Under the pieces are notes generated by a model that saw only the letters and a list, made by a program, of their open reading frames with translations, was not told where the DNA came from and ran no database searches. DNA of 44,441 bases from Flavobacteriaceae bacterium (GTDB lineage Bacteria > Bacteroidota > Bacteroidia > Flavobacteriales > Flavobacteriaceae): assembly GCA_024635765.1 (NCBI GenBank), contig JAGXIE010000149.1, positions 1 to 44,441 on the forward strand, in the 5' to 3' direction. Of the stretch, positions 1 to 44,441 are shown piece after piece. Made by a program: the position numbers and the translations under genes. How positions within the stretch are numbered: position 1 is the stretch's first letter; each line of letters opens with the position of its first letter.

Positions 1-1218
1 AAAGACGACGATACTGGATTTTATCAAATGATTCAGGACGACCACCAACTCGGTTTCGGCTTTGATGACTTGCAAGAATATGAGTGGAATGAATGCCAAG
101 AGCATGGGGTATTTAAAACATTTTCTCAACAGAAATATCCATATTTTTGCTAGGAAAAAGCCCCAAATCCCCATAAAAAGAATACCGCCTATAACCCTGA
201 AATTACCATAAGCTTCACCGATGATACTAATGCCCATAGAGGTGTTTTCCTCAATACGGAGACCAGTGAATTTTCTAAAATTCTCTCGTCCTCCTGCTTC
301 CTTCTTATTTGGATTTAGAAACCGTGGTAAGACTGACGCACTCAACGCATCCCATATGGTTTCTCCGTTCAAGAAATTTTGTCTTCTAGGAATTTCATCC
401 ATGATAGCGCTTATAATCCATCCCTGATTCAGACGCACATTATTGTCCTCACCATCTAGCTCGCTAGCATTTGAACCATTCAATAAAACCGCATCCACCA
501 TTAAGCCTGCAAAAAGTTCTAACTTGTTACCTGAATAGCCGTTCCAAATTTGTGCCCGATATACAGCTTTGATGGTTTGCAAGGTAGTGAGGGAAAAAGC
601 AGCTATGGCAAAAGTAATCACTATGCTTTTCTTGGATGGCTTAAACCTAATGGCCCAAAACATATAGAAAAACAAAGACCATAAAATCAAATCATGGAAT
701 AGCGCTTGACGTAATGAGCTAACAAATAAATATACGATGGCTAGATAAAATATTCTCCTTAAATTTTTATTATTTGAAAAATACAAAATAATAGCGCCAG
801 CATATTTAAAATTAGAAAGGATAAATGCAAAAAACCCAAGAGTTCCTGGTAATCTACTACCCAAAAAATCGAACACTACACCGATGATGAAAATAATAAC
901 GCCATATTTTTCATATTTAGTTAGACTTTCGATTGGCAGTTTAAGTTTGGCATAAGGGCGAACCATAAATAGAATAACCACAGAGAATACGATATATGCA
1001 GGAACCACATAAGATGTATATATATGTTGCGGGACGTACATATAATATTTAAAGTGCAATCCAGGGGCATTATATTCGATGGTAGGGCCAAGAATCCATT
1101 GTAATCCAGCGATGAAGAGCATCAGCTCTAAGATTGGAATACTATGTCCTAGTTGCTTTATAAACTCTATAGACACCCATATTAAACACAATAAACCTAA
1201 AATTGTCCAAACATCCAT
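1..1218 (-). CDS. Wzy-like O-antigen polymerase/ligase, 3' end cut by window
   Basis: An open frame of 406 codons runs from an ATG at 1218 off the left edge without a stop. The product is strongly hydrophobic, with many predicted membrane spans and one large hydrophilic loop (roughly residues 230-330) containing several Arg residues. It then returns to a span around GISIIGEAYGNFRVIGG, a pattern typical of oligosaccharide repeat-unit polymerases and O-antigen ligases. Such proteins join undecaprenyl-linked repeat units in the inner membrane or ligate glycan to lipid A. It is the most distal gene seen of the minus-strand polysaccharide operon, 138 bases after the preceding glycosyltransferase. 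The family is inferred from topology and loop character only; polymerase and ligase cannot be separated here. Confidence 0.65.
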   Translation of the reverse strand, partial: MDVWTILGLLCLIWVSIEFIKQLGHSIPILELMLFIAGLQWILGPTIEYNAPGLHFKYYMYVPQHIYTSYVVPAYIVFSVVILFMVRPYAKLKLPIESLTKYEKYGVIIFIIGVVFDFLGSRLPGTLGFFAFILSNFKYAGAIILYFSNNKNLRRIFYLAIVYLFVSSLRQALFHDLILWSLFFYMFWAIRFKPSKKSIVITFAIAAFSLTTLQTIKAVYRAQIWNGYSGNKLELFAGLMVDAVLLNGSNASELDGEDNNVRLNQGWIISAIMDEIPRRQNFLNGETIWDALSASVLPRFLNPNKKEAGGRENFRKFTGLRIEENTSMGISIIGEAYGNFRVIGGILFMGIWGFFLAKIWIFLLRKCFKYPMLLAFIPLIFLQVIKAETELVVVLNHLIKSSIVVF

Positions 1219-1356
1219 TGTTAGTAAATAGTTTTATAGTTGAGCGTTAAAATTGTATTTTTCGATACCACTTAAATCTGTTTTTTAACTAATGGATTGA
1301 GTATTTAAAATTTTATACTTTGTTATTTTCAAATTAAAGATAGTATTGATGATTAT

Positions 1357-2472
1357 TTAAATTTTGATCTCTTGTATTAATTGTTTTAATTCATTTTGAC
1401 AATTAAATCGGATTTCCCTTTGAGTTTGGTTAGTTGAATCGAAGGAATCTAAAACTTCATCTGTTAAATTTTCAAAATTGACAGCCAGAACATTGGGCTT
1501 GGAATTTTCATTTAAAAAGGGTTTACAGCCTAATAACTTTTCCGATACCCAAACATCAAGACCACAAACCAAATACTCAAAAAGCTTATTAGGCGCATTA
1601 TATTTATAATTTGTATTGTGTGGTTTGTATAGTACCAATCCAAGATTATATTGACTCGCTGTTTTTGGAATCTCTTCGTAAGGCAGACCTTTGTCAAAAA
1701 AATTTATATTTGACATATTGAGTGATTCTAGAAATAATTTGGCATCTGAATGAATATTGTAAGAATAGATGTCCAATTTTAATCTTTTTGGCCGTTCTAT
1801 TACAAAGTTGACCACCTCTCTAATATAAGTACTCTCGAATGAGATAGCTCCGATATAAAACATTTTGACAATTCCATCATCAACAGCAGTCTGATTTTTG
1901 TTAAACCATGAAGAAGGTGGGTAATTTGCCAAAACATGTAGTTTCCTTTTTTTAATATTTGGATAGTCCTTTGAAAAAAAATCAAGTCGATCTGAATTGG
2001 TCTGGGAAATCCATTCGGCTTTTTTGTACAGAAAAGCCATCTCTAATTGGTGATAAAAATTTATTGAAGCCATTGCTGGATCTTTAAAGGCTTCCTTTGG
2101 ATAATATTCATGGTAATGAATAAAAACACTCACTTTTTTATTGAAAAATTTTTTATAAATATATACAGGGAAAGCAGAATGTGGTTCAAAGTATAGAATG
2201 ACATTAGGTCTAAACACCAACATGCGATATACGGGAAATACAATCGATGCAAAAAAATACAAAATTTTAAATACAAAATTGGAGGCATTCGCTGGATATA
2301 CTGTTCGATGTATTGGAATATTTGTTAGTCTGTAATCGGGTCTCTTTTTAGTATTAAAAGTCGAAAACACAGATGTGCTCAAATCAACGTCATTGTTTAA
2401 AATATTCAATAAGTTTGTCACTGGAGGGAAGAATTCCAATGGAAGTATATGGAGTACAAAAAGTCGTTTCAA
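1357..2472 (-). CDS. Glycosyltransferase, GT4-like (GT-B fold)
   Basis: The product has 371 residues and starts at a TTG (2472); no upstream ATG is in frame. The N-terminal half is loosely conserved. The C-terminal half has the GT-B nucleotide-sugar-binding arrangement, with a segment near residue 205 (VKMFYIGAISFE) and a late motif YKYNAPNKLFEYLVCGLDVW, where an acidic residue precedes the usual loop of group 1 glycosyltransferases. It probably adds one sugar to the lipid-linked glycan at the cytoplasmic face. It lies 22 bases after the next upstream gene in the same operon. Donor and linkage cannot be read from sequence. Confidence 0.75.
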   Translation of the reverse strand: MKRLFVLHILPLEFFPPVTNLLNILNNDVDLSTSVFSTFNTKKRPDYRLTNIPIHRTVYPANASNFVFKILYFFASIVFPVYRMLVFRPNVILYFEPHSAFPVYIYKKFFNKKVSVFIHYHEYYPKEAFKDPAMASINFYHQLEMAFLYKKAEWISQTNSDRLDFFSKDYPNIKKRKLHVLANYPPSSWFNKNQTAVDDGIVKMFYIGAISFESTYIREVVNFVIERPKRLKLDIYSYNIHSDAKLFLESLNMSNINFFDKGLPYEEIPKTASQYNLGLVLYKPHNTNYKYNAPNKLFEYLVCGLDVWVSEKLLGCKPFLNENSKPNVLAVNFENLTDEVLDSFDSTNQTQREIRFNCQNELKQLIQEIKI

Positions 2473-2494
2473 TTTTAAATTGTTTTAATATAAT

Positions 2495-3514
2495 TTAATT
2501 GTTTTCAACAATACCTATCTTACAACATATTTGTTGCAACTCACTTTCATAATCATATCCTTTTTCAATTACTCTTTTATAACCTTTTTGAGTTAACTGT
2601 TGAAGTCCTTTCTTTTCTTCCATAAAATGGAGAATCCTTTTAGCCATATCATCATAGGTTGAAAAGAAAATTACTTCGTCTTCTTCAAAAAACATTTCTG
2701 TTTCAACATTACGCTCTGTAAGTAATGCCGTACCGCAGGCAGGGATTTCAAAAGTACGGGTAGTATGAAGTTCTGGAAACCTTTTTGATACTAATCCCAT
2801 TCCGAACATCGACCCTGATATGGCTTTAGCATAATCGTCTTTAAAAAGACTGTCCCCTAAAAAAGTGAGTCCATCGAGATTATTTTTCTTTACAAAGGTT
2901 TTCCAGTTTTTGCCTGCCAAATCTACTTTTATTTTATGCCTTAGCAATGTCGTGATGGCAACTTCTCTAGATGGTTCATTTAGACCGATGAATATGACTT
3001 TATTTTCTTTTTGCTCAAAAGTGAATCTTGGATAATGAACTTTTCTATCAAATCCTTGAGGTAAAAATATAAGTTTGAATTGCTCTATATATTCTAAGTA
3101 TTGTTTCTCCTCAAAAGATTTTGTAGTGATACAATAATCGTAATATTTCAAACTATTATAAAAATGTACAGATTGATTCCCTTCAAATGCAGTATCAGGC
3201 GTGTAATGGATTAGCTGATTGGTGACTTGACGCAATCGCTTTGTGACTTCAGGTTTTATAAATATGGCCTTATCCACCCAAATTACATCATAATCATTGC
3301 CAATATTATGGAGTATAAAATTGTTGGTTTCTGAAACCAAAGGCCCTATTTTAAAACGAAATGCCATCGACCTAAATACTACATGGCTTTTATAAAAAGG
3401 AATATGCGTATCAATTACCTCAAATTCACTTGGGCTTAGAACTTCCTTCAAAGTTTCAGCGCGCATGCGAGAGGTGGTGCCTTCTGAAAACTGTCCTATA
3501 TAAAGAAATTTCAT
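2495..3514 (-). CDS. Glycosyltransferase, CgeB-like (Glyco_trans_1_2 type)
   Basis: The product has 339 residues from an ATG. It begins MKFLYIGQFSEGTTSRMRA, a Rossmann-type start with a possible substrate loop. The C-terminal 90 residues carry the features of CgeB/Glyco_trans_1_2 proteins: an E-I-P-A-C-G-T-A-L-L-T-E loop followed by an acidic patch (EMFFEEDEVIFF) and a helical tail. It is expected to be a cytoplasmic sugar transferase acting on the polysaccharide repeat unit. It sits 11 bases from the upstream glycosyltransferase gene, so co-translation is likely. Sugar specificity is unknown. Confidence 0.75.
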   Translation of the reverse strand: MKFLYIGQFSEGTTSRMRAETLKEVLSPSEFEVIDTHIPFYKSHVVFRSMAFRFKIGPLVSETNNFILHNIGNDYDVIWVDKAIFIKPEVTKRLRQVTNQLIHYTPDTAFEGNQSVHFYNSLKYYDYCITTKSFEEKQYLEYIEQFKLIFLPQGFDRKVHYPRFTFEQKENKVIFIGLNEPSREVAITTLLRHKIKVDLAGKNWKTFVKKNNLDGLTFLGDSLFKDDYAKAISGSMFGMGLVSKRFPELHTTRTFEIPACGTALLTERNVETEMFFEEDEVIFFSTYDDMAKRILHFMEEKKGLQQLTQKGYKRVIEKGYDYESELQQICCKIGIVENN

Positions 3515-3525
3515 AGTGACATCAT

Positions 3526-4563
3526 TTAGAAATGTTTTTCCAGTTGCCTAATATACCTATCAATAGAAAAGTGCTTTTTTAAATTTTCTCTAACTAAAGC
3601 TCGATCGTTATTTGAAAATTCAACAAGGCAAGTTGATAATTGATTTACTATTTTTTCTTCCCATAAGTCCGTAAATTCAACACTAAATTTTTCCATACAA
3701 AGTACTTGATTTATTTCTCCACATCCTCCCGAATTAAAGCAAATAAATGGAATGTCTCTTGCCCAACTTTCCAGACCAATTCTTCCTAGAGGCTCCTTTT
3801 CATTCAAATGAAGAACAATATCAATTGATGAATATATACTGTCTTGGTCTTTTACAAAGCCTCTAAATTCTATATCCGGAAAATTATTTCCATCATACTT
3901 TTTGAAGAAGTGGGATGCCTTTGCTTCATTTTTCATTACGTCTCCAAAAAAAATAAAATGAAAACGTTTTGATGTATCATGATTGAAATAATAATCAAAT
4001 AATTTTTCATAATTTGTTAATCCCTTCGAGGATGAGACTCTTCCAATAATTCCAACTTTAATAATTTCATTCCCCAATTTTTTTTTATAAGATAGATGTT
4101 CTACCTTATCAATTGGGTCATAAATTTTAACGGAATTATAATTTGGCAACAACAAGTCATTTATAAAGTTAGATATGCTAATAAGCACAACGTTTTTTGG
4201 AAGTTTCCCCAAACGATTAGTGGTTGTATCTTCTGTTAAACGTATATGAACTATTACTTTAACGAAGGGCAATAGCTTCGCTAGCAATTTTGCATATTTG
4301 ATGTGACCCCCTTCATTTATATATAAAGTATAATTTCTTTTAAAAAAAAACTTTAAATATAATTTGACATATAGGATAATCAAACTGTCAAATTGGTGTA
4401 AAGTTTGTTTATCTAATAATTTTAATTTCTCATCAAATATGCTGTTTCTGGGAACATAAACATTGAATCTCGAGTTTGTAAATTTGAGATGATTATATAG
4501 TACTTGTTCACTGCCATAGAAATTTCCAGATGGGCTTACAATAATTGTATTTGTATTATGCAT
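3526..4563 (-). CDS. Glycosyltransferase, group 1/GT4-like
   Basis: The product has 345 residues from an ATG. A glycine-containing N-terminal loop (SPSGNFYGSEQVLYNHL) is typical of GT-B acceptor domains. The donor half starts near residue 168 (KVGIIGRVSSSKG), the usual strand-loop signature of GT4 enzymes. It ends in LHLNEKEPLGRIGLESWA, where the E-x7-E-like pair that contacts the nucleotide sugar is recognisable. It is a cytosolic transferase in the minus-strand polysaccharide operon, separated from the next upstream gene by 85 bases of AT-rich DNA. Its exact donor is unknown. Confidence 0.8.
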   Translation of the reverse strand: MHNTNTIIVSPSGNFYGSEQVLYNHLKFTNSRFNVYVPRNSIFDEKLKLLDKQTLHQFDSLIILYVKLYLKFFFKRNYTLYINEGGHIKYAKLLAKLLPFVKVIVHIRLTEDTTTNRLGKLPKNVVLISISNFINDLLLPNYNSVKIYDPIDKVEHLSYKKKLGNEIIKVGIIGRVSSSKGLTNYEKLFDYYFNHDTSKRFHFIFFGDVMKNEAKASHFFKKYDGNNFPDIEFRGFVKDQDSIYSSIDIVLHLNEKEPLGRIGLESWARDIPFICFNSGGCGEINQVLCMEKFSVEFTDLWEEKIVNQLSTCLVEFSNNDRALVRENLKKHFSIDRYIRQLEKHF

Positions 4564-4648
4564 AAAAATTTATAATTGAAATCATTGAATAAAACATTGG
4601 CAATGTTTTCAATTATTTTAATTAGGTTTTACTTAATTTTTGTAATCA

Positions 4649-5719
4649 TTAAGAAGTGTTAAATTGATCTACTATTGTTTGTAGTTTTACTTTAATATAA
4701 GTGCTATTATTTATATTTTCGTAAAGTTCTCTTGCCGATTCTCTTCTTTTATTATATGCTTCCTCACTTTCACTATAAGCAAGAAGTATGCATTTACTCA
4801 ATTCATCTGCATTATTAGCATTAAAAAGCAAACCCGCACTAGAATTTTCATAAACTTCAGGAATAGAACCAACTCTTGAGGCTATGATTGGAATGGATTT
4901 GCCGCAAGCCTCAATTAGTGATAAAGGATAACCCTCGTGTTTTGATGGAAGCACAATAAAATCTGCATCATTATAAAGTTCTGTCATTTTTCTATTATCA
5001 ACAAATCCTTGAAATTGTACATCGTCTAGGCCATAAGCCATTTTCTGGATTAAATCTACATTACCTCTTCCACAGATATCCAGCTTAATATTAATCTGTT
5101 GTTTTATGATTCGGAGCGCATCAAATAGGCAATCAAAGCCCTTATCTTTATCTAATCTGCCTACATAAAGTAATTTTCCAGTTCTCTTTTTTAATTTATT
5201 TTGTACTTCTTCCCATTTGGTCCAAAAAGGAAGTACACCTATCGGGCCATTAAAGTTATAATTGTTAATGATATTGTTTTTAATAGTTTCTGAAGGAGCT
5301 AATAATAATTTAGCATGTTTTAGTTTTGCTACGATTCCAGGATATACAAAACGATTCCCTTTATTTGCTTCTGTAGTTTCCCAGATAATGATGTTTTGCC
5401 ATTTTGAGAAAGAAAGTAAAAGTTTAATCTCATATGTTAACCCAACGCAATGAATAAATTTTGGTTTACGAATAACAGAAAAAAATAAAAGTCTAATAAT
5501 TAGACTTAATTGAGGAAGCTTCCATCTATGACCATAATTTAGTATCGGACCATAAATATTTATATTTTTCTGCTGTATATCAACCTCGCATGAGGTGGCA
5601 AAAACCGAGATATTAAATCCCAAATCGCTATAGGCCGTTGCAAGTAACTTGGTCGCTTTATCGGCACCGCCGGCAACGCCAATTGCTGAAGACAAAATAT
5701 AAATTCGACTCTTATTCAA
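4649..5719 (-). CDS. Glycosyltransferase, GT4 family
   Basis: The product has 356 residues. The start is a TTG at 5719, inside the stop region of the upstream SDR gene (8-base overlap), with no in-frame ATG nearby. It has a clear GT4 layout: an N-terminal acceptor domain with AGGADKATKLLA, and a C-terminal donor domain with KLLYVGRLDKDKGFD. The late motif VLPSKHEGYPLSLIEACGKSIPIIAS is the E-x7-E site that binds the nucleotide-sugar phosphate and ribose. It probably transfers one hexose-type residue during repeat-unit assembly at the cytoplasmic membrane. The overlap with the preceding gene indicates translational coupling. Confidence 0.88.
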   Translation of the reverse strand: MNKSRIYILSSAIGVAGGADKATKLLATAYSDLGFNISVFATSCEVDIQQKNINIYGPILNYGHRWKLPQLSLIIRLLFFSVIRKPKFIHCVGLTYEIKLLLSFSKWQNIIIWETTEANKGNRFVYPGIVAKLKHAKLLLAPSETIKNNIINNYNFNGPIGVLPFWTKWEEVQNKLKKRTGKLLYVGRLDKDKGFDCLFDALRIIKQQINIKLDICGRGNVDLIQKMAYGLDDVQFQGFVDNRKMTELYNDADFIVLPSKHEGYPLSLIEACGKSIPIIASRVGSIPEVYENSSAGLLFNANNADELSKCILLAYSESEEAYNKRRESARELYENINNSTYIKVKLQTIVDQFNTS

Positions 5720-6626
5720 GGTTTAATAAATCATTCCACATCCATAATAATGTTTCATCTAAACCAAATAATAGCTCCCATTTAAGATGATTTTTTGCCT
5801 TTGTGATATCGGCCACTTGATGTGGTACTAAAGATTTTTGGTTACGAGCAAACTGATATTCTAAAGACTTTGTTTGATGTGGACAGGTGTTTATGATTTC
5901 ATCAATCAAATCTGTTCCTTGAGTTTTAACACCAGAACCTATATGGTACAATTCGCCTGCCATACCATTTTCAATACTTAAATCAATAGCATTGCATAAA
6001 TCTCTAATGTCTAAATAATCTCGGTATGATGATAAATCCCCAAACTGCAGAGGTAGGGCATCAGTATTTCTTAGCGATTCTTGAAATAATTTAATGGCTC
6101 TCCCAGCAAGCAAAGAATCAGGCATTCCTGCTCCTAAAATATTGAATAACCTAAGTCTTATAACTTCTATATCATGCTTTAAATAATACTGATGTGCTAA
6201 TTCAGACTGCATTAGCTTTGTTAGTCCGTAGTAATCAACCGGATTGCATTTGTCATTCTCTGAACTGGGATTTTTAATAGGTATGCCAAGCTCAGCTGAT
6301 GAACCAATAATTATTACTTTAATTGGTCTATTTATTTTTAAAACCGCATTTAATAAATTTTCGGTTGCTTTAACATTGCTTAAAAACAAGTTTTCTAGTT
6401 CGCCAAATCTACTTGAAGCAAGATGAATAATAACATCGGGCGCAAACGCATCTATCTCTTCACTCAAACGCACATCTGATAATTCAATGATTGTTTCATT
6501 TATAGCGTTATGATTCAAACTTCTTCTTGATAGTCCCAATATATTTGAACCATTCCCCTTTGCTAGTAGGTGTTTGATATAAGTTTGACCTATGAATCCG
6601 TTATGACCGGTAATTAGGTATTTCAT
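5712..6626 (-). CDS. NAD(P)-dependent SDR, nucleotide-sugar reductase/epimerase type
   Basis: The product is a 304-residue extended short-chain dehydrogenase. The Rossmann glycine motif GHNGFIG is at residues 7-13, a GSSAELG segment near 108-114 marks the catalytic Ser, and YGLTK at 133-137 is the catalytic Y-x3-K. A GSG segment (YHIGSGVKTQG) near residue 230 is typical of nucleotide-sugar SDRs. The overall layout resembles GDP-6-deoxy-mannose reductase/RmlD-like enzymes that finish 6-deoxysugar synthesis. It is preceded by a sugar-nucleotidyltransferase and a 4,6-dehydratase-like gene, so the three could form one activated-deoxysugar route. The exact substrate is inferred only from context. 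Confidence 0.82.
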   Translation of the reverse strand: MKYLITGHNGFIGQTYIKHLLAKGNGSNILGLSRRSLNHNAINETIIELSDVRLSEEIDAFAPDVIIHLASSRFGELENLFLSNVKATENLLNAVLKINRPIKVIIIGSSAELGIPIKNPSSENDKCNPVDYYGLTKLMQSELAHQYYLKHDIEVIRLRLFNILGAGMPDSLLAGRAIKLFQESLRNTDALPLQFGDLSSYRDYLDIRDLCNAIDLSIENGMAGELYHIGSGVKTQGTDLIDEIINTCPHQTKSLEYQFARNQKSLVPHQVADITKAKNHLKWELLFGLDETLLWMWNDLLNLE

Positions 6627-6629
6627 TAA

Positions 6630-7346
6630 TTAATTATTAGGTAAGAATAAATTTTTATGCTTTTCAAACTCCTCTGTAGCCTTATGAAAATCTTCTATTC
6701 GTCCAATATCCAACCATTTGGCATCATTATTATATCCCTTTACTATATACCCTTGATCTACAAGGTTCATGGCGAGTGTTGGGAAATCTAAATATTCTCC
6801 CTTCTTGATGAACTTCAACACTTTTGGGTTATATATATAAATACCCATACTAACTTTATAATCTTTTACCGGTTTCTCTAAATAACCGGTAACATTGTCA
6901 GAATCATTTAGTTCAAGAACACCAAGATCTATCTTAACTTGTTTTTTATGTGTCGCTATTGTTAGCATGCTCTCATTACTATTATGAAATTTAATGATGT
7001 CTGAATAGTCCAAAGTTGTTAATACATCCCCATTCATGACTAAAAAAGTATCATCCATTCCTTCTAAGAATGCTAACGAACCTGCGGTACCGGTGGGGTG
7101 TTCTTCAGTTATATAATTAATTTGTATCTTTTTGGTTAAAGATGGTCGCTGCATAAAATAAGCCTTGATTAATTCTGACAAATAGCCCACCATTAAGGTT
7201 ACTTCCTTAAAGTTGTGATGTATAAGTTGAAGAATAATTATTTCTAAAATTGGAAAATCTCCAACTGGTACTAGTGGCTTCGGTAGCACGGTTGTATAAG
7301 GTGCCAAACGTGTTCCTTTTCCTCCTGCTAATATTACTGCTTTCAT
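6630..7346 (-). CDS. Sugar-phosphate nucleotidyltransferase
   Basis: The product has 238 residues from an ATG. The N-terminal signature GGKGTRL at residues 8-14 and the PKPLVPVG segment at 22-29 are the nucleotide-binding elements of the NTP_transferase family. A metal-binding NGDV motif lies near residue 107. It joins a sugar-1-phosphate to an NTP to give an activated NDP-sugar in the cytosol. At 238 residues it is shorter than RmlA (about 290) and closer in size to the HddC/WcbM-like and short mannose-1-phosphate guanylyltransferase-like groups. The stop lies 3 bases before the downstream SDR start. The nucleotide and sugar used are not determinable here. Confidence 0.85.
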   Translation of the reverse strand: MKAVILAGGKGTRLAPYTTVLPKPLVPVGDFPILEIIILQLIHHNFKEVTLMVGYLSELIKAYFMQRPSLTKKIQINYITEEHPTGTAGSLAFLEGMDDTFLVMNGDVLTTLDYSDIIKFHNSNESMLTIATHKKQVKIDLGVLELNDSDNVTGYLEKPVKDYKVSMGIYIYNPKVLKFIKKGEYLDFPTLAMNLVDQGYIVKGYNNDAKWLDIGRIEDFHKATEEFEKHKNLFLPNN

Positions 7347-7361
7347 ATAATTTTATTTTTA

Positions 7362-8348
7362 TTATTTATTATAGATATCTGCTTTATACTTGTTCAAATT
7401 ATCGTTATTTGAAAACCAGTCGATTGTTTTTAAAAGGCCTTCATCTAAGGTAGTACTTGGTTTCCAGTTTGTATGTTTAAATAATTTTGTGTTATCCCCC
7501 AAAAGACGATAAACTTCACTTTTTTCAGGTCTCAATCTCTCAGCATCACTAATTATTTTACCTTCAATACCTGTTAACTTAAACAATTTATTTGCCAGGT
7601 CTTCAATAGTCACCTCGTTATTAGTTGCAATATTTACTTCCTCGCCAATTAACGTTTCTTGTTTAAATATTTCAATAAAGGCTTTAGCGGTGTCCTTAAC
7701 AAATACTAAATCTCTAGTTGGATACAATGCCCCTAACTTAATCTCGTTTAGGCCAGATAATAACTGCGTAATTATTGTAGGTATAACAGCTCTTGCTGAT
7801 TGACGAGGACCATAGGTGTTGAATGGTCTCACAATTGTAACTGGTAAATTAAAGCTTCTAAAAAAAGAATCTGCTAAAGCATCCGCACCAATTTTAGTAG
7901 CTGAATATGGTGATTGTCCTTGTCGCGGATGGCTTTCATTGATTGGCACCTGTAACGCGGTTCCATAAACCTCAGAGGTAGAAGTCACCAACACTCTTTT
8001 TATTTTTAATTCCTTAGCTGCTTGCAGTACGTTTAAGGTACCATTGATATTCGTTTCCACATAGCTTTGTGGTGAATAATAACTATAAGGTATAGCAATT
8101 AATGCAGCTAAATGAAAGATAGAGTCGCAACCTTTTACTGCCTCCTTTACACAAAAAGGATCGCGTACATCTCCTGTAAAAATTTCAATTTCCTGAATAA
8201 TATCTGCTGGTAATGTATCCAGCCATCCCCAGCTATTAAAAGAATTGTAATAAACAAAGGCTTTAACTTTATAGCCTTGTAACACTAATTCTTCTGCTAG
8301 GTGACTTCCTATGAAGCCGTCTGCACCCGTAACTAAAATTTTTTCCAT
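7362..8348 (-). CDS. LegB-like NAD-dependent 4,6-dehydratase
   Basis: The product is a 328-residue SDR with GADGFIG at residues 8-14, TSTSEVYG at 122-129 and catalytic Y148-x3-K152. The segment YNSFNSWGWLD (about residues 34-44) is characteristic, as I recall it, of the LegB group, which converts UDP-GlcNAc-type substrates to 4-keto-6-deoxy sugars. Typical partners for legionaminic acid synthesis (LegC aminotransferase, LegI synthase, CMP transferase) do not surround it, so the keto-sugar probably feeds a different sugar here. It lies 15 bases upstream of the nucleotidyltransferase and overlaps the preceding GT2 gene by 16 bases. Confidence 0.78.
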   Translation of the reverse strand: MEKILVTGADGFIGSHLAEELVLQGYKVKAFVYYNSFNSWGWLDTLPADIIQEIEIFTGDVRDPFCVKEAVKGCDSIFHLAALIAIPYSYYSPQSYVETNINGTLNVLQAAKELKIKRVLVTSTSEVYGTALQVPINESHPRQGQSPYSATKIGADALADSFFRSFNLPVTIVRPFNTYGPRQSARAVIPTIITQLLSGLNEIKLGALYPTRDLVFVKDTAKAFIEIFKQETLIGEEVNIATNNEVTIEDLANKLFKLTGIEGKIISDAERLRPEKSEVYRLLGDNTKLFKHTNWKPSTTLDEGLLKTIDWFSNNDNLNKYKADIYNK

Positions 8349-9226
8349 GTTTGTGGTTTAAATATTAATAATAAATCAAACAAATTAAGTTCGCAAGTTT
8401 TATAGAGCTTAAGAGCATTTGAGACCTCTCGTCTTTTTAATAGCTCTGCAAAAAAGAGGCGGACTTTATGAGTTTTATATGTTTTAATTGATTGTTCCTT
8501 TTCAAGCTTTGTTAGTGGTAGATCTTCATTTTTCATTAATTCCCAAAAGAGTTGATGATTTAGCTTAATGTAACCATCAATAGACTGTCCGAGTTGAAAT
8601 TCTTGTTCCTCATGCTGTCGCCACCAAATTAAAGCCGGTTGAAACAAGACAATTGGTCCGTTCATACTAAATTTCATCCACATTTCTGTATCGCCAATAT
8701 ACCGCCTGCCGGAAAAACCTCCCAATTCAAAAAAGACTTCCCGTTTAAAAATCGTTCCCGTGGGGCCACTTTGAAAAAAACTATTACCAAAAAAATGCTC
8801 TAAAAAAGCGTCTCTAGCCTCTACTAAAACAGGATATGGTTGGTGATACTCACGTATGTTATATTGGGTGCCAAAATTAGCTTCCGGATAGGTTTCCATG
8901 GCAGCAACCATCACCCCTAAACCGTGAGGATAAATCAGGTCGTCTGCGTCTAAATATTTAATATATTTTCCTTTGGCATACGAAGCAGCCTTATTGCGAT
9001 TGGGATAATCCCCTAAATTTGATTGGTTTACATATACCTTTATACGTGCATCTTTTGCTTCATACATTCTTGCTATCGTTACTGAATCATCTTTAGATTG
9101 GTCATCCACGATGATCAGTTCCCAATCTTGAAAAGTTGATTTTAATACGCTTTCAATACACGCAGCGATGTACTTTTCGCGGTTGTAAACGGTGGTAAGG
9201 ATGGAAACAAGAGGTATTTTATTCAT
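8333..9226 (-). CDS. Glycosyltransferase family 2
   Basis: The product has 297 residues from the ATG at 9226. An upstream in-frame GTG at 9259 would overlap the previous gene by 26 bases, whereas the ATG lies 8 bases after that gene's stop and gives a standard GT2 N terminus (VSILTTVYNREKYI). GT-A motifs are present: VDDQSKDD for uracil/ribose contact and DADD for the metal-binding DxD, with a conserved late GGFSGRRYIGDTEMW segment that contains the catalytic acid region. It is cytosolic, inverting by family, and acts on the growing repeat unit. It overlaps the downstream LegB-like gene by 16 bases. Confidence 0.88.
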   Translation of the reverse strand: MNKIPLVSILTTVYNREKYIAACIESVLKSTFQDWELIIVDDQSKDDSVTIARMYEAKDARIKVYVNQSNLGDYPNRNKAASYAKGKYIKYLDADDLIYPHGLGVMVAAMETYPEANFGTQYNIREYHQPYPVLVEARDAFLEHFFGNSFFQSGPTGTIFKREVFFELGGFSGRRYIGDTEMWMKFSMNGPIVLFQPALIWWRQHEEQEFQLGQSIDGYIKLNHQLFWELMKNEDLPLTKLEKEQSIKTYKTHKVRLFFAELLKRREVSNALKLYKTCELNLFDLLLIFKPQTWKKF

Positions 9227-9233
9227 TTGTGAA

Positions 9234-10178
9234 TCAATAATTAACCTGGATAATAGCACGATTTAATTCCGAGCGATTTTTAGGATTTAAGAGTTCAGTC
9301 TTAAGCATTTTATCAAACCATATACTAAATCGTTTGGCTCCTTTAGCATTAAGATGGGCAGCATTTAAATAGTCATCATCTTCCAAATTGAATCTTGAAA
9401 AATCGAGGAAATCCAAGCCTGCGAATTGTTGTTTCAAAATATTTTGAAACACGGGTTCATTCCCCCATAGACCATAATCAGAATGTTGAGGGCTTCTTAT
9501 AAATACGATATTGACTTCTTGATCATTACATAACTTAACAATTTTGTGGAGATATTTTAAATTTTGATTTGATACGTCGTAATCTTTTAACTGTTCCGTC
9601 AAAATATCGATATCACTTTTTTTATTTGCATTTACTTCATCAGCCTTATCAAACTTTTTATAGCCTCCTAATTTTTTATCATATACCAAATTTTCGTCCA
9701 AAATAAGCTTTATCCTTTCCTTGCAGATAAAGATGAGTGAGGTTATATAGCTGAACGGATTCTTGTAAAGTAAAAATGCTTTTCCCTGCCACTCAATCAA
9801 AGGGGCATATTTTTCCAATCTATAGGTCATGAAGACATCATCCCAAGTCCATGAATCCATTTTTTTATCAATATTAACGTTAGTAAACTCAATAAAAACC
9901 GTTGAGATTGATGAATTATGCTTTAGAATCTTTTCAACTTTATAATAGGTATAGAAGTAAGCTTCCCCTGATTCGGATAGATTCTTAACATCTGAAATTA
10001 AAGAATCATTATATGCCATTTCCGCATGAGAATTTCCTACAATTATATATTTAGGATTTGACGTTATCTTAAAATCAGAATTAGAAATCAGTATGTTAGA
10101 CGTTATAATTTCGAATCCAATCAATATCACTATCAAAAGTGAACTATAAAAAATGATTTGTTTCAAAAACTGTTTCAT
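9234..10178 (-). CDS. SGNH-like membrane-anchored partner of MBOAT acyltransferase
   Basis: The product has 314 residues from an ATG one base after the MBOAT stop. One N-terminal membrane anchor (about residues 7-30) is followed by an extracytoplasmic domain. GNSHAE at 48-53 matches the catalytic-Ser block of SGNH/AlgX/DltD-like proteins, and a late HLNAKGAKRF segment (His about 275) matches the catalytic-His block. By family these proteins accept or transfer acyl groups delivered by an adjacent MBOAT protein. One oddity: the position three residues before this His, usually Asp in the DxxH motif, reads as Asn, so activity may depend on a nearby Asp. The pairing with the MBOAT gene supports glycan O-acylation in the periplasm. 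Confidence 0.65.
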   Translation of the reverse strand: MKQFLKQIIFYSSLLIVILIGFEIITSNILISNSDFKITSNPKYIIVGNSHAEMAYNDSLISDVKNLSESGEAYFYTYYKVEKILKHNSSISTVFIEFTNVNIDKKMDSWTWDDVFMTYRLEKYAPLIEWQGKAFLLYKNPFSYITSLIFICKERIKLILDENLVYDKKLGGYKKFDKADEVNANKKSDIDILTEQLKDYDVSNQNLKYLHKIVKLCNDQEVNIVFIRSPQHSDYGLWGNEPVFQNILKQQFAGLDFLDFSRFNLEDDDYLNAAHLNAKGAKRFSIWFDKMLKTELLNPKNRSELNRAIIQVNY

Positions 10179-10179
10179 T

Positions 10180-11628
10180 CTAAAACTGAAAATAAATAAA
10201 TTCTTGTGGTTTTCCTTGAGTGAGAAGTATCATATAGGATATAAACAAATAGGTTGCCCAGCGTACACTTTTATTTGGAATGATTCTGCTGATTTCTTGA
10301 ATTGCAAATTGGTAATTCCTTCCTATCCATTCCGTTAGCATAAAAAACAATAAAAGCATCAGAATAAATCGATATTTAATATAAATGCCCATTAAGAAAT
10401 AGGATCCTAAATGACTGAACATACTCGATAAGTAGCGAAGGGCATGATCTATGTTCTCTGCTCTAAAGAATATCCAAGCAACCAATATCAGACCAAAGGT
10501 CAAGGCCATTAGCATGACTTCCTTCAGTGTAGGGAAAAATCTACCTTGTGCCACCACATCCAGATTATTTCTATTATTGTTGGTGAGCAATAAGGGCAAG
10601 AAATATATGGCGTTCAGAAGTCCCCAAACTATAAAAGTCCAATTCGCTCCATGCCAAAAACCACTGACTATAAAAATGATGAACGTATTCCTAACCTTCA
10701 TCCATGTACCGCCACGACTTCCGCCCAATGGAATATACAAATAATCTCGAAACCACGTGGATAATGATATGTGCCAACGTCGCCAAAACTCTGCAATATC
10801 GCGTGAAAAATATGGAAAGGCAAAATTTTGCATCAAATTAAATCCAAATAATCTCGAGGTTCCTATGGCGATATCGGAATAGCCCGAAAAATCACCATAA
10901 ATCTGCATCGTGAAAAAAAGCGCCCCCATAAATAAGGTACTTCCTGAATAATCTGCTGAATTGTTAAATATTTGATTGGCGAGTTCAGCACATTGATCTG
11001 CAATGACCACTTTTTTAAACAATCCCCACAGAATTTGTCTTAAGCCATCAATGGCATTGGCATAGTCAAACTGCCTCTTCTTATAAAATTGCGGCAACAA
11101 ATTGGTGGCGCGTTCGATAGGACCTGCCACCAATTGCGGAAAAAAGCTTACAAAAGCAGAGAATGCTATAAAATCTTTTGTCGGTGCTAATTTTTCTCGG
11201 TACACATCAATCGTGTAACTTAAGGTTTGAAAGGTATAAAAACTAATCCCAACAGGTAAGATGATATTTAATGTATTGGGTTTTATTTCTGAACCAAAAA
11301 AAGTGAAGGCCGTCACAAAATTGTCAACGAAAAAATTATAATATTTAAATAACCCTAAAAACCCAAGATTGATGCCAATGCTTGTCCAAAGCAATGCTTT
11401 TCTTTTGTATTCGTTCTTCTGTTTTAACAGCGCAACGCCAATGGAATAATCAACCAATGAGCTAAAAATAATCAGGGACAAAAACCGCCAATCCCACCAG
11501 CCATAAAAAACATAACTAGCAGCAACAATGAGTGCATTTTGAAGTTTTAAGTTCTGATTTGCAACAAACCAATACAGTACAAATACGATTGGAAGAAAGA
11601 TGGCAAAATCAATGGAGTTAAAGAGCAT
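10180..11628 (-). CDS. MBOAT-family O-acyltransferase (AlgI-like)
   Basis: The product is a 482-residue multi-spanning membrane protein. It has the expected MBOAT landmarks: YGWWDWRFL near residue 43, a GDFSGYSDIAIG segment near 245-256, RRWHISLS with His286, and SGFWHGANW with the invariant His326. AlgI/PatA-type proteins move acyl (often acetyl) groups across the inner membrane for O-acylation of exported polysaccharides. The gene directly precedes an SGNH-like protein, the usual partner arrangement. It begins a subgroup after a 185-base gap, so some independent transcription is possible. The function is confident as a family; the acyl group and target sugar are inferred. Confidence 0.92.
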   Translation of the reverse strand: MLFNSIDFAIFLPIVFVLYWFVANQNLKLQNALIVAASYVFYGWWDWRFLSLIIFSSLVDYSIGVALLKQKNEYKRKALLWTSIGINLGFLGLFKYYNFFVDNFVTAFTFFGSEIKPNTLNIILPVGISFYTFQTLSYTIDVYREKLAPTKDFIAFSAFVSFFPQLVAGPIERATNLLPQFYKKRQFDYANAIDGLRQILWGLFKKVVIADQCAELANQIFNNSADYSGSTLFMGALFFTMQIYGDFSGYSDIAIGTSRLFGFNLMQNFAFPYFSRDIAEFWRRWHISLSTWFRDYLYIPLGGSRGGTWMKVRNTFIIFIVSGFWHGANWTFIVWGLLNAIYFLPLLLTNNNRNNLDVVAQGRFFPTLKEVMLMALTFGLILVAWIFFRAENIDHALRYLSSMFSHLGSYFLMGIYIKYRFILMLLLFFMLTEWIGRNYQFAIQEISRIIPNKSVRWATYLFISYMILLTQGKPQEFIYFQF

Positions 11629-11813
11629 CTTGCTTTGATAATATGTTTACAAAAAAATTGTTTTAGAAAAACATATTTTCATATAAATAGCATTTTTTAT
11701 GATTTAGACATGTGGTCATTTATGATTAGTATTTGCGAAAATTTTATTACTAAAGAGGCTTGAAGACATTTGATCGCATTTTTAAGAAGTCTAAAAATGT
11801 TGTAATTTTAATC

Positions 11814-13766
11814 CTAATGCAAGATGACGTCTTTAATTAAAAAATCATGTACTATATCATTAAAACTTAACTTAATATCTTTACAAGATTTTTCTAATTT
11901 AGTATTGTAACAATAATAATAATTATTGTCAATTTCCTTGTTTTTAATATGACTTCGCTCAAATTTATAACTTGTGTAATCAATACTATTGCCGTTGATT
12001 TGAACTGAATATTCATTAGGCTTTGCCTTTGTTTTTATTAAAAAAAGAATGGTTGAGTACTCTTTATTTAATTTTAAATTTATCGAACAATCTTGATTAG
12101 ATAACTTTGGCATTACTTTAAGATGAAAAGGATTATAAAAACCATCCTTCTCATGGCTAGCGATTTCACAATTCGAGTGCGTGTATTTTACTTGCTTAAA
12201 ATCAACCAAATCTATTGGAGTTTGGTTTATATAGAAACTTGAACTCAAATATAACAATATTAGAATTGCCATACTTATCAACGCTGTCTTTCCAATTATT
12301 TTAAGATTAGAAAAAACCAAGGCTTTCTTCCTTTTTAAGAGGTAATCCAAACCATATGCTGCAAAAAACAAAACGGATGGAATGATCAATAAAGAATACG
12401 TAGGGTTTACTTCGCTTAAAAGAATTATTGGTAGAAATATTACTGGATATATTATATAAAGTTTATGAAACAAGCCTTTTTTTAATTTAATAAATATTAA
12501 AAAAAGACCATAAGCTGCTAAAGCATATAAAATAATCTTCAATAAAAATGATATTATCAGAAAAAGGATATACGATACACTCAGTGATTTACCTAAAAAC
12601 CTTGAATCCATAAAATAATGATGAAACGAATTTCCAAAAAAATTATTAGTTTTATTCTTTAGATAGCTTGCATATTTTACTGGATAACTTACAAATTGCG
12701 TGAAGAATTTTTCGTAGGAAATACTTTTTTTATAGTTTTCAGGTATATTGGGAAGGTAATTAAATCTATTCTCCTCACCAGCCGAATAGTCTCCTAATGA
12801 TAGCATATCATTATAGGAATATATCATAGTTTCAATCTCGAATCCACTATCATCGGTTTTCCCATTTCTAGAAGTAATTCCTTTATAAATGCTAAACATG
12901 GTAATAGAAAAAACAATAATGACCAATAAATGCCTGACGTAACTAAATTTAAATAACTGTTTAAGATTTTTTAACTCAATAAAAATCAAAAGCAATAGAC
13001 TTATTAATAATGGGATTTTAATGCTTCTTTGCAAATCATTGACGACTATTAATATTGCACTCAATATTATAAACACATATAACCATAATTTCTGCTTAGT
13101 GTGTCTTATTTTATGCAATAGTAATATAAGTAAGGAGAAGTAAAAGATAGAGGCCAAATCATGCGATGCAATAGCCGTAGCAAAGTACAATTCGGGAACG
13201 AATAAAAATAGAACCAAAAACAGGAGCGCTACTTTATTTCCGAATTCTTTTGAAATAATAAATGTATAAATACTAACAGCACCTATTACAAAAAGAATGT
13301 TTACGCATTGTACACTTACTAGAGAATCTGGTAAAAGGTATAAAATCGGCAACGTATAAAAAAGAATTCTTCGATGATATATATTCTGTAAATCAAGAAT
13401 GCTAGAATCTTTAGAGATTGCTAATGCATATTCAAAATAATTTTTGGGATCATGTTGTAAATCTATTTTAGTGCCTAAAACGACAACAAAACAGAGAATT
13501 AAAATAAATACTAAGATTGAAATAAAATATTTTCTCTTAATTTCAACTGTCCAAATGTATAAGATAACGCGATATAGTACATAAAAAAAAATTATAACTA
13601 TCAGAAAAAAGAATACAAAGTTCAATGGTTTTTTTGTAAAACCATAAAACATACCCACAACTTTGGTGCTTGAATATAAAGCACTATTTATGAGCATAAT
13701 AATCGTAAACAAAAAAAGACACCTTAAAAGATTCAAGACGATATTATTCAAAAATAAATTTTTCAT
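11814..13766 (-). CDS. GT-C-type membrane glycosyltransferase (ArnT/PMT-like)
   Basis: The product has 650 residues from the ATG at 13766, 8 bases after the preceding stop; an in-frame TTG at 13778 is the alternative. About a dozen hydrophobic segments are followed by a soluble C-terminal domain of roughly 130 residues. The first large loop contains DLQHDPKNYFEYALAIS, an acidic motif in the position where GT-C enzymes hold their catalytic Asp. Such enzymes use polyprenyl-phosphate sugars as donors outside the cytoplasmic membrane. The gene ends a coupled unit with a transaminase, an acetyltransferase and a polyprenyl-phosphate sugar synthase, which fits this role. Family assignment rests on topology and context. 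Confidence 0.6.
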   Translation of the reverse strand: MKNLFLNNIVLNLLRCLFLFTIIMLINSALYSSTKVVGMFYGFTKKPLNFVFFFLIVIIFFYVLYRVILYIWTVEIKRKYFISILVFILILCFVVVLGTKIDLQHDPKNYFEYALAISKDSSILDLQNIYHRRILFYTLPILYLLPDSLVSVQCVNILFVIGAVSIYTFIISKEFGNKVALLFLVLFLFVPELYFATAIASHDLASIFYFSLLILLLHKIRHTKQKLWLYVFIILSAILIVVNDLQRSIKIPLLISLLLLIFIELKNLKQLFKFSYVRHLLVIIVFSITMFSIYKGITSRNGKTDDSGFEIETMIYSYNDMLSLGDYSAGEENRFNYLPNIPENYKKSISYEKFFTQFVSYPVKYASYLKNKTNNFFGNSFHHYFMDSRFLGKSLSVSYILFLIISFLLKIILYALAAYGLFLIFIKLKKGLFHKLYIIYPVIFLPIILLSEVNPTYSLLIIPSVLFFAAYGLDYLLKRKKALVFSNLKIIGKTALISMAILILLYLSSSFYINQTPIDLVDFKQVKYTHSNCEIASHEKDGFYNPFHLKVMPKLSNQDCSINLKLNKEYSTILFLIKTKAKPNEYSVQINGNSIDYTSYKFERSHIKNKEIDNNYYYCYNTKLEKSCKDIKLSFNDIVHDFLIKDVILH

Positions 13767-13774
13767 AATAAAAT

Positions 13775-14884
13775 TCAAGTGAATTTTCTAAAGTCCATTT
13801 CATAATACAACGGCAAACGCACCAAGCACGTGGTATATCTATCGCTGTTTAATAGATCTCGACCACCATGCTTATCTTTGTAATAGTCACTCTTGTGCAA
13901 GCTTAAGTAATGAAATACCGGATTTATAGATTTACTTTTTAAATCTGTAATGAAACGTGTACGTTCTTCAGGATCCTTAAAAACCAGGTAAAACATGTGT
14001 GCATTGTTGGTCGCATAAGCTGGAATATAGGGTGTTGTGAAGTCATATTGTGACCCCCATAATGTTTGTACATGGGTATTGTACCATTGCCATATCTCCT
14101 TTCTACGATTTTGTATCACCTCTAAATTTTCTAGTTGGGCAAACAAAAAAGCGGCGTTGAGTTCGCTCGGCAAAAAGCTACTCCCTGTATCAACCCATCC
14201 ATACTTGTTTATTTCCCCCCGGAAAAACTCGGCTCTATTGGTGCCTTTCTCCCAAATAATTTCGGCACGTTTTAAAAAGCGCTCATCGTTTATAGCCAGC
14301 AACCCTCCTTCGCCGCATTGTATGTTTTTGGTTTCGTGAAAAGAAAACGTTCCTAAATGCCCTATACTTCCTAAAGGACGTTTTATCCCATCCTTGCCTG
14401 TATAATAACTATCTATGGCCTGTGCGGCATCTTCGACCACAAATAACTGGTGCTTGTGGGCTAATACCATGACTTTATCCATGTCACAAGCGACGCCTGC
14501 ATAGTGTACCACGACGATGGCTTTCGTTTTTGGGGTAATTAAACCTTCGATATCATCTTCGTTAATACCTGGATGGTCTGCCCTGCTATCAGCAAATACA
14601 ATGCTCGCTCCCTGCCTTACAAAAGCCAGAGCAGTAGTTACAAACGTGTAAGACGGTATAATAACCTCATCACCTGGTTGAATATCTAAAAGCATGGCAC
14701 ACATTTCTAAAGCATCGGTACATGAGGTGGTGAGTAAGGTTTTCTTAAAACCCCATTTGTTTTCAAAAAACGCCTGACTTTTCTTTGTAAAAAGGCCATT
14801 GCCACTAATATGGCCCGAACTTACAGCCTCTTTTATATAGTGTAATTCTTTTCCGGAGAGATAGGGTTTGTTGAATGGTGTCAT
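13775..14884 (-). CDS. wecE: dTDP-4-amino-4,6-dideoxygalactose transaminase-type (WecE-like)
   Basis: The product is a 369-residue DegT/DnrJ/EryC1/StrS aminotransferase with WecE-type blocks: TTSCTDALEM, HYAGVACDMD, VEDAAQAID and FSFHETKN, which supplies the PLP-binding Lys, followed by GEGG and KGTNRAEFFRGE. It would convert a dTDP-4-keto-6-deoxyhexose to the 4-amino sugar in the cytosol. The start overlaps the upstream acetyltransferase stop (ATGA, 14881-14884). One oddity: after RLPLYYEM the frame ends within eight residues, whereas WecE proteins continue about 20 residues. Another frame carries a helical stretch (ENSLEFYYEKF, down to 13744), hinting at a small C-terminal frameshift. Confidence 0.88.
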   Translation of the reverse strand: MTPFNKPYLSGKELHYIKEAVSSGHISGNGLFTKKSQAFFENKWGFKKTLLTTSCTDALEMCAMLLDIQPGDEVIIPSYTFVTTALAFVRQGASIVFADSRADHPGINEDDIEGLITPKTKAIVVVHYAGVACDMDKVMVLAHKHQLFVVEDAAQAIDSYYTGKDGIKRPLGSIGHLGTFSFHETKNIQCGEGGLLAINDERFLKRAEIIWEKGTNRAEFFRGEINKYGWVDTGSSFLPSELNAAFLFAQLENLEVIQNRRKEIWQWYNTHVQTLWGSQYDFTTPYIPAYATNNAHMFYLVFKDPEERTRFITDLKSKSINPVFHYLSLHKSDYYKDKHGGRDLLNSDRYTTCLVRLPLYYEMDFRKFT

Positions 14885-15288
14885 TTACCTGCACGCTTAT
14901 AATAATTAAACAATTCATCTTCGTTGTATTTATAATACCCACATTTTAAAAACAAGTTATTACTAGCTGCGTTTTGGCGCAAGACCTTAGCTCTTGCATT
15001 AGGGTGCAAAACTGCTAAATTGTCTAACATAAAACCAGCTATTCCTTTTCTTTTAAAATTAGGATCAGTACAAATTCTAATGTCATCATCTATAACGCCT
15101 ATATAGCCTGCTGGCTTTTTTTGATACAAAGCAATGTAAAACTTATGACCATGTTCCTCCATGTAAGTTTGTTGTTGAGCGGGTGTAATGAACACTTGCT
15201 CTATAAAACCAGAAGTGTTTTCAGGGTGTAACCGCAGAGTTCGAATATATTCAAAGTATATGTCTTTATTTTTTACTAACGTTAACAT
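14881..15288 (-). CDS. GNAT-family N-acetyltransferase
   Basis: The product is a 135-residue single-domain protein from an ATG. The core FYIALYQKKPAGYIGVIDDDIRI matches the beta4 region of GNAT folds. It is followed by the acetyl-CoA pyrophosphate loop FKRKGIAGFML (R/K-x-x-G-x-G/A) and the ending NNLFLKCGYYKY, the usual C-terminal N-x-x-x-x-F-x-x-x-G-F/Y pattern. It is placed between a WecE-type transaminase and a polyprenyl-phosphate sugar synthase, so it probably acetylates the new 4-amino group before the sugar is loaded on the lipid carrier, as WecD does for Fuc4N. The substrate is inferred from neighbours. Confidence 0.82.
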   Translation of the reverse strand: MLTLVKNKDIYFEYIRTLRLHPENTSGFIEQVFITPAQQQTYMEEHGHKFYIALYQKKPAGYIGVIDDDIRICTDPNFKRKGIAGFMLDNLAVLHPNARAKVLRQNAASNNLFLKCGYYKYNEDELFNYYKRAGK

Positions 15289-15292
15289 GATA

Positions 15293-16231
15293 TTATACCT
15301 TCATATTTAATTGTTCATGAACTATATAAGTGGGCCTGTTTTTACTGCTTTCAAAGGTTTTTCCTACATAAATACCAACGATACCCAAAATAAAGATAAT
15401 AAGGCCTGATAGAAACCAGACAGAAACAATTAAACTGGCATAACCTATAATTACAATATTACCTGTATAGTATTCTACAATATAATATATAGCTATTATA
15501 AATGATATAAAACTAATACCAAGACCCAATGTCACAGTAATTCTTAGCGGTTTGTCTGAAAACGCAATTATATTATCAAACGCAAGTTTTATGAGTTTAC
15601 GCCACGAATAACTCGATACACCTTCCTCTCTTTTGCCGTGACTTACATCTATATAGGCGCTATTATAACCCACCCAATTTACCATTGTTGGAAAGAAACG
15701 CGTATAATCTTTCATTGAAATAATTGCGTGTATTACTTTTTGATTGTAAATACCAAAATTTCCAATGGTTTGATCTTGTTTAGTATCTGTTAAGTAACCA
15801 AAGATATTATAAAATAATTGTGAAGACGCTCTTTTAAAAAATGAATCTTGCCGTACAATGCGCCGCGCTAAAACTAAATCAAATCCTTCTAGTGCTTTGT
15901 TGTATAGATTATTAATTTCAACTGGTTTGTCCTGCAAATCACAATCCATAACTACTACCCATTCGCCCTTTGAGGCTTCAAGACCAGCAGTAATAGCATA
16001 ATGTTGTCCGAAATTTCTACTGAGTTTTATGCCCTTTACATTACTATTTTCTTTGCAAAGGGTTTTAATTTTATCCCAAGACCTATCGGAACTTCCATCT
16101 TCAACTAAAATAATCTCATAAGCCACCTTTAAGTTTTGTATTGCCACTAAAATTTCTTCAACTAATTGTTCTATTAGATTTTCTGCATGATAAACAGGGC
16201 TTATAATTGATATGTGTGGCTTATGTTCCAT
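15293..16231 (-). CDS. Polyprenyl-phosphate glycosyltransferase, GT2 (GtrB/ArnC/DPM1-like)
   Basis: The product has 312 residues from an ATG. The cytosolic GT-A domain has ILVEDGSSDRSW (about 41-52) and the metal motif DCD at 96-98 followed by LQDKP, diagnostic of the DPM1/GtrB/ArnC group. Two C-terminal membrane spans (about 232-255 and 262-290) match GtrB topology. The enzyme transfers a sugar from a nucleotide donor to polyprenyl phosphate. With the transaminase and acetyltransferase directly downstream and a GT-C enzyme after them, it is the loading step of an Arn-like modification pathway. It starts the coupled unit; the 149 bases before it hold a degenerate fragment. Confidence 0.92.
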   Translation of the reverse strand: MEHKPHISIISPVYHAENLIEQLVEEILVAIQNLKVAYEIILVEDGSSDRSWDKIKTLCKENSNVKGIKLSRNFGQHYAITAGLEASKGEWVVVMDCDLQDKPVEINNLYNKALEGFDLVLARRIVRQDSFFKRASSQLFYNIFGYLTDTKQDQTIGNFGIYNQKVIHAIISMKDYTRFFPTMVNWVGYNSAYIDVSHGKREEGVSSYSWRKLIKLAFDNIIAFSDKPLRITVTLGLGISFISFIIAIYYIVEYYTGNIVIIGYASLIVSVWFLSGLIIFILGIVGIYVGKTFESSKNRPTYIVHEQLNMKV

Positions 16232-16268
16232 TCTTCTAATATTTTATCGTTACAATTATACCTGAAAT

Positions 16269-16406
16269 TTAAAAACTAAACCTAACTTTGTCTGAAGTAA
16301 ATGTTTCCCCTAACAATATTGCTATACATACAGACACTAGGACTGGAGCCAAACTCATAAAGGGACAGGCTATGGGTATTTCAAATTTGGTCAAACTGAT
16401 GTAAAT
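16269..16406 (-). pseudogene. Possible 3' remnant of an EamA/DMT-type transporter
   Basis: A 45-codon open stretch lies in a different frame from the truncated gene beside it and has no start codon at its head. It reads IPIACPFMSLAPVLVSVCI then a LLGE-T motif and a polar end before a stop at 16269. This resembles the last membrane span and L-G-E motif of EamA/DMT transporters, where P-V and L-G-E are conserved. It overlaps the last 26 bases of the truncated CgeB-like gene, so the two appear joined by a deletion. The match is short and made by eye, so the assignment is tentative. Confidence 0.3.
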
Positions 16407-17049
16407 TCAGGCAAATTTTTGATGAATTGATCAGCATGAATTTTTTGTCCCCCCAAGCTTCGCGGTGAGGACATAAGTTACAGATCTGTTTTAGTTTGTT
16501 TAAAATTGGAATTCTTCTACCATTACCACCATATGGATTTCCTAAAAAAATTAAATCCCATTCTTCACTTTCCTTGAAATTACTGGGTTGTGGTGCACCA
16601 AACGGTAAAAAAAGTCTAGGTACCGGACATGTTTGATATAAATAGTTTTGCGGGGACCATTCAATGATCAGGTCGTAGTAACGTGACATGGTTTTTGATC
16701 TTTTTAAATTCCTATTCAAAGACCAAGCAGTATCGCCAGGAAGAGGAAGCTGTTCTCCTTGTATGCCTATGATTGTTTTACCTCTTAAATAAGGAACATA
16801 ACTAAAAAATGCCATCCCTACGACTAAAATGATGTCAAAGGATTTGGCATTCTCAATAAGTGTAAATGCTTTCACTTGCCAGCCTAATTCTCCCAAAGCC
16901 TTTGTACATGCGTCCCGATATTCTGTATAATATTTACTTTCAGCCACAATCCCAATCGAAACCATTTTTTTTTCAATTAATCTGCTGCTGGAAAGTTGAA
17001 TCGGGATTTCCTCTATTTCGTTGTCTGGATTATCCATGGATTGTTTCAT
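16381..17049 (-). pseudogene. C-terminally truncated CgeB-like glycosyltransferase
   Basis: The product has 222 residues from an ATG. The fold begins at MVSIGIVAESKYYTEYRDA, and the central block WDLIFLGNPYGGNGRR followed by KICLNLHQFDQI matches CgeB-like glycosyltransferases. In the family, roughly 80-100 further residues follow this point, including the P-R-x-F-E-x-x-A donor-binding segment; here a stop comes immediately. The missing segment makes activity unlikely. Sequence after the break resembles a transporter 3' end, which suggests a deletion junction. It is isolated from neighbours by 203 bases upstream and 149 downstream, unlike the tightly packed genes around it. Confidence 0.65.
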
Positions 17050-17252
17050 TTTTTTTGAACGGCCTGCTGTGTTCTTGCCAGTATGCTCTAGATTGACCTT
17101 AAAGTCATCTCATGACTCATATAAGTTGATTTGAATTTTAAATGAATTTTAAATTTTGAGAGCAGAATATTAATCTGATTTTCATTTTATGACTTGAAAC
17201 ACTTTATACATATGCAAATGCTTTTGAGAATGAGCTCTAAATAGTACTCACA

Positions 17253-18206
17253 TTATCTTACAAGTCTCACAAAGGTATTTAGAGATGGATGTAACTTAAT
17301 TATCCTAAAAATTAATTCCCATTTTGTTTTAGTTGTCAATATTGATTTAAAACTCTTAAAGGACATTAGTAAAAAATCAGCCTGATACTGATTGCGTAAC
17401 TCCCCGAATTTACTTTTAATCTGTTGAGATATATAAGCATCGATGACATTGAATACCAATCCATGGGTATCCAATACGCTACCATCTTTTAAAGTTATGT
17501 TAGTCGCATTGTTGCTATGAGACCTATATTCTGCCAATACTTTATTTGTGACTGCAATAGGATAACTGTTTGCAATGCGAATCCACATTTCCCAATCCTC
17601 CAAAGAATTTAAGCGTCGATCAAAAGCACCTATTTGTTCATAAACTTCTCTTTTGACAACCATTGAAGGAGTTTGGATTAATTGCTGTACATAAAGCTTT
17701 TCAAGCATATTGGGAACAATGCCTTCGATATCCTGAATCATTCCCGTAATACCAGTCCAACGATTTTGATCGTCAATATAGATAGTTCTACAGAATGCCG
17801 CTCCAATGGTTTTGTCTTGATTAAAAATACGCTCCATCTCTTTGTAAAAACCAGGTCTGACCCTGTCATCTCCATGTAACTGATGTATTAATATACCCCT
17901 AGACACTTGCAGACCTGTTTCGTAATTTAAGACTTTACCAACATTCTTTTCTTGTCTTATAAATTGCACTCGACCTTTGCCTAAATCATTGACTACGCTT
18001 TCTGGATCATCTTTGGTTGAGCAATCATCTATAACAATAATTTCCATATCAATGGAGCCAGGGTCCTGTAACAGAACAGAAGCTAAGGTCTCCTTAAGAT
18101 ATTCTGCACAATTGTACGTAGGAATTAGCACTGACCACAGTGGTCTAACTTTATCGTCTGTAACGGGCAAAATGTCTTGCACATATGGCATATCTGAAGA
18201 TTTCAA
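17253..18206 (-). CDS. Glycosyltransferase family 2
   Basis: The product has 317 residues. The TTG at 18206 overlaps the upstream stop by 4 bases; an ATG at 18191 is an alternative that removes only five residues. GT-A features are WSVLIPTYNCAEYL, IDDCSTKDD for nucleotide binding, HGDDR as the DxD-equivalent metal site, and a late LNSLEDWEMWIRI segment with the acidic catalytic region. It is a cytosolic sugar transferase in the polysaccharide operon. It is the last of three GT2 genes in a row that overlap by 4-11 bases, so they are likely made in fixed proportion. Donor unknown. Confidence 0.87.
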   Translation of the reverse strand: MKSSDMPYVQDILPVTDDKVRPLWSVLIPTYNCAEYLKETLASVLLQDPGSIDMEIIVIDDCSTKDDPESVVNDLGKGRVQFIRQEKNVGKVLNYETGLQVSRGILIHQLHGDDRVRPGFYKEMERIFNQDKTIGAAFCRTIYIDDQNRWTGITGMIQDIEGIVPNMLEKLYVQQLIQTPSMVVKREVYEQIGAFDRRLNSLEDWEMWIRIANSYPIAVTNKVLAEYRSHSNNATNITLKDGSVLDTHGLVFNVIDAYISQQIKSKFGELRNQYQADFLLMSFKSFKSILTTKTKWELIFRIIKLHPSLNTFVRLVR

Positions 18207-19093
18207 AACAGTTTTTTTACTCCTTTTTTTAAATCAAAAAAGGGTTTGGTAACAAAATTTCCCAAACGCCAATTACCAGAAGTGTTCAAAAATCGGATTT
18301 TCTGACTTTCTAAATACAAATCTAAAGAATTGGAAATGGTAGTATCTATAAAATCAGTTTGGTATTGCTTGGGTATTATAGGATTTAAATATATTGCGGC
18401 TTTAATAGCTGCTGTAGCTAGATTTTTTGTGTTTGAAGTGTAGTTGTTTGAAGACATATGGTAATTGCATAATACATCTTCTAAAATAATATAATTTTGG
18501 TCTTTCAAGGCTACCAACACATTAAATACCCAATCTTCGCAACGGTATTTATAATCTTCTGGAAAAGGCAGTTCCCCATCTAACCAAAGTGATCTTTTGT
18601 ATAGTGGAGCATGTGGAGGAAAAGCTACTCCATTATGCCAACCATAAAGTAGTTGCTTAAGAGGTTTTTTTTCTAAACGCTCAAATTTAAAATAGGTATA
18701 AGTTTGACTATTTTCCAAATAAAACTGGTGATCACATATACATATTGCTGCGTTTGGGTGACTAGCAAATGCTGCTAATTGCGTTTTAAGTTTATCTTTT
18801 AATAAAGTGTCATCTCCATCTAAAAACTGAATAAACTCTCCTTTAGCCACATCAAAACCTGAATTTCTGGCCTTTGTAACTCCTGTATTAGGTTGTTTAA
18901 GCAACACAAAGCGGTTATCATCTTTAATGAAACTGCTTATAATTTTATGACTGAAGTCCGTAGAACCATCATCAACGATTATACATTCCCAATTATTATA
19001 GCTTTGGTCTAGAACGCTTTTTAGCGTTTTAGCTATATATTTTTCTTGATTGTAACAGGTTACTATAATTGACACAAAAGTATTAGCAATCAT
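18203..19093 (-). CDS. Glycosyltransferase family 2
   Basis: The product has 296 residues from an ATG at 19093, overlapping the upstream GT2 gene by 11 bases and the downstream one by 4. Clear GT-A motifs are VSIIVTCYNQEKYI, VDDGSTDFSH and FLDGDDT, which supplies the metal-binding acidic pair. The later ALYKRSLW...CEDWVFNV region holds the catalytic acid. It has no membrane segment. The role is addition of one sugar to the lipid-linked repeat unit; linkage and donor cannot be judged by eye. Confidence 0.9.
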   Translation of the reverse strand: MIANTFVSIIVTCYNQEKYIAKTLKSVLDQSYNNWECIIVDDGSTDFSHKIISSFIKDDNRFVLLKQPNTGVTKARNSGFDVAKGEFIQFLDGDDTLLKDKLKTQLAAFASHPNAAICICDHQFYLENSQTYTYFKFERLEKKPLKQLLYGWHNGVAFPPHAPLYKRSLWLDGELPFPEDYKYRCEDWVFNVLVALKDQNYIILEDVLCNYHMSSNNYTSNTKNLATAAIKAAIYLNPIIPKQYQTDFIDTTISNSLDLYLESQKIRFLNTSGNWRLGNFVTKPFFDLKKGVKKLF

Positions 19094-20063
19094 CTTTCCT
19101 TAAGTTTATATATGAGTACCACATCTTAATACTTAATTTAATTCCAAATAATTTACTCAAAATTTTCATTTTTGGAGTATTGAATTCTGGGAAATATGGG
19201 TGTAGTTTGGAAGCTTTTACTAAATAGGTTATGGTCTGCTTTTTCTCTTTTTTATCCAATTCCATAGCATGCCAAAATAAATATTGAGCAGCAGTTTTTT
19301 TACGTTCGGGCGTCAATAAACCCATATCTTCAAATTCACGTATCCATTTCTCATGAAACTCAATGGCTCTAATGGCCCCACTGCTGCTTATAATCCTTTC
19401 GCCTTCATGTGCCCTCCATAAGCCTGTTGGTTTTGGCAAATATTCGAATTTCCCTCCAACTAGGGCACCACGCAAATTAAAATCGACTTCCTGATTCCGT
19501 TTAAGTGCTTCATCCCATGGACCAATCCTTTCAACAATTTGTCTTCTAAACAAAAAACTTAAGGTATGTATGACCCTCCCTCCATAAAACTGGCTAACGG
19601 TATCCTCCCATTTTTCACCTTTTATTAGCACGTATTCTTCTGTTGTTCCATGATTCCAATCGCCATAGACCCCATCTACTTCTTTCTGATTCTGCAGCAC
19701 AGCAACTTGGTCTTTTATTTTTTCTGGATATAATAAGTCGTCAGAATCTAAAAATTGAAAAAACTCACCTGAAGCGTTCAATATGCCATTGTTTCTTGCT
19801 GAAGGCGCCCCACTATTAGTTTGCTCAATAAGTAAAATTTTAAAGTTTTCTGAATTGAGTTCACGTTGCAATTTTTTAATTACAACTATAGTATTATCAG
19901 TGGATCCATCATCAACAATAAGGCATTCTATGGGTTTATAGGTCTGCATATACACAGAACGAATGGACTCTATAATTAAGTCCTCTCTATTGAATGTGGG
20001 AATGATGACAGAAACCAGATTTTCAATAAATGATGCCGATATCCAACTAGGAACTTTATTCAA
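19083..20063 (-). CDS. Glycosyltransferase family 2
   Basis: The product has 326 residues from a TTG at 20063; no in-frame ATG lies before the first conserved strand. Motifs are VSVIIPTFNREDLI, VDDGSTDNT, and FLDSDDLLYPEK with the metal-binding DSDD. A catalytic-region segment WDEALKRNQEVDFNLR follows. The C terminus is helical and soluble. It is the first of three overlapping GT2 genes. It is separated from the upstream glycosyltransferase by 82 bases with no recognisable signal. Function is sugar transfer in repeat-unit assembly, with donor unknown. Confidence 0.88.
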   Translation of the reverse strand: MNKVPSWISASFIENLVSVIIPTFNREDLIIESIRSVYMQTYKPIECLIVDDGSTDNTIVVIKKLQRELNSENFKILLIEQTNSGAPSARNNGILNASGEFFQFLDSDDLLYPEKIKDQVAVLQNQKEVDGVYGDWNHGTTEEYVLIKGEKWEDTVSQFYGGRVIHTLSFLFRRQIVERIGPWDEALKRNQEVDFNLRGALVGGKFEYLPKPTGLWRAHEGERIISSSGAIRAIEFHEKWIREFEDMGLLTPERKKTAAQYLFWHAMELDKKEKKQTITYLVKASKLHPYFPEFNTPKMKILSKLFGIKLSIKMWYSYINLRKDDC

Positions 20064-20145
20064 TTTAAATTTTCGTTATGAGGTTCATTGTTTTGGTAAC
20101 AATCCGTTTTTTTAATTTGAATGAAGAAAATTATAACGGAAAAAA

Positions 20146-21240
20146 TCACACAATTTTATCAAACTTGGTTTGTACAGCTTGTTTCATGACATCAATATAC
20201 TGTTTTGAAATCATTGGAACGCCCCATTCACGAAGTGCCAACTCTTTATTTTTTTTGCCATGATTTTCGGATTTTAATTGAAATACCTTCTCAACGGCGG
20301 ATTGTAAACTTTGGTCATTACCAACCTCAAAGGTTGGATTACCCGTTTCTTCCAATATCTCACCTATATCCGACCCTTTTCTACCGACCACAATCAGACC
20401 AAAAGTACAGCCCAACGTAATATTGCCTGAATTTAACTCCGAAGTCCTAGGAATAAACAAAAAGTCCGCCGCATTTAAGTACCAATGGGCATCTTCGTCT
20501 TCAATAAAACCCAAGTTGATCCGACGGTTTTTGTTTTGTTTCAGATACCATTGTTCAAGTTTCCAAACCCATTCCCTTAACCGTATATAGCCGATTTTTC
20601 TTCGATTTACCGTCCATTTTGGCGCTAATAATACTTTATTTTTTCCAGGAATAAAGCCAAAAACTTTGTTGATAAGCTCTTTTTCGTGTTCTTTGATGAG
20701 ACCAAACACGAGCATAACCGAAGCATCTTGTTTAATATTTAGCTTTTCTCTAGCGGTTGTCCGTGTGGACTTATTAGGAAGCGATGCATAATTGTGGTGT
20801 GCTATCACCACATGATTGACCTGTGTATGTTCTGGATAAAACTCTTTGAATTGTTGAATACTATAATTCGCAAAATGAACAACAGTATCACAATAGGAGG
20901 TCACCAAACGATATAGATTTAAAAAGTCCTCATCATGTCTCGCGTGTGGATATTGCACATGACGTGTATAAACAATCGTAGAATGTTTTTTCCAATGGTC
21001 CAAGCACGCCTTGATTTGATTTATCAACGTCTCAGGAATTGGACAGGTTTCCCAGACATAACTTTGGACTTCGTAAGACAAAAATTCCGGCCAATGCAAA
21101 TGGACAATATCAAAATCATCCTCACATTTCCAGAAGGCTTCATAATCCCAAACCACTTCGGCATGTTCTTCGAGACCTATCTTTAAGTCTTCCATAAAAC
21201 GATTTCCCTGTAAAAGGAAATTTGCAAATAAAATTTTCAT
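20146..21240 (-). CDS. Glycosyltransferase, GT-B fold (GumK/GT4-like)
   Basis: The product has 364 residues from an ATG two bases after the upstream SDR stop. The N-terminal half has DIVHLHWPEF, a His-rich acceptor-domain segment, and later YTRHVQYPHARHD. The donor half begins at SVMLVFGLIKEHEKE and ends with FIPRTSELNSGNITLGCTFGLIVVGRKG, where the usual E-x7-E loop is modified but the G-loop of GT-B enzymes is kept. A cytosolic glycosyltransferase is the best reading. The divergent C-terminal motif makes the family number uncertain. Confidence 0.7.
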   Translation of the reverse strand: MKILFANFLLQGNRFMEDLKIGLEEHAEVVWDYEAFWKCEDDFDIVHLHWPEFLSYEVQSYVWETCPIPETLINQIKACLDHWKKHSTIVYTRHVQYPHARHDEDFLNLYRLVTSYCDTVVHFANYSIQQFKEFYPEHTQVNHVVIAHHNYASLPNKSTRTTAREKLNIKQDASVMLVFGLIKEHEKELINKVFGFIPGKNKVLLAPKWTVNRRKIGYIRLREWVWKLEQWYLKQNKNRRINLGFIEDEDAHWYLNAADFLFIPRTSELNSGNITLGCTFGLIVVGRKGSDIGEILEETGNPTFEVGNDQSLQSAVEKVFQLKSENHGKKNKELALREWGVPMISKQYIDVMKQAVQTKFDKIV

Positions 21241-21241
21241 T

Positions 21242-22303
21242 TCAATCTTTTAAGTTGCCCAATTGTTTTTCTCGTTCCATAACTGCATCATAGACACGTT
21301 TCATACCTTCTTTAATTGATATTTTAGGTTCCCAACCCAGATTTTCCTTTACCCAAGTCATATCACAATAGCGACTGTAGACACCAACGGGTTTGTCCAA
21401 TAAAGGTTTTATCTCGGGACTATAATCTGCAAACTCACAAAAGAGTTTGATCAAATCCCTAAATGAGGTCAATATCCCTTGTCCTATATTGATGGCTGTA
21501 CCATCGTGAATTTTTTCCATAGCGACTTCAATACAATCCAAAACATCATCTATATGAACGAAATCCCTACCTTGGTGACCGCTTCCCCACACTTCAAAAG
21601 GTGCTTCCTTAAATACGGCACGTCGCGCAATGGCCGGCGTTGGATACGAGTAATCTTGATCTTCTCCATAGCCCGAAAAAGGTCGAATACAAGTAATATT
21701 TACGCCATAATGTTTTGCAGTGATCTTCGCTAAAAACTCTCCGGTCAATTTAGTCCAGCCATAGGTCATATCAGGTTGGCCCATATTGTTGAAGTCTATA
21801 TCAGATTCTTTCAATTGGATGGTATTAGCCTCCGTTTGTAAGCTAACCGGATAGGCCGCACTGGAACTTGGGTACAATACCCGATCTGGTTTATGACGGC
21901 TGATCCAATAGAAAAATTCCGCATCGATGGATAAATCCAATGCCACTTGTATGGGATCGCCATCAATCATTGCGCGACCTCCGACAATAGCCGCAAAATG
22001 ATACACATCTGCAAACTTCTCTATGCCAAGATCAAATTCTGTATTAAAATAATTTGAATCTTTCTTAAGATTGTTAAGGGTTTTGAGAAAATCTGACTCT
22101 AAAAAAATTAATCGTTCGTCCTTTCCGTATATTTCAATTTCCTTTACTTTTCTTTTTAGCGGTTGACCAACCCAATTTGAAGGATGCGTTCCAACAGATA
22201 AATTGTCTATAAATAAAATTCTGTCGTTTGTTTTCTTATAGAGACGTTTGACCATATTACGTCCTACAAAGCCGCATCCACCAGAAATTAAGTGTGTTTT
22301 CAT
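21242..22303 (-). CDS. NAD-dependent epimerase/dehydratase (extended SDR)
   Basis: The product has 353 residues from the ATG at 22303; a TTG four codons upstream is also in frame but adds only charged residues. The Rossmann motif GGCGFVG is at residues 8-14, a PSSSAAYP segment holds the catalytic Ser, and YGWTK is the Y-x3-K pair. HIDDVLDCIEVAM and INIGQG segments are typical of NDP-sugar epimerases. It should modify a nucleotide sugar in the cytosol for one of the neighbouring glycosyltransferases. It is the only SDR in the block between 17253 and 28923. Epimerase, dehydratase and decarboxylase cannot be separated by inspection. Confidence 0.85.
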   Translation of the reverse strand: MKTHLISGGCGFVGRNMVKRLYKKTNDRILFIDNLSVGTHPSNWVGQPLKRKVKEIEIYGKDERLIFLESDFLKTLNNLKKDSNYFNTEFDLGIEKFADVYHFAAIVGGRAMIDGDPIQVALDLSIDAEFFYWISRHKPDRVLYPSSSAAYPVSLQTEANTIQLKESDIDFNNMGQPDMTYGWTKLTGEFLAKITAKHYGVNITCIRPFSGYGEDQDYSYPTPAIARRAVFKEAPFEVWGSGHQGRDFVHIDDVLDCIEVAMEKIHDGTAINIGQGILTSFRDLIKLFCEFADYSPEIKPLLDKPVGVYSRYCDMTWVKENLGWEPKISIKEGMKRVYDAVMEREKQLGNLKD

Positions 22304-22342
22304 GTTTTTTTTCAATAATTCATATAAATATTACTATTAAAC

Positions 22343-23359
22343 CTATTTTTTTTTAGAGCTTAATAATCTGTTTTTTAAAGAGATAATGTGTAATGTGACC
22401 CAATTGCGTCCAAATGCTTTCCAAAAGTTAAAATCAAAGTCACCATAAGGATGTCTAACCACTCCAGGATATGTTAAAACATTTTCAAAAAGTGAACCTA
22501 CAGCTTTAAATTTATTGGGGTGTTTGGCTAAATAATTAAAATAGGCCTGTTTGAACAATCGATATTTATTGCGTTCCAGCTTATTCCGCTTGAATTCATC
22601 GTTTAAACTATTCCAATATAAATCCATATATTCCTCATGATCCTCAACCTTGGTCATTCTGTTATTCTCATGAATTCCACGCATGGCTACTGGTTTTAAA
22701 AGCTCGCCGGCATAGAGATTGCAGAATCCCGCCAATCTTCGCCACAGATGGATGTCTTGTCTTAACTTAAGTTCGTTGTTAAAATATCCTACTTTTTCAA
22801 AAACTTCTTTTTTCAAAGTAATACCATCTGTACAAAATTGACCAGTGACTTTTGAATGTTGATTGAAAAGTACGGAGAATAGTTCGTCCGGACCTACACT
22901 ATCTGTCAAAGTCAAAATTTCTTGATAACCAAAACCTTTATCATAAAAGCCACGTTCTGCGTCTTCAGAATAAAAATGGGTTCCTACAGAATTGTAAACA
23001 CCGTCGCAATCGACATTGCCCATGAACAGTTCTTTATCTTTTTTAAAACGTTCTTGAAGGTAATAATCATCGGCATCCAAAAAAGCAATATAATCATATT
23101 TTGCTCTTTCAATTCCTAAATTACGAGATGCCCCTGCTCCATGATTTCCTTTGTCTGGGTGTTGGTACACCTTGACCTTTTTATATTCCATTTGCAGTTC
23201 ATTTGCGACCTTGAGTGCATTATCTGGTGAGTTATCCTCAATAAGAATAATTTCTGCTACTTCATTGATATTTACAGCCGATTCTACTGCATTCCTCAAA
23301 AAATTTTCGGCATTGTAGACAGGAATGACAACTGATACTTTAAATTCTTCTCTGGACAT
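22343..23359 (-). CDS. Glycosyltransferase family 2
   Basis: The product has 338 residues from an ATG. GT-A motifs are VSVVIPVYNAENFL, IEDNSPDNAL for nucleotide binding and FLDADDYYLQERF for metal binding. A conserved G-x-F segment (FEKVGYFNNELKLRQDIHLWRRL) includes the catalytic acidic/Q-D-x-x-L-W region. The C-terminal 70 residues are basic and may associate with the membrane surface. It follows a frameshifted sulfotransferase by 56 bases. It probably adds a sugar to the repeat unit; donor unknown. Confidence 0.9.
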   Translation of the reverse strand: MSREEFKVSVVIPVYNAENFLRNAVESAVNINEVAEIILIEDNSPDNALKVANELQMEYKKVKVYQHPDKGNHGAGASRNLGIERAKYDYIAFLDADDYYLQERFKKDKELFMGNVDCDGVYNSVGTHFYSEDAERGFYDKGFGYQEILTLTDSVGPDELFSVLFNQHSKVTGQFCTDGITLKKEVFEKVGYFNNELKLRQDIHLWRRLAGFCNLYAGELLKPVAMRGIHENNRMTKVEDHEEYMDLYWNSLNDEFKRNKLERNKYRLFKQAYFNYLAKHPNKFKAVGSLFENVLTYPGVVRHPYGDFDFNFWKAFGRNWVTLHIISLKNRLLSSKKK

Positions 23360-23415
23360 CTAACAATGATAATTTTTTTTCAAATGGTTTTAATTCAATT
23401 TAGATTTTAAGAAAC

Positions 23416-24314
23416 CTAATTAACCCATCGGTCATATTCTAAATTCCAATTAACTTGAAGCCCAAGATTTTCTTCTAGCAATATCTTTTGTTCTTCGAAC
23501 AATGGTTTCAATTTAAGGAATGATTCTTGAGAAAATTTTTCTTTAATAATTGGTGAGGTCTTGTTATGTATTTTGAAATCAGGTATTGATATTGAATCGA
23601 GATTTAGAAAAAAGAATGTTTTATTTAGCATTTCCTGTGGTGATTTTGTCAGATCTTCCATTTGAAGGATGTAGACGTTCTTTCTTCCGAACTTTTTTAT
23701 AAATGGCTCTATACGATCATAATACAAGGTTGTATTAATTATCCAATCATTCAACATACCATCCATTGTGATTGGTGTTCCATTTCTTTTAAGGTGGTAG
23801 TATGTTGATGTCAATCTTTCAAAAAGGATTTCGAAATATATAAATGAGTTTAGCATCGGGAGAATCCTTGTAAATTTTTTCTGGGATATTATATTTGTCT
23901 TCATTTGTGTCTTGAGTATAATATGTTGATGCATCACAAAAATACTTTTGATTGGTAAGATGATCCATCATAAAATCGAGCAGCAATTCTTTCTTTGATT
24001 CTATAAAAAAATTTTTACTTATTAAAATAATTCTGTGTCCATTCATCAAACATATAAAGCCCAGATTCTTTGAAAGGTGATGATAATGCAATTTCAGAAT
24101 GGTGGTTTAGATAATGAAAAAGCGAGGTAGTTCCACATTTTTGACTTCCTAATATGATGAGGTTGGGCCGTCTTTCGGAAATATTGATCAATCTAAATTT
24201 TTTTTTAGAAAAACGATAAGATCTATTTATTCTCAAGAATTCTTTTGACACATGTAAAAGCCTCCATTTTTTTCTTAAATAATCTCTCATTCTAATATAT
24301 TGAATCTGAATCAT
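23416..24314 (-). pseudogene. Frameshifted carbohydrate sulfotransferase
   Basis: Three consecutive reading frames together spell one sulfotransferase of about 298 residues. The first (24314 to 24015) has the 5'-phosphosulfate loop LGSQKCGTTSLFHYL for PAPS binding. The second (to about 23825) has the region ending LIYIFRNPF, the start of the 3'-phosphate-binding site. The third (to 23416) continues with ERLTSTYYH and the C-terminal part. Both breaks are +1 shifts at or near homopolymers, in the A/T tract around 24005-24016 and a T5 run near 23820. Such enzymes place sulfate on sugar hydroxyls. As read the gene is inactive; two sequencing indels or slippage-based switching are the alternatives. 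Confidence 0.8.
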
Positions 24315-24396
24315 ATACTATTATAGAATTATATTCATAAGACCCAAATGCTTTTAACAGACTATTTTCCATATCGTTAGGAGAACTAACACACAT
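24292..24396 (-). pseudogene. Possible N-terminal fragment of a glycosyltransferase-like gene
   Basis: A 34-codon frame starts at an ATG at 24396 and stops at 24292, filling the space between two genes and overlapping the sulfotransferase start. It reads MCVSSPNDMENSLLKAFG followed by a strand SIIVYDSDS. That resembles the first beta-alpha-beta of a GT-A-like protein but is far too short to function. It may be the stump of a replaced gene or a chance frame. No database comparison was possible. Confidence 0.2.
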
Positions 24397-24404
24397 TACA
24401 AATT

Positions 24405-25346
24405 TTATATAAATTTGTATAATCGACTTTTTATTGCATGATAAATTAATCTTAATGGACGTGGTGTTATTGTCCATAAAGACTTTCTTGAGTCATGCAA
24501 ATATTGGTTGACATTAAAATACATGTGAAATAGTCCAACCCTAGCTTTTTTTAAAAAAAAGCTATTATGATAAATTGCCAATTTTCCTATTTCACGCCGA
24601 TATTCTGCATTCTCTGCTATACTACCAGCAAAATGAATAATTGCGGGATCAACATCGAACCCATATTTATTAAATTTAGACTTTCCTTTAAAAATATCAA
24701 TATTTAAAGTCCCGATAATACCTATTGGCGTCCTCATTAATTTACCATTGTCTGATATATTATGATATCCCATATACTCTAGGGCTGTACCAATTAACAA
24801 TTCATCAGCAGGCCCTTGATCCCTGAAACTCCAAAAGCCCAATTCCTTATAATCAGCTATAAAACCTCTTGCTTTAGCTAGAATATCTGGCTGATTAGAC
24901 GTTTTTGAGACGTAATAAACACCCCCATTAAATCTAGGTATTTTTTTTAAGCCAAGATTTTTTGTCACAATTTTTATATCTGCAAATGCACAATCGTCAC
25001 CAGGAAAGAAAAATTCAGTTCCAATCGTAATAGCACTTGAGTCTCTAAACAAATCAAACGCAAATTCTAAATCTCTAAATACCAAACAATCTGAATCTAT
25101 AAATAAGGTTTTATCAAATGGAGAATACTTATCCAAGCATAATTTTTGCTCCACATTTATACCGAAGTGAGGATTTAAAGGTATAATTATATCATACAAT
25201 TCATACAATTCAGGATTTTCTGAATCAGTTACGATAGCTGTTGAAATGCTGGGAGAATTTAACTGAATACTTCTGCCTAAATTAACAGCCATGTCGATAT
25301 ACTTATCAGCACCAAAAGCTATTGTTAGTATACCTTTTTTATTCAT
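24405..25346 (-). CDS. GT8-like nucleotide-sugar glycosyltransferase
   Basis: The product has 313 residues from an ATG, with a 4-base overlap with the upstream GT4 stop. The N terminus GILTIAFGADKYIDMAVNLGRSI and the metal-binding DSD at 84-86 (LFIDSDCLVF) follow the GT8/GT-A pattern. PRFNGGVYYVS near residue 137 is the conserved N-G-G segment of such enzymes, and a late IIHFAGS may provide the second metal-site His. It is soluble and cytosolic. It probably transfers a hexose to the repeat unit. The distance from classical GT8 members is uncertain. Confidence 0.72.
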   Translation of the reverse strand: MNKKGILTIAFGADKYIDMAVNLGRSIQLNSPSISTAIVTDSENPELYELYDIIIPLNPHFGINVEQKLCLDKYSPFDKTLFIDSDCLVFRDLEFAFDLFRDSSAITIGTEFFFPGDDCAFADIKIVTKNLGLKKIPRFNGGVYYVSKTSNQPDILAKARGFIADYKELGFWSFRDQGPADELLIGTALEYMGYHNISDNGKLMRTPIGIIGTLNIDIFKGKSKFNKYGFDVDPAIIHFAGSIAENAEYRREIGKLAIYHNSFFLKKARVGLFHMYFNVNQYLHDSRKSLWTITPRPLRLIYHAIKSRLYKFI

Positions 25347-26488
25347 AAATTAGAAATAATCTCATTCAACCTTCCTATATGTTTATCCATTGAGTATTCT
25401 GATTCAATCCTATGCTTCCCTTTTAATCCCATCTCTTTAGCTAAAGTACGATTTTGAACAATTTTCTCTATACAAGCGGCCATTTGCAAAATATCACCCT
25501 CATCGACTAAATACCCTGTTTCATTTTCAATAACCACATCTGGTATGCCCGCATGCCGTGTGGAGACAACCGGAAGTCCAGCGGCCATAGCTTCGATAAT
25601 ACCTACAGGGGTTCCTTCGCTATCGCCGTTGCCAGCGACTAAAGAGTGCTGTATCATTAAAAAAGAGCCTTTCAAATAATTTATTATCTCTGATCGTTCT
25701 AACCCTCCTGGAAGTATAACCTTATCTGTCAAATTTAGGCTTTTTACCATATTCTGTGAGATTTCGAATAATTCTCCCGAACCAATAAGTGCCAATTTTA
25801 AATCTGGATAAGTCTCTAAAACTTTCTTAAAAGCTAATATTGTTAAATATGGTGCTTTTTTATACGTATGACGACCAACAGCAACAATTAAATTAGAATT
25901 GTAATCGGGTGTTATCTCTAAATACTCCGGATTTGGACCATAGGTGTTCAGTAAGAGTTTAGACTCTACACAACCATGCTGAATTAAAGCTTGCTTCATT
26001 GCATTAGACACCACAATGATTGAACTGGCATATTTGTACATAAAGCGATATCCTTCTTTAAAATTTGCAAGAATGTCGTAAACAGAAGCATCAAAACCAT
26101 GAAAATGGACAATCAAGGGAATGTTTAGCTCCTTGCATATTGGAGCAATAAAACTACCCGAAGTTCCATATTCAGCAAGTACGACATCGATCTTTTTTTC
26201 TACAATAAATCTCTTGATAAGAGCCTCTCGTGTATATTTCTTTTGACGCTCATTATTGATACGGAAAAAAAGATAGTGTGGCAGTAGGTTCATTAAACGA
26301 TCAAAAATTGATGGTTTTTGGGAATAATAGTCTCTTAAAGTCTGATCGTCTGTAGTCTTAAAATCAAGGGCATATCCGTAAAGATAGATGACGTTTCCCT
26401 CGAGTCGTTCGATGTGCGACCTTATGAAGGTTTCCGTTAATCCAATTTTACTTGGGCTTACAATTAATATGTTTTTTTGAGGTTTCAT
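25343..26488 (-). CDS. Glycosyltransferase, GT4 family (WcaL/colanic-acid-type)
   Basis: The product has 381 residues, starting in a 4-base overlap with the upstream gene and ending in one with the downstream gene. The N terminus ILIVSPSKIGLTETFIRSHI matches WcaL/AmsK-like transferases. The donor domain begins at LIVAVGRHTYKKAPYL, with LIGSGELFE and the final E-G-T-P-V-G-I-I-E-A-M-A-A-G-L-P-V-V-S-T motif, a textbook E-x7-E loop. It acts in the cytosol on lipid-linked intermediates. Coupling to both neighbours argues that the three products work on the same glycan. Confidence 0.92.
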   Translation of the reverse strand: MKPQKNILIVSPSKIGLTETFIRSHIERLEGNVIYLYGYALDFKTTDDQTLRDYYSQKPSIFDRLMNLLPHYLFFRINNERQKKYTREALIKRFIVEKKIDVVLAEYGTSGSFIAPICKELNIPLIVHFHGFDASVYDILANFKEGYRFMYKYASSIIVVSNAMKQALIQHGCVESKLLLNTYGPNPEYLEITPDYNSNLIVAVGRHTYKKAPYLTILAFKKVLETYPDLKLALIGSGELFEISQNMVKSLNLTDKVILPGGLERSEIINYLKGSFLMIQHSLVAGNGDSEGTPVGIIEAMAAGLPVVSTRHAGIPDVVIENETGYLVDEGDILQMAACIEKIVQNRTLAKEMGLKGKHRIESEYSMDKHIGRLNEIISNL

Positions 26489-27762
26489 TTTTTAAATAGC
26501 GATCGTAATCTAGCTCGAGGGCGGACGAACATTTTGAAATTTAGCCAATTGTCTAACCATTGTTTTTTTAAAAGTGTTCGCGCTGATGGTTTACGATTAT
26601 CCCCATAATAAAGTAATTCTCCCTCCAATTTTATGGTATTTGGAATTCTGATTTTTTTTATCTCTCTAGGTCTGTAGTGCTCCAACAAATCAGCCCATTG
26701 CTGATTTGTAATGTCTGTACTGTATGTTTCATCTATGGTTTTTTGAGCGTTTTTAGACAATGAACCCCAAATTTCTTTATTTTCTTGAAGTACATCCAGT
26801 TGTTTCTGATAATCCTCATGTCTATTCCTTACTATAAAGCCATTCGTGCCATGAGAGATAATTTCATTGATACCACTTTCTTCATTAAGACATACAGGCA
26901 CCAAACCACAAGCCATAGCCTCCATAAGTGCAATTGGCATTCCTTCATAATCACTCATGAGGGTAAACACATGGTGATTCAACATAACCTTCTGAATTTC
27001 TGAAGGCAATACCGAACCTTTAAAACATACTTTGTGAGGATGACCGGAATTGGCAATCAATGATTTAACTTCTTCTTCTTGTGAACCGCTTCCGTAGATG
27101 GAAAATTCCAAATTCGAGTTTCTTTTTGAAGCCTTTAAAAATGCTAAAGTCAATTTAAGAATTTGCTTTTGAGTTGTTTCTAAACGTCCGGCAAAAATTA
27201 CTTTAAGTGTTCCGTTTTCTCGATCGGCAGATTTTTGCATCAAAGGTGTGCCGCAAGGAATGACCTTAAATAAAATTTCTGAAGTTTCTGATTCGGCCAT
27301 TCCATGGATATACTTCGAAACAGAAACCACTGCGGTCAATTGATTTTTAGAAGTTCCTTTAAGGAATTTTTCAATGACCCCTTTGTAAAATTCATCATTA
27401 GAATGTATAACGCCAATAACAGGTATGTTGAATGGTTTTAAAAAACGTGCCGCATAAAGAGCTGGTATGACCAAATTGGCTACTAAGACCGTGAATCGGT
27501 TCTCTTTAATAATGTGAAGCAGTGACTTAACTTGATCGGCGACATACTTCACATGTTCTTTGTTCATTTCAAAAACTGGCAATTCATGTGCTTTGAAAAA
27601 AGAAAGTGTTGGGCATGCTTTGGCATTTTCTTCAAAAATGAAAAGAGTGGTAATTTCCAATCCAAAATTAGTTCTCAAATCAGGAATCAATCGTTGCAGC
27701 CAGGCATTGGGACCTGTGGCTATTTGTCCAGGCCGATCGTATGCACAGAAAAGGATTTTCAA
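26485..27762 (-). CDS. Glycosyltransferase, GT4 family
   Basis: The product has 425 residues from a TTG at 27762, three bases after the previous stop; the first residues KILFCAYDRPGQ form the expected N-terminal strand, supporting this start. The donor domain has VIFAGRLETTQKQIL, IYGSGSQEEEVK and the loop SDYEGMPIALMEAMACGLVPV with the E-x7-E pair. About 60 basic residues follow the catalytic fold (to LRSLFKK), possibly for membrane-surface contact, making it longer than its neighbours. It is a cytosolic sugar transferase in the polysaccharide operon. Confidence 0.9.
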   Translation of the reverse strand: MKILFCAYDRPGQIATGPNAWLQRLIPDLRTNFGLEITTLFIFEENAKACPTLSFFKAHELPVFEMNKEHVKYVADQVKSLLHIIKENRFTVLVANLVIPALYAARFLKPFNIPVIGVIHSNDEFYKGVIEKFLKGTSKNQLTAVVSVSKYIHGMAESETSEILFKVIPCGTPLMQKSADRENGTLKVIFAGRLETTQKQILKLTLAFLKASKRNSNLEFSIYGSGSQEEEVKSLIANSGHPHKVCFKGSVLPSEIQKVMLNHHVFTLMSDYEGMPIALMEAMACGLVPVCLNEESGINEIISHGTNGFIVRNRHEDYQKQLDVLQENKEIWGSLSKNAQKTIDETYSTDITNQQWADLLEHYRPREIKKIRIPNTIKLEGELLYYGDNRKPSARTLLKKQWLDNWLNFKMFVRPRARLRSLFKK

Positions 27763-27765
27763 TTT

Positions 27766-28923
27766 TTAAATTACTTTAATAAATCGTGAAAATAGTGTGT
27801 CAATCATCCCCTCAAGTGTATAGTGGGTAGCTATTCTGCCTTTGTTATAAGCACCTATTTCAGCCGCCAGTTCCTTATGTTCCAACATGTATATCAACTT
27901 TTCAGCCAAATCTTTGGGATCATTGGGTTTTGTTAGTGTATATGTTTCATATCGGTCTGATAGTGCTTCTCTATCACCAGGAATGTCAGTTGCCACCACA
28001 GGTTTTCCCAGCGCCATGGCTTCACAGACTGCATTTGGACATCCTTCTGTATTGGAACTGTGAACCACTAAATCAGACTCCATCATTAGTTCGTTAACCT
28101 CTAAAACGGAGCCTATAAAAATAATACTATCTGATAAATTAAGGTCAAAAGCCATAATCTTCAGTTCGTCAGTTGCTTCTCTACAATCTCCCGCTAAAAC
28201 CAATTTTATATCAGAATTTTTTGCTCTAAAATGTGCAACCACATCATACCAGGCTTTTACCAGTGTTTTATGATCTTTCCAATACGTGATATTGGCAAAC
28301 ATACTGACAACCAAAGTTTCGGGTGATAGGTTCAATTTCGCTCTCCAAATCGGTTTTAGTCGGCTACCATCAAAAAGATAAGTGGGATTGTTGTAGAGCA
28401 CAACTTCATCTCGGGTAATATCATAATTTTCAACAATGAAGTTCTCTCCTGCAATGGAATTTGAGATAATATCACTGGCTTCCTTCATCAGGCGCTCTTC
28501 ATTTTTGGTTTTATACAACCCTCTACCTTCATCCTGCATGTTCCACCAGGCATATTTGGCGCCTGTATATCTCCAAAAAGGCAATATAGACTTACAATTA
28601 TCGCTGCTCCATGGCAATATAAAATCGGGTTTCAATTTTCTTAAGAAAAGAATCTGTTTTACAATTTGAGTTGCCTTGGAAAAATGCTTTGCGTGACGTT
28701 TGTATGGGAAAACGAAAGTCTCAAAACCCTTGTCATGCAATACATCTTTTAAGGCACCATTGCCACCATTTGCCAAGAAAACAACATCGGCGCCGATGTC
28801 ATTCTTTAATATTTCAGCTACTGTAATTGCCTTGGTTTCGGCACCTCCTATATTATTAAAGCTCCCAACTTTAAATATAAAGGTCTTACCTTCAAGTTTC
28901 GCTCTATAGTTATCTATATTCAT
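27766..28923 (-). CDS. Glycosyltransferase, GT4 family
   Basis: The product has 385 residues from an ATG at 28923. The N-terminal acceptor domain has FIFKVGSFNNIGGAETKAI, the G-G-A-E loop common in GT4 enzymes. The donor domain includes VVSMFANITYWKDHKTLV, LVLAGDCREA and the loop HSSNTEGCPNAVCEAMALG with the E-x7-E pair. It is cytosolic and retaining by family. It is preceded by 47 AT-rich bases after the acetyltransferase-glycosyltransferase fusion gene and is followed after three bases by another GT4 gene. Confidence 0.92.
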   Translation of the reverse strand: MNIDNYRAKLEGKTFIFKVGSFNNIGGAETKAITVAEILKNDIGADVVFLANGGNGALKDVLHDKGFETFVFPYKRHAKHFSKATQIVKQILFLRKLKPDFILPWSSDNCKSILPFWRYTGAKYAWWNMQDEGRGLYKTKNEERLMKEASDIISNSIAGENFIVENYDITRDEVVLYNNPTYLFDGSRLKPIWRAKLNLSPETLVVSMFANITYWKDHKTLVKAWYDVVAHFRAKNSDIKLVLAGDCREATDELKIMAFDLNLSDSIIFIGSVLEVNELMMESDLVVHSSNTEGCPNAVCEAMALGKPVVATDIPGDREALSDRYETYTLTKPNDPKDLAEKLIYMLEHKELAAEIGAYNKGRIATHYTLEGMIDTLFSRFIKVI

Positions 28924-28970
28924 TAGATATTGGTATCTTTAAAATAGCTTAAAATTTTGTTATTGTACAT

Positions 28971-30464
28971 CTATATGTTTTTTAAAAAACTAAATAGCCT
29001 CGTCATTTTTCTACCTAGCTTATACGATGTAGAAGTCATCAAAGCTGTGTTAAGGGCTTTTGTGTCTTTAAGCTCTTTATCTTGTGCTGCTATTTTGTTA
29101 GTGATGGCTTCCGTTAAGGCATTCGTTTCTTCTGCTAAGGTATAGCCTTCTGAAAATAAGATTTGCATATAGCGAGATATTTCACTTAAATTTTCTTCTT
29201 TAAGATGCAGCTGTATCAGCTTTATGACTTGTTTGAGATAATTTTCTTGTAATAACAAGTTGATTTCATTACTAAACTTATCTCTTAAGATTGCAAATAA
29301 GAGTAATAACGATTCAACATTCTTTATAGATTTTCCATTATGTAAATTTGCGCCCCAAACACCACCTGCATGAACACGTCTTACCACCATTTGTTCGTTT
29401 AAGATTTTAATTTTACCATATCCTGAACAAATCAAAAATAATGGCCAATCGCCTACAGGACTTTGCAAAGCCCAATCCGGATAATTTAAAATATACTCTT
29501 TTTTAAACAAGACACTTGCGGTAGGAATAAAATTACGTTCAGCCAAATCTCTTTGTTCAAACACACCTGCTTCACCTTCAATATCAGTAAGTGTTATCAC
29601 ATCGTCATATGTGCGGGTGGCCAAACTACCACAAATTGCAAAATCATTATTCACCTCTAGAAAATCGACTTGTTTTTGAAGTTTTAAAGGATCGGTCCAA
29701 TAGTCGTCGCCTTCGCAAATGGCTATGTATTTGCCATTACAAGCTCTCAAAATAGCGTCTTGGTTATTAACAGCTCCAATATTTTTGTTATTTAACAATA
29801 GCTTAAACTTACCTGGAAATCTATTTTGATACTCTAACAAGATATCTCTAGAATTATCTGGGGATGCATCTTCTCCAACGACAATTTCAAAATTAAAATT
29901 GCATTTTTGCATCAGTAAACCATCTATGCATTCTTTAAGGAAAGGTGCATGATTATAAACCATAACAAAAATGCTTACAGTTGGTTTTTGTAGTTCTGAA
30001 AGATTGCAATTCATATTCAACCACTCTCCATCTTTTGATACTCTTGCAAATCCATTCCTTTTATAGACACTTATGGCCGCACTATTTTCTTTTCTAACTT
30101 TAAGAAAAACGTTTTTCAAATCCAACAATTCTTTAGCAAAATATAAAATTTGGTAGGTGACTAATTTTGCTAATCCTTTACCCCAATAATTTTTATCTCC
30201 AATAAAAATATGATATTCCGCAGATTCATTTTCTATAATATCAGTTAATTGGACATTACCAACATAAATATCATCAATAATGATGGCAAAACGTCTGGTC
30301 GTTTTATCAGCAATAACTTTTTGGATCCAGGCATGTTCAATTTCAAAAGAGATTGGTTTGTTTGGTTTAAAACCAGTTAGCTCCCAAATTTTTGGATCAT
30401 TGCGCCATTCCCAGGAAACTTTAGCATCAGAAATTTCAAGAGGTCTAATTAATACCTTAAACAT
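28971..30464 (-). CDS. Bifunctional GNAT acetyltransferase-GT2 glycosyltransferase fusion
   Basis: The product has 497 residues from an ATG. Residues 1-155 form a GNAT domain of the RimJ/PseH type: LIRPLEISDAKVSWEWRND, an acetyl-CoA loop YWGKGLAK at 93-100, and NSAAISVYKRNGF. From residue 161 a GT2 domain begins (TVSIFVMVYNHAPFL), with EDAS at 198-201 and the metal motif EGDDYW at 251-256. A basic helical tail (about 450-497) ends the protein. The arrangement suggests that an aminosugar is N-acetylated and transferred by one polypeptide. The gene overlaps the second aminotransferase-like gene by 8 bases, which fits a shared aminosugar substrate. Confidence 0.88.
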   Translation of the reverse strand: MFKVLIRPLEISDAKVSWEWRNDPKIWELTGFKPNKPISFEIEHAWIQKVIADKTTRRFAIIIDDIYVGNVQLTDIIENESAEYHIFIGDKNYWGKGLAKLVTYQILYFAKELLDLKNVFLKVRKENSAAISVYKRNGFARVSKDGEWLNMNCNLSELQKPTVSIFVMVYNHAPFLKECIDGLLMQKCNFNFEIVVGEDASPDNSRDILLEYQNRFPGKFKLLLNNKNIGAVNNQDAILRACNGKYIAICEGDDYWTDPLKLQKQVDFLEVNNDFAICGSLATRTYDDVITLTDIEGEAGVFEQRDLAERNFIPTASVLFKKEYILNYPDWALQSPVGDWPLFLICSGYGKIKILNEQMVVRRVHAGGVWGANLHNGKSIKNVESLLLLFAILRDKFSNEINLLLQENYLKQVIKLIQLHLKEENLSEISRYMQILFSEGYTLAEETNALTEAITNKIAAQDKELKDTKALNTALMTSTSYKLGRKMTRLFSFLKNI

Positions 30465-31407
30465 CTAGTACCATTTTTCCAATTAATTCCATTTCCTTTT
30501 TACCATACCTTTGATCTATGGGAAAATAGATAACTTCATCTGTAAGTCGGTATTCTAAACTATTGGATTCGACCCACTCTTTAACATTTGGCCAATAGGT
30601 AGCAGTATATACTTTATTATTTATCAAATGTTGGCGTAATTCTTTGTTTCTGTTCCAAAAAGGATATACCATAGGAACACCAGAGCCATCGAAATTTAAC
30701 TTTAATAAGTTAAATTCTTTTAATTGATTGTGAAGAAACGCATAATTTTCCTTTCTTATATTAGCAGTTTCCCTATAATCGATAGCTTTTAATAAAGCTT
30801 GTGTAAGATTCGACATTTTTTTTATAGTCTGATTTGATAAACTTTTATCATTTTCTATAAAATAGGAATAACCATCTTCGGCGCTTACATCTGTTCTTCT
30901 CAATAAATGCTCAAATCTACCATATGAAAAATCTTGATTCAAATTGGTTAACAATTTTTCGTCGCAAAATAAATACGCCCCGTCTGGTAAACCAAAAAAT
31001 TTTCTTGGTGAGTAAAAAGTATCTATATTAGGAAGTGGTTTCGAGTAAAAAGATTGTGCATTATCAATAATTAAATTATTGCATTTTACTGCTAATTTAG
31101 CAATGAACTCATCTTTTAAACCGAAATAATTTGTGTATAAAAAGCCTTCATTAGCTCTAATTGAGTCATATTCAAAATTAGGCTCTAATAATTCATCAAT
31201 ATTATAAAAAACAAAATCAATCCCCAGTTTTTGTATTGGTTCTAAAAGAACATCACAAGTAAAATAGGGTATATGAATTTTTTCATATTTTCGTACTCTC
31301 AAAATATATTCTAAAGCATTTCTACCTGTGTTTAGTGCGATTGCACCTTCATGATAGATTTTGCCTTTTGGCAGTTCTAATTGAAAATAACCTCCAATGG
31401 CATTCAT
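30457..31407 (-). CDS. DegT/DnrJ/EryC1/StrS-like aminotransferase-related protein
   Basis: The product has 316 residues from the ATG at 31407; a TTG three codons earlier is in frame. It begins with AIALNTGRNALEYIL, equivalent to the cofactor-phosphate-binding region, then LIIDNAQSF in place of the usual D-A-A-H/Q block, and TFYSPRKFFGLPDGAYLF, where the Lys in P-R-K aligns with the PLP-binding Lys. It is shorter than standard family members (about 360-390). It probably acts on a nucleotide-linked keto-sugar or is a specialised relative. It overlaps the GNAT-GT2 fusion gene and follows the WbqC gene by 21 bases. Confidence 0.62.
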   Translation of the reverse strand: MNAIGGYFQLELPKGKIYHEGAIALNTGRNALEYILRVRKYEKIHIPYFTCDVLLEPIQKLGIDFVFYNIDELLEPNFEYDSIRANEGFLYTNYFGLKDEFIAKLAVKCNNLIIDNAQSFYSKPLPNIDTFYSPRKFFGLPDGAYLFCDEKLLTNLNQDFSYGRFEHLLRRTDVSAEDGYSYFIENDKSLSNQTIKKMSNLTQALLKAIDYRETANIRKENYAFLHNQLKEFNLLKLNFDGSGVPMVYPFWNRNKELRQHLINNKVYTATYWPNVKEWVESNSLEYRLTDEVIYFPIDQRYGKKEMELIGKMVLDV

Positions 31408-31428
31408 ATTATCCAACGTAAAAATATT

Positions 31429-32163
31429 TTAATTTTTCCATTTAACAGAATATGACTTTATTAAGCCTGATGTTGTGCTAACACCATTGAACATAAGTAC
31501 ATCAATAATGGATAAGCCTGATATAAAGTTTTTATTTAGTTGATCATATGATTTTAGTTCGGGCTGAATAAAGCCAAGTTTCATATTACATTGATTAAAC
31601 ATTTCTACCCCGATAAAACTTTCTCCTCCAGGAGAATTAACATAGTGAGTTGCATTCATTTCTTTTGCTATAACTCTACCCCAGTCTCCCTCATTTGGTT
31701 TTTCTTCAAACCAAAAATTATAATCTGTGTACCTATCAAACTTCGTGTGTAATCTCAATGCTTTACATATTTCTATTGTTGATTCAATATTAAAAGTACT
31801 GAGATAATCATGTTTCCTTTCAAAGATTAACAACAATAAATCCTTTACCTCTTCAAAATATGGTGCTTTATTTTTATAACCATTTAACTGTTCTAAAATT
31901 TTAAGTTTCCATTGCTCATTTCTATCCAATTTTACGGTCGGTAGAAGAGCTTTGTATTGAGGTTTTATTAGAGTTGGTCTTATATAAAATGGTTCTTCTT
32001 TTTCTATGTTTAAAATTCTATTTCTAGACATCCAAGATTTTTTTATGTATTGAACATCGTCAAAAAACATAAAATGATCAACACTATGAATTAGGGAAAA
32101 ATATCCAATATATGGAAAAAAATAAGGCTGCATGACTGCGACAGTTTTATCCTGAGTATGCAC
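31429..32163 (-). CDS. WbqC-family protein
   Basis: The product has 244 residues from a GTG at 32163. The N terminus is diagnostic of WbqC-like proteins: VAVMQPYFFPYIGYFSLIH followed by DDVQYIKKSWMSRNRI. The family is common in O-antigen and capsule loci. Its reaction is not firmly established; a role in aminosugar modification is often suggested from gene context. Here it overlaps the upstream aminotransferase by 17 bases and is followed by another aminotransferase-like gene and a GNAT-GT2 fusion, giving a compact aminosugar cassette. The protein is soluble. Confidence 0.9.
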   Translation of the reverse strand: MHTQDKTVAVMQPYFFPYIGYFSLIHSVDHFMFFDDVQYIKKSWMSRNRILNIEKEEPFYIRPTLIKPQYKALLPTVKLDRNEQWKLKILEQLNGYKNKAPYFEEVKDLLLLIFERKHDYLSTFNIESTIEICKALRLHTKFDRYTDYNFWFEEKPNEGDWGRVIAKEMNATHYVNSPGGESFIGVEMFNQCNMKLGFIQPELKSYDQLNKNFISGLSIIDVLMFNGVSTTSGLIKSYSVKWKN

Positions 32164-33226
32164 TGTTAATGATATTTACAATGTTCTTTAAAACTCGTTC
32201 TTCTAAAGTAGTATACAACGGCAAACACAGAACACGCTTTGCGATATAATCCGCGATTGGGCATTGTTCTGAAGTTAGGTACGGCAAGGTTTCTAGACTT
32301 GGGTAAAAGTAGCGTCTTGGTTTTATGCTTTCGGCTGCCAAATTTTGTATGGCTTGTATCAGGTGTTCTTCAGATGCAAAAACAATAGGGTAATAGGCGT
32401 AATTCCAATCTGTGTTGTCTCTGATTGTTAACTGCGATACATTTGAAAAATCCAAATGCTGGTTATAATAGTCACAAACACGTTTGCGCTCTTTGATTAT
32501 TGCATCTATATATGGTAAGACGCATAAACCCATTGCGGCCTGCAATTCACTCATCTTAGCATTGATACCTAAACCATAGTATTCTTCTGGCCCATCATGG
32601 CCGAAATTATGGCGATACCACATATCGTGATACGTTTGTTGGTTTTGACAAAACAAAGCGCCACCTTCACCGGTATGAAACAACTTCGTTGCATGAAAGC
32701 TACAAGTGCTCACATCTCCATAATTAAAAATAGATTGGCCCTTATAGGTGACGCCAAAACAATGCGCTGCATCGTAAATCACTTTTAAATGATGTTTTTT
32801 TGCAATGGCCTCTATGGTTTCAACATCGCAAGGATTACCATACACGTGGGTCGCTAAAATAGCGGTGGTTTCTTTTGTGATTGCTGCTTCTATTTTTGAT
32901 TCGTCGATGGTTAAATACTCTGGATGTATATCCACAAAAACAGGGGTACATTTTTCCCAAACAATACTCGCAGTGGTTGCCACATAACTAAAAGGCGTGG
33001 TAATCACTTCACCACCCTTAGCGTATGCATTTAAAGCAATTTGAATAGGCAACGTGCCATTGGTCATTGGGATGATTTGGTTGACTCTCAAAAAGTGTTG
33101 AAGTTTGAGGGTCAACTCTTGATACAATTCCCCATTATTGGTCAGCCACTGGTTATCCCATATACGTTGCACTTGCGCTTGGTATTCGGCAATAGGCGGG
33201 AAAAAGGTTTTGGTTACGTTAATCAT
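32147..33226 (-). CDS. DegT/DnrJ/EryC1/StrS sugar aminotransferase
   Basis: The product has 359 residues from an ATG. Canonical blocks are MTNGTLPIQIAL for the cofactor-phosphate region, TPFSYVATTASI, HVYGNPCDVE, YDAAHCFGV for the Asp that contacts the PLP ring, and CSFHATKLFHTGEGG with the PLP Lys. These enzymes aminate nucleotide-4-keto (or 3-keto) 6-deoxysugars in the cytosol; VioA-, DesV- and FdtB-like roles are all possible. It opens the aminosugar cassette, 8 bases after wzt, and overlaps the WbqC gene. It is distinct from the WecE-type enzyme at 13775, implying two aminosugars. Confidence 0.9.
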   Translation of the reverse strand: MINVTKTFFPPIAEYQAQVQRIWDNQWLTNNGELYQELTLKLQHFLRVNQIIPMTNGTLPIQIALNAYAKGGEVITTPFSYVATTASIVWEKCTPVFVDIHPEYLTIDESKIEAAITKETTAILATHVYGNPCDVETIEAIAKKHHLKVIYDAAHCFGVTYKGQSIFNYGDVSTCSFHATKLFHTGEGGALFCQNQQTYHDMWYRHNFGHDGPEEYYGLGINAKMSELQAAMGLCVLPYIDAIIKERKRVCDYYNQHLDFSNVSQLTIRDNTDWNYAYYPIVFASEEHLIQAIQNLAAESIKPRRYFYPSLETLPYLTSEQCPIADYIAKRVLCLPLYTTLEERVLKNIVNIINSAYSG

Positions 33227-33234
33227 ACACTATA

Positions 33235-34476
33235 TTAAAATTGTTGATTGAGTTCTTGCCATTCTCCTGCTATAACTGAGGTGCCCCATGAAATACCAAT
33301 CGCATTCATAGAGAAAAATATGCAGTTGGTAACACGCATATAGAACTGCCCTGTTAAAGGATTTGATGCTACTAAAGTGACAGCATATTTTCCGGTTGAT
33401 AAAATCAGATGAGGCAAGACCACTTCAAAATCCTGCTTTCCTTGACCCGTATTAGTAAACAGTTTGTCATTGTATGTTGAACTTGCTGATAAAGTTTCCC
33501 TTAACTGACCGTCAAACATTGTAATGCTTAAATCAAAGTCCTTAATGTTTTTTTTAATATTAAGCTTAAACCGCAAACGCAAATCCTCACCTGTTGTTAA
33601 CGAGGTGGAGTGGTCTGAAACAAAACTATTGGTTTGTGGGTTAAATACTTCCACTTCTGCCAACTCTATATCACCCGTTCCTTGATTGATACGTCCTGCC
33701 GATTCAAACAAGTCAACATACTGCTTAATAGCCTGTGCTGTGTCTGTTGAGGAATATTGCGCAGTCCCTTTATGCATTAATAGGGCTTGTGTAGACACTC
33801 GCGCCACCATGGGCATACTGTGTGAGACAAATATAGTGGCAGTTTTAGTCATTAACTCGCTTATTCTATTTAAGCATTTAATAATAAAGCCTAAATCGCC
33901 CACCGCTAACACTTCATCTATCAATAAAATATCTGGTTCCATTTCAGCCGCTATAGCAAAACCCAAGCGCACTTTCATTCCAGAACTGTAATTTTGTACC
34001 GGTGAATCAATGAATTCACCTATTTCACTGAAGGCTACTATTGCATCAAATTTGGCATCGATCTCTTTTTTTGTAAACCCTAACACAGCGGCGTTATTAT
34101 AAACATTTTCACGACCGGTAAGTATGGGGTTAAAGCCTGCGCCCAACTCTATCAATGCTCCAACACGCCCGCGCATGGTTACCTGACCAACATCTGGTGT
34201 TAAAAGGTTATTTAAAATCTTTAAGAGTGTGGATTTACCTGCACCATTATGACCAATAAGTCCTAAACATTCGCCTCGCTTGAGCTCAAAACTGATATCT
34301 TTAACGGCCCAAAATTCATCTTTACGTAAGGTGTTATTATGGTCGCCTTTATTTGAAAATGATAAACTTACATCCTTAATGCCATACCACAACGACCGCT
34401 TAAAGTCTCTACAGAATTTTTTGGATACGGATTCGCATTTTATGAGTATATCTTCGTCTTTACTGTCTGTATTCAT
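33235..34476 (-). CDS. wzt: Wzt-type ABC transporter ATP-binding protein with C-terminal glycan-binding domain
   Basis: The product has 413 residues from an ATG. The nucleotide-binding domain has Walker A GHNGAGKST at 75-83, the signature YSSGM at 163-167 and Walker B ILLIDE at 183-188. The long N-terminal extension with WAVKDISFELKRGE is typical of polysaccharide exporters. Residues from about 260 to 413 form a beta-rich domain like Wzt C-terminal modules, which recognise the finished end of an O-polysaccharide before export. It pairs with the permease gene 40 bases upstream. The extra domain implies that chain ends carry a recognised cap. Confidence 0.93.
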   Translation of the reverse strand: MNTDSKDEDILIKCESVSKKFCRDFKRSLWYGIKDVSLSFSNKGDHNNTLRKDEFWAVKDISFELKRGECLGLIGHNGAGKSTLLKILNNLLTPDVGQVTMRGRVGALIELGAGFNPILTGRENVYNNAAVLGFTKKEIDAKFDAIVAFSEIGEFIDSPVQNYSSGMKVRLGFAIAAEMEPDILLIDEVLAVGDLGFIIKCLNRISELMTKTATIFVSHSMPMVARVSTQALLMHKGTAQYSSTDTAQAIKQYVDLFESAGRINQGTGDIELAEVEVFNPQTNSFVSDHSTSLTTGEDLRLRFKLNIKKNIKDFDLSITMFDGQLRETLSASSTYNDKLFTNTGQGKQDFEVVLPHLILSTGKYAVTLVASNPLTGQFYMRVTNCIFFSMNAIGISWGTSVIAGEWQELNQQF

Positions 34477-34516
34477 TGTTTAAAGATATGCATAACACTA
34501 ATTAGAAAAAAAATTA

Positions 34517-35371
34517 TTACGCGCCAACACGCTCGATAATGATAGGCATGGTGATTCTATACAAGATCCAGCCTATAACAAGTATAATTAAGGAGCCAAA
34601 TAACGCTATCCAGATAGGAACAGTGCTGGCAACCTCCAGACCTGTAAACCAATTTCTTGGTATCGATATCAAATAATAAAGAGGATTATACTGATTAAAG
34701 GTTTTAATGATTCCAGAGTCCGGCATTGGATAAACAATAGGCGTGGCATACATTAACAATTGAGTACCCACTGTTATAATACGACCAATATCGCCGTACA
34801 ACATTTTAAAAGGAATTAAAAACACCCCAATACTAAACCCAAAAAGCATAATAACCAAAGCCCCCAACGGAAATAACAAGGCTGACCAACCTAAACTAAA
34901 ACTCAAAACTAAAGCAATAATCAACAAGGGAAGTAACTTTAAAACAAATTCAAAAAGCACACTATAAAAAGCATTTATTAATAACGCCTCTCTAGGGAAA
35001 TTCAACTTTGCCATCATGCTTTTTCCTGCATTAACAGCATCCGAAGGCATATTAAGTGCATGTGTAAAAGTAACAAATAAAACAGTCCCTGAAATGACAA
35101 ATATAGGATAAGGTATGCCAGTATCAGTAATATTAACAGCACCTGAAAAATTAAGGAAAATCCACAGACCTCCAGATAAAAATGGTGGTATAATAGCCCA
35201 CAAAAGTCCTAATAGAGATTGCCTAAACATTGCTTTAGTATCTCGAATAAAAATTTGCCTTCCCAAAAACCTAGCATCTTTTAAATCAGAAAACATCTGC
35301 TTGAGCGACATGCTCTTTTTTGATGTTTTAGCTGGCGCATTGATGCTCACCTTTAAGTTTGTTGTAGTCAT
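34517..35371 (-). CDS. wzm: Wzm-type ABC-2 polysaccharide permease
   Basis: The product has 284 residues from an ATG. A cytosolic N terminus (ARFLGRQIFIRDTKAMFRQSLLGLLWAIIPP) carries the coupling helix typical of ABC-2 polysaccharide permeases. Six membrane spans follow, with the conserved NPLYYLISIPRNW loop before the last two. It forms the membrane channel that exports lipid-linked polysaccharide using Wzt. It is the first structural gene after the antiterminator, separated by a 418-base spacer. Confidence 0.93.
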   Translation of the reverse strand: MTTTNLKVSINAPAKTSKKSMSLKQMFSDLKDARFLGRQIFIRDTKAMFRQSLLGLLWAIIPPFLSGGLWIFLNFSGAVNITDTGIPYPIFVISGTVLFVTFTHALNMPSDAVNAGKSMMAKLNFPREALLINAFYSVLFEFVLKLLPLLIIALVLSFSLGWSALLFPLGALVIMLFGFSIGVFLIPFKMLYGDIGRIITVGTQLLMYATPIVYPMPDSGIIKTFNQYNPLYYLISIPRNWFTGLEVASTVPIWIALFGSLIILVIGWILYRITMPIIIERVGA

Positions 35372-35789
35372 TAATTTATGGTTCGTTCTTTTTAATCTTT
35401 TATTTGATATTTGGTATTAGCTACTAATGAAAAGTGATTGAATATTTTTAACTTATAACTTGTGCTTGGTAAAAAACTTATTAAATTTTTTTATATGATA
35501 TATTAGTACTGAAGAATTAAGCTTTACAAATTTCATCCTCATTTCCTTAAATATACCAATTGCTCTAAATTGCTCTAAAAAGTATCAGAATGTAGATTTA
35601 AAACTTTATATAGCCGTTATAGTTTCCCCACGGCTTCGCCACCATCAGTCACATATCAAATATTCAACGTGCTGACTTACAGTTTTCTATGATTTATTTC
35701 AGCACTAACCAGTGCCAGTGCTTTTTTTACAAGCCACGAAAATACTATAATTCCTAATATACTCTTTAACAGATTACGTATTAATACTG
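35372..35789 (-). other. 418-base spacer between upxY and wzm
   Basis: No credible coding frame was seen on either strand. The DNA is very AT-rich near wzm. It contains a doubled decamer AATTGCTCTA around 35559-35578 and a hairpin with T-run at 35701-35728. A leader or secondary promoter for the exporter genes is possible, but no complete Bacteroidota promoter was recognised. Confidence 0.5.
35701..35728 (+). terminator. Short hairpin with T7 run in the upxY-wzm spacer
   Basis: AGCACT (35701-35706) pairs with AGTGCT (35717-35722) and a run of seven T follows on the plus strand. The stem is only six pairs, so it is a weak terminator candidate for plus-strand transcripts. On the minus strand, the direction of the operon, the hairpin has A residues ahead of it and no T-run after it. 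Confidence 0.3.
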
Positions 35790-36248
35790 TCAAATTTGCA
35801 ATTTAATAACATAACCCAAATTATCCAAAACCACCCAACACTGCTTCCCAGACACATATTTAACCGTTCCTTCTTCGAGTTGAAAGCCCATACCCTTGAG
35901 GTCTATTTTGCTGCCCGGTTTTAAGGCTTCTACGCGCTCGACCTTAATGCCGCTCGATTTTAAATCCATTAAAGTCTCAATCTCGATTTCAGAAACCACG
36001 GCAGGTTTGCCGAGCCAAAACAAATAACGAACAGCGCCATAGGTCTCAAAGACCAAGGGACGATCCTTATCCTCCAGTTTCACCAATACCATAGAGGGCA
36101 GCAAAGGCACCTCCACTTTCTTCTTGCGGTCGCTCCATTGGCGTAATTCTGTACGCACAGGACAGCAAACTTCAATGCCTCGTTCTTGTAGCTTTTGTGC
36201 TACTTTTTTTTCAGATTTTGGTTTGGTGATAAGGACGTACCAAGGCAT
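35790..36248 (-). CDS. UpxY/NusG-family transcription antiterminator
   Basis: The product has 152 residues from an ATG. The N-terminal NGN domain has PWYVLITKPKSEKKVAQKL and VPLLPSMVLVKLEDKDR. The C-terminal KOW-like part runs from about residue 108 (KPGSKIDLKGMGFQLEEGTV). In Bacteroides, UpxY proteins are encoded first in capsule operons and let RNA polymerase read through the long locus by acting on the 5' leader. The gene leads a polysaccharide operon of over 36 kb here, which fits exactly. The upstream region with inverted repeats is a likely site of regulation. No UpxZ-like partner gene follows. Confidence 0.93.
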   Translation of the reverse strand: MPWYVLITKPKSEKKVAQKLQERGIEVCCPVRTELRQWSDRKKKVEVPLLPSMVLVKLEDKDRPLVFETYGAVRYLFWLGKPAVVSEIEIETLMDLKSSGIKVERVEALKPGSKIDLKGMGFQLEEGTVKYVSGKQCWVVLDNLGYVIKLQI

Positions 36249-36306
36249 TGGGAGTAGGGTTTATCTATAAAATGATTAATCGTTCTGTATTTGTTCATAT
36301 CGGTTG

Positions 36307-36314
36307 CAAATTTA
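36307..36314 (-). promoter_or_regulatory. Candidate Bacteroidota -7 box upstream of upxY
   Basis: TAAATTTG on the minus strand matches the TAnnTTTG consensus and lies about 59 bases before the upxY start. No TTG (-33) element sits at the usual spacing, so it is only a candidate. Confidence 0.35.
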
Positions 36315-36346
36315 TGGTTTTGTAGGGTAGCATACTAATGAAATTT

Positions 36347-36451
36347 CTAAAAGCCCAAAACGCCTGCTGGCAAAGTTCACCTTAATTGTAATTAAAGTGA
36401 AAACCGATAATTAAAATTAATCATGAAAAAACAGGTGTATAGGGCTTTTAG
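36347..36451. repeat. Imperfect 22-bp inverted repeat upstream of upxY
   Basis: The left arm (36347-36368) begins CTAAAAGCCC, and the right arm (36430-36451) ends with its exact complement GGGCTTTTAG. The ten outer bases match perfectly and 18 of 22 match over the full arms. The 61-base interval contains a smaller palindrome, TTAATT-GT-AATTAA. It could form a long leader stem, bind a regulator, or serve as a recombination site flanking a switchable segment. Confidence 0.7.
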
Positions 36452-36554
36452 GATTAACATTTATATTTGTATAACTACATTAGGATTTAATCAATAACCT
36501 GTATAGTTATTTTAGGACGGGTCAAATCGTAAATCGTAAATCACACATCAAGGG

Positions 36555-36587
36555 GATACTCCCGAGATACTCCCGAGATACTCCCGA
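36555..36587 (+). repeat. Three tandem copies of an 11-bp unit
   Basis: The unit GATACTCCCGA is repeated three times without change and followed by GATAG. The unit is GC-richer than its surroundings and lies midway between divergent genes, so it may be a regulator-binding iteron or a length-variable spacer. Confidence 0.9.
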
Positions 36588-36681
36588 GATAGTTCATGCA
36601 AAGAGCAGTTTGAGAAACATAGAAAAAAATAAAATTCTTAACAACAGTTTTTTCATTGTTAAAAACTCTTAGGATAGAATG

Positions 36682-36745
36682 ACAAACCATAAAATAACAA
36701 CGCCATTAAAGAATAAATACCGTTATGGTTTGTGTTTTTTAATGG
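36682..36745 (+). ncRNA. Interleaved inverted repeats with pseudoknot topology
   Basis: Arm A ACAAACCATAA (36682-36692) pairs with TTATGGTTTGT (36723-36733). Arm B CCATTAAA (36703-36710), inside the loop of A, pairs with TTTAATGG (36738-36745) outside it. All pairs are perfect. The order A-B-A'-B' allows either an H-type pseudoknot or alternative pairing. The A hairpin is followed by a T6 stretch, giving terminator character on the plus strand. It may belong to a small RNA or the leader of the downstream T9SS gene; expression is unknown. Confidence 0.45.
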
Positions 36746-37152
36746 AAATTTTCAGTCTCTAACATCTTAATAAATAAAAAACTAATCTCTCGAGTATCCT
36801 TTTTCAACCGAAAAAAAAACCGAACTAGACATAATAACGTAAATATGCACCATTCATCCAAAAAATATCAATCCAATAATAGGTTTGTACTAGATTTGTT
36901 GAAAACTTAGACTGTTTAGATTTTGATTTCCCTCTTCGACATACAAACACTTTGAGAACAATGGATAGCTAACAATAAGGTCGCAAGACCAACTTATGAG
37001 CTATGAGAAATCTCTATAATGCTTTAACTATATGATTATGAGTGTTTTATTGATTTTAAAATGTACCAAATGATTTCTTTAAATATTAACCTAATTTCTG
37101 CTACAAATTGAAACAATTCCGAATCTTTAATCGATTACTAAACACGTTTACC

Positions 37153-39639
37153 ATGAAAAAAATCTACTTATTATTATTTGCGTTTGCCTTTTCTGCTATT
37201 GGATTTGGGCAGACCGTAATTACAAACCAAACTTTTACGACAGCTTCGGCCACACCTCCGGCGGGATGGTCTGCAACGAGTGTTACATTCCCAGGAGGCT
37301 ATGCATTATTTGGAACCATTAATTCTTCTGAATTAACGTCTCCATCTTTTCCTGTGAGTGCTTATTCAAGTATTGTTTTAAATTTTGAGGCGGCAAAAAT
37401 TGGAACCCAAGGTAATGATGCTCCTCTTACCATTGATTATTCTGTCGATGGCGGAGTTACCTACATAAATCCTGTCGAAACAATAGAATTCACAGACAAC
37501 AACACATGGGTGGGTCAATCTGTAACTATAAATAACCCAGGCGCGAATATTATAATTCGTTTCTCAAAATTATCTGGACCTAAAGATATCGGCTTAAGAA
37601 ATTTAGTTATCACGGGGAATTGTGAACCGGCTACCCAGGCTTCTAATTACACAACCACAAACATCAATTCGCCATCCATCGGAAACGCAACTCTTAATTG
37701 GACGCGCGGAAGTGGCAATAATGTCTTGGTAGTGATGCGACAAGGTTCGGCAGTAACCGCAACCCTTGTGAATGGTTCAACTTACACAGCGAATGCTACA
37801 TTTGGAACTGGCCAACAAATTGGTGCAGGAAATTATGTGGTGTATAACGGCTCTGCTAGCACAGTTAATGTTTCAGGATTGAATATAAATACAGACTATC
37901 ATGTGGCAATTTATGAATTCAATAGCACTGGCAACTGCTATAAAATCCCAGCCCTCACAGGTAACTTTAGGGTCCCGGGTAGCGTTAGCTACCTTTACGC
38001 TGACAGTTGGCTACCCCCTAATGGAGACCCTAACGGTATTTCCACGGTAGCCGATAATATAAATATTTTATTTGGCAATGCAACTATCAATACCAATACA
38101 CTAATTAACAACGTTACTGTGAATCCGTTCAGTGCTCTAACCATCAACGCTGGTGCAGTGCTTCAGGTCAACGGTCTATTGACCATGCAATCCGGTAACT
38201 TAAACTATTCAAGTTTAATGGTTGAAGGATCCATCATCGGTGCAATACGATATGAGCGCCATGTCAACGGTGGTCCTGGTGTCGGCGAGGGTGCCGGAGC
38301 GAACGATTTAATTTCATCGCCTTTGGTGAGCAGCCAAAACTTTGGTGCTTTTGCCAACAGCAATCCTAACATTAGATTTGATGAGCGTACTGTTGAAAAT
38401 GGAGGAGACCCCAACAATAAAGTGTTTGGCCCCTTTGACAAGGCAACAGGTGCTTATTTGACGTGGAATTCTGTTAATGACGCTGCCAACGCACTCACAT
38501 CAGGGGTAGGATACAGAGCCGCCTCGACTGATAATAGCAGTTTCGTGTTTAGGGGTACTGTCAATCAAGGCATTGTTACAAACAACATTACCTATACCAC
38601 CACTCCTGGTGTTCCTTACAAACCATGGAACCTCGTTGGTAATCCTTATCCTGCCTACATTAACGTTGGTGATTTCTTGAACTATGTCGTGGACACCAAT
38701 CCAAGCACAAGAAATGTGGACATACTAGATCTTTTCGGTGCTGCCATTTATGGCTATGACGGGAATGCAAGCGATGGTTGGACCATTTGGAATTTAAATA
38801 CTCCAGAAAAAAACATGGCGCCAGGACAGGGCTTTTTAGTTCAAGCAGACCAGGCACTCGTAGATGCCTACGACCTTACATTCGCGCCTTCGATGCGAAG
38901 GATTGGCACTACGGATGATTTTATCGTTGGAAGATCAGCAAACTCTAACAATTTTCATTTAAAGTTGCGTGCGGTGATTGGCACTGGTAACTACCATACT
39001 GATTTTTATTTTAATGACAACTCAAGCTCTGGACTTGACAAAGGCTATGATGCCACCGTTTATGGTAACATTGCTGCTTCGAAGTCAATCTATTCACGCT
39101 TAGTGGAAAACAGCACAGGAAAAGATATTGCGATACAGTCCTTGGCCACTGAAGCTCTTGAATCGGACATCGTTGTACCATTGGGCATCAAGGCCGCACA
39201 AGGACAACAGGTGACCGTGAGTATTGCAGAGTCCGATCTGCCTTCTAACATAGAGGTCTATCTCGAGGACAACGTTACTGGCATCTTTACTTTATTGAAT
39301 GATAGCGATTATGTCTTTACGCCTAGTTCTACCCTGAATAGCACGGGACGTTTCTTCCTTCGCTTCAGTGACCAGACACTATCAACACCCGAAACAACTT
39401 TTGATGGATTGCAAATTTTTACAACTGCTTCACCAAGAACTCTTTTCATTAAAGGACAGTTGGACGAGACCAGTAGCATTACACTATATGATATACAAGG
39501 ACGTGTGGTATTGTCGTCCCAACTTGAAACCTCTTCTAGCACAAACCAAGTGGACGTGTCCAACTTGAGCTCTGGTGTATATGTGGTGAAACTGAACAAC
39601 GCTTCTCAACAGAAAACACAGAAGGTGATTCTGAAGTAA
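37153..39639 (+). CDS. Secreted multidomain protein with T9SS type A sorting domain
   Basis: The product has 828 residues from the ATG at 37153; a TTG 15 codons upstream would place charged residues ahead of the signal peptide. The signal peptide is MKKIYLLLFAFAFSAIGFGQ. Residues up to about 165 resemble a choice-of-anchor/carbohydrate-binding-like beta-sandwich, followed by a fibronectin-like segment (about 170-270). A long beta-rich region comes next, then a module beginning NNFHLKLRAVIGTGNYHTDF near residue 601. The last 75 residues (YDIQGRVVL...GVYVVKL...QKVILK) are a T9SS type A sorting signal, so it is exported and probably anchored on the outer surface. No catalytic motif was seen; an adhesin or matrix role is inferred. 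Confidence 0.9.
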   Translation: MKKIYLLLFAFAFSAIGFGQTVITNQTFTTASATPPAGWSATSVTFPGGYALFGTINSSELTSPSFPVSAYSSIVLNFEAAKIGTQGNDAPLTIDYSVDGGVTYINPVETIEFTDNNTWVGQSVTINNPGANIIIRFSKLSGPKDIGLRNLVITGNCEPATQASNYTTTNINSPSIGNATLNWTRGSGNNVLVVMRQGSAVTATLVNGSTYTANATFGTGQQIGAGNYVVYNGSASTVNVSGLNINTDYHVAIYEFNSTGNCYKIPALTGNFRVPGSVSYLYADSWLPPNGDPNGISTVADNINILFGNATINTNTLINNVTVNPFSALTINAGAVLQVNGLLTMQSGNLNYSSLMVEGSIIGAIRYERHVNGGPGVGEGAGANDLISSPLVSSQNFGAFANSNPNIRFDERTVENGGDPNNKVFGPFDKATGAYLTWNSVNDAANALTSGVGYRAASTDNSSFVFRGTVNQGIVTNNITYTTTPGVPYKPWNLVGNPYPAYINVGDFLNYVVDTNPSTRNVDILDLFGAAIYGYDGNASDGWTIWNLNTPEKNMAPGQGFLVQADQALVDAYDLTFAPSMRRIGTTDDFIVGRSANSNNFHLKLRAVIGTGNYHTDFYFNDNSSSGLDKGYDATVYGNIAASKSIYSRLVENSTGKDIAIQSLATEALESDIVVPLGIKAAQGQQVTVSIAESDLPSNIEVYLEDNVTGIFTLLNDSDYVFTPSSTLNSTGRFFLRFSDQTLSTPETTFDGLQIFTTASPRTLFIKGQLDETSSITLYDIQGRVVLSSQLETSSSTNQVDVSNLSSGVYVVKLNNASQQKTQKVILK

Positions 39640-39700
39640 GAACATTTAGGTTGTTGAACGGTTAGATTTTAAACCTGTTTTGATGATTTGATTTTATATA

Positions 39701-39737
39701 AAAAGTGTGTTGCCATTGGCAACGCACTTTTTTTTTT
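39701..39737 (+). terminator. Rho-independent terminator after the large T9SS gene
   Basis: The stem GTGTGTTGCC / GGCAACGCAC (one G-T pair) has an ATT loop, is preceded by AAAA and is followed by ten T residues, 62 bases after the stop codon at 39639. This is a strong terminator. Confidence 0.92.
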
Positions 39738-39912
39738 GTTGAAGTAAAATGCTAAAAAAATTATATAAATGAATATATTCGATGAAATGCATTGTTTTAT
39801 CGTTCAAAACCTTTATATTTGCTGCCAAGTCGCATTTAGATCCCCAAGATTTTAACCAATGTCGACCAAAATTTTAATTTTTACCCTAAATTAATTTCAA
39901 ATATACCTACTT

Positions 39913-40677
39913 ATGAAAAATCTTTACCTATCAGTTATTGCATGCGCAATTACCTCACTTTGCCTTGCACAAAACAATCCTAACAATTTCCATTTAAAAT
40001 TGCAAGCAGTAATAGGAAATGGGAACTACACCACCGATTTTTATTTCAACGACAACTCTAGCTCGGGTATTGACAGAGGTTATGATGCAGCCGTTTTTAA
40101 CAACACAGCACCTGCAACAGCAATTTACTCAAAATTAGCGGATGGCAGCTATTCTAATATTGATTTTGCCATACAGTCACTGCACACTTCGGCACTAGGA
40201 TCAAACATTGTCGTACCGTTGGGAATCAATGTGGCCCAAGGTCAACAAGTTACGATTAGGATTACTGAAACAAGCTTGCCCACAAACATTGGAGTGCTTC
40301 TTGAAGATACGGTGACAGGCGTATCTACCTTACTGAATTATAGCAATTACAGCTTTACACCGATTAACATCCTGAATGGGGCCAGTCGTTTTAAACTTCG
40401 ATTTACCTCTCAAAGCTTATCAAATCCAGAGTCATCCATCAATAATGTGGAGATTTATAGTACGATGGCTTCTCGAAACCTATATATTAAAGGCCAGTTG
40501 GCAGAAACAGCAAGTGTCTCAATCTATGATCTGAACGGACGATTGGTATTGTCGACCGATCTTAAAGGATATTCCGGTTCTAACCAAGTGGATGTCTCTG
40601 GATTAAATTCAGGGATCTATGTAGTGAAACTCATAACAAACTCTCAACAGAAAACTAAACAGGTAATTCTTAAATAG
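39913..40677 (+). CDS. Short T9SS-sorted paralogue of the upstream protein's C-terminal module
   Basis: The product has 254 residues from an ATG. After the signal peptide (MKNLYLSVIACAITSLCLAQ) it starts directly with NNPNNFHLKLQAVIGNGNY, and continues with FYFNDNSSSGIDRGYDA, GINVAQGQQVTI and a type A sorting domain (YDLNGRLVL...GIYVVKL...QVILK). It aligns throughout with the last 228 or so residues of the preceding large protein, so it looks like a partial duplication that gained or kept its own signal peptide. It is likely secreted by T9SS and surface bound. Separate terminators suggest it is its own transcription unit. Confidence 0.9.
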   Translation: MKNLYLSVIACAITSLCLAQNNPNNFHLKLQAVIGNGNYTTDFYFNDNSSSGIDRGYDAAVFNNTAPATAIYSKLADGSYSNIDFAIQSLHTSALGSNIVVPLGINVAQGQQVTIRITETSLPTNIGVLLEDTVTGVSTLLNYSNYSFTPINILNGASRFKLRFTSQSLSNPESSINNVEIYSTMASRNLYIKGQLAETASVSIYDLNGRLVLSTDLKGYSGSNQVDVSGLNSGIYVVKLITNSQQKTKQVILK

Positions 40678-40697
40678 ATATTTGTAGTCAGTATAAT

Positions 40698-40734
40698 AAA
40701 AAAAGTATCTAATCAAAGATTAGATACTTTTTTT
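40698..40734 (+). terminator. Rho-independent terminator after the short T9SS gene
   Basis: A perfect stem AGTATCTAATC / GATTAGATACT with an AAA loop is flanked by A7 and T7. It is bidirectional in principle and is placed 20 bases after the stop at 40677. Confidence 0.93.
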
Positions 40735-40816
40735 ATGACCAAATTGGAAGTGGAATATATCTTTCTATTAACGTTTATAATAATGACCATTTCAGCAAGG
40801 GCAATTGTCGTTAGAT

Positions 40817-40835
40817 TTATTACTTTTAGTAATAA
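40817..40835. promoter_or_regulatory. 19-bp palindrome upstream of the peptide cassette
   Basis: TTATTACTTTTAGTAATAA is a perfect 8-bp inverted repeat around a TTT centre. It lies in the 315-base AT-rich, gene-free stretch between the preceding terminator and the peptide gene. It has the size of a dimeric-regulator operator, but could also be chance in AT-rich DNA. Confidence 0.3.
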
Positions 40836-41019
40836 CTAATGGAGATTTTTAATATTAAATAGTTCTTAAACAGGAACCGAATGAGCAATTCTATCACATA
40901 ATAAGTTCTATTGTGATACTATTTTGTTTGAATATTTTTCAAATACCGTAGAAAACTATGATTACATAGAAAAAACTCAAAAAAAAATTAAAATTCGCTG
41001 ATAGATGTTTAAATTTAAT

Positions 41020-41027
41020 TATTTTTG
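41020..41027 (+). promoter_or_regulatory. Candidate -7 box for the peptide cassette
   Basis: TATTTTTG matches the Bacteroidota TAnnTTTG consensus, 22 bases before the ATG at 41050. A second match at 41038-41045 is too close to the start. No clear TTG lies at -33 spacing. A short leader would result. Confidence 0.35.
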
Positions 41028-41049
41028 AAACGATTTATATTTTTGTAGA

Positions 41050-41211
41050 ATGAATAAGAAAAACCAAGATAACAATATTACACGTAACCAAGCTATCAAG
41101 CGAATGGGTAAATACGCCGCACTCACAGCAGTAGGTACGTTTCTTATTTTAAATCCACAGAAAGCTCAAGCTGCCTCTCCACCAGATCCGGGAGGAGAGC
41201 CTTTTCCATAA
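41050..41211 (+). CDS. Small leader-like peptide, candidate modified-peptide precursor
   Basis: The product has 53 residues from an ATG. A polar N terminus with T-R-N-Q-A-I-K-R (11-18) leads into a hydrophobic segment (about 22-34, YAALTAVGTFLIL). A signal-peptidase-like AQA (39-41) follows, then a short tail SPPDPGGEPFP (43-53) with only one Ser, one Asp and one Glu as side-chain targets. The layout is a secretion-type leader plus a tiny core. The stop lies 7 bases before the PqqD/HPr-kinase-like gene, so the two are surely co-translated. That neighbour's recognition-type region makes this the probable substrate. A lone lipoprotein-like or structural micropeptide is the alternative. Confidence 0.75.
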   Translation: MNKKNQDNNITRNQAIKRMGKYAALTAVGTFLILNPQKAQAASPPDPGGEPFP

Positions 41212-41218
41212 AACACGA

Positions 41219-42358
41219 TTGACTTTGAAGGCTCTATCAGCCCCAAAACACAAACAGCAAATTGGAAACAACTATGTACTCTGGTTCGAAAGCTCCAATA
41301 GCTACATTGTTATTTCAACTACGGCTTATGTATTATTGACCTGTTATTATGAATCCAAAGATAGGGATGTCTACATAAAAAACCTCCAAAAACAGTTTGA
41401 TATTCCAGAAAAAGAAGCGAACTCATACTTCGATGATTTTTCGGGATTCTTGAAATCTTTAAACTCAAATTCACAAATAGCTGAATTTAAAACACCTATT
41501 GCAATCCCAAATCCAAACATCACTCGATATTATGCCTTTGGTGATTCTCAAATTGCTATAAATTACGGGTCAGACAGGGTTTCACAACTCATAAATCCCT
41601 ATTTGCAACACGCTTCAGTAAAAGAGTGTTCTCATGTTGAAACAGCATTTGATATTTTCAGTAATGATAACCTTCTCTATTTATTCAAAAACAAGAAACT
41701 AATAGGAAGTTACCAAACATCCAATTTTCATTTTTTGCAGGGAAAGTTTGCCATGGAACTTGTCACGTCCATCTACAACAATACTGAATCGGACTGGCTA
41801 GGAACTTTTCACGCCTCCACGATATGTAATGATAAAGAAGCGATCATGATTATTGGAGATTCCGGTAATGGGAAAAGTACGCTCTCGGCAGTACTTATGT
41901 CAAATGGTTATGATCTTTTGGCAGATGATTTTACACCAATGCTCGCTAAAAATCAGCATTTATATCGTTTTCCCGCCGCTATTTCCATAAAAAAAGGTGC
42001 TTTCGCTCTTATAGGAGGATTGTTCGATGGCTTTAACGCACTAGAATCTGAAGTGAGTACTTCAAAACATACGACCGTAAAGTATTTGCCGCCATCAAAA
42101 CCCTTCAAATCTTCAAAAAAACATTTTGAATGTCGAAAACTAGTAATGGTCAAATATACGTCTGATGTTAAATCAGAATTGCGTGAATGTTCTCCTGAAA
42201 AAATTCTACAAACTTTTATTCCCGATTCATGGATTTCTCCGAAACCAGAACATTCCAGACAGTTTCTCAATTGGTTAAAAGGTATGCAATTCTATGAATT
42301 GACCTATAGCGATAATGATTTCGCAGTGGCCAAGTTTAAAGAATTATTCGAGCTTTAA
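41219..42358 (+). CDS. PqqD-like domain fused to HPr-kinase-like ATPase
   Basis: The product has 379 residues. The start is a TTG at 41219, since no ATG occurs before the conserved part. Residues about 15-85 have the PqqD-like pattern (YVLWFESSNSYIVISTTAY...IPEKEANSYFDDFSGFL) seen in RiPP recognition elements. The C-terminal domain is HPr-kinase-like: FHAS with His198, the P-loop GDSGNGKST at 213-221, and LLADD with the acidic pair 236-237. Such kinases phosphorylate peptides, for example the C-terminal Ser in paeninodin-type lasso clusters. It probably binds the 53-residue peptide by the first part and phosphorylates or otherwise activates it by the second. Function is inferred. Confidence 0.82.
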   Translation: MTLKALSAPKHKQQIGNNYVLWFESSNSYIVISTTAYVLLTCYYESKDRDVYIKNLQKQFDIPEKEANSYFDDFSGFLKSLNSNSQIAEFKTPIAIPNPNITRYYAFGDSQIAINYGSDRVSQLINPYLQHASVKECSHVETAFDIFSNDNLLYLFKNKKLIGSYQTSNFHFLQGKFAMELVTSIYNNTESDWLGTFHASTICNDKEAIMIIGDSGNGKSTLSAVLMSNGYDLLADDFTPMLAKNQHLYRFPAAISIKKGAFALIGGLFDGFNALESEVSTSKHTTVKYLPPSKPFKSSKKHFECRKLVMVKYTSDVKSELRECSPEKILQTFIPDSWISPKPEHSRQFLNWLKGMQFYELTYSDNDFAVAKFKELFEL

Positions 42359-42411
42359 TGGTTAAGACTATCAATACTTTCCTTAATTTTAGTCCTGTTA
42401 AATAACAAACA

Positions 42412-43461
42412 TTGACCAAAAACAAGCAGCCTTTAAAAGAAACCATACAACTCATTGTTGATATTTTGAGCTATGAGACCTCTGATACCGTTTTAGAACA
42501 CTATTTAATCAATAGCGCGGTTGATTGGGATGCGATCGTCATAGTGGCCAGTAAACATCTTGTGCTTCCAGCCGTTTATTGCAGATTGAAGCAAAAATCA
42601 TTATTGAGATACCTTCCCGAAGATTTAAAACAATATTTGGAAGAACTCACTCAACTTAACAGAGACCGAAATGAAACGCTCTTACATGAAGTTGAACAAA
42701 TTTCCAAATTGTTTATAGCAAACAATATTGAGCATGTGTTCATCAAAGGAATTGGATTACTATCTGGCAACTATTTTGAAGACCATGGTGAACGTATGAT
42801 AGGTGATATCGACATTTTGGTCGCTTCAGATGATATAGACAAAGCATTCAAGCTATTGGTCAATGAAGGCTACTCACAATTTTTACCGTTCAATTATGAG
42901 GTCAAAAACTATAGGCATCAACCACGCCAAATATCAAAAAAACGTTTAGGCGCTATAGAACTACATAGTCAACTCTTAAAGCATGAATACAAGGATTTGA
43001 TTAATATTGATTTGTTTTTATCGAGTAAAGAAATTGTCAATGGAATAGCTGTTCCAAATTCTGAACAGTTAATTTGGAATGCCATTTTAGCACAACAAAT
43101 CAATGACAGATCGTATTATTATAATGTCTTAAAACTAAAAGGACTTTATGATGTCTTAGTTTTGGGGTTGTCTCAAAAAAAGCGATTGATTAAAGAATTG
43201 TCAAATCAAAAACATTCTTTGGGCTTCTTAAGCCTTGCCTCTATTTTTTGTCCATCAATCGCACCGCTAGCTGCAACCGGCAAAACCAATTATAAAAAAT
43301 ACTTATTTCTATTTACTATGAACTATCCAGCGTTTGGTGCCTTAATGATCAAAATAAAATCATTGCACAGTGCTATTAAAGAACGGATTCATCTCTTTTT
43401 TCTCAATAAAAGCTATCGTGCTCATATCCTTAAAAACAAGCTATGCAAAAAGCATTCGTAA
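42412..43461 (+). CDS. NTP_transf_5-type nucleotidyltransferase
   Basis: The product has 349 residues from a TTG at 42412, 53 bases after the kinase-like gene. Helical N-terminal residues (about 1-105) precede the catalytic core: the VFIKGIGLL block with K112-G113, GDIDILV with Asp132 and Asp134 as the metal pair, and AIELHSQLL as the third conserved block. Proteins of this family are frequent beside HPr-kinase-like genes in peptide-modification clusters and may attach or extend a nucleotide on a phosphorylated peptide. No membrane span is evident, though the C terminus is basic. The substrate is inferred from operon position only. Confidence 0.82.
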   Translation: MTKNKQPLKETIQLIVDILSYETSDTVLEHYLINSAVDWDAIVIVASKHLVLPAVYCRLKQKSLLRYLPEDLKQYLEELTQLNRDRNETLLHEVEQISKLFIANNIEHVFIKGIGLLSGNYFEDHGERMIGDIDILVASDDIDKAFKLLVNEGYSQFLPFNYEVKNYRHQPRQISKKRLGAIELHSQLLKHEYKDLINIDLFLSSKEIVNGIAVPNSEQLIWNAILAQQINDRSYYYNVLKLKGLYDVLVLGLSQKKRLIKELSNQKHSLGFLSLASIFCPSIAPLAATGKTNYKKYLFLFTMNYPAFGALMIKIKSLHSAIKERIHLFFLNKSYRAHILKNKLCKKHS

Positions 43462-43533
43462 ATTTCTTTAAAAATTTTATTGCTATTTTTGTTATGTTAA
43501 AGTAAAAGTCTATTTTTGGTTAAAGTTTTTTTT

Positions 43534-44106
43534 ATGAAAAAGGTAATAATTTTATTGTTTATATCATTTTTTGGATTCACATCATTTGCACAAAACCCAG
43601 GCCGTGACTGGCTTTTGAGTGTTGGTGTTAACACAGTTGCTAATTTTGGAACCAGAAACCCATTCGAAGATTTAAACGAAAACATCGATCGTTTTGCTTT
43701 TAGACAACCAGTTGCTGTTGCTATTGAGCGTAAATGGACGAAATATTTGTACATAGAGCAAGATATAAGTTTAAATGGTTTTAAGGAGAATGAGTTTATT
43801 GATAACGGAAGACCTGACAAGGATTTGTTTTACTTCTCAACAAATACGACCTTAAAATATTATTTTGATGACCTTTTATTTAGCCGAACAGACTGGTTAA
43901 ATCTTTATGCAGGTGCTGGTGTTGGTCTTTTTAATATGGAAGAACTTAATACTTCTATTAACGTTGTTTTTGGAACTGTTGTATGGGTGAGTGATAATGT
44001 TGGTATTCGATTAGGTACAATGGGTAAATTTGCGTTAAACGCGGATTCGAGACAATATGATAACAATCACTATCAATTCTTTTTAATGGGTGTTTTTAAA
44101 TTATAG
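43534..44106 (+). CDS. Small outer-membrane beta-barrel protein
   Basis: The product has 190 residues from the ATG at 43534; a TTG six codons upstream is also in frame but spoils the signal peptide. The signal peptide MKKVIILLFISFFGFTSFAQ is followed by alternating hydrophobic strands with aromatic ends (LLSVGVNTVANFG, YLYIEQDISLNGF, LNLYAGAGVGLF, NHYQFFLMGVFKL), the pattern of an eight-stranded porin-like or OmpW/OmpA-type barrel ending in a hydrophobic C terminus. It lies 72 bases after the nucleotidyltransferase and before a strong terminator, so it could be the last gene of the cassette. Its link to the peptide is unproven. Confidence 0.75.
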   Translation: MKKVIILLFISFFGFTSFAQNPGRDWLLSVGVNTVANFGTRNPFEDLNENIDRFAFRQPVAVAIERKWTKYLYIEQDISLNGFKENEFIDNGRPDKDLFYFSTNTTLKYYFDDLLFSRTDWLNLYAGAGVGLFNMEELNTSINVVFGTVVWVSDNVGIRLGTMGKFALNADSRQYDNNHYQFFLMGVFKL

Positions 44107-44124
44107 GTAACATAAATCATTATT

Positions 44125-44159
44125 AAAAAAAGCTGCAATAAAATTATTGCAGCTTTTTT
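44125..44159. terminator. Bidirectional terminator between convergent genes
   Basis: The stem AGCTGCAATA / TATTGCAGCT around AAAT is flanked by A6 and T5. It serves the plus-strand cassette ending at 44106 and the minus-strand gene ending at 44219. Confidence 0.92.
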
Positions 44160-44218
44160 ATTTTTAAGCCCCTTAAATTTATTGAATATGTCCCGAAGAA
44201 AATAAAGACTTTTCAAAA

Positions 44219-44441
44219 TTACGCATTGAATGGTAATTTTTTCAAATCAACATTGCCACCAGAAATAATAACTCCAACTTTTTTACCTCTAAAGAAATCA
44301 TTTTCTTTTAAAACCGCTGCAAATGCAACTGCACTCGAAGGCTCAACAACTACTTTTAAACGTTCAAAAAGTAGTTTCATAGCATGAATGATTTCATCTT
44401 CTTCTACAGTTATGATTTTTTCAACATACTTTTGAATAATA
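44219..44441 (-). CDS. Threonine dehydratase/serine racemase family, C-terminal part
   Basis: The last 73 codons and the stop of a gene whose start lies beyond the right edge. The segment reads VVEPSSAVAFAAVLKEN, then GKKVGVIISGGNVDLKKLPF, the conserved Ser/Gly region that contacts the PLP ring nitrogen and closes fold-type II enzymes of the threonine dehydratase/serine racemase group. No ACT-type regulatory domain follows, so it is the short catabolic or racemase form rather than biosynthetic IlvA. It is unrelated to the neighbouring cassette and is separated by a bidirectional terminator. Confidence 0.9.
   Translation of the reverse strand, partial: IIQKYVEKIITVEEDEIIHAMKLLFERLKVVVEPSSAVAFAAVLKENDFFRGKKVGVIISGGNVDLKKLPFNA

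Follow-up and report, generated by a model that had tools for sequence, protein, structure and literature searches.

Three consecutive open reading frames on the plus strand form a putative peptide-tagging locus within a 44,441-nucleotide stretch of Flavobacteriaceae DNA (GCA_024635765.1, contig JAGXIE010000149.1, positions 1 to 44,441), hereafter the window. The first, at 41050-41211, encodes a candidate precursor peptide of 53 aa with a basic N-terminus, a conserved leader (ITRNQAIKRMGKYAALTAVGTFLILNP), an AxA site (A39-Q40-A41) and a Pro/Gly tail. Its single serine, Ser43 (codon 41176-41178), lies two residues after the AxA site, and 12 residues follow that site (11 after Ala42). The second frame (41219-42358, 379 aa) begins 7 bases downstream and encodes an HprK-like kinase fused to an N-terminal PqqD/RRE-like region; as relatives start at the residue matching the second TTG, 41225 is the likelier start. 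The third (42412-43461, 349 aa) encodes an NTP_transf_5 nucleotidyltransferase-like protein. Upstream, also on the plus strand, lie genes for a large surface protein of 843 aa (37108-39639) and a shorter protein of 254 aa directly before the peptide (39913-40677), both carrying a type A tail of the type IX secretion system (T9SS). An earlier note had proposed that the kinase and nucleotidyltransferase alone may decorate a secreted peptide. The observation is confirmed and the interpretation is supported by the analyses below, although, in the absence of biochemical data, the modification itself is inferred.

We first asked whether the peptide is a genuine gene. Over 15 pairs of six collinear sequences, dN/dS was 0.05-0.17, two values being upper bounds and synonymous sites being near saturation in some pairs. 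The leader or export-signal-like segment (residues 10-41, 41077-41172) has a mean pairwise identity of 76% over 16 loci, as compared to 38% for the kinase and 35-37% for an ordinary signal peptide at the same loci; two doubtful outer-membrane starts were dropped when this analysis was repeated. The leader is thus constrained beyond what is seen for a signal peptide. Ser43 is invariant in an alignment of 27 peptides, and among 49 distinct peptide ORFs, counted after removal of three duplicate regions, the only different residue is a Tyr in a decayed copy of a kinase-less genome. In contrast, the tail after the AxA site varies freely apart from the Ser and a Pro/Gly bias, which fits a released peptide. 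We therefore regard as improbable the alternative that the trio is a regulatory or stress module, with a kinase not catalytic on the peptide and the peptide a small membrane protein, although the hydrophobic stretch of the leader could stay in the membrane and no product is known.

The peptide tracks the kinase across genomes. Profile searches of 397 genomes of the same family found the peptide in 40, after one match (E 0.005) inside a 1074-codon frame was dropped: 35 of 36 genomes with a strong kinase hit and 5 of 361 without (Fisher p 1e-43), seven partial kinase matches having been removed from an initial 43. The profile was built from peptides next to kinases, so this figure is partly ascertained, and it is not corrected for relatedness. 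A second kinase search confirmed no more than a 26-residue fragment in the five kinase-less genomes. Three of them carry damaged peptide genes: one has no usual start before the leader and the Ser-to-Tyr change, one has in-frame stops, and one a frameshift. The other two are 84% and 82% complete assemblies whose genera hold the kinase elsewhere. Decay is not confined to kinase-less genomes, however, since one kinase-bearing genome has a single peptide copy, directly upstream, with an in-frame stop before the tail, and another has a broken second copy beside its intact one. A peptide ORF is directly upstream of the kinase (within 250 bp, same strand) in 27 of the 35 kinase loci examined; in the genomes of the other eight the profile finds the peptide elsewhere in or outside the locus, and in one of these it is directly upstream but has an in-frame stop.

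The kinase is a distant relative of the HprK_rel_A family. TIGR04352 covers residues 128-376 to the profile end at E 2e-19, but the score of 69.8 bits is far below the equivalog cut-off of 200, and all 32 aligned kinase sequences match at E<=1. Hpr_kinase_C is likewise below its cut-off (21.3 vs 33.3 bits), and TIGR00679 scores 21 of 240 bits. Nevertheless, the best solved-structure matches by sequence are HPr kinases, and residues H198, G213, S215-G216, G218-K219-S220 and D236-D237 are invariant in the 32 sequences. These include the Gly, Ser and Lys residues of the Walker A motif GDSGNGKS (residues 213-220, 41855-41878), aligned with HPr kinase 1ko7, together with a His and an Asp pair that probably belong to the active site. 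A phylum-wide search returned full-length matches in four of 296 genomes, all of the window's family. A profile search of genome contigs, whose only pattern was the P-loop, was uninformative, with one partial match (residues 197-300). The third gene is clearly NTP_transf_5 (PF14907, E 2e-33, 116.4 vs 31.2 bits), with K112-G113 and D134 invariant and D132 nearly so in 32 sequences, whereas a solved-structure search with this protein gave nothing significant (best E 0.1).

The N-terminal region of the kinase (about residues 9-82, 41243-41464) was invisible to Pfam, no PqqD appearing among 25 of the 56 families for 32 members, and no PF05402 match was found in genome G000. Profile-profile comparison with 29 PqqD proteins, by contrast, gave a probability of 78-81% and a score of 28.7, which none of 300 column shuffles reached (mean 8.7, maximum 18.0). 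A structure of the whole kinase predicted from one sequence was poor (pLDDT 38.6), and only the N-terminal fragment was used further; it is predicted to form three strands followed by three helices (pLDDT 75.7). Its best structural matches are lasso B1-leader complexes (TbiB1 and other lasso B1 proteins), sactipeptide enzymes and PqqD. The best Foldseek E-value is only 0.05, and a Z of about 8 is described by the tool as typical of unmatched models, though the first seven re-aligned matches all appear to be RRE/PqqD-bearing proteins. As the earlier note proposed, the region does resemble PqqD/RRE, by profile and predicted fold.

The earlier note also drew a parallel with paeninodin-type lasso clusters, and this holds at family level: a Butyrivibrio lasso cluster carries an HprK-like kinase and a PF14907 nucleotidyltransferase. 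In the pseudomycoidin system PsmK is reported to phosphorylate, and PsmN to add one or two hexoses to, a lasso peptide Ser (PMC9266682, PMC8498205). The present locus differs from the PadeK/PsmK and PsmN tailoring pair in having an RRE-like region fused to the kinase, a signal-like leader, and an internal Ser next to an AxA site instead of a C-terminal Ser. No asparagine-synthase or transglutaminase-type family, expected of the lasso cyclase and B2 protease, appeared in Pfam scans of all window ORFs of 150 aa or more from 26485 to the end, and none was recognized by eye among the gene families shared by four or more of 35 loci. Since the set is also under purifying selection, a degenerate lasso cluster that has lost its cyclase and protease is very unlikely, despite the shared enzyme families.

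A similar arrangement, not noticed in the earlier note, exists in Alphaproteobacteria. Of 12 plasmid loci with kinase and nucleotidyltransferase, 10 have an adjacent ORF found by the flavobacterial peptide profile (E 3e-4 to 0.17 among 1744 ORFs; 13 matches in all at E<=10, the other three at E>=4.3), and an eleventh was found by eye. Several of the plasmid records look near-identical by eye, so the 12 loci are about seven types. The flavobacterial RRE-like domain does not align directly with the alphaproteobacterial one (0.5%), each matching PqqD separately. All 11 alphaproteobacterial peptides carry RR, 8 of them in an RRxF(L/I) motif by eye, which raises the possibility that the same substrate is exported by Tat, with the kinase RRE acting as a Tat proofreading chaperone that binds the signal until modification is complete. 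We consider this doubtful. The window peptide has TRN, and no flavobacterial peptide ORF with a readable motif showed RR: of 49, the residue after the Arg was Lys in 38, Asn in 5 and Thr in 1, the rest not being read properly. TatC, present in 36 of 37 genomes, is so common there that its presence tells nothing.

The steadiest neighbor of the peptide, also missed by the earlier note, is a T9SS surface protein gene. Por_Secre_tail matches the short and the large upstream proteins at E 7e-11 and E 2e-12, respectively (42.6 and 47.8 vs 27 bits). The short protein has the same pre-tail domain as the peptide-linked T9SS proteins of relatives (168 bits), and the large protein, the candidate partner, carries this domain at 269 bits. 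Of 49 peptide copies, 42 lie within 450 bp downstream of a T9SS-tailed ORF, including six pairs in one genome whose kinase is elsewhere; three of the 42 have only a short T9SS-tail ORF (77, 80 and 44 aa). The pre-tail domain class is nearly restricted to genomes with kinase or peptide (30 of 33, one genome with weaker scores of 102-104 bits having been dropped). Still, the class outnumbers the peptides, with nine strong copies but one peptide in one genome. A search of 16 further regions with such copies, those of one genome being weaker, showed no adjacent peptide (the best profile match was E 0.13 and not adjacent), and three genomes have the class with neither kinase nor peptide. A terminator scan found one clear hairpin (39700-39732) after the large T9SS gene, but counts did not exceed shuffles (3 vs 2.0, sd 1.5) and the operon boundary could not be placed. 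A gene for an outer-membrane-type protein (43516-44106) recurs at 16 of 35 loci, which we read as shared synteny.

The T9SS linkage, which persists away from the kinase, allows the alternative that the enzymes act on the T9SS surface protein or on a surface polysaccharide, the short peptide being a regulator, chaperone or guide of the enzymes rather than their substrate. Polysaccharide genes do lie upstream of the window trio and near some alphaproteobacterial loci. We consider this reading unlikely, because an RRE in the kinase implies peptide-leader binding, the conserved residues include a Ser just past the leader, as expected of a substrate, and at the alphaproteobacterial loci the peptide is there while the neighboring large protein, where there is one, is of another kind.

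Taken together, the data favor, with moderate confidence, a minimal RiPP-like modification cassette without cyclase, leader protease or dedicated exporter. In this model the RRE-like domain fused to the kinase binds the conserved leader, the HprK-type domain phosphorylates the Ser two residues after the AxA site, and the NTP_transf_5 protein extends that phosphate, most likely with a sugar or nucleotide, as reported for the pseudomycoidin pair. As the leader also looks like a signal sequence, the modified peptide would be exported by general export machinery and probably cut at AxA, leaving a short Pro/Gly tail with the modified Ser near its new N-terminus, where it would work with a particular class of T9SS-secreted surface proteins encoded just upstream. 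The identity of the substrate, the site, the added group, export, cleavage and the role with the surface protein are all inferred. A bolder possibility, which we advance only tentatively, is a hitherto undescribed, two-phylum class of modified peptides in which an RRE-kinase reads an export signal as its leader, so that the substrate is phosphorylated or phosphoglycosylated at a Ser next to the signal-cleavage site before export; the peptide would then serve as a companion, anchor or primer for large secreted surface proteins (T9SS cargo in flavobacteria; cadherin/RTX-type proteins beside some alphaproteobacterial loci).

The closest named system is the HPr-rel-A system of NCBIfam, in which HprK-related kinase A (TIGR04352), a PqqD-type chaperone (TIGR04353) and a nucleotidyltransferase lie side by side, as annotated in Sphingomonas parapaucimobilis, whose kinase scores 228 bits. 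In the window the PqqD-like domain is instead fused to the kinase, which is below the family cut-off. We found nothing on the substrate of that system among open-licence papers, and the present work offers a concrete candidate substrate family with one candidate site, in two phyla, along with a candidate surface partner. The precursors are short (about 48-146 residues), and in the annotated plasmid records examined they were either "hypothetical protein" or absent from the gene table, which PLSDB gives incompletely; surveys that rely on gene calls may miss many. If right, this reading shows RiPP-style leader recognition applied to an export signal, extends Ser phosphorylation/phosphoglycosylation beyond lasso peptides, and links it to cell-surface proteins.

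The end of the window carries, on the + strand, a 53-aa ORF (41050-41211), a 379-aa kinase-like frame (41219-42358) and a 349-aa nucleotidyltransferase-like frame (42412-43461). Upstream lie two genes with T9SS type A sorting tails (37108-39639 and 39913-40677), the second of which encodes a 254-aa protein that looks like a shortened copy of the 843-aa product of the first, with a signal sequence joined directly to the pre-tail domain and sorting tail. Downstream is a 196-aa protein with a weak outer-membrane beta-barrel match (43516-44106), which is conserved downstream of the trio at 16 of 35 loci. The - strand of 1-36248 holds a large polysaccharide-type cluster (glycosyltransferases, DegT aminotransferase, WbqC, an ABC-2 transporter with a Wzt C-terminal domain and a NusG-like antiterminator), identified by Pfam scans for 26485-36248 and by eye for the rest, and relatives of the NusG-like gene occur at 4 of the other 34 kinase loci. 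The genome itself (G000) is a fragmented assembly of 200 contigs, 87.8% complete.

The peptide is a real gene. In six collinear sequences, those of the window and five relatives, dN/dS is 0.05-0.17 over all 15 pairs, two of these values being upper bounds. A peptide profile built from 27 sequences matched 41 of 397 genomes of the same family at E<=0.01, of which one (G395) was excluded, leaving 40. The kinase profile matched 43 of the 397 at E<=0.001, 36 of them strong (E<=8e-58) and 7 partial. The peptide is present in 35 of the 36 strong-kinase genomes; the exception, genome G051, has its kinase at a contig edge and gave no peptide match even at E<=1. Of the other 361 genomes, 5 have the peptide (Fisher p 1e-43), although the peptide profile was derived from kinase neighbourhoods and the comparison is not corrected for relatedness.

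These five genomes provide a partial natural experiment. Three have damaged peptide copies: G324 has no ATG, GTG or TTG before the leader and its Ser is replaced by Tyr, G336 has in-frame stops, and G355 has a frameshift, with the matched T9SS domain upstream in pieces as well. The other two, G177 and G316, are assemblies 84% and 82% complete, and another member of each genus holds the kinase. A second search found no kinase in the five beyond a 26-residue match in G177. Of the 35 genomes with both genes, the peptide was read in 34 (not in G109): 32 have an intact ORF, that of G058 is cut by a contig end, and the only copy in G192 has an in-frame stop before the tail although it lies directly upstream of an intact kinase frame (locus L070), which reflects either a decaying system or an assembly error. 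G238 has a broken second copy besides an intact one. Thus, decay is commoner without the kinase (3 of 5 against 1 of 34) but is not confined to its absence.

Across the 16 loci that also hold the outer-membrane gene, mean pairwise identity is 76% for the 33-residue leader, 38% for the kinase and 35% for the first 20 residues of the outer-membrane protein, the last rising to 37% when two doubtful starts are left out. An ordinary signal peptide would not be so constrained. In the 27-row alignment R12, A15, G20, A24, T26, A27, L34, P36 and S43 are invariant, besides the first Met, and S43 sits two residues after A-x-A. A scripted check of 49 distinct peptide ORFs found Ser at this position in 45; the four others are the Tyr of the decayed G324 copy, two halves of the frameshifted G355 copy, and one row (locus L052) that was missed by the pattern but reads A-T-S by eye. 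Behind the Ser the tail varies in length and sequence but is rich in Pro and Gly, and some peptides (loci L048, L049, L050 and L056) have long tails of about 45-55 residues instead of about 12, yet keep the same leader and Ser.

Residues 128-376 of the kinase match TIGR04352 HprK_rel_A to its end (E 2e-19), but at 69.8 bits against a cut-off of 200. All 32 sequences of the kinase alignment match that family at E<=1 (best 1.4e-23), H198, the Gly/Ser/Lys of Walker A and D236-D237 are invariant in them, and the nearest solved structures by sequence are HPr kinases. Residues 1-105 align with an alignment of 29 Bacteroidota PqqD proteins at 78-81% probability, and the score of 28.7 was reached by 0 of 300 column shuffles (mean 8.7, max 18.0) and by none of 40 decoy windows (max 14.7), although Pfam did not show PqqD for these proteins. 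A single-sequence model of 91 residues (pLDDT 75.7) has three predicted strands followed by three helices. The six best Foldseek matches of this model are lasso B1 proteins in leader-peptide complexes, the best E-value of 0.05 not being significant by itself. Upon re-alignment the first seven rows are three lasso B1 chains, TigE, two sactipeptide-enzyme chains and PqqD, with Z from 8.1 to 5.2, and TigE and the sactipeptide enzyme probably carry RREs as well.

The nucleotidyltransferase matches PF14907 at E 2e-33, and K112-G113 and D134 are invariant, and D132 nearly so, in 32 sequences. A Butyrivibrio lasso cluster on a plasmid (L279) has an HprK-like kinase and a PF14907 protein at E 3e-38. 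For PsmN, the nucleotidyltransferase of the pseudomycoidin pair, for which the addition of hexose to a lasso peptide Ser has been reported in reviews, one of these adds that the protein might instead be a true nucleotidyltransferase with a host enzyme adding the sugar (PMC8498205; PMC9266682). The membership of PsmN in PF14907 is inferred from the Butyrivibrio case.

Of the 49 peptide rows, 42 have a same-strand T9SS-tailed ORF ending within 450 bp upstream, although in three of these the T9SS ORF is only a short piece. The figure is 14 of 18 for rows from regions retrieved without the kinase gene (one of these, L144, lies about 6 kb from it), including six T9SS-protein/peptide pairs with nearly identical peptide tails (SPExPGxGF) in genome G360 (regions L135-L138), where the kinase is elsewhere. 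The four that fail are one partial ORF, two halves of the frameshifted copy, and one at a contig start. The pre-tail domain of these partners splits the genomes sharply: of 299 searched with its profile, 33 have a copy of 120 bits or more (plus G138 at 102-104 bits), and of these 33, 28 have the kinase, 2 only the peptide and 3 neither (G108, G162 and G202, the absence being repeated in further searches). Among 60 nearer relatives the strong class is again confined to kinase genomes, all others scoring at most 94 bits. The profile came from those genomes, but extra copies not used to build it score equally high (G198 has nine in all). Sixteen regions around such extra copies, one of them in G138, showed no adjacent peptide, so the relation is not one to one.

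A like arrangement was found in Alphaproteobacteria. Searches of plasmids by tblastn gave 48 nucleotidyltransferase and 14 kinase records, of which 15 were examined. In Sphingomonas the set is annotated as HPr-rel-A PqqD chaperone, HprK-related kinase A and nucleotidyltransferase. Twelve loci have both kinase and nucleotidyltransferase outside the lasso cluster. A search of the 1744 ORFs of the 15 loci with the flavobacterial peptide profile gave 13 matches at E<=10; the ten best (E 3e-4 to 0.17) are in ten of those twelve loci, within about 320 bp of kinase or nucleotidyltransferase, and the other three have E>=4.3. An eleventh peptide (locus L273) was found by eye just before its kinase, while the twelfth locus (L266) has a signal-like ORF of another type. 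These peptides read roughly RRxFLK..GKFAAVTPPAVTxLL...AIAKSGG, with the same order of basic motif, G-[KR]-[FY]-A, hydrophobic segment and AxAxS, and by eye ten of the eleven have Ser at the same distance. The kinases there, as a group of eleven, have N-terminal PqqD domains (97.9% by hhalign), although single proteins score unevenly, from PF05402 E 5e-9 for locus L265 to no clear match for L268. Against homology of the whole, the RRE domains of the two groups do not align directly with each other (0.5%). Large secreted-type proteins adjoin some of these loci: they are cadherin-like in two Leisingera, and a cadherin/RTX protein is found in L270, with a convergent gene in L274 that is similar-looking by eye; none was seen at the others as far as they were examined. 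Polysaccharide genes also lie near some of the loci, namely a UDP-GlcNAc 2-epimerase in L272 and polysaccharide export genes in Leisingera (L267, L278).

No description of this system was found in searches of the open-licence literature, which excludes subscription papers, nor did the names HPr-rel-A, HprK-related kinase, TIGR04352, TIGR04353, NTP_transf_5 or PF14907 occur in the papers searched there. In the most likely mechanism, the RRE holds the leader, the kinase domain phosphorylates the Ser beyond it, and the NTP_transf_5 protein extends the phosphate; the leader then acts as an export signal and is cut at AxA, and the short modified peptide works at the surface with the T9SS partner. 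The first three steps are inferred from family knowledge and the lasso precedent, and the rest is inference. Export by Tat would fit the alphaproteobacterial RR motifs, but the flavobacterial peptides with a readable motif show no RR, and the presence of TatC in 36 of 37 genomes decides nothing. The enzymes are of known kinds, and it is the candidate substrate family, the signal-like leader and the surface partner that are new.
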